Below, one piece after another: positions 1 through 55,738 of a stretch of 55,738 bases of DNA (position 1 is its first letter; each line of letters begins with the position of its first letter). The notes below the pieces were generated by a model that saw only the letters and a list, made by a program, of their open reading frames with translations, was not told the DNA's origin and made no database searches. The position numbers were made by a program, and so were the translations under genes. This DNA is from Thermoproteota archaeon (GTDB lineage Archaea; Korarchaeota; Korarchaeia; Korarchaeales; Korarchaeaceae). The DNA is taken from the NCBI GenBank assembly GCA_027078475.1, contig JALWYH010000070.1, forward strand, positions 1 to 55,738, read 5' to 3'.

Positions 1-368
1 CTCACGAACTCCTCGCTGTAGTTCCCGGTGAACTCCTTCCTGAGGAGCTCCAGCAGCACGTCCCTCCACTGGCTCAGCCTCTCAGCGACCATCTCGGAGG
101 CAGCGGCGGCCATGCTGTACTCCCGCAGTGGATCGAAGTCCTCCGGTGCGATTATCGTGGCATTCCCTCCAAGAACTGTCACAGCCTTGGAACCCTCGTT
201 GTGAGGGTGTTTCTCCGTCAGCAGGGGCAGGTACCCAGTCAATTGACTACCTCGTCGTTTATTCGTCCCCCCGGATCCTGTAGTGGGATGGATCACTAGC
301 ATCGAGCCGGTGATGAGCGCCAGTATGGATAAGATGATCACAAACCATCCTATCTTTTCGAGTTTCAT
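1..368 (-). CDS. Exported or membrane-anchored protein, C-terminus outside the window
   Basis: An open frame reads leftward from the ATG at 368 to the window edge, giving about 122 residues without a stop. Residues 7-27 are strongly hydrophobic after Lys/Glu/Lys, which fits an uncleaved signal anchor or signal peptide; a Gly/Thr/Arg/Ser-rich linker follows, then a polar, partly helical region (about residues 75-122) rich in Glu, Arg and Leu. I do not recognise a family. It probably sits on the outside of the membrane. The next gene to the right is divergent, so a promoter for this gene should lie in 369-450. No function is assigned. Confidence 0.7.
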   Translation of the reverse strand, partial: MKLEKIGWFVIILSILALITGSMLVIHPTTGSGGTNKRRGSQLTGYLPLLTEKHPHNEGSKAVTVLGGNATIIAPEDFDPLREYSMAAAASEMVAERLSQWRDVLLELLRKEFTGNYSEEFV

Positions 369-573
369 GTTCCACTTCGATTAGTAATTTCCATGTTATC
401 TTTTAAGTTTTTCTCCTTCATGTTCTCTATGTTTAATCTCGTAATTCATCAGTGGTAAGGTCCATGTCCCCGGCATCGCCTTGCCTTTGGGCCGACCCAG
501 GTATCCCCCACTATATGAGGAGCTGCCCTGGCGCGGAATGCCCGCGCCACGAGCGGCAAATCAAGCCTGAAAG

Positions 574-990
574 GTGATCCTGCATTCCTCCACTGATGAA
601 GAGGAGGACCCAATCAGGGGGAACAGGGTGCAGGACGTGGACTACAGGCTATTCCTCTTGGAGGTCGCTGAGCAGCCGGGTTTAAGGGGATTCCTGGCGA
701 GGAATGTAGGAGATAACGTGGAACGAGTTACAGAGGGTGACGAGGGATGGGTGAGGTACTTCTTGGAGTTCGTGAGGTCCAATCGACCAGAGCTCGCCTC
801 GTTGAGGGAGGTCGCCGATGATGAGTATGAGGGCAACGTGGTGTCCGCCGAGGAGTTCTACAGGCTGTTCATCCAGCAGCTCGTCAAGACGGCGAACGCC
901 GGGCTGGGAATGCTGGAGAGGCAGGACAGGATGCTCGAGAAGCAGGATGAGACGATCAAGGAGATAAGGGCGAGGATCTGGATGGCCTAG
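574..990 (+). CDS. Acylphosphatase-like protein with helical C-terminal tail
   Basis: The N-terminal half matches the acylphosphatase pattern: a VQDVDYR segment at residues 19-25 stands for the family's VQGVxFR, with the catalytic Arg at 25, and GLRGFLARN at 36-44 ends in the expected catalytic Asn. True acylphosphatases of about 90 residues hydrolyse acyl phosphates. Here a further 50 residues form a Gln/Glu/Lys-rich helix that is probably a coiled coil, so this may be a binding or regulatory variant. Two Gly of the usual motif are replaced by Asp, which makes activity uncertain. The GTG start has no clear Shine-Dalgarno site. It stands alone between an exported protein and a nuclease-like gene. 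Confidence 0.6.
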   Translation: MILHSSTDEEEDPIRGNRVQDVDYRLFLLEVAEQPGLRGFLARNVGDNVERVTEGDEGWVRYFLEFVRSNRPELASLREVADDEYEGNVVSAEEFYRLFIQQLVKTANAGLGMLERQDRMLEKQDETIKEIRARIWMA

Positions 991-1150
991 TGCCCTCGTG
1001 CCCGCACCGCCGGGGAATCCAGACACATATCCGCTGACCCGTGGGGACATTGGTATCCGTGCCTTCACATGGCCGGATTTTTCAGATCCGAGCCCGCGGG
1101 TGACAGCCCGGCCCATCCCAATTTTATCTCCCCTCCAGACTGACGCGTGA

Positions 1151-1777
1151 ATGAGGGTCTTGCTCGAGATCCGAACCGGGCACGATGAGCTCAGGCTGGT
1201 GGAGGGCACGGTGGAGATCCTCCACGAGATACCCCTGAGGAACTCCATCATCTCTATTCTCCCAGGTTTCAAGTCCCTGCATAGCGTCTCGGTCATCCTC
1301 TCGTCAGGCAGGAGTGAAAGGATCGCCGGGGAGATTGATCTGGCCCTCTTCCAGGAAGGAGGGAGGACTTGGCTGCACACCTTCGAATTCAAGACCTCCT
1401 TGCTTCCGAGGAAGGTGATCGAGCAGATGTCGAGGGCCAGGATGGTGGCCGATCTTCTCCGCCTCTGGCTTGAGGGAAGAGGGGTGAGACCAGTCTCCTG
1501 GAGCTACACCGTCTTGGTGAGGAGGTCCTTCAGCGAGGCGGACAGGGAGCGTTTGAGAAGGGAGGAGATAGGGGTCATCGGCTGGGACGAGCTCGCCACG
1601 GAGGGCAGGAAGGTGATGAGGAGGATCATCGGGAGGGACATCGCGGAAATAGCCCGTCTGGGGTCGAGGGAGGGAAGGGCCCATCCCCCAGGGGCTGGAG
1701 AAACGGTTCCCGAGCACCGGTACTCACGAGTTAGATCGCGCCGTCGCTCATCAGCCTCAACAGTTCACCTCCGGTGA
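1151..1777 (+). CDS. PD-(D/E)XK-like nuclease-fold protein
   Basis: A protein of about 208 residues. Residues 61-81 contain E61-x-D63 followed by a strand ending in E79-F-K81, the spacing of a PD-(D/E)XK nuclease core (beta-hairpin acid, then E-x-K). A helix rich in Arg, Met and Leu follows, as in that fold. This is inference from a motif only; no named family is recognised. The ATG at 1151 is about 28 nt after an A+T box (ATTTTATC, about 1119), so a leaderless transcript is likely. The last 15 codons overlap the 3' end of the convergent vapC, and the Arg/Ser-rich tail there may be non-essential. Confidence 0.5.
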   Translation: MRVLLEIRTGHDELRLVEGTVEILHEIPLRNSIISILPGFKSLHSVSVILSSGRSERIAGEIDLALFQEGGRTWLHTFEFKTSLLPRKVIEQMSRARMVADLLRLWLEGRGVRPVSWSYTVLVRRSFSEADRERLRREEIGVIGWDELATEGRKVMRRIIGRDIAEIARLGSREGRAHPPGAGETVPEHRYSRVRSRRRSSASTVHLR

Positions 1778-2162
1778 TGGCAAGCCCCTCGAACTTATCA
1801 AGAAGCTCAGAATCGTATGTCACGAGCCTGGCGCCCATCTCCATGGCCAGGGCCATGTAAAGCGAGTCATAGACGGTGATACCCCTCTTGAAGGCCAGCT
1901 CGATCGCTTCATCGAGCAGTTCCTCGCTCCTTTTCAGGTGAAGCAGTATTCTCAGAGATCTCATGGCGTTCATTGCATCCTCAGGTGACGCCCCCCTCGA
2001 GTACCTTAACAGGTTGGCTATCTCTATGAGAACGAGATCCGGAGCATGACCCTTGAGTTCTCCGGAGGCTATCCCATCCCTGATCGTCCTCATATCCGAG
2101 GAGCCCTCCTCCCTGACGAACCACTTGGCGACGGCGCTGGCATCCAGGACTATTGCACTCAC
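1731..2162 (-). CDS. vapC: VapC-type PIN-domain ribonuclease toxin
   Basis: A PIN-domain protein of 143 residues, the usual VapC length. The four acidic metal-binding positions are visible: D7 in LDAS, E47 in the IEIAN segment, D99 in VYDS and D117 in TYDS. VapC toxins cleave RNA, often tRNA, with Mg2+ or Mn2+. The GTG start overlaps the vapB stop in a GTGA arrangement at 2159-2162, so translation of toxin and antitoxin is coupled. Its 3' end overlaps the convergent nuclease-like gene by 47 nt. Confidence 0.9.
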   Translation of the reverse strand: MSAIVLDASAVAKWFVREEGSSDMRTIRDGIASGELKGHAPDLVLIEIANLLRYSRGASPEDAMNAMRSLRILLHLKRSEELLDEAIELAFKRGITVYDSLYMALAMEMGARLVTYDSELLDKFEGLAITGGELLRLMSDGAI

Positions 2163-2377
2163 CTGCGATTCCTCTCCCTCCTTATGATCCTGGAAGAGTC
2201 CTCCTCAAGGGTAATCCTACGGGACAGCTCCTCCATCACCTCGATGGCCCATTCAACCTCCTTCTCCCTCACCTTCCTCTCCAGAGCCTCCCTTATGACC
2301 TGGCTGACGTTGATCCCGTACCTCCTGGCCTTCTCCAGCAACTCCCTCCTGACCTTCGCGGAGACGGTGACGTTCAT
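2159..2377 (-). CDS. vapB: VapB-type antitoxin (ribbon-helix-helix)
   Basis: A basic, helical protein of 72 residues. It starts with a beta strand (NVTVSAKVRREL) and continues with a helix-turn-helix segment around ARRYGINVSQVIREAL, the layout of ribbon-helix-helix VapB antitoxins. The acidic/basic C-terminal tail would bind and block the PIN toxin encoded just downstream with a 4-nt overlap. RHH antitoxins normally dimerise on palindromes in their own promoter; a short inverted repeat lies upstream at 2394-2408. Confidence 0.85.
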   Translation of the reverse strand: MNVTVSAKVRRELLEKARRYGINVSQVIREALERKVREKEVEWAIEVMEELSRRITLEEDSSRIIRRERNRR

Positions 2378-2393
2378 TCCTACTCATATATAC

Positions 2394-2408
2394 TTACCAA
2401 AATGGTAA
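2394..2408. promoter_or_regulatory. Short inverted repeat upstream of vapBC
   Basis: TTACC and GGTAA arms of 5 bp surround the spacer AAAAT, just before the vapB start at 2377. It is a candidate VapB operator by position only; the arms are short and could be chance. Confidence 0.3.
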
Positions 2409-2585
2409 TACTAAAGCGTTACTACATCGAGCGATGGCCCCTAGAAGATAATCCCCCATGGATACTCTGGGTTATCGGATCCCGTGAACCGCTCTTCCCA
2501 ACCTAATGCGATCCTAGAGACTGGGGTACTCTCGCGCGACCCCACTGTTTCCCAGCGTGGCTCCCCCCAGCTACCCGAGGATTCC

Positions 2586-2595
2586 TTTATATATT
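2586..2595 (+). promoter_or_regulatory. TATA box of the DUF234-type ATPase gene
   Basis: TTTATATATT lies 24-33 nt before the ATG at 2619, the archaeal TATA-to-start distance of a leaderless transcript. It supports 2619 rather than the in-frame ATG at 2607 as the start. Confidence 0.65.
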
Positions 2596-2631
2596 GTTGA
2601 CTCTAAATGATATTCATAATGAGTCAACAAT
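2593..2631. promoter_or_regulatory. Perfect 11-bp inverted repeat across the ATPase start
   Basis: The arms ATTGTTGACTC (2593-2603) and GAGTCAACAAT (2621-2631) are exact reverse complements separated by 17 nt. The repeat begins at the end of the TATA box and its right arm covers the start codon at 2619, so a bound dimer would block initiation. This is probably an operator for autoregulation. Confidence 0.6.
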
Positions 2632-3995
2632 TCGTCGACAGGGAGGAGGAGCTGGCCTTCCTCGATGAGGCGTGGAAGAGGGGACCTCAGCTAATCGTGA
2701 TCTACGGAAGGAGAAGGATAGGTAAAACCGAGTTGCTGCTGAGATTCGCCAGGGACAGGCCCCACCTGTACTTCCTGGCCGATAAGACCTCCATACCGAA
2801 CAACCTGAGGAGGCTCGCGAGGAGGATGGCGGACTACCTAGGGAGGCCATCCTTCGCCAGGATATCCTTTCAGGACTGGGAATCCCTGTTCAGGGAATTC
2901 GTCGAGTGGAAGGGCGAGGAGAGGATGGTCATGATAATCGATGAGTTCCCCTACCTCATAGAGCTCAGCAGGTCCGTTCCATCCGAGTTCCAGGTCATCT
3001 GGGATGAGATCCTCTCCAAGAGGGACGACATCGTGCTGGTCCTGTGCGGCTCGAGCATAGGCATCATGGAGTCCGAGGTGCTGGGGTACAGATCCCCACT
3101 CTACGGGAGGAGGACGGGACAGTGGAAGGTCAGGGAGATCCATCCGCTCAGGGTGAGGGAATTCGTTCCCGGGTACACGCTGGAAGACTCCTTCAGGGTG
3201 TACGGAGTCCTCGGAGGTGTGCCAGCCTATCTATCCCAGCTCGACGGGAGCAAGGGCTTTTGGGAGAACGTGAGGGACCTGTTACTGAGGAAGGGCTCTC
3301 CCCTTTACGAGGAAGTGGACAACCTGCTCAGGATGGAGTTGAGGGAGCCGAAAAATTACAAGCTGGTGCTGCAGGCCCTGGCGGAGGGCAGGAGGAGGGT
3401 CACCGAGATAGCGAACCTCACGGGTCTGGACAAGGCCCTGGTATCGAGGTACCTGGAGGTGCTGCGAACCATGGACCTGGTGGCGTACGAGACCCCCCTG
3501 CTGGAGAGCCCCTCCACCAAGAGGAGGAGGTACTACATATCGGACAAGTACTTCCGCTTCTGGTTCAGGTACGTCCAGCCCAACAGGGAGATGATCGAGG
3601 AGGGGAGGTCAGACGAGCTGATAACGCTGATAAGGAGGGATTTCGACGCCTACATGGGTCCAGTCTTTGAGGAGATTGTGAGAAAGAGCGTGCACAGGGT
3701 CCTCCCCTTCACCCCGCTGAAAGTCGGCCGCCACTGGTGGAAAGAGCGTGGAGAAGCCAGGGAGATAGATTTATTGGCCGTCGGTGAGGGTTCCGTAGCC
3801 CTGGTTGAGGTCAAGTGGTCCGATCTGAGGGAAAGGGATGTGGAGAGGATTGTGGGCAGGCTGAGGGTCCTCTACAGGGAGCTCGGGCTTGAGAGGTACG
3901 GGGAGGGGATCTTCGTGGTCGTGGCCAGGAGGGCTCCCAAGATGGAGCTTGAGGATGCTCATGTGATGGATCTCTCCCGGATGGAAGCCCTCTAG
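2619..3995 (+). CDS. Archaeal P-loop ATPase with DUF234-like nuclease-fold C-terminus
   Basis: A member of the archaeal ATPase family found in many copies in thermophile genomes. Counting from the ATG at 2619, Walker A is GRRRIGKT at 30-37 and Walker B ends in D108-E109 (VMIIDE). A winged-helix stretch follows around residues 250-300 (VTEIANLTGLDKALVSRYLEVL). The C-terminus has E-x-D (EIDLLAV, about 380) and E-V-K (about 395), as in PD-(D/E)XK folds. Cellular roles are poorly known; links to mobile elements, DNA ends and stress are inference. An ATG at 2607 would add four residues but lies too close to the TATA box. The start region is covered by a perfect inverted repeat. Confidence 0.85.
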   Translation: MSQQFVDREEELAFLDEAWKRGPQLIVIYGRRRIGKTELLLRFARDRPHLYFLADKTSIPNNLRRLARRMADYLGRPSFARISFQDWESLFREFVEWKGEERMVMIIDEFPYLIELSRSVPSEFQVIWDEILSKRDDIVLVLCGSSIGIMESEVLGYRSPLYGRRTGQWKVREIHPLRVREFVPGYTLEDSFRVYGVLGGVPAYLSQLDGSKGFWENVRDLLLRKGSPLYEEVDNLLRMELREPKNYKLVLQALAEGRRRVTEIANLTGLDKALVSRYLEVLRTMDLVAYETPLLESPSTKRRRYYISDKYFRFWFRYVQPNREMIEEGRSDELITLIRRDFDAYMGPVFEEIVRKSVHRVLPFTPLKVGRHWWKERGEAREIDLLAVGEGSVALVEVKWSDLRERDVERIVGRLRVLYRELGLERYGEGIFVVVARRAPKMELEDAHVMDLSRMEAL

Positions 3996-4147
3996 TTGAT
4001 CCAAGTGAGGGAACCGGCATTTCCTGTGCAGCTCGACGCGCTTCAGAAGCGGCTTTCCGTCGAGATGTCGATGCCCGCCCATGAACCCGAGCGCAGAATT
4101 CTTATATGCTTGCTGGTAAATAACCCGTAAAGATCCGACTTCGGTGG

Positions 4148-4650
4148 GTGAATATGTTTCATCAAATAGCCCATCATGGGAATTCTGAACCTCCCAAATA
4201 CCGTGGATGGATAATCGGCTTTGGCCTCCTCACGGCGCTCTTGGTCGCGGTCTCCACACCCCTCCTGGATGATATCAACGCCTCTCCTCAAAGGGCAAAT
4301 TTGACGCGGGATAGGGACTCGATGGATTCTGGAGGACCTACCCCCGAGGAAATGAGGAAGATGGACGAGATACTAAAGAAACTCTAGGAGGAGGATAGGA
4401 AGAATCCACGAGTATTCATTCCCGAGCCTAACGTCTATGTGGGCACGGTATATGAGGGCCCGGATGGCGTCGTCCACGTGAGCCCTGGGAGGAGGGTGAC
4501 GGATGAGGAGGGAAACTTCATAACTACCGGTTCTCCTTGAAAGGAACTTGCCCTCCTGAGTATGATCACTATTACGACTTCAGCAGGCATGGAACGTTGG
4601 CCCCGGCCCTGGTCCCCCAGTATATGACCATCGATGCCTTGAAATATTAG
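4148..4650 (+). pseudogene. Decayed exported-protein gene (in-frame TAG, then frameshift)
   Basis: The intact 5' part (4148-4387, 79 residues) encodes a protein with one hydrophobic segment at about residues 21-40 and a polar tail ending in KKL. The TAG at 4385-4387 is followed, in the same frame, by 50 coding-like codons up to the TGA at 4538. A frame change near 4528 then gives 40 more sensible codons (Pro-, Tyr- and Asp-rich) up to the TAG at 4648. The first stop sits where a Glu codon would continue a GAG-GAG run, so GAG to TAG is likely. The ancestral product was probably a membrane-anchored extracellular protein of about 165 residues. The truncated 79-residue form could still be made. 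Confidence 0.6.
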
Positions 4651-4671
4651 TTCCTATATGGGAACTAATAT
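4644..4671. promoter_or_regulatory. Perfect 11-bp inverted repeat before the DUF4143-type ATPase promoter
   Basis: ATATTAGTTCC (4644-4654) and GGAACTAATAT (4661-4671) are exact reverse complements around a 6-nt spacer. They sit directly upstream of the TATA-like CTTATATATT (4673-4682), itself about 25 nt before the GTG start at 4704. A regulator bound here would act at the position of the transcription-factor B element. Confidence 0.6.
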
Positions 4672-4703
4672 CCTTATATATTGGTTTCCTATATTACACC
4701 AAT

Positions 4704-5972
4704 GTGAGCTCGAGGGACATCATCTCCCTGCTCAACCCGTGGTGGAGGGAGGGAGGAGTTAGGAAGGACCTAGCTAAGCCCTATAGGAGGAGGGCATTTA
4801 ATGAGATAGTAGGGGCCCTCGAGTACGGGCAGATACAGATAATCACGGGTTTGAGGAGAGTTGGAAAATCCACGCTGCTTTACCAGACAGTGGAACACCT
4901 GATAAGCAGTGGAGTGGATCCCCTCAACATATTCTACTACTCGTTCGACATAGCCCTAGGTAACCCGCTCGAGATCTTGAAGTCATACTCGAACTTGACA
5001 GGCGTCGATTGGAGGAATGAAAGGGTCTACGTATTCTTCGATGAGATTCAGAAGGCGAGGGAGTGGTCCTCCTGGCTAAAGCTCATCTACGATTCCCATC
5101 CGAACATCAAGCTCGTAGTGAGTGGTTCATCCAGCCTCCACCTGGAGGAGAATGCCCATAGAAACCTAGCTGGCAGGTTCATCCTTCACAAGGTTGAACC
5201 GCTCTCTCTCATCGAGTTCTTCGAGTTGAAGACCGGCAGGAGAGTTGAGAATCCTGAGCTGTGGAGGGACGATCTGCTCATAACTCTGAAGGACTACATC
5301 AGGAAACCCTTCCCCGAGATCGTCAACTGGAGCGAACTAAGGGCGGCGGAGTACATCAGGGAGAGCGTTCTGGAGAAGGTAGTGTCATCAGACCTATCTC
5401 CCCACGGCCTCGACCCATCCAGGACCTTGGAGCTCCTGACGATCTTCTACTCGGAGCCAGGATCCTACCTGAATGTAAACTCTCTGGCCGGAGAGCTGAA
5501 CATGAGCAAGAAGACGCTCTACAAGTACCTGGAGTACATGAAGAGCTCATACCTGGTGAGGTTCCTCAGGAATTACAGACCTTCCGTGAGGGCCAGCTCC
5601 AGGAAGATGAGGAGGGTGTATCCCTACCACTGGTCCCTCACTTTCGGGCTCATGGGGGATGTGGAGAGGGGTCACCTCGTGGAATCCATGGTCGCCTCCA
5701 TTTTGGACGCCAGCTACTACTGGAGGAAGGGGAACAGGGAGGTCGACTTCATACTCACGAATGGGAGGATTGTGCCAGTTGAGGTGAAAGCCAAAGACAG
5801 GATCAGGAAAGAGGATTTGGGTAACCTGCTCTACTTCCTCAGGAAGTTCGGTCTGGATACCGGATTCCTGATCTACGAGGGTGAGGATGGATCGATGGAG
5901 GTGGGCGGCAAGCATGTGAGGGCGTCATCCCTGCTGAGCTTATGCATTTACGGTGCCCTGATGCTGGATTGA
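4704..5972 (+). CDS. AAA ATPase with DUF4143-type C-terminal domain
   Basis: A protein of 422 residues. Walker A GLRRVGKST lies at 49-57 and Walker B VFFDE ends at D113-E114, followed by QKA as usual for this family. A winged-helix stretch lies around 255-285 (LAGELNMSKKTLYKYLEYM). The DUF4143 end has REVDFI and PVEVKAKD at about 345-366, a nuclease-like D...E-x-K pair. The family is widespread in archaea and gut bacteria and its function is unsettled; DNA-end or toxin-like roles are only proposals. The GTG start is placed by a TATA box 25 nt upstream. It differs in sequence from the ATPase at 2619, so the two are not a recent duplication. Confidence 0.85.
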   Translation: MSSRDIISLLNPWWREGGVRKDLAKPYRRRAFNEIVGALEYGQIQIITGLRRVGKSTLLYQTVEHLISSGVDPLNIFYYSFDIALGNPLEILKSYSNLTGVDWRNERVYVFFDEIQKAREWSSWLKLIYDSHPNIKLVVSGSSSLHLEENAHRNLAGRFILHKVEPLSLIEFFELKTGRRVENPELWRDDLLITLKDYIRKPFPEIVNWSELRAAEYIRESVLEKVVSSDLSPHGLDPSRTLELLTIFYSEPGSYLNVNSLAGELNMSKKTLYKYLEYMKSSYLVRFLRNYRPSVRASSRKMRRVYPYHWSLTFGLMGDVERGHLVESMVASILDASYYWRKGNREVDFILTNGRIVPVEVKAKDRIRKEDLGNLLYFLRKFGLDTGFLIYEGEDGSMEVGGKHVRASSLLSLCIYGALMLD

Positions 5973-6086
5973 GGGGGGATGGGACTGGGAAATTACCATG
6001 GTGTGGTCGCTGGCTGACGTACTTTCTAAGACTCGCCCGAGTAGATCTACTCTAACGTTTAATATGCAAGGGCAGGATGATGGCGT

Positions 6087-6386
6087 GTGGGAGTGGGATA
6101 CTTACTCGAGGCCAGGGCCTCGGATAGCTGGTTGAGGCTCGTGAGGAAGTTCGAGGAGATACTGAGGGACAGGCTGGGGGACAATCTCGTCAGGATAATT
6201 GCCAGATCCTCCCCGGACGATCTGGTTTACGAGAGCAACGTGCTGGTCGTCGTCAGGAGGGCCGACCTCAGTACCGTGAGGGAGGTGAGCAGGGCGGCCC
6301 TCGACGCGATGGAGCAGACCGGCCTGGAGGGGATAAGCCCCATGACTGTGAGAGAAGGGGAGCTAGGTGAGTCTGGACAAGGTTAA
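6087..6386 (+). CDS. Degenerate MNT-type nucleotidyltransferase-fold protein, catalytic motif lost
   Basis: A protein of 99 residues that overlaps the following HEPN gene by 20 nt and holds the place of the minimal nucleotidyltransferase in an MNT/HEPN pair. The fold is traceable: the helix LRDRLGDNLVRII, then a strand LVVVRR, then a helix with VREVSRAALDAMEQTG. Where active members read GSRARGD...SDID, this one has ARSSPDD...ESN, so the GS pair and the catalytic Asp residues are missing. It may act only as a binding antitoxin. The GTG start at 6087 is the best available; no strong ribosome site is visible. Confidence 0.6.
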   Translation: MGVGYLLEARASDSWLRLVRKFEEILRDRLGDNLVRIIARSSPDDLVYESNVLVVVRRADLSTVREVSRAALDAMEQTGLEGISPMTVREGELGESGQG

Positions 6387-6729
6387 GGCGCTCTTCTACC
6401 AAGCTGAGAGGGATCTGGAGATATCATGCTACGACAAGTGCATCAGTTCCTCCTATTTCGCCTGCAGGATGATGGCCGAGCTTTACCTCCGAGGTAGGGG
6501 CATAAGGCACCTTCCCAGGAGGGATGACAAGCTGGCTAATCTGCTCAGTAACCTAGGACTGAAAAAGGAAGCTGACTCGCTGCTCTTCCTCTATGGGTTG
6601 AGGAAGAGGGCTGATTATGGGAAGGACCTATCCAGCGAGGATGAGGCGAGGGAAGCGGTAATCACGGCTAAGAGCTTCCTCAGGTCACTATGTGGGAAAA
6701 TGGGCCTGAAGTTTTGGATCGAAGGTTGA
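6367..6729 (+). CDS. HEPN-domain protein, partner of the degenerate MNT
   Basis: A protein of 120 residues with the all-helical HEPN pattern: a first helix with QAERDLEISCYDKCISSSYFACRMMAELYL, a long second helix, and a RKRADYG stretch at about 78-84. The latter is typical of archaeal HEPN members that lack the strict RxxxxH ribonuclease motif. With the upstream nucleotidyltransferase-like gene it forms a toxin-antitoxin-like pair. The GTG start lies inside the upstream gene (20-nt overlap). Two decayed copies of its 3' end lie downstream at 7740-7850 and 8680-8773. Confidence 0.8.
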   Translation: MSLDKVKALFYQAERDLEISCYDKCISSSYFACRMMAELYLRGRGIRHLPRRDDKLANLLSNLGLKKEADSLLFLYGLRKRADYGKDLSSEDEAREAVITAKSFLRSLCGKMGLKFWIEG

Positions 6730-6785
6730 AATCGATGGTGTTCAGGATATCAGGAGATATGGGGGTATCCCCCTGGCTGGAGATT

Positions 6786-7187
6786 CTACGGATCGATCTC
6801 CCTGGCTTCAGCGAACTCGAGAACCTTTAAGGCAAGAGCCTCGATATCCCCATACCTGCCGGTTTCCACGATCTCCCTAAACAGCTCCCTGTCAACCTCC
6901 AAATAGTTATGGACCAGCACATTCCTGAAGCCCACGATACCCCTGTACTTGGCTAGATCTCCCTCACTAAAGGCCCCCTCCTTGGCCAGAATTTCGCCAG
7001 CCTCGTAGAAGGAGGAGGGTGGCTTTCCTAAAGAAACCGCAACCAAGCTGGTCATGTCAATCAGGGATTGGATGGCTATCTGCATCGTGTGAAGCGCCGC
7101 GTAATAGTCTATCAGCCTGTCCAAATTCACCTCCTTCAGGAGGCCCAGATTCTCCCTGATCGAGTCCAGTAGCTTGTAGAGCCTCAT
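6786..7187 (-). CDS. hepT: HepT-type HEPN ribonuclease toxin
   Basis: A protein of 133 residues of the DUF86/HepT family. The diagnostic R-x4-H-x-Y motif is present as RNVLVHNY (R88, H93, Y95). Active HepT enzymes cleave RNA and are silenced when the MntA partner AMPylates the Tyr of this motif. The start overlaps the upstream mntA stop by 4 nt, giving a coupled operon transcribed leftwards. It converges on the HEPN gene at 6367. Confidence 0.88.
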   Translation of the reverse strand: MRLYKLLDSIRENLGLLKEVNLDRLIDYYAALHTMQIAIQSLIDMTSLVAVSLGKPPSSFYEAGEILAKEGAFSEGDLAKYRGIVGFRNVLVHNYLEVDRELFREIVETGRYGDIEALALKVLEFAEAREIDP

Positions 7188-7606
7188 CCAGCTCCCACCA
7201 GATTTTTCAGCGCTATCTCCCTGAGCTTCAACTTCCTCTCATGCACCTTGAAGTCCAAGAACCTCAAGCCTCTCAATCTCAGCTCGGTCAGCAGATCCTG
7301 GCTCTCCACGTAGAGAGGAATCCCCTTGACAGTGGCCCTGTACCAAAGCTCCTCCGGCAGGTCCCCCGTCAAGAAAAGAAGGTCCACCTTATCCTCACTA
7401 ACCCCCAGCTCCCTCGCCAGCTCGGGGAGAAGCTCGCTGATCAGGTTCAGCTTCTTCACTCCTCGTTCATACCCACGTTCAGGGAGTACAGCGAAATCGT
7501 AATCGCTCAGAGGACCAGCTCTACCCTCAACCCTCGAGCCGAAGAGGAAGGCGGCCCTCACCTTTCCGCAGGATTCAAACACCCTCCCCAGCCTCTTGAG
7601 ATCCAT
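7184..7606 (-). CDS. mntA: MntA-type nucleotidyltransferase antitoxin
   Basis: A protein of 140 residues. The nucleotidyltransferase signature is intact: FLFGSRVEG with GS at 23-24 and SDYD at 34-37, a third acidic strand VDLLFL near residue 75. MntA enzymes transfer AMP to HepT and thereby neutralise it, which fits the hepT gene immediately downstream. A TATA-like GATTTTAAC lies about 27 nt before the ATG, so the transcript is probably leaderless. Unlike the MNT at 6087, all catalytic residues are kept. Confidence 0.88.
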   Translation of the reverse strand: MDLKRLGRVFESCGKVRAAFLFGSRVEGRAGPLSDYDFAVLPERGYERGVKKLNLISELLPELARELGVSEDKVDLLFLTGDLPEELWYRATVKGIPLYVESQDLLTELRLRGLRFLDFKVHERKLKLREIALKNLVGAG

Positions 7607-7739
7607 CAGGCTTAACGGCGGGAATGGGTTAAAATCGTTCTGGGATTTAGGTGCGCCGGTCTACTTAACCTCGCGCGTGATGGACCCCGATTCCCCTGAG
7701 CGCGTCGATGTCGCGAGCGAGAAAGGATCTAACCCGTGA

Positions 7740-7850
7740 GAATGGAGCTGTGAAGCTGTGATCACGGTCAAGAGACTCCCCAGTCACTGAGTGAGAATGC
7801 GAGCCTGAAATCTCGTTTTTGGGCTCGAATTGAGATCGATGGTGTTGGAT
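7740..7850 (+). pseudogene. Decayed copy of the HEPN gene 3' end
   Basis: This stretch aligns base by base, with scattered changes and small gaps, to the 3' end of the HEPN gene and its trailer (about 6650-6750). Shared runs include ATCACGG, AAGAG, TCACT, GCCTGAA and the post-stop ATCGATGGTGTT. Several frame breaks and stops prevent translation. It marks an old tandem duplication of the MNT/HEPN unit. Confidence 0.55.
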
Positions 7851-7894
7851 CCCATGAGGGGAGGTTATGACATATGGGCAGGCGTGGGATGAAA

Positions 7895-8320
7895 TTAGCG
7901 GCTTCGATGGGATGAGGAACCGGTTAGAGAGCCCAGTGGAAGAATGGATAGACCGTGAGCCTTCATCCTCTCGAAGTGCTTGATGTTCCCCGTCACCAGC
8001 GGCATGTTCATCTCGATGGCAGTGGCCCCTATCACGAGATCCCTGAATTCCAGTCTGTGGCCCTCCTTGGTGAGATCCACATCCAGGGTCAGGGCCCTCT
8101 TCAGTATCTCCTGAGTGAGGGGCACCACGTAGTAGAGCTCCTCCATGTACCTCTTCGACTCCTCCAGATCCCTTCCCCTGTAGATCAGCCCGAAGAGGTA
8201 CTCGTACAGGCTGACGATCGAGATGTGACAGTCGAATGACAGTAAGACCCTATTCAGCTCCTTCCTGTCTTTGTGAAGTTCTATGAGAGCGTCGGTATCT
8301 AGTAGGATCTTCTCCACCAT
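7895..8320 (-). CDS. vapC: VapC-type PIN-domain toxin
   Basis: A PIN protein of 141 residues with D8 (LLDTD), E40 (SLYE) and D94 (FRDLVIG). The last acidic position reads VTGNIKHF, where Asn replaces Asp as in many archaeal VapC proteins. RNA cleavage is expected from the family. The start overlaps the end of vapB by 22 nt. The final dozen residues (Ser/Arg-rich) extend past the usual end. Confidence 0.88.
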   Translation of the reverse strand: MVEKILLDTDALIELHKDRKELNRVLLSFDCHISIVSLYEYLFGLIYRGRDLEESKRYMEELYYVVPLTQEILKRALTLDVDLTKEGHRLEFRDLVIGATAIEMNMPLVTGNIKHFERMKAHGLSILPLGSLTGSSSHRSR

Positions 8321-8538
8321 GAGGCCCTCCTCTCCTCTATGATCTCCCTGATCTCCTCGGCCTCGGTCTCACTCAACACAACCTTGTCCGCCACCTCTTC
8401 CAGCACCTCTCTCCTGTAAGCCCTGATCAGGGCCTCCAATAGCTCGTCGTAGGATTGTGCTCGCATTTCCTCCTTGATCCTCCTCAGCTTCTCCAGCGTC
8501 CTCCTAGATACCGTAATGGTAGTTCGCTCCATGGGCAT
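8299..8538 (-). CDS. vapB: VapB-type antitoxin (DUF217/RHH-like)
   Basis: A protein of 79 residues. The N-terminal TTITVSRRTLEKLRRIKEEM and YDELLEALIRAY are the strand and helices of an RHH-type VapB; the acidic tail (SETEAEEIREIIEE) would wrap the toxin. The start ATG overlaps a near-perfect 23-nt palindrome (8537-8559), with a TATA box just beyond it (8562-8572), so the gene is probably leaderless and self-repressed. A second in-frame ATG two codons later is possible. Confidence 0.85.
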   Translation of the reverse strand: MPMERTTITVSRRTLEKLRRIKEEMRAQSYDELLEALIRAYRREVLEEVADKVVLSETEAEEIREIIEERRASWWRRSY

Positions 8539-8559
8539 TCATCATTATTAATGGTGAAT
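8537..8559. promoter_or_regulatory. Palindromic operator between TATA box and vapB start
   Basis: Arms ATTCATCATTA and TAATGGTGAAT (one mismatch) flank a single central base. The palindrome fills the space between the TATA-like GATTTATATAG (minus strand, about 8562-8572) and the start codon, and touches the start codon itself. It is a likely VapB/VapC binding site. Confidence 0.6.
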
Positions 8560-8679
8560 GAGCTATATAAATCGCGATGGTGCTTGGAATGTAGGTCTGG
8601 GGAGGCCCCATCAGATCTCGAACTCCATGTTGTGAGGTCTTTGCGTGCATGGTCAAGGCACTTTTCGCGTGAGGAATCT

Positions 8680-8773
8680 ACCTGGCGAGGATGAGGCGGG
8701 GAAGCTACGATTTCAGATGAGAGCTTCCTCTGTCACTATGTGGGAAGATGGGCCTGAAGTTTTGGGTTGAAGC
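8680..8773 (+). pseudogene. Second decayed copy of the HEPN gene 3' end
   Basis: GCGAGGATGAGGCG, AGAGCTTCCTC, TCACTATGTGGGAA and GGGCCTGAAGTTTTGG are shared in order with 6635-6720 of the HEPN gene. Small deletions shift the frame several times and no complete protein remains. The rest of 8539-8963 shows no further gene on either strand that I can support. Confidence 0.65.
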
Positions 8774-8963
8774 TGTACCTACTTACCAAAGATGCGCCTA
8801 GGGGCCCACGGGGCCAGGATCTCCCCCTGGGAAGTCGTCTTTCCCACAAGTCTCTATTCATCTCGGTCCTCCTCAGCACCTCCTCGTGAACCCCTTTCAG
8901 AGACCGTGGGTCGACTTGGTTTCGCTCGGCCCCCAACTCCTGCAAAACTTCGGTGGCACCTCG

Positions 8964-9383
8964 TCACTCCAACATGGCCCTCGCGTGGCTCTTGGGTGGG
9001 CAGTCGGGGTTCCTCAGGGCCTCATTTCGCACAACTTCATCGTTATCATCAACAGCCAACTTCTCCAAGACGTCTACCGGCGTCCTCGGGTTCCTGGCAA
9101 CAGCCTCTCTGACCTCCCACCTCTCATCCCCAGCCAGCCTTCTCAGAATATCCTCAGGCGTATTGGGATTAGAGGCCACCGCGGCCCGAATACAATAGTC
9201 CTCGTCCTGGGCCAGCCTCTCCAGCACATCAGAGGGCGTCGATGGATTCCTGGCCACCAACAATCTCACGTGCCACCTCACATCTCCAGCCAGCACTCTC
9301 AGCCTTCCCGGGTCCGTCCAAGGGTCCTGAGCATCCACGGTGTCATTCACAGGGCACAGATATGATGGTGTGCTATAAATCAT
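8964..9383 (-). CDS. LRV (leucine-rich repeat variant) protein
   Basis: A protein of 139 residues. After about 30 unique residues it has three repeats of 26 residues with the pattern D-x-x-x-x-VR-x-x-VA-x-NP-x-TP-x-DVL-x-x-LA, then a fourth incomplete one (ALRNPDCP). This is the LRV repeat, an alpha/3-10 helix superhelix used as a binding scaffold; some LRV proteins carry an N-terminal Fe-S cluster, which is not evident here (two scattered Cys only). The fourth repeat ends at a TGA at 8964-8966, and the same frame remains open for about 70 codons beyond it, so the gene may be truncated. Confidence 0.7.
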   Translation of the reverse strand: MIYSTPSYLCPVNDTVDAQDPWTDPGRLRVLAGDVRWHVRLLVARNPSTPSDVLERLAQDEDYCIRAAVASNPNTPEDILRRLAGDERWEVREAVARNPRTPVDVLEKLAVDDNDEVVRNEALRNPDCPPKSHARAMLE

Positions 9384-9929
9384 TACGAGGAGGGCGATGT
9401 ATCTCGATGTCCCTGACCCATTTTCGTCATCGCGGATCCCTTGCGCCCTTTATGAGTGAGACGATCGAAGGTGAGGGGAGAGGAGAGTATCTACACGCGA
9501 GAGAAGGCGATATTCCTGCCCTTCACGCCGTGCTCCCTACCTCGCGATCCAGCCGGAGTGTCCGGAAACCAGAAATTTCCGGACACTTATTACATTTCCT
9601 TCAGTGTTCCTTTCTATTGTGCGTGTTGGCCTCAAAACTTCTTAGAACTACTAGAAGGGTTGGACATTTACCATTTTTAATTAAATAGCATGCCTTCCCG
9701 GTTCTCTCAGTTCTGTGGTTACCGCGCGAGCTAGAATGGTTTAGGTTGCAGAATTCTCCTGACTTTAGACCAAAATTTGAGTGTTATGATGAGAACCTCA
9801 CCTCTTGGCACAAAAGAGATGCTCGAGGAACCAACTTAGATGCTAAATATGGCTTAATTTCTCCCAAAAAATTGAAGGATGACTTAATAAATTGCTGTAT
9901 AGCGAACTACTAGCGATCTGTATACTTAG
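9384..9929. other. Gene-poor stretch at the start of an AT-rich segment
   Basis: No convincing gene on either strand. A 74-residue open frame at 9456-9680 lacks a recognisable domain. It holds the strong inverted repeat at 9557-9587, and base composition becomes visibly AT-richer from about 9590 onwards, which may mark an insertion boundary. Confidence 0.4.
9557..9587. repeat. 12-bp inverted repeat (stem-loop)
   Basis: AGTGTCCGGAAA (9557-9568) and TTTCCGGACACT (9576-9587) are exact reverse complements with a 7-nt loop. There is no adjacent T-tract of the usual terminator kind and no flanking transposase. It may be an operator, a recombination site or a remnant of a small mobile element; it sits at the composition change. 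Confidence 0.55.
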
Positions 9930-10184
9930 GTGGGAGATGTGATTTCAGGCGTTGGGACTGATGACGATCAAGTTCCGCTGTGGAAGAAAATCCTGAAGAA
10001 GTTGAAAGAGTGGTGGGACTCCCTTGATGAGCCTGCGTTTGAGTTCTCGATAAGCAGTCCAGACTCAAGAACGGAGAGTAAGATAAAGAGCCCAGCTGTG
10101 AGTTTCAGTATCGAACCGGGTGACGACGAAGAATGGGAAGATGAAGAGCCAAGTGATGACGAAGTGGATGACGAGAATTGGTGA
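9930..10184 (+). CDS. Small acidic protein of unknown function
   Basis: A frame of 84 residues with a GTG start (an in-frame GTG at 9939 is an alternative). A Lys/Trp-rich amphipathic helix (WKKILKKLKEWWDSL, about 19-33) is followed by two similar strands (FEFSIS and VSFSIEP) and a tail of almost only Asp, Glu and Trp. No family is recognised. Such an acidic tail could be a DNA mimic or binding tail, but that is speculation. The gene stands alone in AT-rich DNA. Confidence 0.45.
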   Translation: MGDVISGVGTDDDQVPLWKKILKKLKEWWDSLDEPAFEFSISSPDSRTESKIKSPAVSFSIEPGDDEEWEDEEPSDDEVDDENW

Positions 10185-10518
10185 AGGTACGATCGATACA
10201 TAAGGGCGCTATATGACCCACCCTAATAGAGATATAGAGATCCTGTCCTAAGAGTTTCGAGGTAATGTCCCAGTCGACCTAGAACAATATTCGCGTGAGA
10301 ATTGGAGAGAGAATACACATTGGAGGAAGGGTGTGAAGGCTTACTCTCTATAAGATTAAAGATTAACTGTTGAGACTCCGTGAATCTGACATCATTAGGT
10401 CCAGAATTGGAGGCTCAAACTCGATATCTGCGTGAATTTTAGTTTGTACGTCCGACTTCCAAAATCACGATGGACTTTACCGGGATAGAATTCTTTTTAA
10501 TCGTGAGTTTCACATAGT
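10185..10518. other. Intergenic, no feature recognised
   Basis: AT-rich stretch without open frames of note. Only a TATA-like TTTTTAATC near 10493 can be seen, which serves the membrane-protein gene that follows. Confidence 0.4.
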
Positions 10519-10854
10519 TTGATGATGGTCCGTGATAGGACTATTCTTTCCTTGGCGGCGGTTCCCGCTATTTTATTGAACTTTACTAGGCTCCTCGAGT
10601 CTCTTGCCCTTATTCCTCCAATTCTTCCCGCTCCCTTCTATTCATTACCTGGTATGAAGTACTATGTTTTCCTAGCCGGTATCGGGATTATAGTAGGGAT
10701 ATCAGCTTTCCTCTTTCAGAACTCGATCTCGCTGATACCCTCCTATGCTCTTTCCATGTCCGGTTCAGAGGTAGGCCTAGCCCTAATGATCTCCTTATTG
10801 GGCCTAGTTCTCGGTAGGTTATGGGTCAGAAGGTTCGGTGGGGGCGTCGACTAG
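10519..10854 (+). CDS. Small integral membrane protein
   Basis: About 110 residues with three hydrophobic segments (about 10-32, 48-70 and 83-103) separated by short loops, and a basic end (RRFGGG), suggesting a cytoplasmic C-terminus. The first codon could be TTG at 10519 or the ATGs at 10522 and 10525; the TATA-like box near 10493 favours a leaderless start at 10522. No family is recognised. Small membrane proteins occur as effectors in defence loci, but nothing here links it to a partner. Confidence 0.55.
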   Translation: MMMVRDRTILSLAAVPAILLNFTRLLESLALIPPILPAPFYSLPGMKYYVFLAGIGIIVGISAFLFQNSISLIPSYALSMSGSEVGLALMISLLGLVLGRLWVRRFGGGVD

Positions 10855-11047
10855 CTCATCTCCGTAGCGGTGTTATCTACATCTTTACTCTTACTAATCA
10901 TTGGATGTTCGGGAGCGTTGGGGTAAATCTATTGCGTGTAATGCTCACCTTAGACCCACCTTCAAGGAATTTGTCCCATTAAGGGTAGTGAGGACAGGCT
11001 AAGGGAACTCCCTTATGTGCCATATGGAAAAAGTCATCTCTAGGAGT

Positions 11048-11181
11048 GAGGCTAGGTGGATGACCTGCTTGAGAGTTATCCTGGTGAGGAGGGCAACGAC
11101 CCACTCCTGATGGTGAGGGAGCATGTGAAGGAGAGCGCCGGATCCATACGCTCCCTTTACTTAGCTCTCGAGGGAACTTAG
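11048..11181 (+). pseudogene. Decayed 3' end of a large helicase gene (copy of 44735-44865)
   Basis: The reading frame ending at the TAG at 11179-11181 gives DLLESYPGEEGNDPLLMVRE followed by HVKESAGSIRSLYLALEGT. This matches the last 40 residues of the SF2 helicase encoded at 40759-44865 (DLIESYSTREGNDPLPMVKE, then YAKENARSIRSIYLALTL). Nothing upstream in 10855-11047 can be aligned, so only the 3' end survives. No start codon belongs to it. Confidence 0.75.
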
Positions 11182-11278
11182 AGTCGATGGAGGTTGGTAG
11201 GGTCACTTGATTCTGCTCACATTGAGCTCTGTCGGGGGGCTAAGGAGGTAAAAGGAAGATCCTAATTAATTTCACAAG

Positions 11279-12496
11279 ATGCCTAATCGTTTTAACTTCT
11301 ATAGTCCTCGATCCAAGGCACGAAAAATGATCCAAAAAGAATTAGTCAGAGATCTAGTTCGAGATTATCTCAAATTCCTGGAGACGGAAAAAGGTATTGA
11401 ATGGGATCAGGAGAGGAAGGAGAAGAGAAGGCTGTACGGGGAAGCTCTTTCCCTCCGTTCCCTCTCAGGTAGCGATGAAGAATTCGAGAAGAAATTTAGG
11501 GATGTCCTAAAGGGACTTTGGGCTCTCGGGATGTGGAGGAAGAGGGAGGAGAGGATCAATAAAATAATTTCTAAGAATGGGATTTCTAATATCAAGGAAT
11601 GGCTAAAGGACTTGCTTTATGGAGAAGGAGATTTCGCCAAGAGGTTTGACACCTTCCTGAAGAGATCATGGGGTATTGGTGTTGCCAGCTTGACTGAAAT
11701 CTTATGCTTCGCACGGCCGAATGAATTCATGATATGGAACAGCGGTGTTTTCCTCGGATTAAAAAGACTGGGCCTCGAGAGAGAACTTCCAATTACACAA
11801 AGCAATCCCCTCTATATCAGAGGGCAGCAGTACCTTAAGCTCATGAGCTTCTTCTCCAGACTAAAGGAAGATATGAGAGATCTGCTCGAAGGCAGAGTTG
11901 TCGATTATCCGGAGTTAGACTTCTTCCTTTTCTACCTGACTACTCGCCAGGGCGAAGAGCTAGCTGGACCAGCGGAGGCGGAGCCCCACGTCTACGAGCC
12001 CCCACTTGATCATACAATGGTTCAGTACTACCTCCTAGAAATAGGGAACCTCTTAGGATATGCTACGTACGTGGCGAGGAATGACAAGGGTAAGAGTGTA
12101 AAGGGGAGGACACTAGGTGAAATCGCGAGCATCAGCAGACTTCCAGAGTGGCTTATGGTAAAATACTCCAAATCCGAGGATCCCAGCAGGATCGATGTAA
12201 TCTGGCTTGATTCTAGTGGAGAGGAGCTTCGCTATGCCTTCGAGGTCTCTCACACAAGCGATATGAGGAAAGATCTGGCGACCCTCATCAGCATCTCTAG
12301 CTTGACTTCTAAGGTATTTGTGATGGCACCGAATTCTAGGAGGGATGAATTCGAGAGGCTTTTAGAGGCGAAGCCCTTCAGTAGCTATAAGAGCAAGCTG
12401 GGGTTCATTCCCTATGATACATTGAAGAAGCTCCTTAGGAACCTCAGGGATTTGAGGGAATTACTGGATCCCTTGGGGATAAGAGCTGAATTTTAA
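11279..12496 (+). CDS. Restriction-endonuclease-like protein with HhH-type N-terminal region
   Basis: A protein of 405 residues in AT-rich DNA. The middle (about 128-165, SWGIGVASLTEILCFARP) resembles the helix-hairpin-helix region of base-excision and end-binding proteins. Near the C-terminus, RIDVIWLD at about 304 and FEVSHT at about 322 match the D...E-x-S/K core of PD-(D/E)XK restriction enzymes of the 'EVS/EVK' type. The following genes encode DUF365 and EVE proteins, so a modification-dependent restriction role is plausible but inferred. The ATG at 11279 follows a TATA-like stretch only weakly. A pyrimidine-rich run (12535-12562) after the stop looks like an archaeal terminator. Confidence 0.65.
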   Translation: MPNRFNFYSPRSKARKMIQKELVRDLVRDYLKFLETEKGIEWDQERKEKRRLYGEALSLRSLSGSDEEFEKKFRDVLKGLWALGMWRKREERINKIISKNGISNIKEWLKDLLYGEGDFAKRFDTFLKRSWGIGVASLTEILCFARPNEFMIWNSGVFLGLKRLGLERELPITQSNPLYIRGQQYLKLMSFFSRLKEDMRDLLEGRVVDYPELDFFLFYLTTRQGEELAGPAEAEPHVYEPPLDHTMVQYYLLEIGNLLGYATYVARNDKGKSVKGRTLGEIASISRLPEWLMVKYSKSEDPSRIDVIWLDSSGEELRYAFEVSHTSDMRKDLATLISISSLTSKVFVMAPNSRRDEFERLLEAKPFSSYKSKLGFIPYDTLKKLLRNLRDLRELLDPLGIRAEF

Positions 12497-12529
12497 AAAG
12501 TATGAACTCATAATTGAATCTCGTCAGCT

Positions 12530-12562
12530 CCTGATTATTTTCTTCTTTTTTGGTTCATTTTA
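12530..12562 (+). terminator. T-rich archaeal-type terminator
   Basis: ATTATTTTCTTCTTTTTTGG and the following TTCATTTT lie about 40 nt after the restriction-like gene. Archaeal RNA polymerase stops at such T-runs without needing a hairpin. The remainder of 12563-12874 has no gene. Confidence 0.45.
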
Positions 12563-12874
12563 GCTAATGGCTGGGTCCTCGGATGCCCACCTATGGGTGG
12601 CCTCTTCACTCCATTTATCCACTAGCTGTAGTCCTTGAGACCAATTTCTGGTAATTACCCTGATATCTAGAGGATGATGTACTTGTACCTAATTACACTT
12701 CAAGAAGATCTTACTTTCCAGGTTCATAATATATATCTAAATACCTAAAGACGTCTCCTCGAAGTTATCAAGTAGACAGTCAGGGAACATTACTGCCTGT
12801 GCTATGGGAGATGGGTGATATTTTAGTGGGAGGATTAAAATTAACTATCCAATGCATTTCCTTGGGGGAACACA

Positions 12875-13297
12875 TTGAAAGTGATAGGTGCCATATTCCC
12901 CCTTCCCTCCCACCTAGTCGATAGGATATTCGAGGAGGGCAGGAACGTATTCCTGAAGCCTCCCACACTCTATAAGGACTTGGGGAAGGGATCCAAGATC
13001 CTATTCTATGCTTCTGGAGAGATAAGGGAGATAGTTGGGGAGGGCACGGCGGAGAAGGTAGAGTTATTGAGGCCGGAGGAGGCCGTGACGAAGTACGGGA
13101 AGAAGCTCTTCTTGGATCCTGGTGAGATCAGAGAGTATTTGAGGGAAAAGAGGAGGGCATCTAAGGTACTGGTGATAGTTCTGAAGGATTTGAGGAGGTA
13201 CAGGAGGGGGTACAAGCCTAAGAGATTCATTACCGTAGCAGGGAAGAGGCTTACAGATACGGAGTATAAAGAGATACTCAGGGCGGTTGGGGGATAG
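12875..13297 (+). CDS. DUF365 (PUA/ASCH-like fold) protein
   Basis: A protein of 140 residues matching the archaeal DUF365 family in order: VIGAIFPLPSHLVDRIFEEG, then KGSKILFYASGEIREIVGEG, a KYGKKLFL segment and a final ITVAGKRLTDTEYKEIL. The PUA/ASCH-like beta-barrel of this family is thought to bind RNA or modified bases; the ligand is unknown. The TTG start at 12875 fits the conserved N-terminus. The gene ends 1 nt from the end of the convergent EVE gene, so the two meet tail to tail. Confidence 0.8.
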   Translation: MKVIGAIFPLPSHLVDRIFEEGRNVFLKPPTLYKDLGKGSKILFYASGEIREIVGEGTAEKVELLRPEEAVTKYGKKLFLDPGEIREYLREKRRASKVLVIVLKDLRRYRRGYKPKRFITVAGKRLTDTEYKEILRAVGG

Positions 13298-13298
13298 G

Positions 13299-13736
13299 TC
13301 AGCCCTCGGCTCTCTCCAGGGCCTCTTTTAAGAGCTTGAAATCGTGTTCAGGTATTTTAGCCAGGCCGGAGCGCAGGTGGGCGGCCCAGAACTGCTTATT
13401 CTTTATGAATGCTAGTTTTGGAACTAGAGGTTTGAATCCCACTGGCTTTTCCGGGATTAAGGCGGGCTTCAGCTCCACCCTATTGGGGTAGAGGCGCCCT
13501 TTGAAGATCCTCTTGGAGTCGCGGTAGGGAGCGGAAGCTACTTGGAATAGGCCGGCTATTCTTGGAGGGAGAAGCTCGTCTCCCCTCTTGGACGACATTA
13601 GATAGATGAAGAGATAATCTCCTCTCTTAAGGCGTTTGATCAGGTTCTCTCTCCCTTCAGGTAATCCCCAAACATGTTTACTCTTGACTATAGGCCAGTT
13701 ATCATCGTTAGTTACCGCGATATAATAATCTGGCAT
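13299..13736 (-). CDS. EVE-domain protein
   Basis: A protein of 145 residues, the usual length of a single EVE domain. Visible hallmarks are the N-terminal YYIAVTNDDNW, the VWGLPEG loop, LKRGDYLFIYL at about 40-50 and the basic GLFQVASAPYRDSKRIF. EVE domains hold a pocket for flipped modified bases such as 5-methylcytosine and often accompany restriction nucleases. Here it is near a restriction-like gene and a DUF365 gene. The minus-strand promoter should lie in 13737-13850. Confidence 0.85.
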   Translation of the reverse strand: MPDYYIAVTNDDNWPIVKSKHVWGLPEGRENLIKRLKRGDYLFIYLMSSKRGDELLPPRIAGLFQVASAPYRDSKRIFKGRLYPNRVELKPALIPEKPVGFKPLVPKLAFIKNKQFWAAHLRSGLAKIPEHDFKLLKEALERAEG

Positions 13737-14113
13737 AAAGAAGCAAGTAGAGGAAAGGAGATAACTCTTGCGCTCGGTCCAATCCCCTGAGGAAAATTAC
13801 AAAAGTACATCTCGATTCAGTATTGAAATTAAACTAACCTAGCAGGATTATTAGCGATGTTCTATCTATTTGAATAGCATTTTTCACTTAATCACATTTC
13901 TTTTCTCATTTACATTTAGCCGTTTATTTAAATTATTTAAACTAAACAACATCTCCCATCTTTCCTCAGGCAATTAACTTATCGGACTCTCTCCTTTTAC
14001 AACCCACTTGATTAAACACGAGCGGCTGATCGGCGGTTATAAGAACGGGTTGGTACCGGATCTACCAATATAGATCCCGATCGTAAAATAAAGTTTTTAA
14101 CATCTCTTGGACT
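13737..14113. other. AT-rich divergent promoter region
   Basis: This spacer separates the EVE gene from the HEPN-winged-helix gene and holds no gene. It contains an inverted repeat, GGATCTA (14058-14064) and TAGATCC (14071-14077), and the TATA-like GTTTTTAAC at 14093-14101, about 25 nt before the ATG at 14123. Confidence 0.45.
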
Positions 14114-14122
14114 TTGATAAGT

Positions 14123-14908
14123 ATGGAGATTGACTTAAATAAGCTCATCGAACAACTGTCAAGGAGATTCGATCTGGAGGGAGTTAGCCTTGCATTAAAG
14201 GAATATAGACTCTCTAAGGCTGCTTTCAAAGCGCAGAAGTGGGAGGATGTCGTAAAGCACTCCGCCATCTTTAGTGAAGCCATAATAGGTCTTTTAGTAA
14301 AGAGCGAGCTTAGGATCGGCATAGATTATAATGCCATACGCTTTAATGATATGTTTCTCGAACTCTTAAAGGCTAAAGTAGGGGGTCCTACTTCCGAGAT
14401 TCTCTTGAAGGTTATCCCGCAGGTTGCCAAGTCCATTTACATGCTCAGAAACAAGAAGCGCGTAGTACATCTGAAGCTCATAGACCCTACCTATCTAGAT
14501 GCCCACTATTGCATAACTGCAATTGACTGGATAATCGCCCAACTCCTCACTACAAGTACTGATGAAGCGAACGAACAAGAAGCATGGAGTCTCATTCAGA
14601 AAATTACGGAAGAAGAGCTACCTTTCATGGAGATATTCGAGGATGGTACTGTTATGATTTATCCTGATGACCTCTCCTTGAAGGATAGGGTTCTTCTTGT
14701 ACTTTATCTTAAATATCCAAATAGAATTCCAACAAACGAACTACTAAATACGATCATACATGAAGGGAAAAAGGAAAGTATAAGAGCTACATTATCCAGA
14801 CTCTGGAAGGAGAAACTTATCCATAGGAACGAGCAAGGAGTCATCCTTACCAAGAAGGGGATTAGGTACGTGGAAGAGAAAATATTAAGGAGGAATATCA
14901 ATGTCTGA
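14123..14908 (+). CDS. HEPN-like protein with C-terminal winged helix
   Basis: About 261 residues. The N-terminal two thirds are helical; the segment RNKKRVVH at about 112-119 has the R...H spacing of HEPN ribonucleases of the Abi type and is followed by LKLIDPTYLDAHYCITAIDWII. The last 80 residues form a winged helix (LKDRVLLVLYLKYPNRIPTNELLN, then TLSRLWKEKLIH). HEPN plus wHTH suggests a DNA- or RNA-triggered abortive response, but the family is not named with certainty. A TTG at 14114 is also in frame; the TATA box favours the ATG at 14123. Confidence 0.55.
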   Translation: MEIDLNKLIEQLSRRFDLEGVSLALKEYRLSKAAFKAQKWEDVVKHSAIFSEAIIGLLVKSELRIGIDYNAIRFNDMFLELLKAKVGGPTSEILLKVIPQVAKSIYMLRNKKRVVHLKLIDPTYLDAHYCITAIDWIIAQLLTTSTDEANEQEAWSLIQKITEEELPFMEIFEDGTVMIYPDDLSLKDRVLLVLYLKYPNRIPTNELLNTIIHEGKKESIRATLSRLWKEKLIHRNEQGVILTKKGIRYVEEKILRRNINV

Positions 14909-14929
14909 TATACGATATAGTTGATTAAA

Positions 14930-16345
14930 TCATGTACTCTTTATCAAAATTTTTAGAGCTTCTCTCAGTTCTCTGTGTTTATCTGACCTCGCTAATGATT
15001 TGAAGTAATAAATAATTTCTCTTCCTTTCTTCCCCCTCTCGATAAGTCCTATTTTCACCAGCCTTTCAAGCTCTTTTCTGCATCTCCTAACGGTATCTAT
15101 GTGATACCCAGTCCATGCCGACAGGTCGGCATATGTGAATTCTTTACCTTCATTTTCGACTAGAATGGCAATTATCTCTTTCGCGGGTCTGCTGAGCTGA
15201 TCTATCAATCTTCCGACATTTTTTAGCAACCTATCCATCACCGCGTCACTTCCATTCTTCCTTTGGGTTGTCTCGGATCGTTCCTTCTGTCGTGATATAT
15301 GAGAATTTTCGTCGATTGTGACTTTAATGTTACTTAAAATCGAAATTTGTTGTTTGAGCCTCTCTATCTCTTTTTCCTTTTCCTCTAATTGAGCTAAGAG
15401 CCTCTTATTTTCTCTCGTCAGTCGCTCGATAACCGTCTGATTTTCCTTAGTTTGAAAGACGGCCCTTTTTATTTCATCAGCCAATTCCTCACTAATTTTT
15501 TTGAGAGATGGAACATTAAGTGGTTTTTCCAATTGAGGAGTGCTTCCAGCATGAAACGTGTGTCTCTCTCTAACTCTTATTACCTTCTCAAAACTTCCGT
15601 TGTAGAATATGCATTCGCCCACAGCTAGCGAAGGTACAATTCTATGTATCTTTGCCTTGTGGACTGGGAGGATATCTTGATATACCTTTAAATCAGCGGG
15701 ATGAACTACTCTGTGAAGAAATAATATCTCCGCTTGGGTAAGAACATCCTTATCTACCTTTGCTGATCTCTGGCTAATGAGAATCACACCCAATCCTCTC
15801 TTCCTACCTCTCAGTGCTATTTTTACCAAGAATTCTTTTAATTTAGTGTTATGGCCTTGGGGTACAAATTCATGTGCTTCTTCTAGCACTACAAAGTAGG
15901 GTTTTCGAATCTTGCCTGAGGCAGCCCACAATCCTTTCAAGAAGGCTGCAAGCAGGTCCTCACTTTCTCTGGGAGAGTATCCACTTAGATCTAATATTAT
16001 AGGAATACCTCTCTTTAGCGAAAAACTTGCAACAGTATAGCCGTGTTCAGGCTCGATCTCGATGTCAACATCCCCTTTCCCCAAATGAGCTATCTCGTAT
16101 TTTTCTTTTATACCCCAGTACTCTCCATCGATGTCAATTATGGTTAAAGGGAGTCCATGAGACAGTAATTCTTCGATGATAACCGCGGCAGTATTTGTCT
16201 TTCCCGATCCCCTTATGCCAAGTATGGCTATGCATTTCCCAATTAAGTCGTCTAGAATGAGCCTTAGATCCTTTGACACATTGATCGATATCTTCTCATA
16301 TTTTTTGTCGATTCTTGGGTTATTTTCTAGAGAGGTCATGGTCAT
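14930..16345 (-). CDS. HerA/DUF87-like ATPase with coiled coil and winged helix
   Basis: A protein of 471 residues. Walker A is GIRGSGKT at 43-50, Walker B FVVLEEAH at 151-158, and the ALRGRKRGLGVILISQR segment at 177-193 carries the sensor and arginine-finger region of the HerA/FtsK class. The first beta-barrel (HAS domain) is missing or very short. Residues 300-345 form a coiled coil rich in Glu and Lys, and the C-terminus is a winged helix (FTYADLSAWTGYHIDTVRRCRKELERL). HerA proteins are hexameric DNA translocases, normally paired with NurA nuclease or Sir2; no such nuclease is beside it. It is the last gene of a leftward cluster with two winged-helix proteins. Confidence 0.85.
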   Translation of the reverse strand: MTMTSLENNPRIDKKYEKISINVSKDLRLILDDLIGKCIAILGIRGSGKTNTAAVIIEELLSHGLPLTIIDIDGEYWGIKEKYEIAHLGKGDVDIEIEPEHGYTVASFSLKRGIPIILDLSGYSPRESEDLLAAFLKGLWAASGKIRKPYFVVLEEAHEFVPQGHNTKLKEFLVKIALRGRKRGLGVILISQRSAKVDKDVLTQAEILFLHRVVHPADLKVYQDILPVHKAKIHRIVPSLAVGECIFYNGSFEKVIRVRERHTFHAGSTPQLEKPLNVPSLKKISEELADEIKRAVFQTKENQTVIERLTRENKRLLAQLEEKEKEIERLKQQISILSNIKVTIDENSHISRQKERSETTQRKNGSDAVMDRLLKNVGRLIDQLSRPAKEIIAILVENEGKEFTYADLSAWTGYHIDTVRRCRKELERLVKIGLIERGKKGREIIYYFKSLARSDKHRELREALKILIKST

Positions 16346-16400
16346 ACTTTATCCCCGTTTGCGTACATATGGTCTTTAGACCCATATCTCAGCTGCCTTG

Positions 16401-16913
16401 CTATTCTTTAAGATCGAGCCACTCTAATATTTTACGCTTTCCCGTGTCTGTAGGTGCCCAACATTTCTGATTTCCTTCCTTCCTAAAGGTGAGATAACCC
16501 TTAGTTCTAGCTGCTTTTAGGTCTCTAGGGAGATTGCCCGGCACACCCCATACCGGATCTTCTTGTAATTTGGCTTTAATATCTTCCTGTGTAACACATT
16601 CCCTCTTTTCGACCGTGGCAAGCCAGTATACAATAACCAGCAGCTTTTCTGGGTTGGTTTTGATCTTTTTCCTTAATTTTCCTGTATATTCCTCATAAGT
16701 CATTTCATCTAAGAATGGGATTTTTGATGGACTTGGTTTCATGATCGAGGTTCCTTCTGCCTCCTTTTTCTCAAAATCCATCCCTTCAGCCTGCAATAGG
16801 TATCTTATTACCTCCTGAAATGCTATGGGTTTGAGGTTAGGATCTACATTAAGTTCCTCAATAAGCGAGAGGGCCCTCCTTATGACGTCTTTGACGAACT
16901 TGTCACTATCCAT
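16401..16913 (-). CDS. Winged-helix protein in the HerA-like cluster
   Basis: A protein of 170 residues without a recognised family. The C-terminal half reads as a winged helix: EKLLVIVYWLATVEKRECVT, a recognition-helix region with a GVPGNLPRDLKAARTKGYL turn, and the wing FRKEGNQKCWAPTDTG ending in a helix. This arrangement resembles the 'IMPACT/wHTH' tails of archaeal virus-defence regulators. It lies 4 nt after the stop of the next upstream gene and 55 nt before the HerA-like gene, so the three are probably one operon. Confidence 0.55.
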   Translation of the reverse strand: MDSDKFVKDVIRRALSLIEELNVDPNLKPIAFQEVIRYLLQAEGMDFEKKEAEGTSIMKPSPSKIPFLDEMTYEEYTGKLRKKIKTNPEKLLVIVYWLATVEKRECVTQEDIKAKLQEDPVWGVPGNLPRDLKAARTKGYLTFRKEGNQKCWAPTDTGKRKILEWLDLKE

Positions 16914-16917
16914 ATTT

Positions 16918-17466
16918 TCAATCCTCCAGTAGCTCTTTTATTTCATCAAATTTGGACCAGTTTATTCTCCATGAACCTCGTTTTGGGCTAGAAACTAGGC
17001 CTTCCTTCTTCAGCGCTGACAAGACTGATCTGACAATTCCGCCGTGAATTCCTATTGTCTCGCTTATTTCTTTAGGGGACATCTCCTCTGTATCTGCCTT
17101 TCCTAGGATATATAGAGCTTTTCTAGCAAGGAGGACGAGTAATATCTTCTCCTTGTGTGGTAACTTCTTAGAGGAACCTACAAACATGATTGAGCCTCTG
17201 TCAGTAAATCTCACGTGATCCTTAAGCACATCGTAGAGTATCTCCTTAGCAACGCTCTCCTCTTTTATAATAAGGTCTTCTAGCGATTTTTTCTCACTTT
17301 TTCTACCGTTAGCACTCCTAGAAGCATCCTCAGAGTACTTCTTCCTTTCATCAGAAATTAATACCACCTCACTAATATTGGTAGGAACGGATTTAAAAAT
17401 ATTGCGAATACCTATCCAATACGATATCGATCTACCATCTATCCGAATAAAGGTAAAATTTAGCAT
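16918..17466 (-). CDS. Winged-helix transcriptional regulator-like protein
   Basis: A protein of 182 residues. The last 90 contain a clear winged helix: KEKILLVLLARKALYIL, then MSPKEISETIGIHGGIVRSVLSAL as helix-turn-helix and LVSSPKRGSWRI as the wing. The N-terminal half is basic and low in structure. As the first gene of the cluster it may regulate it. A TATA box (GCTTATATATT on the minus strand) lies about 25 nt before the ATG, with an 8-bp palindrome TTACGTAA at 17479-17486 between them, again a likely operator. Confidence 0.6.
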   Translation of the reverse strand: MLNFTFIRIDGRSISYWIGIRNIFKSVPTNISEVVLISDERKKYSEDASRSANGRKSEKKSLEDLIIKEESVAKEILYDVLKDHVRFTDRGSIMFVGSSKKLPHKEKILLVLLARKALYILGKADTEEMSPKEISETIGIHGGIVRSVLSALKKEGLVSSPKRGSWRINWSKFDEIKELLED

Positions 17467-18099
17467 AAAAAATTATTTTTACGTAATAATATATAAGCTC
17501 AAGTGCATAATTTAGATAGAATTCCTCTATTATGCATATTCGCAGTTTTCCGTATAGTGATGTATTGGAGTCGCAATAATAAGCGGCAGGTGATCTCATC
17601 TAATTATTCGACATCTCGTAAGTAAAACAGGCTCTAACAAGCTAAGTCAAAACTATATTGATCTGAGAGTCGGATCTTACTACGTTTTAGACCGGTGGAG
17701 TGTATTATAGTAGGTGATCGATTGCCTCGTAGGGAACCAGTAGTCAACGGTTTATGACTGAAAAGTCACGAGCATTGTTTAGATGTATTCTTTGAAATTC
17801 ACGACACGGGTACATTGCTAGTACGAAAAGATCTGGGTAAACGCTGAACTTAATAGTCCCTCCGTCCAAGCCTAGGACCTCCACAAGAAAAGGAAATAGC
17901 CAGCGAAAATATCTAGGACTTACAAACTAAAAGAGTCCTTAGAGCTTCGCAGGCCAATTAGCTTAGAATCAGAATTTCCTGCTCATCACTGTTAGAGAGG
18001 ACCCTGCCCAATTTTCATCACTTAATGTATAAATGGATGTAATCTTGGTTAACATGACCTTTATCATACTTCTTAGGATAGCTGATTCGGGGTAAGTGA
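17467..18099. other. Long divergent intergenic region
   Basis: About 630 nt between the winged-helix gene (leftward) and the DUF1156 methyltransferase (rightward). I see no coding frame. It holds the leftward TATA box with palindrome TTACGTAA (17479-17486), and TATA-like ATGTATAAATGG (about 18028) and TTTATCATAC (about 18060) ahead of the methyltransferase. A non-coding RNA cannot be excluded because the length is unusual for this compact island. Confidence 0.4.
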
Positions 18100-21096
18100 T
18101 TGGAGGATACTAGATTCATCGAGACACCTGATTTTCCGGTGAAGGAGGTCAGTGAGCAATCGGCGAAGGAGAAGCAAGGTGGTGGCAGACCTCCTCACTG
18201 GGAGATGGTTTTCTGGTGGACGAGGAAGCCTCTCGCCTCAGCTAGGGCCATAATAGCTGGAGCCCTCCTCCCAGCTGGGATAGATAAGCGGGAATTCATA
18301 AGGGCTATGAGGCTGAATGAGAACGTTGCTCATAGGCACAATCCCGCGATCCCCGAGGAGTGGAGGAAGTACTTCGAGGGGAAGACCCTACTAGATCCCT
18401 TCGCGGGCTTCGGGTCAATACCTTTGGAGGCCCTCAGGCTCGGACTATCCGCTACGGCCGTTGAGCTGCTGCCAACTGCCTACGTGTTCCTGAAGGCCGT
18501 TCTTGAGTATCCTCTCAAGTATGGAGGAAGAATGAAAGAGGTCAGCCCTGAGGAAGTGAGGGAGCTGAGGCTTCCAACAAAGGGCAGGAGGGTACCGGAG
18601 CTGCTATACGATGTAGCCAAGTGGGGGAAGTGGGTAACGGACAGGTTGAGAGAAGATCCTGACATTAAGGAGTTGTACGAGGATGATGTAGCGGTATACA
18701 TAGGGACTTGGGAGATTAAGTGCCCTCACTGCGGCAGGTGGACTCCTCTTGTAGGGAACTGGTGGCTCGCTAGGGTGAAAGATTCGAAAGGGCAGTACAA
18801 GAGGTTAGCTTGGATGGAACCCTACGTAGAAGGTGATGAGGTGAAGATCAGAGTAAGAGATCTGAACAAGGAGCTGGGCAAAATCCCCAGCGGGACTAAG
18901 GTGGATACTAAGGCTGGTAAGATCACCTTACCCGACGGTAGAGCATACAATGTTCCTTCAAAAAATGTTTCAAATCAAAGTAGTAGGGCCACCTGCCTAT
19001 TGTGTGGCGGTACCATAGGGAAGGAAATTGAGTTAGATTTGCCCGATAGTGAATTCGACTGGTATGTGAAGCAAGCTATCTACATTATGAATGTTAGGAG
19101 AGGAAGAGACTATGCGAGAGAACGGTTGTTAGTGAAGGTGAAAGTGGAAGGTGGGGATCTTATTTTTGAACCCTGCACTAAGGAAGATCATCTATCTCTC
19201 AGTAAGGCAGAAAATGCTATAAAACAATCAGAGGACAAGGGTGATCCTGATCTTCCTTACGAAAAGATGACCCCATATGGTGGAGTAACCTTGGGAGATA
19301 TCCCGAAGTTATACAAGCTGTATCGAAATTTATTCAACTCTAGACAGCTCCTGACTCTCGTCAAGCTCGTCAAGCTGATCAGAGAGGCCGGAAAGAAGGT
19401 CGAGGAGGAGAAGATTAAGGAGGAATGGAGTAAGGAGGAGGCGTTCAAGTATGCTGAGGCTGTAGCTGTATATCTAACATTAGCATTAGCAAGGTACGTA
19501 GACTATAACACGTTATGCACTGTTTGGAATTATGGAGGGCAGCTGCCCGCTCAAGTTGCTCACACACTATCAATGAGAGGAATAGCCATGATGTGGAATT
19601 GGGGAGATGTTTCTCCGTTTGTTAAAATAAGCGGGACAGGAACGTGGCTGGGAAATTTGAGTAAACTATTGAAGCTAATCAATTATTTACATATATCTTT
19701 CAGTGCCGAAACTTATCCCCCCTTGTTAGTTAGTGAAGAGGATAGCGCCTCTGAGAAATTGAGAGACCGGGTTACAATCCTAATTCATGACGCCACTGAA
19801 ATTGCTAAATTAAAAGAGGGATTTCTGTTGATTGTTACAGATCCTCCTTACTATGATGATGTTCCCTATGCTGAGCTCAGCGACTTCTATTATGTTTGGC
19901 TTAAGAGGGCTTTAAGTGACTTACATAAAGAAAAATTAGTCCCAAGATTTCTGAAGGAAGCCTTCTTTAAGGAAGTTCGAGGGCGCTACATTGAGATCCC
20001 CACCCAATGGGAAGAATTCGCCCAGCGCGAGGTCAGCCTGAATGTGGGTAGGTTAGGCCCTAACGCCACTAAGGAGGACGCCATTAAGCACTTCCAGAAC
20101 CTCCTTAACTCCTCATTCCTCTCCATGTCCAGTCTTTTGGCTGATGACGGCCTCTTAGTTACCTACTACGCCCACACCAGCCCTGAAGCGTGGAAGGCCC
20201 TCCTCAAAGCCGGATGGGAGGTGGCCAGAATGAGAGTGACGAACGCCTTCCCCCTAGTTACTGAGTCGGCCCAGAGAGTTACAGCTAGGGGAAAGCTTTC
20301 CTTGGATACTAGCATTGTTGTGGTCTGGCGGAAGGGTTCATCAGGTAAAATCAACGCTAGCGAACTCTATGAGCGGATGATCGATAGCTCCGCTAACAGA
20401 GCCACTGAAATGCTTGACAGGGGAGTTATAGGTGCTGATCTCCTAGTCTCCTCGTTAGCCGCAGCCTTATCCGCCGCAACCCGGTTCGAAGAGGTCATCG
20501 ATATAGGGAAGCTTGACACTTACGAGTTAGTCGATAAGTACGTCTACCCGGCGACGATGCTCGGTATCGTCAGAGGTGTGTCCAGAAAGAGCGGCTTGAA
20601 GGACGGGGTCAGCTCCCCAGAATCGATGTTCTACCTCATAGTCAAGGTCCTCCTCAGAGGACTGAAGAGAAAGAAGCTGTCCTCAAATGACGCCCGCATC
20701 ATAGCTCTCGGTACTAGCGTTGACTTGAAGAAGCTCATCGACAGATCTAAGATCCTCTCGAGGGAAAAAAGTGAGCTCTCCTTGTTAGACCCGACCTCCA
20801 CTGAGAGGGGAGGGTTGGAGAGGTTCCTATTGAGGCGTGGACTGGAGCCCAATAATCCCGTGATAAGGAACTCCGTGGACGCCCTTCATCTACTCGAGTA
20901 CTACTCGGTAGCGTACTCAGGCAGGGAGTTCAAGGATAGGCTCGAGGAATTGAGGACGGATCATCCGAGGGAGGTTCAGGAGGCCATCTCCATGGCCAAG
21001 ATCCTGGCAAGCGTCCTCCCAACTACGGACCCTGAGGGTGAACTGGCCTCCCGTGTAGTGGGAAGGGTCAGACAGGGTGTCCTTCCGGTAGGGTGA
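18100..21096 (+). CDS. DUF1156-type DNA adenine methyltransferase
   Basis: A protein of 998 residues with a TTG start. The N-terminal GGGRPPHWEMVFWWTRKP (28-43) is the DUF1156 signature, followed by the SAM-binding motif I DPFAGFGS at 99-106, zinc-ribbon cysteines (CPHC at 208-211, CLLC at 299-302) and the catalytic DPPY at 581-584. It would methylate an exocyclic amino group, probably adenine N6, and so mark host DNA. It is the first of five plus-strand genes spaced by a few bases. Codons from about 18950 to 19980, between the second zinc pair and the stretch after DPPY, are visibly AT-richer than the ends, which suggests exchange of the middle part. Confidence 0.9.
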   Translation: MEDTRFIETPDFPVKEVSEQSAKEKQGGGRPPHWEMVFWWTRKPLASARAIIAGALLPAGIDKREFIRAMRLNENVAHRHNPAIPEEWRKYFEGKTLLDPFAGFGSIPLEALRLGLSATAVELLPTAYVFLKAVLEYPLKYGGRMKEVSPEEVRELRLPTKGRRVPELLYDVAKWGKWVTDRLREDPDIKELYEDDVAVYIGTWEIKCPHCGRWTPLVGNWWLARVKDSKGQYKRLAWMEPYVEGDEVKIRVRDLNKELGKIPSGTKVDTKAGKITLPDGRAYNVPSKNVSNQSSRATCLLCGGTIGKEIELDLPDSEFDWYVKQAIYIMNVRRGRDYARERLLVKVKVEGGDLIFEPCTKEDHLSLSKAENAIKQSEDKGDPDLPYEKMTPYGGVTLGDIPKLYKLYRNLFNSRQLLTLVKLVKLIREAGKKVEEEKIKEEWSKEEAFKYAEAVAVYLTLALARYVDYNTLCTVWNYGGQLPAQVAHTLSMRGIAMMWNWGDVSPFVKISGTGTWLGNLSKLLKLINYLHISFSAETYPPLLVSEEDSASEKLRDRVTILIHDATEIAKLKEGFLLIVTDPPYYDDVPYAELSDFYYVWLKRALSDLHKEKLVPRFLKEAFFKEVRGRYIEIPTQWEEFAQREVSLNVGRLGPNATKEDAIKHFQNLLNSSFLSMSSLLADDGLLVTYYAHTSPEAWKALLKAGWEVARMRVTNAFPLVTESAQRVTARGKLSLDTSIVVVWRKGSSGKINASELYERMIDSSANRATEMLDRGVIGADLLVSSLAAALSAATRFEEVIDIGKLDTYELVDKYVYPATMLGIVRGVSRKSGLKDGVSSPESMFYLIVKVLLRGLKRKKLSSNDARIIALGTSVDLKKLIDRSKILSREKSELSLLDPTSTERGGLERFLLRRGLEPNNPVIRNSVDALHLLEYYSVAYSGREFKDRLEELRTDHPREVQEAISMAKILASVLPTTDPEGELASRVVGRVRQGVLPVG

Positions 21097-21100
21097 TGTT

Positions 21101-24100
21101 ATGGGGGTGAAGGAGAACTCCATCCCCTGGGGTGACGTTTTCGATCCCAGTTACGATGAGAAGTCGGCCCCCTCCCTGTGGGAGGTGGTGTTGGGCGAAG
21201 CCCCTTCAATCTACGCCGATCCCAACGAGTTCTTCAAGCGCACCTACCTGACGAAGACCATGAGGGAGTCGCTGATGTCCATCGCCCAGTCCCTCAAGGG
21301 GGAGGGGATGAACGTCATACTCCTGACCTCCCTCTTTGGGGGAGGGAAGACGCACACCCTCCTAGCCATATACCACGCGTTCAAGACACCTCAGAGCCTC
21401 TCGATCTTGGACGAGCGGTTAGCTGATCTCATACTTGAGGCCGGAGAACCCTTGATAATAGTGTTGGACGCTGACAGCTCGAAGCTGGTTCCCAACCCGC
21501 TGGAACCTTACAGGGAGGGAGACTTCGAGATCAAAACTGTGTGGGGCATGCTGGCCCACAGACTAGGGGGCTATAAGGAGATGAAGGATTACGACTCCCC
21601 GGACTCTCCCCCTCCCCCGACGGACAAGCTGAGGGACCTACTGAGGGGTCAGAGGGTAATAATACTGATCGACGAAATAGTGAAGTACATAGCCTCGATG
21701 AGGAGATCCAAGCTCAGGAATTACGGGGAGAACGTGATCACCTTCCTGGAGAACCTTGCTAAGGCGGTTGAGGGGGTAAACGCTGCTCTCGTGGTGACGA
21801 TACCAGCTGATTACAGGGAGGGAACTCCCGTTCCGGAGGAGACCTACAGGGAGGATACTACCAAGGTGCTAAGGAGCATCTCAAGGGTCTCCTCGATGAG
21901 GCTCCCACCCATCACCTCCGGCGACATCGCCAAGGTCCTCAGGAAGAGGATCTTCCAGAGGGTGAGCGACGAGTACCCGAGAATCTTCTACGAGACGTAT
22001 AGGGACAATCCCGACGTCTTCGGGGATGAGTCCAACTGGGACTACGTCTCTGAGGAGGGGAACGTCCGCTACACGCTTAGGGAGACTTACCCGTTCCATC
22101 CCAAGTATCTCGAGGTCCTCTCGGATTTCGTGGTTAGGAATAGGGACCTCCAGAAGACTAGAGATGCGATCAAGATCTCGAGGAAAGTTGTCAGGTCGAT
22201 CTGGAACTCTGAAGGGGATCCAGAGGCCATCATGCCCTGGCACTTGGACCTTTCCAACCCGGAGATAAGGAGCGACGTCATAACCCAGAGCTACTCGGAC
22301 TTCGATCAGATAGTCTCCAAGGACATAATTTCGCCTGGGGGCTCCCTGGGTAACGTGAGGCACTCCGTCAATCCGGATCTGGCGGTGAAGATAGCTACTG
22401 TCATATTCCTAAAAACCTACGTTTACGAGTCTACCAAGGCCATAAAGCCCTTCCCCAAGTTCGAAGAGGTAGCTGTCTCCGTTTACGAGCCGGCCTACTT
22501 CAACTCAAACAGTCTCGCGCCCGTAGACATGAGGGATGTGCTCTCCGATCTGACCGCTCACCTAGTCCACCTGCAGGAGGACGACGGCAGGTACTGGTTC
22601 ACCCGCTATCCCTCGGCGGTCGAGCTGGCCCAGAAGAGAGCTGAGGAAATATTCAGGAATGAGAGGGGCAGGCTCCTCAAGGAGTTCGCCAACGTAGCTA
22701 GGAGCGTTCTCTTCCCCTCGAAGAAGGGGAGTAAGGGGGATGTGAAGCAGACGGAGCTCTTCGAAAAATCGAAATCGTTCGTTGTCAGCGCCTTCGATCG
22801 TGAACTCGCCTCCGCCAACACCCCCGACGGTCCCGAAATGAAGCTCGTGGTGATCGCCGATGAGATGGCCTCTGAGGACCTGATCAGGCATATCATATTC
22901 TACGAGGGTGACAAGCCCAGGACCCACAAGAACACCGTAGTCGTGGTCTCCCCAGTCAGGGATGGGGGCGTTATCTTCCCCGAGATCCTCAGGAAGCTCG
23001 CCAGGCACCTGGCGGCCGAGGAGGTGAAGGATTCGCTCCCCGAGTACTATCAGGACAAGGACCTGATAAAGCTACAGGAGAGGAGGCTCAAGGATTTCTC
23101 CCAGAGGAATTACGAGGGGGCCCAGCAGGCGGCTCTCGGTTACCTGAGATCCGTCAGCTTCCCGAAAGATATTGATGAAATAGGAACAGCAGATGCTTCC
23201 ATAGGCATCTCCATTGCATCCCAGGCGGAGGAGGCCCTCACCAACCCGCCCCACATCAAGTTCAGGAGGGACTTCGACTTCGACGATCTGGTTGAGTTCC
23301 TCAAAATAGTCTACAATAGGGACCTAGTTGAGGGAGAGGAGAAGATCACATTTGCCAGCCTGCTGAGCTTGTTTACCACGAACCCGAGGGCCATCTTCAT
23401 GACCCGATCCCTGCTGGAGAAGGCGATCAAATCGGGATTGGATAGGCTCTCAATAGGGATAATTACGAAGGAGGGATCCCTGTACTGGCGCAAGGAGGAT
23501 CTTCCCGTGTCCAAGACTCCGGGGAGGATAAAGGACGATGATGAGATAGTCTCCTACAAGATAGCAGCCCGGGAGTTCGTCAAGGAACTACTGAAGAGAG
23601 AGGGAGAGGAGGAGACCCTCACCGGGATAAGGAGGACGTGGTTCGAGGTTGAAGTAGGTGGTGAGGTTATCAGGCTTAGCGAGCTCCTGAACCAGGAAGG
23701 TTACGAGGACATAATCAAGGAGGGTATCATCCACAAGAGAGTTGAGGAGATCGAGAGTGAGCTGCTGGTAGAACCCGAGATCTCCAACGTCGAGGTGAGG
23801 CCGGGGGAGGAAGCCTCCATACCCATCCATGTTAGGGCGATCAACTACGATGCGGGCAAGGTCAAGCTGAGCGCCAACCTAGGTCAGCTTGAACCCCAAG
23901 AGGGCGACCCTGACTTCGTATCCACCCTCAAAGTAAAGGCGCCTGAGGCACCTGGATCCTACACGATCGAGATCAAGGCTGGGGATTCCGCCGGTAAGGT
24001 GAAGGAGGCCAAGGTGACCCTGAGGGTCAAGTCTGAGAGGAAAGTCAAGGAGACTAGCGAACTGAGCGAGGAGTTCATTGGGTGGCAGCTCTTGGGGCTG

Positions 24101-24412
24101 AGCAGCGAGGACCCCGACTCGTTCACCAGAGCCCTCCAGAACTTCAAGGATAGGGAAGATGCCCAGGTGAGCGTCAGCCTAGCTTCTGACTGGATCAGCT
24201 TCGAGGCAAGGGATCTGGATGCCTACTCGGCCCTATCCATCCTGAGAGCGGTGGTGGACAAGATCAGGGAGCTGGGACTCGACGAGGGCCTCGACTTCAG
24301 GGGAGATCTCCTCCTAAGCCCGGGCGAGGCGATAGATCAGATCAGATACCACAGCCTCAATTCGCTCAGTGGAAAGGTGATATTCAGGTTGCAGGCTCCC
24401 GAGAGGGAGTGA
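21101..24412 (+). CDS. DUF499-type ATPase
   Basis: A protein of 1103 residues starting 4 nt after the methyltransferase stop. Walker A is FGGGKTHT (79-86) and Walker B VIILIDE (186-192), the usual DUF499 forms; the WGMLAHRLGG and TIPADYREG segments are also typical. The C-terminus (about 900-985) has an Ig-like beta domain (VRPGEEASIPIHVRA, YTIEIKAGDSAG). DUF499 proteins are AAA-type ATPases that regularly sit beside DUF1156 methylases and SNF2 helicases in archaeal and bacterial defence islands; their substrate is unknown. It likely powers or gates the complex. Confidence 0.9.
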   Translation: MGVKENSIPWGDVFDPSYDEKSAPSLWEVVLGEAPSIYADPNEFFKRTYLTKTMRESLMSIAQSLKGEGMNVILLTSLFGGGKTHTLLAIYHAFKTPQSLSILDERLADLILEAGEPLIIVLDADSSKLVPNPLEPYREGDFEIKTVWGMLAHRLGGYKEMKDYDSPDSPPPPTDKLRDLLRGQRVIILIDEIVKYIASMRRSKLRNYGENVITFLENLAKAVEGVNAALVVTIPADYREGTPVPEETYREDTTKVLRSISRVSSMRLPPITSGDIAKVLRKRIFQRVSDEYPRIFYETYRDNPDVFGDESNWDYVSEEGNVRYTLRETYPFHPKYLEVLSDFVVRNRDLQKTRDAIKISRKVVRSIWNSEGDPEAIMPWHLDLSNPEIRSDVITQSYSDFDQIVSKDIISPGGSLGNVRHSVNPDLAVKIATVIFLKTYVYESTKAIKPFPKFEEVAVSVYEPAYFNSNSLAPVDMRDVLSDLTAHLVHLQEDDGRYWFTRYPSAVELAQKRAEEIFRNERGRLLKEFANVARSVLFPSKKGSKGDVKQTELFEKSKSFVVSAFDRELASANTPDGPEMKLVVIADEMASEDLIRHIIFYEGDKPRTHKNTVVVVSPVRDGGVIFPEILRKLARHLAAEEVKDSLPEYYQDKDLIKLQERRLKDFSQRNYEGAQQAALGYLRSVSFPKDIDEIGTADASIGISIASQAEEALTNPPHIKFRRDFDFDDLVEFLKIVYNRDLVEGEEKITFASLLSLFTTNPRAIFMTRSLLEKAIKSGLDRLSIGIITKEGSLYWRKEDLPVSKTPGRIKDDDEIVSYKIAAREFVKELLKREGEEETLTGIRRTWFEVEVGGEVIRLSELLNQEGYEDIIKEGIIHKRVEEIESELLVEPEISNVEVRPGEEASIPIHVRAINYDAGKVKLSANLGQLEPQEGDPDFVSTLKVKAPEAPGSYTIEIKAGDSAGKVKEAKVTLRVKSERKVKETSELSEEFIGWQLLGLSSEDPDSFTRALQNFKDREDAQVSVSLASDWISFEARDLDAYSALSILRAVVDKIRELGLDEGLDFRGDLLLSPGEAIDQIRYHSLNSLSGKVIFRLQAPERE

Positions 24413-24413
24413 C

Positions 24414-24878
24414 ATGGAAGAGGCGCCGAGGTTCGTAGTGAGGCTCGTGAAGGAGCGGGTGAAGACCAGCAGGAGGGGGAAGAGCGTCCGAGTGGACAGA
24501 TGGTACGCCTACTTCTCTCAGTCACCCCTACTGGAGGAGGCGCCTAAGGAGAGGGGGAGGCTAGATCTCAGGGCCAGGGTGGAGCCCCGGGAGCTGAGGA
24601 AGCTGGCAAGGGAACTTGGATGCCAGATCGACGACCTTACCATCTACCCTCCCTCTTGGGACGCTTACAACAGTCTGACCGTCTACGCGGCGGTCAGGGC
24701 CACCCTGAGATCTCCCTCGAACATCATGCAGCTCCTGGAGGTGGTGAGGGGTCTGAGCAGCTATGACGCACAGTACTGGGCCGGAAGGCTCAGGGAGGAA
24801 TACTGGAGGACGAGGAAATTCAATCCCCTGTACAGAGTGGCGAAGGCGTTTAAGATACTTTACGGGGTGGGAGAGTGA
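24414..24878 (+). CDS. Small basic protein of the DUF1156/DUF499 operon
   Basis: A protein of 154 residues that starts 1 nt after the DUF499 stop and overlaps the helicase start by 4 nt (GTGA). The N-terminus is a beta-rich basic segment (RFVVRLVKERVKTSRRGKSV) and the rest is helical with conserved-looking aromatic patches (SYDAQYWAGRLREEYW). It may hold the place of the small DUF3780-like subunit found in related operons, but I cannot show homology. Its position makes it a core subunit. Confidence 0.7.
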   Translation: MEEAPRFVVRLVKERVKTSRRGKSVRVDRWYAYFSQSPLLEEAPKERGRLDLRARVEPRELRKLARELGCQIDDLTIYPPSWDAYNSLTVYAAVRATLRSPSNIMQLLEVVRGLSSYDAQYWAGRLREEYWRTRKFNPLYRVAKAFKILYGVGE

Positions 24879-27800
24879 ACGGTTTCAGGGAGCAGGTCTC
24901 CACACTCCTGAAGATGGTGCTCGAGGCTTCGAAGTACAATCCATTGATCGGGCCCTACACGGGGCTGCCGAGCACCTCTCCTCCCACCCCCTACCTACAC
25001 CAGATGGAGGTGCTGAGTCGCCTCTTCCTACGGAGACCCGTTCGAGTGCTCCTAGCTGATGAAGTCGGATTGGGGAAAACTGTGACGGCTCTCCTCCTCA
25101 TCAGGTACCTTAAGAGGATGGAATGGTTGGAGAGGATCCTCATCCTAGTTCCTAGGATACTCGTCAATCAGTGGGTGAGCGAGCTCCTCAGGATGGGGTT
25201 CAAGTACCATGAGATCAGGCTCATAGAGAGGGAGACCATAGACCGCCTCCTAGCCGATTCTTTCCCTCCCGGGATCTACTTGGCTTCCATGGACCTGGTT
25301 AAGTTGGACAGATACTTCCCTCACGTTGAGAGGGTGAGGTGGGATCTGATCGTCGTTGACGAGGCTCATAGGCTAGGGATGCACACCGACAGGTTCGAGA
25401 CCATAGGTAAGGGGCTGATAGAGGGCGATCCCAGGAGACATGTCCTCCTCCTTACGGCAACCCCTCATAGGGGAGATCCTAACGATTACTTAGCCAGGCT
25501 CAAGCTCTTGGATCCCCAGCTGAACGAGGAGAGGAGACTGGATTCACGCCCCTTCTACATACTGACCCACTACTCACTGGTATTCAGGAGGACGAAGGAC
25601 GAGATCAACAAGGTATATGAGGAGACTCAGGTGTTCCCCCCAGCGCGTTTCATGGCTTACGTGGTGACCATGAGTGAGGAGGAGAAGGAATTCAGCGAGA
25701 GACTCCTGAACTTCCTCCGCACTAAGATAAGGGAGTATGCGGAGCTCGAGGGAAAGGAAGCCAAGGCCATGGGCCTGCTCACCGCGGTCATATTCAAGAG
25801 AGCTTCCTCAAGTCCTAGAGCGGCCCTTCTAACTCTGCAGAGGATGCTAGAGAAGAGGGCCTTCATCGAGAATCTCGAGGGGATAAGTGACAGATTGGCC
25901 GATGCCATCTTCGGGACTGATTATTACGAGTACGAGGAGGAGGTAGATCCGGATGAGGTGATCAACGACTTCGTCTGGAAGAGTTCCGGCCTGTTGACCG
26001 ACAGGGACAGGATGGAAATCCAGTACCTGCTCAACTTGGCCAAGAGGATCTCTCAGGAGGGGGACAGCAAGCTCAAGGCTCTGGGGGCCCTCCTCAAGTA
26101 TTACATGGAGGAGACCGACAGCAAGGTCATCGTCTTCACGGAGTACCGAGATACCCTCGACTACATCTACAACTGGCTGATCAGGTGGATGCCCTCCTGG
26201 CGGGACAGGATCGTGAGGATGACCGCTGACGAGTCTCGCAGTAGGAAGAAATTCCAGGAGGTAAAGAGGAAATTCGAGAGGAGCGAGGGTGTGAGAATTC
26301 TGCTCGCGACCGATGTGGCGTCCGAGGGCCTGAACCTGCAGGTCGCGAATGTGCTCATAAACTACGAGATACCTTGGTCAATTATCAAGGTGGAGCAGCG
26401 GCTCGGGAGGGTGTGGAGGCTCGGTCAGAGGAGGGATGTCGAGGCCATAACCATGTTCACCTCCTCGAAGGTGGACAGAGACGCCCTTGACATAGTTTAC
26501 AAGAAGCTCCTTAACATAAGGAGGGCTACAGGTCATGTAAAGGCTCTAATGGGTGAGGAGGTCTATGTAGCGAACCCCTCAGAGTGGGGCAGCTTCCCAG
26601 AGGTCACGATAAAGGAGGGCAAGAAGGGTAGGCCCAAGAAATTCACTGAGTACGCTTCGATCAAAGCTGAGCTGCTCGAGGGAAGGGAGGGGCTAAGAAG
26701 GCTTGTGGAGTCGATTCTTAGGGCTAAAGAACAGCTGGAGAGGGAAATAAGGGAGAAGAACCTCTATCCGAAACCCAGAACCAGGAAGGAGGTCGAGAAA
26801 GCCCTTTCCAAGGTAGGCTTTATGAATCAAAAGGAGATCTACCGATCCGCCGGCGCTCTCCTAAAGGCGATCGGGGGTCTCTTCGACTTGGAGGTCAACG
26901 TGGGAGAGGATGGGGTATTAAGAGTTAGAAGTCTTACTTCTGCATCACCTCCTTATACGATCAAAGATTATAGAAGTCTGTTTGATTACTTAGAAGGCCT
27001 GGTGAAGACGTTTAGTGGGAACGAGAAGTTGGTTAGGTTGCTAACTGATTGTAGATGCAGGAGGACCTCTATATATATGGTGAGCGTCACCAACAAGGAG
27101 AACCCGTATCTACCACTCTATAAGGAGCTGATTGGTTACGACTTCGATAACGGTAGAGTGCTTAGGGGGCGGGATCTCTACTATCTCTTAGCTGAGGCCA
27201 TAGATGGCGCGTTGGGTTCTCCAACTGAGATGCAGATCCTGGATATAGATATGACCTCGAGGATGAGAGCTAAGGTGAGGATTATGGCCGCTGTGAGGGA
27301 TTCCGCACACTACATACTCTGGCCCCTCGAGAACTACCTCAAGGAAACCATTAAGAGGAATTTCAGGAATACGAATACCTCTTGGCTTCGGTATAATAGT
27401 CTAAAGATAGACATTCCCGGTCCTCTTATTGAGATAATCCCCGTGGAGAGGTCACCCTCTCCAAGCGTTGAGCTAGTAGGAGATCTTGAGGAGTTGGGGA
27501 TAGATTTAGTCAAAAAGTACGAGGAATCCCATGGTAGGAGGATCGTGAAGGATGTGAGACTGGACCCATCGGCCCACTACGACCTCAAGAGCATAGATGA
27601 GAGGACGGGTGAAACGAGGATCATTGAGGTGAAGGGCCATATGGGAAACGTGATCTATGGTGAGCTAACTGAGGCCGAATGGGAGCTTGCCAGGAGGGAA
27701 GGAGACAGGTACTGGCTCTACATAGTCTACAACTTGGAGAAGCGGGAGGAAGGAGGAGCAGTCATCGCATGCTTTAGGAACCCCCTTAAGACCATGAACG

Positions 27801-27880
27801 TCATGGAGGTGGAGAAACGAACCAAGAGGTACATCCTGAGGCCCAAAGGCGAGCCGACCGAGGTGGGGAAGGTTGGTTAA
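24875..27880 (+). CDS. SNF2-family helicase with DUF3883-like C-terminal domain
   Basis: A protein of 1001 residues. Motif I is DEVGLGKT (62-69), motif II DEAH (162-165), motif III TATPHRG (194-200) and motif VI QRLGRVWRLGQ (about 506-516), which define the SNF2/RapA-like SF2 helicases. Near the C-terminus, HYDLKSI and IIEVKGH (about 905-920) match DUF3883, a PD-(D/E)XK-derived domain. DISARM DrmD and related defence helicases share the SNF2 core. It would translocate on invader DNA. The GTG start is coupled to the previous gene. Codons at about 26900-27550 are AT-richer than the rest. Confidence 0.9.
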   Translation: MNGFREQVSTLLKMVLEASKYNPLIGPYTGLPSTSPPTPYLHQMEVLSRLFLRRPVRVLLADEVGLGKTVTALLLIRYLKRMEWLERILILVPRILVNQWVSELLRMGFKYHEIRLIERETIDRLLADSFPPGIYLASMDLVKLDRYFPHVERVRWDLIVVDEAHRLGMHTDRFETIGKGLIEGDPRRHVLLLTATPHRGDPNDYLARLKLLDPQLNEERRLDSRPFYILTHYSLVFRRTKDEINKVYEETQVFPPARFMAYVVTMSEEEKEFSERLLNFLRTKIREYAELEGKEAKAMGLLTAVIFKRASSSPRAALLTLQRMLEKRAFIENLEGISDRLADAIFGTDYYEYEEEVDPDEVINDFVWKSSGLLTDRDRMEIQYLLNLAKRISQEGDSKLKALGALLKYYMEETDSKVIVFTEYRDTLDYIYNWLIRWMPSWRDRIVRMTADESRSRKKFQEVKRKFERSEGVRILLATDVASEGLNLQVANVLINYEIPWSIIKVEQRLGRVWRLGQRRDVEAITMFTSSKVDRDALDIVYKKLLNIRRATGHVKALMGEEVYVANPSEWGSFPEVTIKEGKKGRPKKFTEYASIKAELLEGREGLRRLVESILRAKEQLEREIREKNLYPKPRTRKEVEKALSKVGFMNQKEIYRSAGALLKAIGGLFDLEVNVGEDGVLRVRSLTSASPPYTIKDYRSLFDYLEGLVKTFSGNEKLVRLLTDCRCRRTSIYMVSVTNKENPYLPLYKELIGYDFDNGRVLRGRDLYYLLAEAIDGALGSPTEMQILDIDMTSRMRAKVRIMAAVRDSAHYILWPLENYLKETIKRNFRNTNTSWLRYNSLKIDIPGPLIEIIPVERSPSPSVELVGDLEELGIDLVKKYEESHGRRIVKDVRLDPSAHYDLKSIDERTGETRIIEVKGHMGNVIYGELTEAEWELARREGDRYWLYIVYNLEKREEGGAVIACFRNPLKTMNVMEVEKRTKRYILRPKGEPTEVGKVG

Positions 27881-29105
27881 AGTACAGGTCCTCTCTGGGA
27901 TGAACTCTATCGGAGGAAACTTCGTGAGGATTGAGGACGGGAACACCAAGATCGCTTTCGATAACGGGATGAGGTTCGATCTCTTCAAGAGGTTCTACTC
28001 AGGCTTCATCTCCCCTTCTGGAGTTGGGGAACTCAGGGAGCTGGGGATAGTACCTAGGGAGGAATGGTACGAGGAGCTCAGCGACCTGTACGTGAGTCAT
28101 CTCCACATGGATCATATAGGCCTCCCCAGCAACATACCCGTGGAACTCACCCTCCACGTGCCCAGCCTCGATATATACAATCAAATGGAGGAGAGGTGGT
28201 CTAAATCACCCACCTGGCTCTCTTTAGCCCCTAGAAAATACTTTGTTAAAGTGGAAGAGATAAGGGCGGGCAAGCTAGGGGATAATTTGGAGGCCATACC
28301 CGTCTCACACAGTGCTTTCCCCGCATACGCCTTCCTCTACCACGGGAGCGATGAAACCGTCCTTTATACCGGGGACTTTAGGCTCACGAGCTTCCTCTCC
28401 GAGGAAGAGTTCGAATCTCTGTGTGGCGCACCTTCCCTGCTCAGGTACTTGGAGGATGAGGGGATGAGGGTAGACAAGCTAGTGGTTGAGGGAACCAATT
28501 TCGGCGTGGGAAAGGTGCCCCTACTGGCTGATGAGGGTTTCAAACTTATGGAGAGGATAGTAGGCTCTTCTCAGCTAACTATAGCCACTTCCCACTATTT
28601 GGATGTGGAGTTCTTAAGGGCGGTGGTAAGGGCCGCTCAGGCCTCGAGTGTCCTGATAGCATCGAAGGTTATGCCTCAATTCCTCAGAAGGGACATGTTT
28701 GCGGAGTTAGAGGAGCCGCTGGTCGCCGAGGAATACGTAAAGGGTGTGCCCGACCTAGATATAGCCTCCATATACGATTATGAGCTTTCCAGCGAGAGGC
28801 TGGTGATCATCACTTCCTACTACGAACTGATCGATCTCGTGAGAAACCTCAGGGAATGGTCAGTCAGCCTCTCCGACATGACGGTGATGCTTTCTGAACC
28901 TGAGCCGAGGCAGGAGGAATCGGTGGATTATGAAGCCCTGTTGAGGTGGATGGATATCCTAGGTATCCTGACTTACAGGGTGAGGGTTTCAGGTCACTAT
29001 TATCCGTTCGAACTCACGAAGCTTATTTCGACAGTGAAACCCAAACAGGTAATTCCCATTCATACTCAGCATCCCAGATTGGTCCTTACGCTCGCACGCG
29101 CGTGA
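27873..29105 (+). CDS. RNase J-like (beta-CASP type) metallo-beta-lactamase
   Basis: A protein of 410 residues with a TTG start inside the end of the helicase gene (8-nt overlap). Metal ligands are SHLHMDH (H76, H78, D80, H81), H146 in PVSHSAFP and D168 in YTGDFR. The end has VSGHYYP and VIPIHTQHP, in the style of the RNase J/beta-CASP family. Such enzymes degrade RNA 5'-3' or process ends, and some act on DNA. The overlap with the helicase says it belongs to the operon, where it could be the destructive effector. I am less sure of the substrate. Confidence 0.82.
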   Translation: MVKVQVLSGMNSIGGNFVRIEDGNTKIAFDNGMRFDLFKRFYSGFISPSGVGELRELGIVPREEWYEELSDLYVSHLHMDHIGLPSNIPVELTLHVPSLDIYNQMEERWSKSPTWLSLAPRKYFVKVEEIRAGKLGDNLEAIPVSHSAFPAYAFLYHGSDETVLYTGDFRLTSFLSEEEFESLCGAPSLLRYLEDEGMRVDKLVVEGTNFGVGKVPLLADEGFKLMERIVGSSQLTIATSHYLDVEFLRAVVRAAQASSVLIASKVMPQFLRRDMFAELEEPLVAEEYVKGVPDLDIASIYDYELSSERLVIITSYYELIDLVRNLREWSVSLSDMTVMLSEPEPRQEESVDYEALLRWMDILGILTYRVRVSGHYYPFELTKLISTVKPKQVIPIHTQHPRLVLTLARA

Positions 29106-29279
29106 TTATGAAGAGAATTGTGAGCGAGGTAGTAGCAGTAAAATACAGTTGAATTAATTCGTGAAATTCTTCTAGGATTCATAATGGTATATGATATGAT
29201 AAGCGTAAGACTCAAGGTCGCCTATGATGGAGCTTTCCATTGAGCTGGCAGTTTCCACTAGGGCCTGGAGTATAGGAAC

Positions 29280-29807
29280 TTATTCCTCCCACTCCTCCTC
29301 AATCGCGTGAGCGGCCAGGTGACAGAAAGCTTCTATCACACCCTTTACCTCTTCTCCACATATCTTGCACCTATATTCCGTTCTCATCCCCCTATCTCCC
29401 TCGAATTCCTTATCAAAGAAAGACCAAAACTTGTGCTCCTTCCTGAGATGAACCATCAGCTCTGAGAAGAGATAGGGATACTCTGGAATACTACCCTCCG
29501 CAACTCTAAGATATATTATCGGCATGATCTCTGAGCAGAGGGGGCACTTGAGCATGATTCCCTCGATGAGTTCCCCACTATCCGTACGTACCCAGACTTC
29601 TGAGGAGAAAAGGTCGAGGAATTTGGCCTTCAACCTCATGTAATTGCTCCCTTTACTATGGTGTATCCTGTTGAGGAAATCTACTATCTCATTTATTTCA
29701 CTTTGAAACGGACTAAGTTGAATTTCCTCCCAAAGCTTCTCAAGAGCCTCAGAGAGCGGATCACCCCGATGGTCTGGTGAAAAGGTGACCAAGTAATCAC
29801 CGGTCAA
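29280..29807 (-). CDS. Protein with two C2H2-type zinc-binding motifs
   Basis: A protein of 175 residues. The first 95 residues are helical and acidic. Two zinc-finger patterns follow: CPLC ... HLRKEH (about 102-140) and CKIC ... HLAAHA (about 155-170), both C-x2-C with two later His. No known family is recognised. It converges on the five-gene operon and might be a small regulator or anti-restriction factor; that is speculation. An inverted repeat TAATGG/CCATTA around 29827-29848 precedes its start. Confidence 0.6.
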   Translation of the reverse strand: MTGDYLVTFSPDHRGDPLSEALEKLWEEIQLSPFQSEINEIVDFLNRIHHSKGSNYMRLKAKFLDLFSSEVWVRTDSGELIEGIMLKCPLCSEIMPIIYLRVAEGSIPEYPYLFSELMVHLRKEHKFWSFFDKEFEGDRGMRTEYRCKICGEEVKGVIEAFCHLAAHAIEEEWEE

Positions 29808-30214
29808 CTGGCGATGACTTACTTATAATGGTGATTAACAGCCATTAAGTTATAGGCGCCGAGGTGTAACCGTGCGATTTATTAGGGTTTAGCGGACTCA
29901 GGTTCTTCTTCAAACAATCCAAATATCGTTAAGATATCTCAATTATAGGTAGAATAACTGTGGGTTCCTTCGAACCGCCTGCCGCGAGGTGCAATGTTGA
30001 GGCCACAGTAGGCAAGTAGTTTGTGCACCTGACAACTTGAGGCGCGTGTCATCTTTGGAACTCCAAGCGTGCTGGTGACCGCGCGATCGTTGTTAAGGAA
30101 GGAAGTAGATACAGGTTTTGGACACTACGACTGTCCCTCCAATTAATCGGTACCTGAGTCTCCTGAAAAAGCCAGCTGGATCTAAACATTTAACAATTTA
30201 CTGAATGAAACCCA
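29808..30214. other. Divergent intergenic region
   Basis: About 400 nt between the zinc-finger gene and the 433-residue gene. It holds the short repeat TAATGG/CCATTA (about 29827-29848), close to the start of the leftward gene. Otherwise no gene or RNA signal is seen. Confidence 0.35.
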
Positions 30215-30232
30215 ATGAAATGGAGTGGAAAT

Positions 30233-31516
30233 ATGAGTATAACATCTTTAGTCGAGATTTTCCCTTCCCTCAAGATGACAATAGATAAAGGATTGGATTT
30301 AGAACTAAGAATCGCCAGCGAGCTAGCTGCCAGAAGATGGTTTGTCCTGAATAGGGTTGAGCTTAGAGAGGAAGGTGCTCTCTTCACGGATATAGATGTG
30401 CTGGGAATCAAAATGTTAGGGGAACAGGAGAGGTGGCTCCTCGTCAGTAGCAAGGCGGGAGGCGATGGGGTATACAAGATTGCCCTTCACCTGCTCGGCA
30501 CGGTTGTTTACGTGTCTGATAAGTTCAGAGGCAAGGGTGTCACGGTTAGGGGATTACTGGTCCACAGGAACCCTCCAAGTAAATTCGATAACAGACGTAT
30601 AGCCCCCGCAGACACGGACTCATTCAAGAGAAAAAGCTTCTTGCATGAACACTGGCGAAGAGCGTTCCTGACGGAGTATTATCTGCTGAGGGAACTCGAT
30701 ACTCTCAAGGAGGAGGTGAAGGACCTCATGCCTTGCAGGAACGACAATGTCAAGCCTGACTGCCTAAACTGCGATAGGGAATGCCCGGTCAGGTACCGGG
30801 TGCTTGCTAGAGCCATTCATAGGGAGCTAGTCGGAAGGCTTCTATGGTTCGATCCGGAGGATCGCCTGAGGACTATCTTGGACATGTCGATGACGGAAGA
30901 AGTTAGGAAATTAAGAAATAACGTCGCTAATGAGTTGAGGAGAGCTGGCGTAGACGATCCGGATCACCACCCAGTTACCCAAGCAGCCAGCTATCTCCAG
31001 TACAGGCTCAAGGTGTTCTCCCTTCTCACATTATCTGAGATCTTATCTGGTAGGGTAGATATTAGCCTAGATAGGTGGTTACTCAACAGACTACCATCTC
31101 CCGAGTTGCTGAGGATAATGCCCAGGGCTTTTCAGGTCTTCCTCACGTCTTGGGGCGGCTTCATTTGGGAGGGGGAACGCGAAAGGGAAATCAAGGCCAT
31201 CGCTGGGGAGATAGGAATAGAACCTGAAAAATTTAGGGAATGCCTAGGGGCTTTTGAAACAATATTCCGCTCAAAAAGGAAAGGTTTCAGTTGGTTTCAA
31301 TTAGTAGCCAACAAAAGCACTAAAATGATATTCCTGTATCCTAGGATAATGAGGGGTCTCGGAGTACTTAGAAGGGAGCACTTCTATGGCGACTCCACGA
31401 GCTTTCCCGAAGATTGGGAACAGTGGAAGAATGATCATGTTAGCTTCGTAGACAGCCGCATTCAGAAGCTCCAACCTGTCAAGAACGAGGACTTCTCACC
31501 CGGGAATGTTAGATAG
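30233..31516 (+). CDS. PD-(D/E)XK-like protein with four-cysteine cluster
   Basis: About 427 residues. Counting from an upstream ATG at 30215, the N-terminus shows E30/E36 on a helix, then TDIDVLGI (D59, D61) and LLVSSKAG (K80), the pattern of a restriction-like PD-(D/E)XK core with S in place of the usual Glu. A C-x8-C-x2-C-x3-C cluster (C174, C183, C186, C190) follows and could bind zinc or an Fe-S cluster, as in AddB- or Cas4-like nucleases. The rest is helical. GGAGTGG just before the ATG at 30233 favours that start. It converges on the TcmP gene, so they are not one transcript. Confidence 0.6.
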   Translation: MSITSLVEIFPSLKMTIDKGLDLELRIASELAARRWFVLNRVELREEGALFTDIDVLGIKMLGEQERWLLVSSKAGGDGVYKIALHLLGTVVYVSDKFRGKGVTVRGLLVHRNPPSKFDNRRIAPADTDSFKRKSFLHEHWRRAFLTEYYLLRELDTLKEEVKDLMPCRNDNVKPDCLNCDRECPVRYRVLARAIHRELVGRLLWFDPEDRLRTILDMSMTEEVRKLRNNVANELRRAGVDDPDHHPVTQAASYLQYRLKVFSLLTLSEILSGRVDISLDRWLLNRLPSPELLRIMPRAFQVFLTSWGGFIWEGEREREIKAIAGEIGIEPEKFRECLGAFETIFRSKRKGFSWFQLVANKSTKMIFLYPRIMRGLGVLRREHFYGDSTSFPEDWEQWKNDHVSFVDSRIQKLQPVKNEDFSPGNVR

Positions 31517-31530
31517 GGCAAGGTCCTTGA

Positions 31531-32508
31531 TCATTCTAGGTAGTCTTCCAGTGGCCCATGCTCTTCAAGAAGGTTTACTAAAGTTTCGACTTTTCCATTA
31601 ATTGCGTCCATTATCGGGTCCAATACTTCGGGATCCACTTTGGAGATCTTTCGCTTTATACTGGTCCAAGCATTCACGTATCTTCCCTCCTTTGTGACGA
31701 GTATGAGGTCATAGTAGAAAGGACGAGCCATATCCCTCCTTCCAATCGTCACACTTTCAACGTATCCTTCCTTTCCTCTCTTTTCCCTGTAGACCATCCT
31801 GATCTTCGACTCGTAGAAGTCCAGTAAGACGTCCTCCTCTGTCGACGGTAACTCTTCCTCGCCTATAAAGTCAAGGATCTTCCTTGGATAATTTTTTATG
31901 ATTCTTCTGAGGGAGGATGTCGGAAAGAGCAATATTATATCCGAGGGCATATCCAGTAAAACTTCCAAGCTGGACCAGTTGAAATCAAATCCTTGATTGT
32001 CGACGAAAATCAAGGAGTGGACATAAACGCCACTTTCGAGTCTGTTCTTCCATAACCTCTTCAGATCGTGGACCTTATCGTTGCTATCTCCCTCCCATAC
32101 TGCAGCCCTTTCCTTGAGGTCATCAACTAGATTCTTCCTTCTCTCCAAGGTGATCGCGTAACTGTGGTCCCTTTCGACATAGTAATACCTATCAAAAGGA
32201 AGGAGGGCAAAGAAGTGGGCTACGAAGGGCGACCCCACCACGACGTATCCCTTCTCTTTAACCAGAGTTGTGCCCGGACCCGCGAAGAGGTCAACGTACC
32301 AGATCTCTTTCGGCCATCCTCTTTCATGTTTCTGGTTCCACATTATCTTGGTGTAGACTCTCACCCAATCCATCAGGGCTATCAATTTCAAGACGGACCA
32401 TAGATGACCCGAATAGTGCCTCCCCTCTCTCCCAAACAGTTTGCTATATTCGACCAAAAGGGAGATCCTACTCCGTAACCACTCTCCTAGGCCCTCATTC
32501 CGCCTCAT
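31531..32508 (-). CDS. tcmP: Three-Cys-motif partner protein TcmP
   Basis: A protein of 325 residues with the features of the TcmP family: WYVDLFAGPGTT (a methyltransferase-like motif I, about 68-79), VVGSPFVAHFF, DRYYYVERD as motif II and a FVDNQGFDF segment in place of motif IV. The family is a Rossmann-fold methyltransferase relative found next to the three-Cys radical-SAM-like gene. That gene (DUF5131 type) lies directly upstream on the same strand, 124 nt away. Together they form a rarely studied module whose product is unknown. Confidence 0.8.
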   Translation of the reverse strand: MRRNEGLGEWLRSRISLLVEYSKLFGREGRHYSGHLWSVLKLIALMDWVRVYTKIMWNQKHERGWPKEIWYVDLFAGPGTTLVKEKGYVVVGSPFVAHFFALLPFDRYYYVERDHSYAITLERRKNLVDDLKERAAVWEGDSNDKVHDLKRLWKNRLESGVYVHSLIFVDNQGFDFNWSSLEVLLDMPSDIILLFPTSSLRRIIKNYPRKILDFIGEEELPSTEEDVLLDFYESKIRMVYREKRGKEGYVESVTIGRRDMARPFYYDLILVTKEGRYVNAWTSIKRKISKVDPEVLDPIMDAINGKVETLVNLLEEHGPLEDYLE

Positions 32509-32632
32509 CCACAGAGGTCACCTCCCATTGAGCGTATTTTCGTGGGCAGGATTTCCCCAGAGATAGACGGTAAACGGTCGTTCACTCGATTTCGTCCCCC
32601 GAATTCCTCACGTACTTGAGCCTCTAACACAA

Positions 32633-33601
32633 TCACACCGTGACAGGAGACCTTTCCATCTCATACCTTTCCAAGCCCTCGTGCCATGCGGGTCTGATGC
32701 TCTTCCTGACCACCAGGGTGAATTCCCTCAGCCCGGCGATCAGCTCCTCGGTCTTCTTCAGGGGTGGTTCCGGTAGCTTATTGTCGTAGTTGTCGTAACC
32801 CACGTACACCATGAAGGGCCCTATCTCCCTCAGCTCGTCGATGAACCCATCGGTGAAGTCCAGTATCGGCTCTATGGAGATGAACTTGAGGTCCCAATCC
32901 AGCTCCTTCATGGCCTCTATCCTCTTGCTGGGCAGGGGAGCGAAGGAGATCCTGTGCCTGAGGTAGAGGTCATCGTCGTCGGTCTCTATCGTGGCCCCTA
33001 GGATGGCGTTGCTGGGAAATTTCGGTAGGAAATCACGGTACCTGGCCGGGTTCTTGGTCAGGAAGAGGAAGAAGGTATCGGGGAACTTGGAAATGTGGTC
33101 TATGACCCTGCTGATCCACTCGTCCTTGACCGTGTGGGCGAAGAGGTCCCCCATGTCGCTCACGAACACGACCCCTCCCTTGAACTTCTTCCTGAATTCC
33201 TCAACGTTGAGTCTTGTGACGAACCCCTCCCTATACCTGCGGGAGTTCCTCAGCTTCGTCGTGGCGAGCTGCCTGGCCCAGCAGTACCTGCACTGGTGAG
33301 GGCATCCAGTGACGGGGTTCCACGTCTCTCCCACTATGCTGAACATCTTGTGCCCCTTCTGCGAGTTCAGGAGGACGTAGAAGAACATCCTGAGGGCTGT
33401 CATGCTTGACACATGCTTAGAAAGGTCCGACAGCTCCTCTTCCGTAATGGGATATGCTCTCTTGCCCATCAATTCACTAGGAACGGTCATTCTCGCTGAC
33501 TGGCATCCATGTTTCCCTTTTTTGTTACAGAAGATCTTTCTTGGTCCTCTACTCTTCACTGTCGCCAGAGTTCTTCGCACACCGTCCCACAAGCCGTACA
33601 C
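32633..33601 (-). CDS. DUF5131 (phage Gp37/Gp68-like) three-Cys radical-SAM-type protein
   Basis: A protein of 322 residues. The motif C100-x3-C104-x2-C107 (CPHQCRYC) followed by WA is the radical-SAM Fe-S cluster site of the Gp37/Gp68 family, and TWNPVTG just before it is a family hallmark. VVFVSDMGDLF, FLFLTKNP and LKFISIEPILD are strands of the TIM barrel. It would cleave SAM to modify an unknown substrate with TcmP. A TATA box (ATTTATAAG on the minus strand) ends 25 nt before the GTG at 33601, which supports the long N-terminus; an internal ATG at residue 38 is the alternative. Confidence 0.82.
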   Translation of the reverse strand: MYGLWDGVRRTLATVKSRGPRKIFCNKKGKHGCQSARMTVPSELMGKRAYPITEEELSDLSKHVSSMTALRMFFYVLLNSQKGHKMFSIVGETWNPVTGCPHQCRYCWARQLATTKLRNSRRYREGFVTRLNVEEFRKKFKGGVVFVSDMGDLFAHTVKDEWISRVIDHISKFPDTFFLFLTKNPARYRDFLPKFPSNAILGATIETDDDDLYLRHRISFAPLPSKRIEAMKELDWDLKFISIEPILDFTDGFIDELREIGPFMVYVGYDNYDNKLPEPPLKKTEELIAGLREFTLVVRKSIRPAWHEGLERYEMERSPVTV

Positions 33602-33923
33602 CTACTTCTTTAGATGGAGGCCACTCTTATAAATGGAGGCTCCTCTGGAACTTTCACCTAACTTTCGCTGGTCATTCATAAACCAGTGCTCACATTAAGT
33701 TTCACGCGACGAAGGCATATCAGGAAGCTAGGTGTTGAGATCGCTCGGCTTAAATCTCGATACCCAAGAGTATCTTCTCGCTTCCTTTACAATCTGGATA
33801 AGTTACCTCTTGTAATTGCGTAGTAGAGAGGTCAGTCGTGTCTTATCAGGCTGATCGAGCGTGCTCTGAACGTAACGAGCGGGAACGTTGAGGTACCTGC
33901 TAGGAGATCAAGTGCGTTTATAA
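33602..33923. other. Divergent intergenic region
   Basis: About 320 nt with the leftward TATA box close to 33632 and the rightward TATA-like GTTTATAAATG at 33915-33925. No gene is seen between them. Confidence 0.4.
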
Positions 33924-33947
33924 ATGTTCCTAGGAAGTGACAACTCG

Positions 33948-34364
33948 ATGTCAAAATCCAAGGCAATTAGACTCGATAGGGTGAAAGCGCTACTTCTGCT
34001 CCTGCTAGAGGAACCCTTAAGTAAGCTCGACATTCAGAAATTGGCATTCCTCCTGTCTAGGGATAGGGAGGTTCTGTGGAGGGAGTTGAAATTTGAGCCC
34101 TATTATATGGGACAGTACAGCGAGGTCCTCGACCACGATATCGAGGAGCTCTCCCAGCTCGGCCTAGTTAGGGGCGATGATAAGGGAGTCTCCTTGACCG
34201 AGGAGGGATTGAGGGTCAGAGAGGAGTTGAGAAGGGAGATGAGGAGACTGTTCATGGAGTTAATTCACTACGTCAGTGATGAGGAGATGAAGGAGATTGA
34301 AGAGGAGTTCGGTTCCCCTGAGGAGTGGGAAGATGAGGAGATGAAGGACTTCAGGGAAGATTAA
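33948..34364 (+). CDS. SocA/DUF4065-like winged-helix antitoxin-type protein
   Basis: About 138 residues from the ATG at 33948. LDIQKLAFLLSR, LKFEPYYMGQYSEVLDHDIEELSQLGLV and the wing VSLTEEGL follow the order of the SocA/GepA (Panacea-like) domain: Q-K-L, a P-Y-x-M/P-G-x-Y-S loop, then D-I-x-x-L. These proteins act as antitoxins or proteolytic adaptors in bacteria. The acidic tail is Glu-rich. The upstream in-frame ATG at 33924 overlaps the TATA box, so the leaderless start at 33948 is preferred. No toxin gene adjoins it on this strand. Confidence 0.6.
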   Translation: MSKSKAIRLDRVKALLLLLLEEPLSKLDIQKLAFLLSRDREVLWRELKFEPYYMGQYSEVLDHDIEELSQLGLVRGDDKGVSLTEEGLRVREELRREMRRLFMELIHYVSDEEMKEIEEEFGSPEEWEDEEMKDFRED

Positions 34365-34502
34365 GTGGAGCTGGAAGAGATGGATGTCTAATACCCGTTA
34401 AGAATTAAAAAGTGTGAACGTTGAATTACCTGATTTTAATTTAAGCTCCGAATCTCTCAGGAAGCATTGCCTTTGCTCCCTACGATCTAAAGAGGAAACC
34501 CT

Positions 34503-34859
34503 CTAAGGCGTCAGCGGTCTCCTCCTGATGACCGTCTCGGTTACGACCGTGATGTGACCGTAGAGTCCCTCTCCGAGTCTTATGGCTCTCAACGTCGCTG
34601 CCACTCTGCTAGCTATGCTGAGATCTCTGAGCCTTAAGAGGATGATTCCGGGAGGGCGCTGGGAAATAGCGAGGTATCCGAAATCCTTGTCCATGGTGAC
34701 GATTACCTTATCGTGCTGCTTTGTCATCTCGATGATCCTGGTGTCCTCACATCCCCTACATTCCAGTAGGACGCTTTGCACATCGATGCCCATCCCCCTA
34801 AGCTCCTCATAGATCTTCAGACCCATATTCTCATCTAATAGGAGCTTACTGCGTGCCAA
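34503..34859 (-). CDS. DUF5615 PIN-like toxin
   Basis: A protein of 118 residues of the DUF5615 (Mut7-C/PIN-like) family. The opening LLLDENMG carries D9 and E10, and VTMDKDFG has D57 and D59, forming the PIN-like acidic site; the PPGIILLRL strand is also typical. RNase activity is presumed. The start overlaps the end of the DUF433 gene by 14 nt, the normal order of this toxin-antitoxin type. Confidence 0.88.
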   Translation of the reverse strand: MARSKLLLDENMGLKIYEELRGMGIDVQSVLLECRGCEDTRIIEMTKQHDKVIVTMDKDFGYLAISQRPPGIILLRLRDLSIASRVAATLRAIRLGEGLYGHITVVTETVIRRRPLTP

Positions 34860-35085
34860 CTAGGACCTCCTCTCTCCCCAAGATTTTGGCTGCGTACAAC
34901 AGGGCGGCCCTCACATCCTCGACGCTTATTTCGTAATCCTCCGCTATCTCCTCTGGACTCATTCCGGATGCCAGCAGTTCCAAGATCATGTCAACGGTTA
35001 TTCTGGTGCCCTTTATAACGGGTTTGCCGGCCATTATCCTCGGATCGACCACGATCCTGCGGAGGAGTTCGTCCAACGCACCCAC
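34846..35085 (-). CDS. DUF433 antitoxin
   Basis: About 79 residues from the GTG at 35085. RIVVDPRIMAGKPVIKGTRITVDMILELLASGMSPEEIAEDYEISVEDVRAALLYAA gives the DUF433 domain, which includes a helix-turn-helix. It neutralises DUF5615 toxins and probably represses the operon. An upstream in-frame GTG at 35124 exists, but a TATA box (GATTTTATAC on the minus strand, about 35110-35118) lies after it, so the start near 35085 is more likely. Confidence 0.85.
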   Translation of the reverse strand: MGALDELLRRIVVDPRIMAGKPVIKGTRITVDMILELLASGMSPEEIAEDYEISVEDVRAALLYAAKILGREEVLVGTQ

Positions 35086-35285
35086 CGTCCTTGATTGCCG
35101 CGCTTCAGGTATAAAATCACCCACCCGTCACTGCCTTCCATCTTCAAGTCCTGTTCTTTCATGCTGACGGACTCATCATTAGACAGAGGATCCCTTGACG
35201 AGCTTAAGACCGCCCGCTTGTGTTCTCCATTCACATGGGTAGCGGGCGATAAAGGTCCCCTTAGATCTCTCTTAGGAGGTACTTT

Positions 35286-35476
35286 CTACTCCCCGAGCAT
35301 CCGGGCAGCGCACTCCAGAGCAGCCCTCACATCCTCCTCAGCCAGCTGGGGATACCCCCTCAGCACTTCCTCCAAGCTCAGGCCAGAGGCCAGTCTCCTG
35401 AGGATCGCCCCCACGGTCACTCCCTCCATGACGGGACTGCCTCCCATTATACCGGATTCCTGAGTATCCCGCTCAT
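35286..35476 (-). pseudogene. Frameshifted orphan DUF433 antitoxin gene
   Basis: From 35447 the frame reads MGGSPVMEGVTVGAILRRLA and then SGLSLEEVLRGYPQLAEEDVRAALECAARMLGE, a clear DUF433 domain too short for intact members: two residues (the usual TR) are missing after MEG. The natural N-terminus MSGILRNPV lies upstream from an ATG at 35476 but in another frame, about 25 nt after a TATA-like TTTTAAG. A frameshift near 35448 separates the parts. No DUF5615 toxin follows in 35125-35285. Confidence 0.7.
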
Positions 35477-35643
35477 CAGTAGTGTGTTGGGAGATAAGGG
35501 GCTTAAAAGCGTGGGGAACCTGCCGATGGATCGACTCCTACCGGCAATCTTCAAGTTACAGGACTCAGGCGGTGGTCAAACAGCCCATGATGAGGATGAG
35601 GGCGGGAGGAGTACATCGGATGCCTGTGAACTGTCTCATTTTA

Positions 35644-35669
35644 CCGGACTTATTTATATATCAGTCCGG
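35644..35669. promoter_or_regulatory. Inverted repeat enclosing the TATA box
   Basis: CCGGACT (35644-35650) and AGTCCGG (35663-35669) are exact reverse complements; the 12-nt spacer contains the TATA box TTTATATA (35653-35660), 28 nt before the ATG at 35684. A bound regulator would cover the TATA box. Confidence 0.6.
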
Positions 35670-35683
35670 AGAAATAGAACAGA

Positions 35684-36517
35684 ATGCTGTCACTCAGAGG
35701 ATTCGAGGTCATGAAGGTACTCGTCTCGGGAAGCATCTCGGTGGAAGAACTCCGTTCCAGATTGAACCTCTCCAGATCGACCATGTACGATTTACTGAGG
35801 GATCTCAGGGAGAAGGGTCTGATCGAACTCCGTGATGGCGTCGTTTCTGTGGCGGGAACCACTCACGCAAGAGCCTTAGTCCTCGCGATAGAGATGAGCC
35901 TGCTGCCCAACCCAAGGCTTCTCTCGGATACTCCGGTCAGGATACTCCTCTCCGCTCCAAGGCCCCTGGATATCGGTCAGGTGATGAGGCTTTCCCTCCT
36001 CAGCAGGTCCACCTTCTACAGGTGGTTCAGGTCATTGGTCAATGAGGGCTGGATGGAGGTCCTGCCCTATAGGATGTCCGTATCCTACCACCTAGTGAAC
36101 CCTGAATCGGGACCCCTCCACGAGTTCCTGGTCGGGTACCACTCCCACCTAGCCTCTCGCTTCAAGGTAAATGGTGGAGTCGTGGTGTGGACGAACGGGA
36201 AGCAGGCTCTCGTCAGGAACAGGACGGGGTGGAGGGGCGGAACCGTGACGGCTTTCTCAGCATTCCCCAACTTCGGTGTTCCCGTATTTCTACCCGAGGT
36301 GAGGGAGTACGCATTGCCCAAGAGGGAACTGGGTCCTCAGGAGGTGTTTGATCATGCCTGCCTCCTAGCTGACGATTACAGGCTCAAGGGATTGTGCATA
36401 ACTTTTTACAACAGAAACAGACCCTTTCTAGCCAGACACTGGGCTATAGAGGCCGTCATGAGGGGAGAAGAGGTGCCTGGATGGCCGAAAAAGCAGGGGG
36501 TAGTTCCGAATGGATAG
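35684..36517 (+). CDS. Winged-helix regulator, AbiEi-like partner of a nucleotidyltransferase
   Basis: A protein of 277 residues with two winged helices in tandem: MKVLVSGSISVEELRSRLNL...STMYDLLRDLREKGLIEL at 10-50 and a second around 85-125 (LSLLSRSTFYRWFRSLVNEGW). The C-terminal half is a mixed domain of unknown type. It overlaps the following nucleotidyltransferase gene by 8 nt, the arrangement of AbiEi-AbiEii (type IV) toxin-antitoxin pairs, where the regulator represses and protects. Its promoter carries an inverted repeat around the TATA box, likely its own site. Confidence 0.65.
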   Translation: MLSLRGFEVMKVLVSGSISVEELRSRLNLSRSTMYDLLRDLREKGLIELRDGVVSVAGTTHARALVLAIEMSLLPNPRLLSDTPVRILLSAPRPLDIGQVMRLSLLSRSTFYRWFRSLVNEGWMEVLPYRMSVSYHLVNPESGPLHEFLVGYHSHLASRFKVNGGVVVWTNGKQALVRNRTGWRGGTVTAFSAFPNFGVPVFLPEVREYALPKRELGPQEVFDHACLLADDYRLKGLCITFYNRNRPFLARHWAIEAVMRGEEVPGWPKKQGVVPNG

Positions 36518-37593
36518 GAGCTCCCTGATGACGCTCTTGAGAGAGGTGACATCGAGATTCAGCTCAGGAGAAGTGTCGATCTATGCCATCGGTGGAACGG
36601 CGCTTACTCTCCTCGGGCTGAAGCCATCCACGGTGGATGTGGATTTCGTCGCGGAGACGTTAGATGACCTGAGAACCCTCAGATCCGCTTTGAGATATAG
36701 ATTGGGAGCGAAGGAATTTTCATCGAAGAGATCCTGGGAGGGGAGATCAGCACGCCGTTTTCGTTGACGAGCTAAGGCTCGATCTGTACTGGGGTGGCGT
36801 GGATGCGATAGTCCTTACCGATTCCATGAAGTCGCGTGCAAGGGAAGTCGATTCAGTGGACTGGATTCGACTCAGGGTTCCCTCGCATGGAGATCTTTTG
36901 CTGATGAAACTCCTAGCTGGGAGGGATAAGGACCTGAGCGATGCTGTCACGATCGCCAGGACCGGTGGGTACAGAGCGTGGGAAATTGTCGCCTCGGAGC
37001 TCATAAAGCAGGCTGGTTTAACGGATAAACCCCATAGACTGCTGTCTAGAATAGAACTGTCTCTCTCAGAATGGTCGGATTCGAGGCCCCCAGATCGCAT
37101 CTACCCTCTGATGGAGGAGTTACGCAGGATATCGGCCGAGCCTCCCATGAAGCTAGTCCTATTCTATACTCACACACCCATGAAGGGTTGGGAGAGGGAA
37201 CTAGACGAGATAAAAGCGCTGTTGAGGGAAATCGAGAGACAAAACGTAGTTGTGGAAGAGTGGGACTTGACGGGCTACGATCGGGAGGAGAGAAGGGAGC
37301 TTTACCTCAAATTTGCCGTTCCCCCTTCGATTTTCAGAAGGTATGGTATAAGAGGGATTTTCGGGAGTAGGAGAGATCCTGGCTTTCTTTTCGGTGATAT
37401 ACCAGCTCTAATAGTCTACTATGCCACATCACGATTCCCGGTTGAGATATACCCCCACGAGATAGGGATCGGCTCATTGGTGTTCTTCCCATCAGATTTC
37501 TTGAGGATAGCTTTACGGGCGATAACTGGGAAGATTTTAGGGCGCGAAAGACGATCGAATGAGCTCGAAAGGAATAGCGAGAATAGGGTCTGA
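36510..37593 (+). pseudogene. Frameshifted nucleotidyltransferase (DUF6036/AbiEii-like)
   Basis: The first frame (36510-36767) gives YAIGGTALTLLGLKPSTVDVDFV, with the GG and D-x-D of the nucleotidyltransferase core, and stops early. The next frame (+1) takes over at about 36745 with VFVDELRLDLYWGG, continues DAIVLTDSMKSRA and RVPSHGDLLLMKLLAGRDKDLSD as in DUF6036 proteins, and runs to 37593. A single-base change near 36745 (in a G-rich GGGAGGGGAG run) explains the break. A C-terminal 120-residue region is not recognised. If the frame error is real, the toxin is inactive; a sequencing error would restore it. Confidence 0.7.
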
Positions 37594-38267
37594 GATAATG
37601 CTGTGGTATAGTACATTTTTCCATCGACGAAGCAACTTACTTTACATTAAGATAAGATCCGAACGTGTATGAGACCTCGCCCCCATTCTTCTTCGTCGCT
37701 CCGCTGTCGACATGAGCTCTAATTGGAGCGTGATCGAGATACCGAGAGAAACTCAGAGCCTCATTAACCATCTAGGAGATCCTTCAAGGTCTACTGCCTA
37801 GCATCGCTCGGCCCACCAATTTCCGCAGGCTCGAAAGTCAGTTCCGCGCTCCTGATGTTGAAGGAATATGCGAGGGAGAACGCCAGATCAATACGCTCTC
37901 ATAGGAGCTGTCCGGTTGAGGTCGTGCAACCGTGGAAAGGACCATACGATCAGTTCAGGTTGAGCGATGGTTCCATTTAACGCTGCAGAACCGCGCTAGC
38001 AAGGATGCTGAAAAATTAGGGAGAAAATGCTGAAGTTGACGCGCGCACTTTTACTCAAATATGGCATCACTTCTTTAAAATAAAAACGCAGAAAGATGCT
38101 TTGTTTCATCTAAATCTGGCTAATAGCCCGAAATAAATCGCGCGCCGCTATGGAGGGGCCATCACCCCATCCGATAGCTGCCTCCCCAGCTCCCTCGGTC
38201 TGACAACCGCATACGGACACCTAAGCTCGATATAGTCTCCTAATCTGGGACGCTACTTTCAGTCCTG
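37594..38267. other. Gene-free stretch with a helicase fragment
   Basis: About 670 nt without a credible gene. Apart from the fragment at 37849-37900 I see no repeat, RNA gene or promoter of note. The stretch is likely decayed DNA between two toxin-antitoxin loci. Confidence 0.4.
37849..37900 (+). pseudogene. Fragment of the large-helicase 3' end
   Basis: LMLKEYARENARSIRS can be read here and matches PMVKEYAKENARSIRSIY near the C-terminus of the helicase at 40759-44865. Stops and frame breaks surround it. The rest of 37594-38267 holds no gene I can support. Confidence 0.65.
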
Positions 38268-39230
38268 CTATCGTCCCCCCGACCTCCGAACCTTCCTGCT
38301 CCTGAGCCTCCCCACCTCGTCCACCGGGACGTACCACCTTCCAGCCAGCTTGACCGCCCTCACGTACCCCTTCCTAGCTAACTGCCCGAGGTAGTCGGCG
38401 CTCATCCCGAGCTCCCTCGCCGCCACCGATAGGGGAACGATTCCCTCTAAAGATCCCAGGTAGAGGGTGAGGCTCTCGTCCACCGCCCTCGCCACGAGGT
38501 TGGCTATGGGCCTGGCCCTTCCCCTGTCGGCCTCCTCCAAAGCCCTGTAGTAGGCCCTCCGCCTCTCCTTCCTTATGATGGCCAGAGGATAACCGCTCCT
38601 CAGCAGGAGGAGGTTCATCAGGAGCCTGGCCATCCTCCCATTCCCATCGGTGAAGGGGTGGATGGCCGTGAGGTAGGCGTGGGCCACTGCAGCCAGCTCG
38701 ACGGGGTGGAGCTGATCGCCGGCGCCGTTCAACCAGTCTACGAACCTTCTCACCAGCCTCGGGACGTCCGAGGGAGGGGGCGGCACGTGACCCGATCCCC
38801 CGATGAAGACCTGTTCCCTCCTGTACTCGCCGGGTCTAGCATCCTCTATCCCCATCATCACGAGGTGGTGCAGCTTGAGCAGGTCGAACTCCTCCACCCT
38901 CCCAGCGCTGGCGAGATCCTCCACGTACCTCAGGGCTTGAAGGTGATTTCTGGCCTCCAAATGGTCCCTCAGAGGCTTTCCCGCCACAGTTATGCCCTCC
39001 TCGAGCACGAGCCTCGTCTCCCTGAGGGTGAGCGTGTTCCCCTCTATGGCGTTGGTGTTGTAGACGTACTCCACCGTTAGGAGATCCCTCAGCCTGGTGA
39101 GAGCCTCACGGCTGAGCGGGCGCTCCGAATTGAGCCTCCTGAACCCCTCCTCTATCCTCGACATGAGCGTCGGGGCTATCAGCGGGGACTTAGCTTGTTC
39201 TAGCAGGAGGAATCTGTATCGACTTATCAT
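38268..39230 (-). CDS. Fic-family AMP-transferase with C-terminal helix-turn-helix
   Basis: About 320 residues from the ATG at 39230. The Fic motif HPFTDGNGR lies at 191-199. TNAIEG at 59-64 matches the inhibitory-helix motif (S/T)xxxE(G/N), so autoinhibition is expected. A MerR/excisionase-like helix-turn-helix (VPLSVAARELGMSADYLGQLARKG) closes the protein. Fic enzymes transfer AMP or related groups to Thr, Ser or Tyr of targets. An upstream in-frame ATG (39296) lies before the TATA box (CTTTATATATC, about 39255-39265), which excludes it. The gene follows the truncated nucleotidyltransferase closely. Confidence 0.88.
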   Translation of the reverse strand: MISRYRFLLLEQAKSPLIAPTLMSRIEEGFRRLNSERPLSREALTRLRDLLTVEYVYNTNAIEGNTLTLRETRLVLEEGITVAGKPLRDHLEARNHLQALRYVEDLASAGRVEEFDLLKLHHLVMMGIEDARPGEYRREQVFIGGSGHVPPPPSDVPRLVRRFVDWLNGAGDQLHPVELAAVAHAYLTAIHPFTDGNGRMARLLMNLLLLRSGYPLAIIRKERRRAYYRALEEADRGRARPIANLVARAVDESLTLYLGSLEGIVPLSVAARELGMSADYLGQLARKGYVRAVKLAGRWYVPVDEVGRLRSRKVRRSGGR

Positions 39231-39276
39231 GTTTTCCACGTTATCGATACAGGTAATGATATATAAAGGAGCTGAT

Positions 39277-39477
39277 TCACGGCTCCAAGTCAACATGTCT
39301 GTCAGGTATGTGGAGCTCGCTCGGCTCCAAGGATATGAGCGCTATATCCTTGTCATGGGTCCCCCTGTGCCTCCAGCCCAGATAGGCCAGAACTGCCACA
39401 GCTCCCACGAAAATCACTTTATCCCCCAGGAGCTCAGCTATCCTGGCCACCTCCGACCTCAGCGATCTCACGCCCAT
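39277..39477 (-). CDS. Truncated nucleotidyltransferase (AbiEii-like N-terminus)
   Basis: Only 66 residues. VIFVGAVAVLAYLGWRHRGTHDKDIAL carries the start of the nucleotidyltransferase core (G-A, then T-x-D-x-D), with the first Gly of the GG pair changed to V-G-A. Full-length AbiEii-like toxins are about 200 residues or longer, so the C-terminal part is gone, replaced by the fic promoter. It overlaps the end of the upstream regulator by 44 nt, as an AbiE-type toxin would. It may be a non-functional remnant. Confidence 0.6.
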   Translation of the reverse strand: MGVRSLRSEVARIAELLGDKVIFVGAVAVLAYLGWRHRGTHDKDIALISLEPSELHIPDRHVDLEP

Positions 39478-40225
39478 ACCTCATCGCCCTCAGATCCTCC
39501 ACGACCTTCCTCACCATCTCAGCCGGGTACCTAGCTTCCACCGCCACCATCTCAGGCCTCACCAATTCTATAGCGAGGGCGTCCAGGGTGGACCTGCCTC
39601 CCCTGGCCAGGGAGTCTAGGTGAACCCTGTACCGATCGATGGCACCGAACCTGGGCAGCAGCACCACGTCCGCCTCCGAAACGGGAGAAGGTTCGAACCC
39701 CAATTCCCTCAGCCTCCTCTTACCTCCCTCTAGGTCTTCTGGGTATATGTAGAGGGTCTTCGGTATCTGGTATCCAGTGAGCTCGTAGGCCGCGTAGTCC
39801 AAGGTAACGAAGCCTCTCACCTCCCTCCTGGCCGCATCAACGTCTCTCCTGAATCCCAACCCGTGCTTGAGCGATAGGAGGGAGGGTAAGAGCCTCTCGA
39901 TGACCCTCACCGGCTGATCCAGGCACTCCCTGAAGACCACGCGCCCATCGTACTCGATCGCGAGACCCACCCTCTCTAGGAGCTGGACGTCCACACCCCT
40001 GCCAAGGGCATCCGATAGCTTGACCCTCTGAGGGAGGGCCTGGGCCCGGACCACGTTCAACCAGAGTTGATCACTCGCAAGGAGCCTGAGTATCTCGCCG
40101 TCGGGTATGAGGTACCTGCCCCCGGGAGTCCTCCTAGCTGCGATCCTTCCGGCTAGGATCCATCGCCTGAGGGTGGGGTAGCTTATCCCCAGCAGCCGAG
40201 CAGCGAGGCCGGGAGAAATCAACAT
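39434..40225 (-). CDS. HTH protein, AbiEi-like antitoxin
   Basis: A protein of 263 residues. The N-terminus (ISPGLAARLLGISYPTLRRW, AGRIAARRTPGGRYLIP) is an excisionase/MerR-like helix-turn-helix. The rest is a mixed domain with RGFVTLDYAAYELTGYQIPKTLYIY and the DALAIELV segment, similar in layout to AbiEi-type regulators. It precedes and overlaps the truncated nucleotidyltransferase gene. With its toxin shortened, it may survive as a free regulator. Confidence 0.6.
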   Translation of the reverse strand: MLISPGLAARLLGISYPTLRRWILAGRIAARRTPGGRYLIPDGEILRLLASDQLWLNVVRAQALPQRVKLSDALGRGVDVQLLERVGLAIEYDGRVVFRECLDQPVRVIERLLPSLLSLKHGLGFRRDVDAARREVRGFVTLDYAAYELTGYQIPKTLYIYPEDLEGGKRRLRELGFEPSPVSEADVVLLPRFGAIDRYRVHLDSLARGGRSTLDALAIELVRPEMVAVEARYPAEMVRKVVEDLRAMRYGREIAEVGGGQDS

Positions 40226-40611
40226 ATCATATCGATCAAAAATGAACTAATATATTACGATCGAGGGATCTCCACTATAATTAAGGATGCTGGAAGGAGG
40301 TTAAAAAGGCGCTCAGTAATCAAGAGTTCCCACTCATAGTACTGACCGTCTCGCCTCAGTGTTTGATCCTCCTTCTTCTACCGGGGAAGTTGCTCCCAAA
40401 TTCCTTCTTTCAAGCCTTCAACTGGGGCGGACTCCCCCCAACTAGCTCTGTAAATTAAAAATGACAAAGCGCGCTTAAGATGTGCGAAAGAGCCCATTCT
40501 AGGAAAGATTCGCAGGAATGAGGGAACCAGAATATAGCGCTACCTTTCAGTATAGCACGCCCAGAAGAAATTTCTGGATATTACGATAATAAGCTGAAAT
40601 CATTCGTATGA
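40226..40611. other. Gene-free stretch before the helicase gene
   Basis: No gene can be supported. TATA-like stretches are weak. The helicase reading frame becomes visible at about 40590, interrupted by TGA at 40609. Confidence 0.35.
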
Positions 40612-43600
40612 AGGGGTGGTCCTTCGCAGGCTGCCGGTGTAGAGGCCTTCATCGAACTCAGGACTCTACTAGGCAAGCATAACAGGAATCTAGGTGACCT
40701 CTTATCTTCTATACTTGAAAAAGCGGCTCTAAATGGAGTTATACTGGAGAACCCCAACGTGATTGCCTCCCTCATCCCCCACTCCTCTACGGAATCCGTG
40801 AAGCTCAGGGCCGCTGTATCATCAATCCTGTCGCTGCTCGACTATCTGGGCGTGATACAAAGGTCTCACGGGTTGATAAGGCTCTTAGAGCCGGGAAAGT
40901 CCATGTGGAGATCCCTGAATCCGACTAAAAGGTGCCTGAAACTTATCGAACTTCTGATGAGTAAACATAGGGGATTCTCCAAGCTGATAGAGACCTTCCT
41001 CAGGGTTGGCAGGGTGTCGAGGAACCGCCTGAGGATCTACTCTGAGACCTTCCCTCACTGGGATTATGCCATAATGGGTCTTGTCTGGATGGAGGATTGC
41101 GGGCTAGTCAGTCCCGACAGCCTAGGAGGATACGATATAACGGAAATGGGTTCCAAGGTGTTGCCTGAAGTCCTCAATCAAGATGTAGAGGGGGAGGTGG
41201 CCCGTATTTCGTGCCCCTTCTCCAACTACCTAGATGCCTTCGTGAATTTCACCTCCACCGAGGAATACGACTCACTCAGGAAGAGGAAGGAGCACCTGAT
41301 CCGACTCGGGCGTGAGCTCAAAGCATCGGCGATGAAGGATGAACTAACCCTGAAGGCCATCCTCGAGCAGTTCATCTCCACCGCCTTCACCATGGAGTGG
41401 GCGAGTGATTCGCTGGCCGACTACGTCAGGGAACTGACTGGCGACGTCTACGTGCTATCCATAAAGAGGTTTCTAGCGGAGGTCGTTGGGAGGGACTTCG
41501 AGCTTCCTAAGGCGAGGATCGCATCCTCCATCCTAGAGATATTCTCCGATAAAATGGCTCCTTTAGCCACTGAACTCCTCACTGCCATGTATCCCGAGAG
41601 ATTCGGGGTGTACGACGAGGTGGTTTACAGGCTAATCACTCGACGAACTGACTTGGAGCTGGAGATCTTCAACAGACAGGCGCCGCATTACGAGGGGCTC
41701 TCCACTGAGTACTACGTGGACTTCTGCAACTTCGCGAGGGAGGTGAGGAAATGCCTATCCAAGCTGATGGAAGATGCCGATAACTTGGATGTGTACCTCT
41801 TCCTCCGGTACGTGGAGGAGCGAGAGAGGGAGTGGGAAAGGGGAGAGGGGGGGGAGGAAGGAGCTGCCGAGGCAGTAATTGGTCCAAGGGAGGGCCAAGA
41901 GGAGCAGCTCATCCTCGCGGGAGATACGGAGGAGATACTCGAGGAGTTGGGTCTCAGCCACGCTAAGTTCACCATAGAGGGAGAGTTTCCCGAGCTTTCC
42001 GAGGTCACCTTTGGGGAGAGATTCCCCTGGCTGGAGAGGAGTGGGGGAAAGGGGAGGTCCCTCATTGGATTGAGGATGTACAGGCACCAAGTGGATGTGG
42101 ATGAGGCCCTCACCTCAGGGATGAACGTGATACTAATCTCCGGCACCGGCAGCGGGAAGACCGAGTCGTGGGTCCTCCATGCCCTCAATGAGGGTAAGAA
42201 GGTTTTAGCCATCTACCCCACCCTCGCACTCTCGGGTGATCAGGAGCACAGGATCAGGGACTACTTCGAGGCAGTGGGTAGTGAGAAGGTGTTCAAGCTG
42301 GATGCCAAGGTGGTCAGGGAATACAGGAAGAAGAGAGACAGGAGACTGCTCAGGAAGAGGATCAACATGTCCAGGCTAGTCATAACGAATCCCGCCTTCC
42401 TGATGTCCGACCTGAAGAGGATGGCCGTCGGTGAGGGTTACCTAGAGAAGTTCCTGCAGGACGCCGACATGATAGTGATAGATGAGCTGGACTACTACGG
42501 TTCCTCTGGCGCCAGCCTACTCATCGGAGGTGTACTCGCCCTGCTCTACGGGTACTTCCTGACGGATAAGAAGCCTCAGATAGTGATACTGACCGCCACT
42601 CTCGGGAATCCGGATGAGGTGGGAAAGGCTCTGACCGAGCTCAACGGTAGAGAGACCTCGATAATCGAGGGCAGGCCCTTCCGCCTGACAAACGTGGTGT
42701 ACCTCCTCCTGGATAGGGAAGCCGAGGTAAAGTTCGCCCGCCTGCTGGCCTCCCTGGTGAGGAGCGACGACTCCGGAGTCACACTCGTATTTACCCACTC
42801 CATAAAGGAGGCCGAGCAGATCGCGTGGAGGGTGCGAGCCAATCTCCCTGCTTACATGAAGGATCTGGTTAGAGCGCATCACCATTTGGTGAGCAAGGAG
42901 GAACGGGAGAGGATAGAGGAGTCGGCCAGGAAGGGGAGACTGCGCCTGATAACAACTCCGAAGACCCTAATTCAGGGCATAGACATAGGCACCGTTAGAA
43001 GGGTGGTCCATTACGGCCTCCCCATGGACGTCAGGGAGTTCAGGCAGAGGGAGGGGAGGAAGGGTAGACGCAGGGAGCTGGGAAGCAGCGAGACCATAAT
43101 ACTGCCCATAAGGAAGTGGGATCACAGGCTCATGGAGGGAGGTCCCAATTCCCTGATGAAGTGGGCGAGCCTTCCACCGGAGAAAATACTAGTCAATCCC
43201 AAGAACAAGTACATTAAGCTGTTCCAGAGCCTGTACAAGGTGAAATCTCCCTTCTTATCGTCCAAGATCGAGGAGGATGAGCGGAAACTACTCATGGATC
43301 TGGGATTGATGGAGCAGGTCGTGATCGAGGGCATGCTCCTCGATGACCTGACGGAGGAGGCCCTCACCAAGGTGTGGAAGAACCTGAACTTCTACGGATA
43401 CGGCCCTCCCTACGGCTACAGGAGGTACCATTTCAGGAGCAAGGAACTCCTGACCGAGGAGGAAGTCTCCCTCAGCGATCTGGTTGAGAAATTCCAGCCT
43501 GGTTGTATTGACTACTCCACCTCCATGATAGTGGTCCGCCTCTCTAGGGGCACCGCAATACTGGAGGATGACCTATACTACCTGGAGAACTCCAGGCTGG

Positions 43601-44865
43601 ATGTTGGCGATGCTGTGAGGTCGTTCAAGGCAGAGTACGAGAGGATAAAGAGATCGTGGGGGGAGGAACCCAACTTCTACCGGGACTTCCAGTACGGTAG
43701 AATCTTCTCGAGGGTAGACCTGCTGGTGAGGCCTCCCAAGGAGTCGTTCGGTCTGCTGAGGGAGATACCCCTCTCCGTGAGATGGATCCTGGAGGGTGAG
43801 GGGACCAAGCCTACCGAGTTCGATGGTGTGGTGAGGGAGAGGTTCCTCTCTAGATCGGTGGAACTGCGAACCAGGACCAGAGGTGTCTATTCGTCCTACA
43901 CATACGGGAAGTCGTATCCTCTCGATCCATTGGAGGATGTAATGAGCCTTCGACTTGGAATGGCGTTTCTCGTCTCCCTTCTCAAGCTAGAGCTGAACCT
44001 CTCACTTAATCTGGTGAGGTACGCGTTCGTGCACTCCTACACGTCCAGCCAGCTGGTGGTGTGGGAGCCTAACCCGGTGGGAGTGCTGGAAATGCCTGAC
44101 CTGTGGAGAGCCCTCAGGAGAGCCGTTGAGGCGCATCAGCCCGATCACCTGACCAAGATATACATGTGGGCCGTGGACAGGGAGATAGTTGACCTCATGA
44201 TGGACGGGATGGATTGGGAGAGGGTGAAGGAGCTCGCCATGAGGGCTCTGGACTATATAGAGGGATCTTTCGTGAAAATGCCCCTTCCACCCAAGGTGCT
44301 GGTTGTGGAACCGGAGGATGTGAGAGCAGCTTCCTTGGAGCTCGTCGACCTCTCCCCCCTCATGCCGACGGAGAAATCTCTAGCGGTGATATTCGACGGG
44401 AGGGAGTACAGGTACTTCGAGCTGCCCAAGTTAGAGTCTCTCGTTAAGGGAGAGATATCGGGGGATGATCTCTCATCTCTCTATCACTTCTTCGAGGCGC
44501 TGGACTCCCTCATAAAGGAGGGGTTCAAGATCGTGCATTTCGGCAGGGAAAACGAGCTCTCCAAGATATGCAGTGCCTTAGGAACCTTCACCGAGATTAA
44601 GTGCAGGAACTGGAGGGAATCTCTCGCCATGATAGATCTCCACGAAGATCTGGTCAGGAGTCTGGGGACGGACATCGTTCCCATAGAAAGGGTCGAGGAG
44701 ATCGTGGACGGCCTGCCCGAGAGGGAGGTTGGGCTGGATGACCTGATCGAGAGCTACTCTACTAGGGAAGGTAACGATCCACTACCGATGGTGAAGGAAT
44801 ACGCGAAGGAGAACGCCAGATCCATAAGATCTATTTACCTGGCTCTAACTCTTGGAGACATTTAG
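40612..44865 (+). CDS. Very large SF2 DExD-box helicase, Lhr-like
   Basis: The first usable start is GTG at 40759 (1368 residues). Numbered from there, Walker A is GTGSGKT at 462-468, motif II DELD at 575-578, motif III near ILTATLGNP (about 611) and motif VI QREGRKGRR (about 763). The layout with long N- and C-terminal regions recalls Lhr and other giant SF2 helicases of defence loci, but I cannot name the family. Fifty further codons of protein-like sequence run in frame from 40612 without a start, and an in-frame TGA at 40609 precedes them, so the 5' end may be damaged. Copies of its 3' end occur at 11048-11181 and 37849-37900. Confidence 0.8.
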   Translation, partial: RGGPSQAAGVEAFIELRTLLGKHNRNLGDLLSSILEKAALNGVILENPNVIASLIPHSSTESVKLRAAVSSILSLLDYLGVIQRSHGLIRLLEPGKSMWRSLNPTKRCLKLIELLMSKHRGFSKLIETFLRVGRVSRNRLRIYSETFPHWDYAIMGLVWMEDCGLVSPDSLGGYDITEMGSKVLPEVLNQDVEGEVARISCPFSNYLDAFVNFTSTEEYDSLRKRKEHLIRLGRELKASAMKDELTLKAILEQFISTAFTMEWASDSLADYVRELTGDVYVLSIKRFLAEVVGRDFELPKARIASSILEIFSDKMAPLATELLTAMYPERFGVYDEVVYRLITRRTDLELEIFNRQAPHYEGLSTEYYVDFCNFAREVRKCLSKLMEDADNLDVYLFLRYVEEREREWERGEGGEEGAAEAVIGPREGQEEQLILAGDTEEILEELGLSHAKFTIEGEFPELSEVTFGERFPWLERSGGKGRSLIGLRMYRHQVDVDEALTSGMNVILISGTGSGKTESWVLHALNEGKKVLAIYPTLALSGDQEHRIRDYFEAVGSEKVFKLDAKVVREYRKKRDRRLLRKRINMSRLVITNPAFLMSDLKRMAVGEGYLEKFLQDADMIVIDELDYYGSSGASLLIGGVLALLYGYFLTDKKPQIVILTATLGNPDEVGKALTELNGRETSIIEGRPFRLTNVVYLLLDREAEVKFARLLASLVRSDDSGVTLVFTHSIKEAEQIAWRVRANLPAYMKDLVRAHHHLVSKEERERIEESARKGRLRLITTPKTLIQGIDIGTVRRVVHYGLPMDVREFRQREGRKGRRRELGSSETIILPIRKWDHRLMEGGPNSLMKWASLPPEKILVNPKNKYIKLFQSLYKVKSPFLSSKIEEDERKLLMDLGLMEQVVIEGMLLDDLTEEALTKVWKNLNFYGYGPPYGYRRYHFRSKELLTEEEVSLSDLVEKFQPGCIDYSTSMIVVRLSRGTAILEDDLYYLENSRLDVGDAVRSFKAEYERIKRSWGEEPNFYRDFQYGRIFSRVDLLVRPPKESFGLLREIPLSVRWILEGEGTKPTEFDGVVRERFLSRSVELRTRTRGVYSSYTYGKSYPLDPLEDVMSLRLGMAFLVSLLKLELNLSLNLVRYAFVHSYTSSQLVVWEPNPVGVLEMPDLWRALRRAVEAHQPDHLTKIYMWAVDREIVDLMMDGMDWERVKELAMRALDYIEGSFVKMPLPPKVLVVEPEDVRAASLELVDLSPLMPTEKSLAVIFDGREYRYFELPKLESLVKGEISGDDLSSLYHFFEALDSLIKEGFKIVHFGRENELSKICSALGTFTEIKCRNWRESLAMIDLHEDLVRSLGTDIVPIERVEEIVDGLPEREVGLDDLIESYSTREGNDPLPMVKEYAKENARSIRSIYLALTLGDI

Positions 44866-44876
44866 AGCGCGCTACT

Positions 44877-44895
44877 TCTCGCGCGACGCGCGAGA
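44877..44895. repeat. CG-rich palindrome after the helicase gene
   Basis: TCTCGCGCG and CGCGCGAGA flank a single A just 12 nt after the helicase stop. As RNA it would form an 8-bp hairpin, but no T-run follows. The next 60 nt continue rich in CG steps, unusual for this window. Confidence 0.5.
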
Positions 44896-44999
44896 GAGAT
44901 CTGCCGGTTCGCGCGCATCTCGGGCGCAAGCTAAGCGCACGCGCGCGTGGAAACATTAATATACCCTCCACACTTTCATTTTCTTTAATTGGTGATATC

Positions 45000-45077
45000 A
45001 TGAATATAATAGAAGCAATAATTGTATTAATATTAATTTACTTAATCATAGATAAAGAAAACAATAAAAAATCATGA
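45000..45077 (+). CDS. 25-residue single-span membrane micro-protein
   Basis: ATG at 45000 opens a frame of 25 codons with the product MNIIEAIIVLILIYLIIDKE ending in NNKKS. Residues 3-17 are almost only Ile, Leu and Val, and the end is charged and basic, so it should span the membrane once with the C-terminus inside. GGTGAT ends 4 nt before the ATG, a canonical archaeal ribosome site, and a TATA-like TTAATATA lies at about 44956. Such features argue for real translation. The base composition is extremely AT-rich next to CG-rich DNA. It resembles type I or holin-like toxic peptides in form only. Confidence 0.5.
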   Translation: MNIIEAIIVLILIYLIIDKENNKKS

Positions 45078-45306
45078 GATTCTCTCCTCTTTTTCCTTGT
45101 TTAACATCTACAATTCCACATCTTGTCACATGCGAAAATAGAAGAAGGAAAGAGAAAGCTCTGTTTGAAAAATCAGCGAATAGGATATACAGAAATCAGC
45201 GCGCGCCTACGTGGAAAGCACGAATTTCATAATTATCCGTATCTCTTGCCCCCTCAACCCGAATTTGGGCATCGATCAGCTCATCACCGTGGAGGTCGTT
45301 GGATAT

Positions 45307-45768
45307 CTAGAGGAGCGAGGTGATTTCCTCCCAATAGACTACACCCAGATCCCTCAGCTCCCTCTCATAGGGTTCCATTTCACTCTCGAGCTTCAGGAAA
45401 ATCGCAGGACAGCCGACTGAGATCGCGGAGACGATGACGAAGATGTCAGGGAGGGCGAGCCTGAACCTCTTCTTCAGCTCTCCCGCAGCCCTGGCCGCGT
45501 CGATATCCAGGCCCAAAACCTCGGTACCCGACAGGCTGACTAGCCAGTTCACGTAGTTCAGGGCGTTCTCGTTGGGATTCGAGATTCCCGCCTCCCTGTA
45601 AATTCTGTGGGTGACGTAGACCACCTCGGAAATGGTTAATGGGGTCAGATAAGCCCTGAATTTTCCCTCCATGATCCTGCCGAAGAGGTCATCTATGCCC
45701 CGGGTGGGCTCCTCCGTTATGTATTCCACCAAGACGCTGGTGTCCAGCACGCCGCAATCAACCTTCAA
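45307..45768 (-). CDS. vapC: VapC-type PIN-domain toxin with AbrB partner
   Basis: A PIN protein of 153 residues: LDTSVLVEY has D9, ISEVVYV has E48, and ALPDIFVIVSAI provides the third Asp. The TTG start overlaps the end of the AbrB-type antitoxin by 11 nt. The fourth acidic residue is probably in the LKLESEMEP segment. RNA cleavage is expected. The pair is transcribed leftwards. Confidence 0.88.
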   Translation of the reverse strand: MKVDCGVLDTSVLVEYITEEPTRGIDDLFGRIMEGKFRAYLTPLTISEVVYVTHRIYREAGISNPNENALNYVNWLVSLSGTEVLGLDIDAARAAGELKKRFRLALPDIFVIVSAISVGCPAIFLKLESEMEPYERELRDLGVVYWEEITSLL

Positions 45769-45982
45769 GCCTGAGTTCCTCCCTCTTGGCCTCGCGGACT
45801 ATCTTCTGGATCTCCTCGCTCCTCAACTTGACCCTCTTGGGCAGCAGGGGCCTCATCACGATCTCCGAACCCCTGACCTCCAATACGAGAGGGGTCCCCT
45901 CCGAGAGGTGGAGGGAGTCCCTGATCTCCTTGGGTATGACGATCGTTCCCTTCTTACCGAGTCTGATTGTCTTACTTAACAT
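45758..45982 (-). CDS. vapB: AbrB/MazE-fold antitoxin
   Basis: About 74 residues from the ATG at 45982. SKTIRLGKKGTIVIPKEIRDSL followed by GTPLVLEVRGSEIVMRP is the swapped-hairpin AbrB DNA-binding fold, and the basic/acidic helix behind it would bind the PIN toxin. An in-frame start at 46051 would add 23 residues that do not fit the fold and would lie upstream of the TATA-like box (46016-46025), so it is rejected. A palindrome lies just upstream of the start. Confidence 0.85.
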   Translation of the reverse strand: MLSKTIRLGKKGTIVIPKEIRDSLHLSEGTPLVLEVRGSEIVMRPLLPKRVKLRSEEIQKIVREAKREELRLEG

Positions 45983-45987
45983 AAAGA

Positions 45988-46010
45988 TCTGACCAATTAA
46001 TCCGGTCAGA
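45988..46010. promoter_or_regulatory. Inverted repeat at the AbrB-vapC promoter
   Basis: TCTGACC (45988-45994) and GGTCAGA (46004-46010) are exact reverse complements 9 nt apart, between the TATA-like CTTTTAATTG (minus strand, about 46016-46025) and the start at 45982. Likely the antitoxin binding site. Confidence 0.55.
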
Positions 46011-46088
46011 CCACAATTAAAAGCTTTCTTACGCGTCTCTGAATGTCGCACCCTCTGGGTCAGTGAGGGTGGGGTGTAACACTAGCTC

Positions 46089-46358
46089 CTAAACGCCCGC
46101 CCTTCGAGCGCACTCCCTCCCATCCTCTATGAAGGGAGGGGATATGTCGAGGTAGACGACATTGTAGCCCATCTCGGCTAGGGGGATGGCCACCCTTCCA
46201 TTACCGCACCCGAGTTCCAAGATCTTTTCGGGCTCGAGGTCGTGCTTCTTGAGGAGCTCGACTATCCTATTAGCTTCTCCCCTCCCCCTCTCCAACTTAT
46301 AGTTCAGGGTCTTCAAGAAGAGATTCGCCTTCTCCGAGAACACCTCCTTGACCCCCAT
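46089..46358 (-). pseudogene. Truncated SAM-dependent methyltransferase
   Basis: The 89-residue frame has the methyltransferase motif I ILELGCGNGRVAIPLAEMG and motif II VVYLDISP, then stops after RRAGV, where a full enzyme would continue for another 100 residues. No continuation is visible in other frames down to 46020. It is a 5' fragment, probably without activity. Confidence 0.65.
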
Positions 46359-46489
46359 CCGATCATCTTGGCGTCATAAAGGCATTTCTAATTCTCCCCT
46401 ATATGAACTTGAAGGTTCCCGTTATTACAGCAGAAAAGGAAGGATTTTGTAAGGGACCTTGGCGGTCACCGAATCTCGACCTGTAAGCA

Positions 46490-46795
46490 TCAGTCGACGC
46501 GTACGATCCTCCCCCTCCTCTTGAAGGCCGAGAGGTCTTTCCTTCTGTGGATATGGATCTCGAAGGGGTCCTTGATCCCGGCTCTCCAGAGTTCGGACAG
46601 GACCAGCTCAGGCCTCAGCTCCGTTACGATCAGCACATCTATGTCGCTGGCCAGATTCCCCCTCCCCTCGGCCACGGAGCCGAACAGGTACACCTCCGCC
46701 TCGGGATCGAGCTGCCTAACCACCTCCTTTATCCTCCTGAGGTGCTCGTCAAGGTTCCTGCGTATCTCCCTTCTCCTGATCGCCTCATTGATCAA
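46490..46795 (-). CDS. MNT-type nucleotidyltransferase (antitoxin)
   Basis: A protein of 101 residues. VYLFGSVAEGRGNLASDIDVLIV gives GS at 39-40 and D-x-D at 51-53, and FEIHIH supplies the third strand, so the active site is complete. It follows the HEPN gene with a 4-nt gap. In this order (HEPN first, MNT second) the pair still fits the HEPN/MNT toxin-antitoxin type. Confidence 0.85.
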   Translation of the reverse strand: MINEAIRRREIRRNLDEHLRRIKEVVRQLDPEAEVYLFGSVAEGRGNLASDIDVLIVTELRPELVLSELWRAGIKDPFEIHIHRRKDLSAFKRRGRIVRVD

Positions 46796-46799
46796 GAGG

Positions 46800-47246
46800 T
46801 CATGAGACAGGCGGGACAGCCCTCATCACCTCCTCGACCACTCTAAAAAGCCTCCTGACCTCATCCTCCGAAAAGTCCTTCGGGATGTAACGGGAGGTGA
46901 TGTAAGCATCTTCCAGCAGCGACAGCTCCACCTGATATTTCTTGAGGAGTTCGTTCAAGCCCTTCAGGTTTGGGTCCACCTCCACCAGCATCTCGATGAG
47001 CCTCCTGACGTCGTGTATCCTGGGATAGAGCACGCCCCTCTCAAGGAGCCTCGCCTTGAGGAACAGCTGGAGGGCCTGCTCGAGACTCAGAGCAGCCAGC
47101 GCGAGCATTCCCCCCTCCACCTGGAACTTGGCGGTCTCCAAGAACTCCCTAGACCTCCTCAGAAGGTACTCAACTTCCCTCTCCGCCGATGAGGACACAT
47201 GCGATTTAGGTGGGTGTCCCAAAAAAATTTGACCCTGTGAACTCAT
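46800..47246 (-). CDS. HEPN-domain protein, partner of the MNT
   Basis: EREVEYLLRRSREFLETAKFQVEGGMLALAALSLEQALQLFLKARLLERG is the typical first half of a HEPN domain (pfam HEPN type), with helices to the end (EVRRLFRVVEEVMRAV). The start is uncertain: an ATG at 47300 gives 166 residues, the ATG at 47246 148, and the GTG at 47198 132; the last fits the domain border best and follows an A+T-rich box. No RxxxxH motif is obvious, so catalysis is doubtful. Confidence 0.78.
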   Translation of the reverse strand: MSSQGQIFLGHPPKSHVSSSAEREVEYLLRRSREFLETAKFQVEGGMLALAALSLEQALQLFLKARLLERGVLYPRIHDVRRLIEMLVEVDPNLKGLNELLKKYQVELSLLEDAYITSRYIPKDFSEDEVRRLFRVVEEVMRAVPPVS

Positions 47247-47405
47247 TTTCGGACGTAAGCATTGGGACGTGAGATTTCCTATTGACGGACCGTATGACAT
47301 CGGAAACTGGTCCGAGGTGGAACTTGAGAGAACCGTCCCTCGCTCCGCATTATATCAACCCCGCCTCCCAAGTAGATTTATCTGCCCCCAATCCCCCATT
47401 CCCTT

Positions 47406-47825
47406 GTGGCGGTTCAGAAGAGGCGGACCCGCGAGGAACCCGGGGCATTCAAGGAAGAACTCCTCGAAAGGCTCTCGAACTTAGACCAAGTTTCGCTACG
47501 TGAAGGCACGACAGATTTACTCTCCCTCCTGGACGACGTCGAGCTCGTCCTGAGCTCGGAGGATCTGACAGAGCTGGAGAGGCAGGGCTTCACCCTGATA
47601 AGGGAGTACCTGAAGGAGGCGACGGTCCTCGAGCTCAGAGGGCTTCCCAGAGCCCCCTTCCTTAAGAAGATCAAGGAGATAGCATCCATCCTGAGGAAGA
47701 TAGAGGACCTCAGAGGAGAGGGGATCCGCATCATCACCCTGGAGGACCTGACCGTCGTTGGTGAGGTCGATGGAAGGCCAGTCTACTCCCTCAGGCAGGA
47801 AGAGGGAGATAGTCCTCATAGATAG
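47406..47825 (+). CDS. Helical protein of unknown function, possible frameshift at the 3' end
   Basis: A 139-residue frame from a GTG. It is mostly amphipathic helix (EELLERLSNLDQVSLREG, TDLLSLLDDVELVLSSEDL) with a final beta part (IRIITLEDLTVVGEVDGRPVYSL). After residue 130 the sequence becomes unlike protein, while the +1 frame continues with KREIVLIDRRPRRVLVERR and GLEFATSTGA to a TAG at 47890. The native product may be about 160 residues with a frameshift near 47800. No family is recognised. Confidence 0.5.
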   Translation: MAVQKRRTREEPGAFKEELLERLSNLDQVSLREGTTDLLSLLDDVELVLSSEDLTELERQGFTLIREYLKEATVLELRGLPRAPFLKKIKEIASILRKIEDLRGEGIRIITLEDLTVVGEVDGRPVYSLRQEEGDSPHR

Positions 47826-47878
47826 GAGGCCCAGGAGGGTCCTCGTCGAGCGCAGGGAGGGCTTGGAATTCGCTACTT

Positions 47879-48529
47879 CTACTGGGGCCTAGATCGGTGC
47901 GATCCCCACGATCGCGAGCTGATGGTGTCTCCCAGGTGTAAGAAGTCCCCCACCCTCCTCCTTACTGCCCTCCATCCTCTGACCCCTCTCTCCTCCATCA
48001 GCTCGAGGTAGGCCTCGAGCTTACTCGCATCAACCATCCGGATCAGCTCGGACATCTCGTCGATGGCGGGGTGTCTGAAATAGACGAGATCGATCAAGGT
48101 TTTCTCGGGGTCGGAGACCCTCACCCACTCTCCCAAGTCCTCCATGTAGATGTAGTCGTATCCAAAGTACATCTTCTCGGATATCCTCCTCACTATCACC
48201 TTGAAGCCAGCTACGATCCTCTCCCCCGATCTGACAGTCTTGGAAGCGGCCGGAGACAGAACCGTTATGGCCCCGACCTGGTTCCATGCTCCATGGAGGA
48301 AGGCCGCCGAGCCCAGCCCTATATACGACATGGGAATTGCCTTGACAATCATGTAGGGCGACTTCTTGAACGTGTAGACGCCCTTGACGAGTTCCACTAT
48401 TTCCCCCCTTTTCCTCAGGTTGTGGAGGAGGACCTTCGCGTAGCTCCCAACCGAGCTCTCCACCAGCCTGTAGGTGAATATGGAGGAGCTCCTCAGCTTC
48501 TCCACCAATCGGGAATGTCTAGTGGGCAA
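47879..48529 (-). CDS. AbiEi-type antitoxin/regulator, without its toxin gene
   Basis: A protein of 216 residues. The N-terminal winged helix (LLHNLRKRGEIVELVKGVYTF) and the AbiEi domain marks (AIPMSYIGLGSAAFLHGAWNQV, VSDPEKTLIDLVYFR) are clear. AbiEi represses and neutralises AbiEii nucleotidyltransferases in type IV systems. No AbiEii-like gene follows on the minus strand; the neighbour at 47406 is convergent and unrelated. The TTG start at 48529 is tentative. Confidence 0.8.
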   Translation of the reverse strand: MPTRHSRLVEKLRSSSIFTYRLVESSVGSYAKVLLHNLRKRGEIVELVKGVYTFKKSPYMIVKAIPMSYIGLGSAAFLHGAWNQVGAITVLSPAASKTVRSGERIVAGFKVIVRRISEKMYFGYDYIYMEDLGEWVRVSDPEKTLIDLVYFRHPAIDEMSELIRMVDASKLEAYLELMEERGVRGWRAVRRRVGDFLHLGDTISSRSWGSHRSRPQ

Positions 48530-48916
48530 TCCTCCTTACCTTCCGCACGATGCGCGCGCTGACGAGTTTCGCCTTCACCGTATAGCCGATCGTATTTGGC
48601 ATTTGTCCCGCGCCGTATCGTGGTGTTGACCTCAATGAGTTCTCTCATATTCGTTCCCTCCTAGAGAGTTGAAGGAGAAACCATTGTGGTTCAAGAAACT
48701 GCTTTCTAAATGTGACTCCTAGGGGAACCGCGCGATATCACCCAAGGGATTTAACAACTGGAGTGACTCGATGAGAAGCGCACGATCAGGATTTTCAAAT
48801 GTGAAAAGGGCCATAGGAGATTTGTGGCATCCATCTATGGGCTAAAAATCAGTTACCTAGCGGTGCTACTCCTAATCTGCACGCTAACTGGTGATTCGAA
48901 CTCGCCTCCAGCTTAA
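48530..48916. other. Intergenic, no gene recognised
   Basis: A 50-codon minus-strand frame (starting at an ATG near 48648) has no domain. A tRNA-like TTCGAA stretch near 48896 lacks matching stems. Nothing else is supported. Confidence 0.35.
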
Positions 48917-49264
48917 TTGACTGAGTTAAGTAACAAACTGGAAGAGTTAGCTAACGTTAAGAAGGAATACGCCTATGGAGACACGATGTCCATAGCGAGA
49001 ATCAGCGAGCTTCTGGGTATGAGCCCGGAAGAGCTGGAGAGGGAAGCAGTGCGATCCTTCCTGCTGAAGGAGCTGAGGAAGGTGAGGGCCGAGGCGGAGG
49101 CGATAATGTCGAGGTACGGGGTGAAGAGCATAGAGGAGCTGGACGGGAAGGTGAGGAGGGGGGAGCTTAGGGAGACCGATGTGCTGGAGGACCTGATGAG
49201 GCTGGACTACCTGCTGGACAGGGAGGAGAGGCTGAAGGAGCTTTTGAAGGAGATGGAAGGATGA
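48917..49264 (+). CDS. TumA-like antitoxin
   Basis: A protein of 115 residues. The MSIARISELLGMSPEELERE segment is a helix-turn-helix and the rest a long charged helix with RYGVKSIEELDGKVRRGE and VLEDLMRLDYLLDREERL, as in antitoxins that precede TumE-family toxins. The stop overlaps the toxin start by 4 nt (ATGA at 49261-49264). The TTG start may instead be the ATG 23 codons later. Confidence 0.7.
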   Translation: MTELSNKLEELANVKKEYAYGDTMSIARISELLGMSPEELEREAVRSFLLKELRKVRAEAEAIMSRYGVKSIEELDGKVRRGELRETDVLEDLMRLDYLLDREERLKELLKEMEG

Positions 49265-49674
49265 ACCTCTCCGATGTGGATAGGGAGCTCGAGAGGCTCA
49301 GGATGAGGGTACTGGGGCATCCGTCAGTGGTGGATGCTGAGATCAGGGAGGGAAAGTTGAGAGTGTACCTAAAGGACGAGAGCTACATGGATGTGTGGGT
49401 ATCCAGGAAGCTCAGAGACAGGTACGCGGTTCACTGGGAGAGGAGGCACGTGGACGGGACCATCTATAGGTGGGACAACACGCCCCACGAGGCCCATAAG
49501 AGTGTGAGCACCTTCCCTCATCACTTCCACGACGGCAGCGATGAGAACGTCGGGCCAAGCGAGTTCACCTCTTTAGAGGACCTAATGGATAGGGTCATGG
49601 TCTTCGTCGAGGAGAAGATTGGAGAGCTTAAGAGGAACTACCAAGCCTCAGAGGAAGCTGAACACGATTATTAG
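49261..49674 (+). CDS. TumE-family (DUF6516) toxin
   Basis: A protein of 137 residues. KLRVYLKDESYMDVWVSRKLRDRYAVHWERR, WDNTPHEAHKSV and FPHHFHDGS are the order and His-rich signature of DUF6516/TumE proteins. The family is a predicted RNase toxin. It follows its antitoxin with an ATGA overlap. A decayed relative lies head-on at 49680-50143. Confidence 0.82.
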   Translation: MNLSDVDRELERLRMRVLGHPSVVDAEIREGKLRVYLKDESYMDVWVSRKLRDRYAVHWERRHVDGTIYRWDNTPHEAHKSVSTFPHHFHDGSDENVGPSEFTSLEDLMDRVMVFVEEKIGELKRNYQASEEAEHDY

Positions 49675-49679
49675 AAGTA

Positions 49680-49905
49680 TCAAAGTAATTCTACGAACTT
49701 TTCAAGGTAGCGAGAATGCTTAGCTTGCAGCTCCAAATCTTGATCCTGAAATCTCTCGTAATGCAGACTGTACCTGCCTGAGGCGCTCCAGTAAATGTCC
49801 AGGAAGCTGCCATCGACGAAGACGACCCTAATTTTAGTCAGGGGGTTCCCGATGGCGCCCTTATCTCCTTCGCATCGTCGATCACGTCACGAAACTTGGG
49901 TGTTC
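49680..49905 (-). pseudogene. Decayed TumE-like toxin gene
   Basis: On the minus strand, GNPLTKIRVVFVDGSFLDIY and WSASGRYSLHYERFQ can be read, followed by a helix to the stop at 49680-49682. DGSFLDI...RYSLHYE matches the core of DUF6516/TumE proteins. The His-rich half is missing and a frame break lies near 49870. Confidence 0.55.
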
Positions 49906-49922
49906 CAGTCTCAATGAGTCAC

Positions 49923-50143
49923 TCATGGATCTCGGATGAGGGATCGTGTAACACGCTTCAAAGCCTCCAAAATCTTCTTCCTCTCCTCAGTCAGGCGTTC
50001 CAGTGCTATGAGGTCTTCCCAGCCGGATGCTCAGGTACATCCCCTCTAGCAATTCCCCTCTCTCCATGATCGCTGGGAGGTAGCTGGAGGGTGCGTCCAG
50101 CAATCCAGATGATGCCCGCTTTGCGGTGAACCTGCTTGGCCCT
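49923..50143 (-). pseudogene. Decayed TumA-like antitoxin gene
   Basis: The minus strand has SYLPAIMERGELLEGMYLSI in one frame and, after a shift near 50025, WEDLIALERLTEERKKILEA to a stop at 49923-49925. The second part resembles LEDLMRLDYLLDREERLKEL of the intact antitoxin at 48917. With the adjacent toxin fragment it forms a dead pair in the normal order. Confidence 0.55.
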
Positions 50144-50563
50144 TCACAGCTCCAGATCCCTTATGTGCCTCATCCTCCCCTTCGCCTTCCTCAGAAGCTC
50201 CTCGTCGGCCGTGTAGGCGTCGACCTCGAGAAGCTCGGCGAGGGCGGCGTAGGACGCATCGTATATGGTGATCCCCTTCCTCATAGCCAGTTCAACGCTC
50301 TTCTTCGCGAGCTCCCCCGACAGGTCGTGGAGCGTGAGCTGAAAGTCATCGAGCGTCTCAGCCACCTCCTTCAGCTCTTCCTCACCGAAAGCGCCAGAGT
50401 ACTTGAGGGCGTTCAGCACCTCGTAAGGCAGGAGACTGGGGCAGGCCAGATCAATCACCCCGGAGGCATACGCATCCCTCAGGAGCCTCGCCTCCCTGGA
50501 GTGCTCCTCATCGACGAACCACTTGACCACCACGGAGGCATCAACTACGACCTTTCCCTCCAT
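50144..50563 (-). CDS. vapC: VapC-type PIN-domain toxin
   Basis: About 139 residues from the ATG at 50563, which follows the strong ribosome site GGAGGTGAG. All four acidic residues are present: D8 (VDAS), E48 (PYEVLNAL), D102 (IYDAS) and D120 (TADEE). It closely follows the pattern of the vapC at 1731. The gene start lies 18 nt inside the end of vapB. Confidence 0.9.
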   Translation of the reverse strand: MEGKVVVDASVVVKWFVDEEHSREARLLRDAYASGVIDLACPSLLPYEVLNALKYSGAFGEEELKEVAETLDDFQLTLHDLSGELAKKSVELAMRKGITIYDASYAALAELLEVDAYTADEELLRKAKGRMRHIRDLEL

Positions 50564-50793
50564 TTCCTCACCTCCTCCACGGAGCTCCATCCCTCCACCC
50601 TTCTGGAGAGCCTCTCCGACCTGAGAGCAGCTTTCTTGATCTTTGACAGGTCTTTCTTACGTCTCCTTTCCTCCTCCCTCCTTATCGTCTCCATTATGGC
50701 TCTTCTGACCACCTCGCTCCAGTTGATGTGCCTGAGCTCGTCCATCTTCTCCTTGATCTTCCTATCTATCCTGAAGCTCACGACCACCGACAT
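50545..50793 (-). CDS. vapB: VapB-type antitoxin (ribbon-helix-helix)
   Basis: About 82 residues from the ATG at 50793. SVVVSFRIDRKIKEKMDELRHINWSEVVRRAIME is a classic RHH VapB head; a basic helix and the tail SSVEEVRKWRERS follow. A longer frame from 50901 is rejected because a TATA-like TTTTTATTAC (about 50815-50823) and a palindrome (50796-50810) lie between. Confidence 0.87.
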   Translation of the reverse strand: MSVVVSFRIDRKIKEKMDELRHINWSEVVRRAIMETIRREEERRRKKDLSKIKKAALRSERLSRRVEGWSSVEEVRKWRERS

Positions 50794-50795
50794 CG

Positions 50796-50810
50796 TGTTG
50801 TAATACAACA
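50796..50810. promoter_or_regulatory. Perfect palindrome before vapB
   Basis: TGTTGTA and TACAACA flank a single A; the site ends 3 nt from the vapB ATG and sits directly after the TATA box. Likely VapBC operator. Confidence 0.65.
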
Positions 50811-50976
50811 ATGTAATAAAAATATGACTCACTCCGCTGGGGAACCAATCCTCAGCATCATGATTGATCGAGACGCGTTGAGCATGATAAGAGAATGTCA
50901 TGGTCTACGCTAAGGGACGTGGCCGAAACAGAATTACAGGATTTATGATGAGCGAGTTTATTAAAATCTAACCCTA

Positions 50977-50995
50977 GGTAATACATGGTATAACC
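50977..50995. promoter_or_regulatory. Inverted repeat before the AbrB-type vapB
   Basis: GGTAATAC and GTATAACC (one mismatch) flank ATG; the site ends 2 nt before the start codon at 50997 and follows the TATA-like GTTTATTAAAA (about 50956-50966). Confidence 0.55.
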
Positions 50996-50996
50996 A

Positions 50997-51251
50997 ATGG
51001 TGAAACTCAAGGTCAAGGTGGGGCCCAAAGGCCAGATAGTGATCCCCAAGATGCTCAGGAGAAAATATGGAATAAGGGAGAACAATCAGGTCATCCTGGA
51101 GATTAGAGAAGATGAGATAGTCATCAGAGGCCCGAGGAGTATTGAGGAGACCTTGGAATGGATCAGAGAGAGGCGGAAGGAGGTGAAGGGACAGGAAGCC
51201 AGGCTGGGAGATCTAGCGGAGATTGACCTCGAGGAGGAGTTCGAGGATTGA
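50997..51251 (+). CDS. vapB: AbrB-fold antitoxin
   Basis: A protein of 84 residues. LKVKVGPKGQIVIPKMLRRKYGIRENNQVILEIREDEIVIRGP is an AbrB/MazE DNA-binding domain and the remaining acidic helix is the toxin-binding tail. It overlaps the toxin start by 4 nt (TTGA). A near-palindrome sits at its promoter. It diverges from the vapBC at 50144-50793. Confidence 0.88.
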   Translation: MVKLKVKVGPKGQIVIPKMLRRKYGIRENNQVILEIREDEIVIRGPRSIEETLEWIRERRKEVKGQEARLGDLAEIDLEEEFED

Positions 51252-51649
51252 AGGTTCTGGTTGATGCGAACCTCCTCATATACCTCAACGTGAAGATGCC
51301 GGACGATGAGGCTAGGCTCGTCGAGAAGTTCTGGGAAGAACTGAACAGGAATCACGAGCTCTTCGTGAATCTGCTGGTGCTCGATGAAACCCTGTACATA
51401 TCTAGGAAGAAGTATGGCGTGCCATTCGAAGAGACCATGGAGTTCATCGACAGAGCCGTGCTCCCTCACACAGAGATTTTGACGCTGGGCCTGGAGACCT
51501 ATGTAGAGGCCAGGAAGTACATGATCAGGTACGGCTTGAAACCCTCCGACTCGATCCATGCGGCTACTGTGGAAGTATTTGGGCTGCAGGCAATAGCCAG
51601 CGAGGATGCGGATTTCGATGAGACGGGTATCAAAAGGCTCTGGCTATGA
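51248..51649 (+). CDS. vapC: VapC-type PIN-domain toxin with AbrB partner
   Basis: A protein of 133 residues with D6 (LVDANLL), E47 (VLDETLY), D101 (PSDSIHAA) and D120/D122 (ASEDADF), a complete PIN active site. The TTG start is coupled to the antitoxin stop. The length is normal. RNA cleavage is expected from the family. Confidence 0.9.
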   Translation: MKVLVDANLLIYLNVKMPDDEARLVEKFWEELNRNHELFVNLLVLDETLYISRKKYGVPFEETMEFIDRAVLPHTEILTLGLETYVEARKYMIRYGLKPSDSIHAATVEVFGLQAIASEDADFDETGIKRLWL

Positions 51650-51820
51650 TTGCAGATCGAGCCGATGCGGAGAAGTGGCAATCCCCAGACATCGGCGATT
51701 TTTCATGAGCATGAACTGGTTACGTGGCGGGTTTCCGAGAGGATCGTGTGAGCGCGAGAGGTTGGTACGGGGATCGGTAAACCCGCCCCGCCCGATTGAT
51801 GGTTGTCGAAAGTGGCCCTG

Positions 51821-53290
51821 CTATCTCAGAATCCAGTAACCTATCAGATGGCCCCTCCTTTCGTTTACCTCGACCAGGTGACGGGATCTACCGTGGAGCC
51901 AGTCCATGTGTTCTCTGTGCGGGTGGTTGTAGTTATTACCGCAGCCATAGGAGACCGCAGACAGGTCCGATTCCAGGCCATCGAGGGCGCGATCCCAGCC
52001 ATTGCTGCTGCCATGGTGTGGCGCCTGGTAGTAGGACAGATTCGAGACGGTGTCCTTACCATAGTATCCAACCAGCTGGGAGAAGATGCGGGATCTCTCG
52101 CCTCCTCTCGCTGACAGGTCCCCCGTGAAGAGGAACCCTCTCCTGCCCCTCAGTGGAACCTTCGGATTGAACCTTCCCCTGTAGTATCTCAGCTTGTCCT
52201 CCCTCATCCCCAAGCACCTCGCCGAGGCGCGAAAGCGGGTGCACCCCCTTTCTCCCTCTCTCTCGACAGCGATGGCGTTGACCAGGGCTACGAGCGAGTG
52301 CTCGTTGAGCCGTTTCAGGTACTTGGAATATACCTCCCTCATCCTCGTTATGCAATCCCGCCTCCCCATCAGCCCCAGTATTTCGGAACTCCTCAGATGG
52401 CATCTCCCCTGATCGTCGATAATCCTCTCCCTCCTCCGTATGCCGCAGTCGCGCAGTAAATCAGAAACCTCCTCCATGAACTCGTGCTCCTCATCGCCCA
52501 GCCCGGGCTTCCTCAAGAAGGGCCAGACATGGATCAGATGGCCCCTTTCACGGTTGCCGCACCCGAATACCAGAACTACTGGCATGGTGAGGAACTCCAC
52601 CCTGAGCGACGAGGATTCTACCTTGAGATGGCGCGATAGCACGTCCTCGTGTCTACGGAACTCATCGGCATCGGTGTAGCTCCGGTCGAGACGGCTGGGA
52701 TCCTCGGCTCCTCCCCCACCCACACTCTTCCCGAGCGTCAACGCGGCCCATTCACCTTTCATTTCCCTCAGCTTTGCTCCCATATCTTCAGGCGGTGGGA
52801 ATTCCCCAGGTGAGCCGGGTGGAACGGGTGGTTGGGCCCCCTCCTCTCCCTCACCAACCAGGAGCACTTCTTCGACGCCAAGATTCAGGAGGAAGCTTAC
52901 CGGATCCGCGATGAATCTCACGTACCAGTTCGGATACAGGTGGAATTCCGTCATCAGTTCGTAGAGCCTCTCGCAGGGAGTCAGGTAGGGGAGAACGACC
53001 TTTCTCGCGCTGACCCTGCTGAGGAGGGTGGGCAGGAGGGACACGTGATCCCAGTGCAGATGGGATATCACTAGGAGATCCAAATATGGCTCGTCTCTCA
53101 GATCATAGGTAATAAAGCTTGTAACGGCCCTCTCTCCATGACGCCAATATTCCCTCGAGGTCCCGCAATCGTAAACCATGTGGAATGGCCTGCAACTCCC
53201 GTGCCGGAAATCGGGGAGGTAATTCAAGCTTTGAAAGAGACCCTGACCTACCGGGTACATCACCAGCTTAAACTTGCCGCTGTAGTACAT
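51821..53290 (-). CDS. ComEC-like metallo-beta-lactamase fold protein
   Basis: A protein of 489 residues. VGQGLFQS and YDCGT (strands of the ComEC/Rec2-type lactamase), SHLHWDH with H77, H79, D81 and H82, LFTGDLS and QAPHHGSS give a full metal site. VSYGCGNNYNHPH near the end is the usual closing motif. An insertion (about 135-215) is rich in Pro, Gly and Glu. It has no transmembrane part, unlike ComEC itself. Stand-alone proteins of this type occur in defence loci with unknown substrates. TATA-like GCTTAAAAGCTTATATC precedes its start. It is divergent to the EVE-like gene, so the two probably share a control region. Confidence 0.82.
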   Translation of the reverse strand: MYYSGKFKLVMYPVGQGLFQSLNYLPDFRHGSCRPFHMVYDCGTSREYWRHGERAVTSFITYDLRDEPYLDLLVISHLHWDHVSLLPTLLSRVSARKVVLPYLTPCERLYELMTEFHLYPNWYVRFIADPVSFLLNLGVEEVLLVGEGEEGAQPPVPPGSPGEFPPPEDMGAKLREMKGEWAALTLGKSVGGGGAEDPSRLDRSYTDADEFRRHEDVLSRHLKVESSSLRVEFLTMPVVLVFGCGNRERGHLIHVWPFLRKPGLGDEEHEFMEEVSDLLRDCGIRRRERIIDDQGRCHLRSSEILGLMGRRDCITRMREVYSKYLKRLNEHSLVALVNAIAVEREGERGCTRFRASARCLGMREDKLRYYRGRFNPKVPLRGRRGFLFTGDLSARGGERSRIFSQLVGYYGKDTVSNLSYYQAPHHGSSNGWDRALDGLESDLSAVSYGCGNNYNHPHREHMDWLHGRSRHLVEVNERRGHLIGYWILR

Positions 53291-53365
53291 CTCGAGCCCC
53301 GTTAAGGCGAATCAGATATAAGCTTTTAAGCCCCTTTCTGGACCCCTCGCGACGATCAGCCGGAT

Positions 53366-55177
53366 GTGGGCACTCCCATCGCTCCCCCTACTCGCGCTCT
53401 GCATGTCACTTGGGGATGTCTATGGGGGCCAGGAATTCCATCGATTAGTACTACTGTGAAAGAAAGGATAAAAACGCTTTTATCGTCACTTTTGGAAAAA
53501 ATTTTGGACGATAAATGGCTGAGGTGCGATTCATTGGGATTCGGTAGGGATAAGGACGACGTACCTCCGAAGGGGTTGGGTAAACAAGCGCCCCTCGGTG
53601 GTGTCCTTCGCATAGGGGCGATGAGTGAAAGAAGACCTCCCAGGCTCTGGTTAACTTCAGCATCGGGAAAAGCTATTCGTAATCTCAAGAGGACGGTCCT
53701 CAACCCGGTCCCGGTAGAGGAGATAATCAAACATGAGCCAGATACAGGATCGAAACTCAGGTACTCCGGATACAATGAGATATGTGTTTGGGGATTGAAG
53801 CCCACGGAGAAATACGTTAACAACTGGAATACGATAGAGCCCGGGGACTACGTCCTATTCCTAAGAGGGAGCAGGTACATACTTCTGGGTAGAATCGTTT
53901 ATCCTCCCAGGGTAGAGAGCCCCGGTCTCGCCTCCGCCCTGTGGGCCAGTTCGAGTGAGGACGCCCCGTGGAGTTTAATCTTTTTCTTTGAATCCCTGAC
54001 TGAGATTGATGTTGACTACAGGTTGCTCAACTCCGTACTGGGTTACAATCCCGAGTTCAGACCTGAAGCGAAATTCGGGTTCCTCAGGGTCAGGGAAGAT
54101 AGGATCGAGCGCCTCATAGATAAGTACGGATCCATAGAGGAGGCCCTGACCCGTCTTTCCGAGTCAGGTGAGGAATGGATCCCCGGGGGACTTATCATTG
54201 CGAGACTGGATAAACAAGAAGACGGCAGCGTACCTGCTGCGAAGAATCCAAAGGGGAAGGGCAATAAGAACTTCAAAATCTTCGATTTAAATTCCCTCAT
54301 CAAGGTGCTGGAGAACCATCGCTCCGCCCTGGAAGGCACGATTGATCTCTTGGAGAGATACCGTCTAAAGCACCGTATCGGAAGAACCATTGTCGAGTTA
54401 GACGGGGAACTCGTGAGGTCCATTATACTTCTCGCTCCATCGACATCACCCGCGGCAGCCACCGTCACGATCAGCACAGGACCGCGAGGAGTCTCTTCCT
54501 ACCAAGTCGAGTTGATCGATGGTGGATCGTACCTGTTCAGGAGCTTGGAGGATCTAGAAAGTTTACTTAGAGAGATCGGTACGGAGCGGCAGGTATGCTG
54601 TAATGAGCACCAGTACTCACTCTCGGATGACCTTCTCAAGAGGGTCCTGGAGATCATGGAGAAGGAGATCGACTTAATCGGGCTGTTAAGAAGGACGCTA
54701 CAGACATACCTCAAATGCTTCACTCGCCACTGTGCGAACCTGGCTTCGGCCTACGTTCTGGTGAAGGAGGGCCTGATCGACACGGAGGCATCTCTCCACG
54801 AGATAGTTAGGCTTGTCGGCAGGGGACATGGCATTGAAGTGGAGGGAGATGAGGGAAACTCGGAGGACGATCAGAGGGCAGAGGATAAGGAGGTAGGAGA
54901 GGCCGACCACGAGTTCATCGAGACAGGACTCGTAGTGTTGGAAGCGGCGTGGAGGCTTTCCTTGGATGGTTTCAATATCTCGAGCACGGAGCATATAATA
55001 AGGGAGATAAGGAGGAAGAACGGTGAAAATTACCCCGTGGATCCGGATACGGTGAATAGAATCTTGAGGAATATAGGAGCTAAAGGGAGGAACTCCGTGT
55101 GGAACATAGGTTTCCTATCAGCCTACAGATTCGCGGAGCTGAGGGAGGCATGGCTATCGAAGTTCAGGGACAACTAG
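53366..55177 (+). CDS. Large protein with EVE/McrB-N-like DNA-binding domain
   Basis: A frame of 603 residues. Residues about 135-250 (NEICVWGLKPTEKY, IEPGDYVLFLRGSRYILLGRIVYPP, ALWASSSEDAPWSLIFFFESL) resemble the PUA-like reader domain of EVE and McrB N-termini, which bind modified bases. The end is a helical domain with four Cys/His clusters of low order. The first 80 residues are uncertain: starts at 53366, a GTG at 53456 and an ATG at 53621 are all in frame, and the sequence from 53456 on looks protein-like. It may recognise modified DNA and work with the divergent lactamase; that is inference from position. Confidence 0.6.
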   Translation: MGTPIAPPTRALHVTWGCLWGPGIPSISTTVKERIKTLLSSLLEKILDDKWLRCDSLGFGRDKDDVPPKGLGKQAPLGGVLRIGAMSERRPPRLWLTSASGKAIRNLKRTVLNPVPVEEIIKHEPDTGSKLRYSGYNEICVWGLKPTEKYVNNWNTIEPGDYVLFLRGSRYILLGRIVYPPRVESPGLASALWASSSEDAPWSLIFFFESLTEIDVDYRLLNSVLGYNPEFRPEAKFGFLRVREDRIERLIDKYGSIEEALTRLSESGEEWIPGGLIIARLDKQEDGSVPAAKNPKGKGNKNFKIFDLNSLIKVLENHRSALEGTIDLLERYRLKHRIGRTIVELDGELVRSIILLAPSTSPAAATVTISTGPRGVSSYQVELIDGGSYLFRSLEDLESLLREIGTERQVCCNEHQYSLSDDLLKRVLEIMEKEIDLIGLLRRTLQTYLKCFTRHCANLASAYVLVKEGLIDTEASLHEIVRLVGRGHGIEVEGDEGNSEDDQRAEDKEVGEADHEFIETGLVVLEAAWRLSLDGFNISSTEHIIREIRRKNGENYPVDPDTVNRILRNIGAKGRNSVWNIGFLSAYRFAELREAWLSKFRDN

Positions 55178-55493
55178 CTGTCCTTTTCCCGGCCATGGAG
55201 TGAATATCCGCCGCTCATGATTGAGGATGAAATTCCACCAATAAGGGTCCCATCATGAGAAAAACGAAAAGAATAATTCAGTATATTAAGAGGGAGTTAG
55301 ATAGAGGACCCGTTGCAACTTCTCGAAAATCCGACGAAGGGATGAGAATCAGGGAGCCTGAAGCGATCGCGCCGCGAGGGCATGGGAACACATAGAGTTT
55401 CCCGGGGATGAATTATCCCTTGCCCTTAGAATCGGGGACTTGGACTGGACTGGGGCAGTAAGGTTTATCAATCCGGATTTCGTGTATGCATGC
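55178..55493. other. Intergenic with vapB promoter
   Basis: No gene is supported; a 46-codon frame at 55255-55395 lacks a domain. TATA-like GGTTTATCA lies at about 55462, some 28 nt before the vapB ATG at 55494. Confidence 0.4.
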
Positions 55494-55495
55494 AT
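55486..55495. promoter_or_regulatory. Palindrome overlapping the vapB start
   Basis: ATGCATGCAT is a perfect 10-nt palindrome; its last bases belong to the start ATG at 55494. It fits the operator position seen at the other toxin-antitoxin promoters, but is short. Confidence 0.4.
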
Positions 55496-55715
55496 GCCCA
55501 GGACGATAACCATATCTGACGACGTGTACGAGGAGCTGAGGAGGCTGAAGGAGGGCAGGAGCTTTTCGGACGTGATCAGGTCCCTATTACGTAAGAGAAG
55601 CAACGTGGACGTGCTGATGATCGCCTTTGGGACTAGGACTGAGGATGAAATTAGGGAGCTTGAGGACGAGCTGGGAGAGGTCGACGGATGGATGCGGTCC
55701 TTGACTCCAGCGTGA
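55494..55715 (+). CDS. vapB: VapB-type antitoxin (DUF217)
   Basis: About 73 residues from the ATG at 55494. PRTITISDDVYEELRRLKEGRSFSDVIRSLL is the DUF217-type VapB head, followed by an acidic tail with RTEDEIRELEDELGEVD. A start at 55440 would lie before the TATA box and is rejected. The end overlaps the vapC start by 28 nt. Confidence 0.88.
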   Translation: MPRTITISDDVYEELRRLKEGRSFSDVIRSLLRKRSNVDVLMIAFGTRTEDEIRELEDELGEVDGWMRSLTPA

Positions 55716-55738
55716 TCATAGAGATCTTCAGGGGAAAC
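55688..55738 (+). CDS. vapC: VapC-type PIN-domain toxin, 5' end only
   Basis: The ATG at 55688 opens MDAVLDSSVIIEIFRGN and runs off the window edge. LDSSVIIEIF is the first strand and acidic residue (D6) of a PIN domain, exactly where a toxin is expected after a DUF217-type VapB. Confidence 0.8.
   Translation, partial: MDAVLDSSVIIEIFRGN

Follow-up and report, generated by a model that had tools for sequence, protein, structure and literature searches.

The two divergent genes at positions 51821–55177 of the archaeal DNA analysed here, a stretch of 55,738 nucleotides hereafter called the window, are most probably two independent defence genes that face each other by chance in one archaeal island. 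The left-hand gene (51821–53290, minus strand, 489 residues) encodes a soluble, defence-associated, ComEC-like metallo-beta-lactamase (MBL) with a complete metal site. The right-hand gene (53621–55177, plus strand, 518 residues) encodes a protein whose N-terminal domain, judged from profile comparison and a structure model, belongs to the PUA-superfamily YTH/EVE fold. Each gene is an addition to an already known defence family. A first-pass annotation had proposed that the two form a system of a reader and a hydrolase. However, among 394 archaeal genomes searched with profiles of both families, only the window's own genome was found to hold the two together, and the homologues of each gene lack the other, an outcome that the annotation itself had named as telling against a system. 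We regard the genes as independent because the pair is not conserved among the genomes searched.

A soluble ComEC-like MBL with long insertions

Pfam and NCBIfam matches, together with a homologue from the same genus, identify the left-hand gene: its reading frame matches PF00753 (E = 1.5e-8), and the C-terminal part of the protein matches TIGR00361 (ComEC_Rec2; E = 1.4e-6). The metal-binding motif HLHWDH occupies residues 77–82 (53045–53062, minus strand), with H77, H79, D81 and H82 invariant in the alignments; the GDL motif lies at residues 390–392 (52115–52123, minus strand), with G390 and D391 invariant; PHHGS, as in ComEC, at residues 424–428 (52007–52021, minus strand); and N-x-Y-x-HPH at residues 452–458. 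All four are intact in the window MBL and are kept by its aligned relatives. A hydropathy scan of the protein found no membrane segment (19-residue maximum, 1.5), and the earlier description of a soluble ComEC-type enzyme with an intact metal site was borne out. Its family suggests that the MBL, a putative nuclease, is probably a DNase effector. Assignment to the 6A-MBL enzymes was rejected (11 bits against a profile cut-off of 220).

The HxHxDH, GD, PHHGS and N-x-Y-x-HPH motifs are common to the C-terminal MBL nuclease of ComEC, from which the window protein differs in standing alone, with no transmembrane channel, and in carrying about 220 extra inserted residues. The spacing from HxHxDH to PHHG is 348 residues in the window MBL and 288–348 across its family, whereas it is about 120–130 in the solved ComEC domains. 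Aligned with ComEC, the protein has a first insertion at about residues 105–328 (52307–52978, minus strand), partly of low complexity, between HxHxDH and an N-x-x-S-L-V motif, and a second at about residues 340–383 (52142–52273, minus strand). A gating role is possible for both, in the second case by comparison with PMC12799240. The structure model, with a two-sequence alignment as input, reached a mean pLDDT of 36 and was too poor for a fold search.

Full-length relatives were found among the 394 archaeal genomes in G001 (same genus, 53% identity), G235 and G367, with a truncated copy in G336. Wider class-level searches brought in G402, some fragments and, in G535, a protein that has diverged further, while more distant relatives occur on one viral contig (L042, bacterial-type) and on rhizobial and Hymenobacter plasmids; when the genome collection was scanned with the alignment of the MBL, only the same-genus MAG JALSOH01 matched. 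The neighbours of the MBL are different at each locus read (gene identities at these loci were read from sequence by eye, except those scanned in G001). In G001 (L009 11448–14911, contig C11), a gene for an OLD-type AAA_15-TOPRIM ATPase runs in the same direction as the MBL gene and precedes it by 33 nt. Together they are candidates for a two-gene unit and resemble an operon more closely than the window genes do; when the window's own genome was searched, no homologue of the ATPase turned up. The G367 MBL is divergent from type III Mod-Res, and at L036 7289–16416 an MBL divergent from type III Mod-Res is accompanied by a further OLD-like ATPase downstream. On L042, the MBL is inserted into a type I locus (2147–12445), with hsdS on one side and hsdR on the other. 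This locus comprises hsdM, hsdS, hsdR, and patatin, CD-NTase-like and E2-like genes; some of its genes are CBASS-like, and several overlap. The G402 MBL is divergent from a nucleotidyltransferase (CD-NTase) gene, the truncated G336 copy lies about 2.6 kb from McrBC, and the G235 MBL is solitary, with no obvious partner gene. Because its relatives are placed with so many different defence genes, an MBL of this kind looks like an interchangeable accessory nuclease and not a dedicated partner of the window reader, in a comparison that rests on few loci and on genome collections that are a sample.

ComEC-like MBL defence nucleases gated by insertions have been described in AVAST, Hachiman, Lamassu, DRT and Canu (PMC12799240). 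The window MBL has in common with these pro-nucleases its intact metal site, the long insertions between the catalytic motifs and a distribution over unrelated defence systems; the published work shows such systems acquiring this type of nuclease. It may therefore be, with a chance somewhat short of even, a gated pro-nuclease of the Avs1a/HamM/CanC type whose activator is another, non-adjacent host protein, an explanation compatible with the independence of the two genes. Its relatives match the defence-MBL profiles Avs1a (4e-9), LmuA (3e-11) and RTasMBL (RT-associated MBL; 2.8e-9), but the window protein itself gives weak scores with LmuA (1.9e-3) and PDC-M48B (6.6e-4) and no match with Avs1a. 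Unlike the known gated enzymes, moreover, it has no trypsin-like or caspase-like gene beside it, no protease domain being found among the nearby window genes scanned, and its archaeal relatives sit with OLD-type ATPases, restriction–modification (R-M) systems or a CD-NTase.

A YTH/EVE reader with an orphan C-terminal region

The right-hand gene had been described as encoding a 603-residue protein with a reader in its middle. The open reading frame and the reader are both real; the length and the position of the domain have been revised. From its GTG, the plus-strand frame (53366–55177) does encode 603 residues, but in a codon-usage scan the first ~250 nt looked weakly coding or not coding, and the coding signal in this frame set in at about 53620 and held up to the stop codon. 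The gene start is best read as ATG 53621, giving 518 residues instead of 603, because the N-terminal relatives of the reader domain begin there and the coding signal begins at about the same position. With the start moved, the gap between the two genes is about 330 nt (53291–53620) and the reader domain becomes N-terminal. Each gene has a TATA-like box of its own, at about 53322–53330 on the minus strand for the MBL gene and at about 53468 or 53498 on the plus strand for the reader gene, and the 75-nt shared promoter region suggested earlier was accordingly rejected.

Single-sequence searches of Pfam, PADLOC, NCBIfam and the PDB with the reader protein gave no convincing match. Relatives of its residues 14–182 were found by genome search, and six sequences, the window protein among them, went into a profile of the domain (A3). 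This profile matched the N-terminal domain of Thermococcus gammatolerans McrB (6p0f/6p0g, E = 5.6e-8) over positions 5–165, the whole domain length, as well as 6ut5 (E = 9e-7). The AlphaFold model of the protein was confident for residues 1–182 only, with pLDDT mostly 60–89 per 10-residue block; Foldseek placed 6p0f (E = 2.9e-6) and 6p0g (E = 7.0e-6) at the top, followed by the EVE-HNH enzyme VcaM4I and by YTH domains, so that the predicted structure does show the PUA/EVE fold whose absence would have counted against the first-pass annotation. Profile and model thus point to a YTH/EVE-type modified-base reader domain of the T. gammatolerans McrB-N type at residues 1–182 (53621–54166, plus strand). 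Three tryptophans, W69, W108 and W117, do not vary among the family members. The T. gammatolerans domain has been described as a 6mA-binding YTH domain (PMC7897488, PMC7641849), and by analogy the predicted ligand of the window reader is a methylated base, most likely N6-methyladenine.

Families of EVE/YTH readers are already in the literature (Bell et al. 2020, PMC7641849), and the window protein has an N-terminal PUA-superfamily sensor in common with the modification-dependent restriction enzymes fused to such domains (PMC7641849), EVE-HNH VcaM4I among them (PMC7897488). Its own relatives carry the same kinds of partner. The domain is fused to McrB-type AAA+ GTPases in G017, G341, G162 and G251, to probable PD-(D/E)XK nucleases twice in G022 and once in G378 (by eye; the G022 proteins had no convincing Pfam match), and to an HNH nuclease in G324 (by eye), while on haloarchaeal plasmids it lies within genes annotated as restriction or HNH endonucleases. 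Viral contigs yielded no relative.

The window protein departs from all of these in its C-terminal region, residues 183–518 (54167–55177, plus strand), whose 336 residues are unlike any effector domain of the EVE/YTH-fused enzymes. No homologue of this region was found in 150 archaeal genomes, in plasmid and phage collections or in the fetched loci, and no nuclease motif is recognisable in it. In contrast to T. gammatolerans McrB, no GTPase follows the reader domain, domain scans having found neither an NTPase nor a McrB AAA+ GTPase in the protein, and no McrC adjoins it, the scanned neighbours being toxin–antitoxin genes and the MBL.

A protein of this make-up might be a transcriptional or other regulatory DNA-binding protein, combining a YTH domain with a helical DNA-binding C-terminus, and not a restriction component. 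The missing nuclease motif would fit, as would the mostly helical prediction for the C-terminal region, although the model is of low confidence there; in two genomes (G037 and G059, by eye) the same domain stands C-terminal to a winged-helix-like segment with no recognised nuclease. We nevertheless consider a regulatory role unlikely, as every other relative with a recognisable partner domain is a restriction enzyme. The C-terminus of the window protein did not match the winged-helix-like segment of G037.

The pair in other genomes

Window-type MBLs occur without a window-type reader in G001, G336, G235, G367, G402 and L042, and the reader domain occurs without a window-type MBL in G017, G022 (two copies), G037, G059, G162, G251, G324, G341 and G378. 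As far as searched, no A3-family reader lies beside the MBL relatives and no window-type MBL beside the reader relatives; the wider class-level searches covered the MBL alone, and there the neighbourhoods of its best hits were read. The closest comparison is with G001, whose contig has several genes in common with the window island at 66–85% identity; the MBL is kept there at 50–53%, and a genome search found no A3-family reader. A different reader-like gene, fused to a probable PD-(D/E)XK nuclease, is convergent to the G001 MBL at a distance of 437 nt, and its similarity to the A3 family is weak (hhalign probability 71%).

Two observations speak against independence. MBLs and modification readers lie close to each other more than once (G001 and G336), which is expected anyway in defence islands, and, as no nuclease is recognisable in the window reader, one could act for it in trans. 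They would suit a two-component module for modification-dependent restriction, with the reader sensing modified DNA and the MBL serving as its nuclease in trans. The two genes are adjacent and divergent, the metal site of the MBL is intact, most relatives of the reader have a nuclease in cis or recruit McrC, and the nearest relative of the MBL also has a reader-like fusion gene close by. Such an arrangement is nonetheless improbable, given that no second genome with the pair was found and that, in the set searched with both profiles, the two families coincide only in the window's own genome, that a member of the same genus holds the MBL without an A3-family reader, and that the genes have no common core promoter. 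Functional coupling of MBL and reader is thus unsupported, and the more specific version of a split restriction module, in which the nuclease-less YTH reader would license the insertion-gated ComEC-like MBL in trans, is very improbable.

The defence island

Domain and defence-profile scans confirmed that the setting is an island rich in defence genes. At 18100–29105 on the plus strand of the window lies a five-gene operon of a DISARM/Hma-like archaeal system, comprising a DUF1156 methyltransferase, a DUF499 ATPase (E = 7e-210), a 154-residue protein, an SNF2 helicase with NOV_C (DrmD/HmaA-like) and an RNase J-like MBL. Some PADLOC relatives of the DUF1156 methyltransferase are labelled DNA-adenine methylase. 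Should this enzyme make 6mA, its sites would have to be ignored by any 6mA reader that the cell also contains, an oddity that we do not count as evidence. Further downstream (40759–44865, plus strand), a DEAD/DEAH-box helicase of 1368 residues matches the SngC, BrxH and DpdF profiles.

Toxin–antitoxin genes, identified by domain scan and reading, are dense at 1731–2162, 6786–8320, 45307–51649 and 55440–55715, and include PIN toxins with AbrB, RHH and VapB antitoxins, HEPN-MNT-like pairs, AbiEi and TumE. The TumE toxin and its likely antitoxin (48917–49674) have counterparts in G001 (contig C11, about 50828–51549) that are 78–85% identical, far above the 50–53% of the MBL; TumE itself (49261–49674) accounts for the upper figure of 85%. 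DUF365-type genes adjoin EVE/YTH reader genes at three loci (window 12875–13736, L010 8617–10215 and L011 89–1483), the neighbour being an EVE gene that stands alone in the case of the window and a YTH-nuclease gene in both cases from G022; the DUF365 profile was run on the window gene only. A recurrent partnership between DUF365 and EVE/YTH readers is possible.

Discussion

Read as two independent genes, the pair suggests two separate modes of action. The right-hand gene would encode a sensor resembling those of type IV restriction, whose N-terminal YTH/EVE domain would flip out and bind a methylated base, probably N6-methyladenine, and whose C-terminal region would pass the signal on or act itself. 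In the MBL, the insertions between the catalytic motifs may hold the enzyme inactive until another component of the island triggers it, as in Avs1a, HamM and CanC. If the split module were true after all, it would represent a type of partner other than the proteases known for gated MBL nucleases.

A candidate two-gene system is thereby removed, and two better-defined facts, an orphan-tailed reader and an archaeal insertion-bearing MBL, stand in its place. The archaeal YTH/EVE reader family gains a member with an orphan region of 336 residues where others have a nuclease or a motor. No trypsin or caspase partner is evident in the MBL loci read, which raises the question of what activates the archaeal enzymes. 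Insertion-bearing ComEC-like defence MBLs reach the archaea and are accompanied by OLD-type ATPases, CD-NTases and R-M genes of types I and III.
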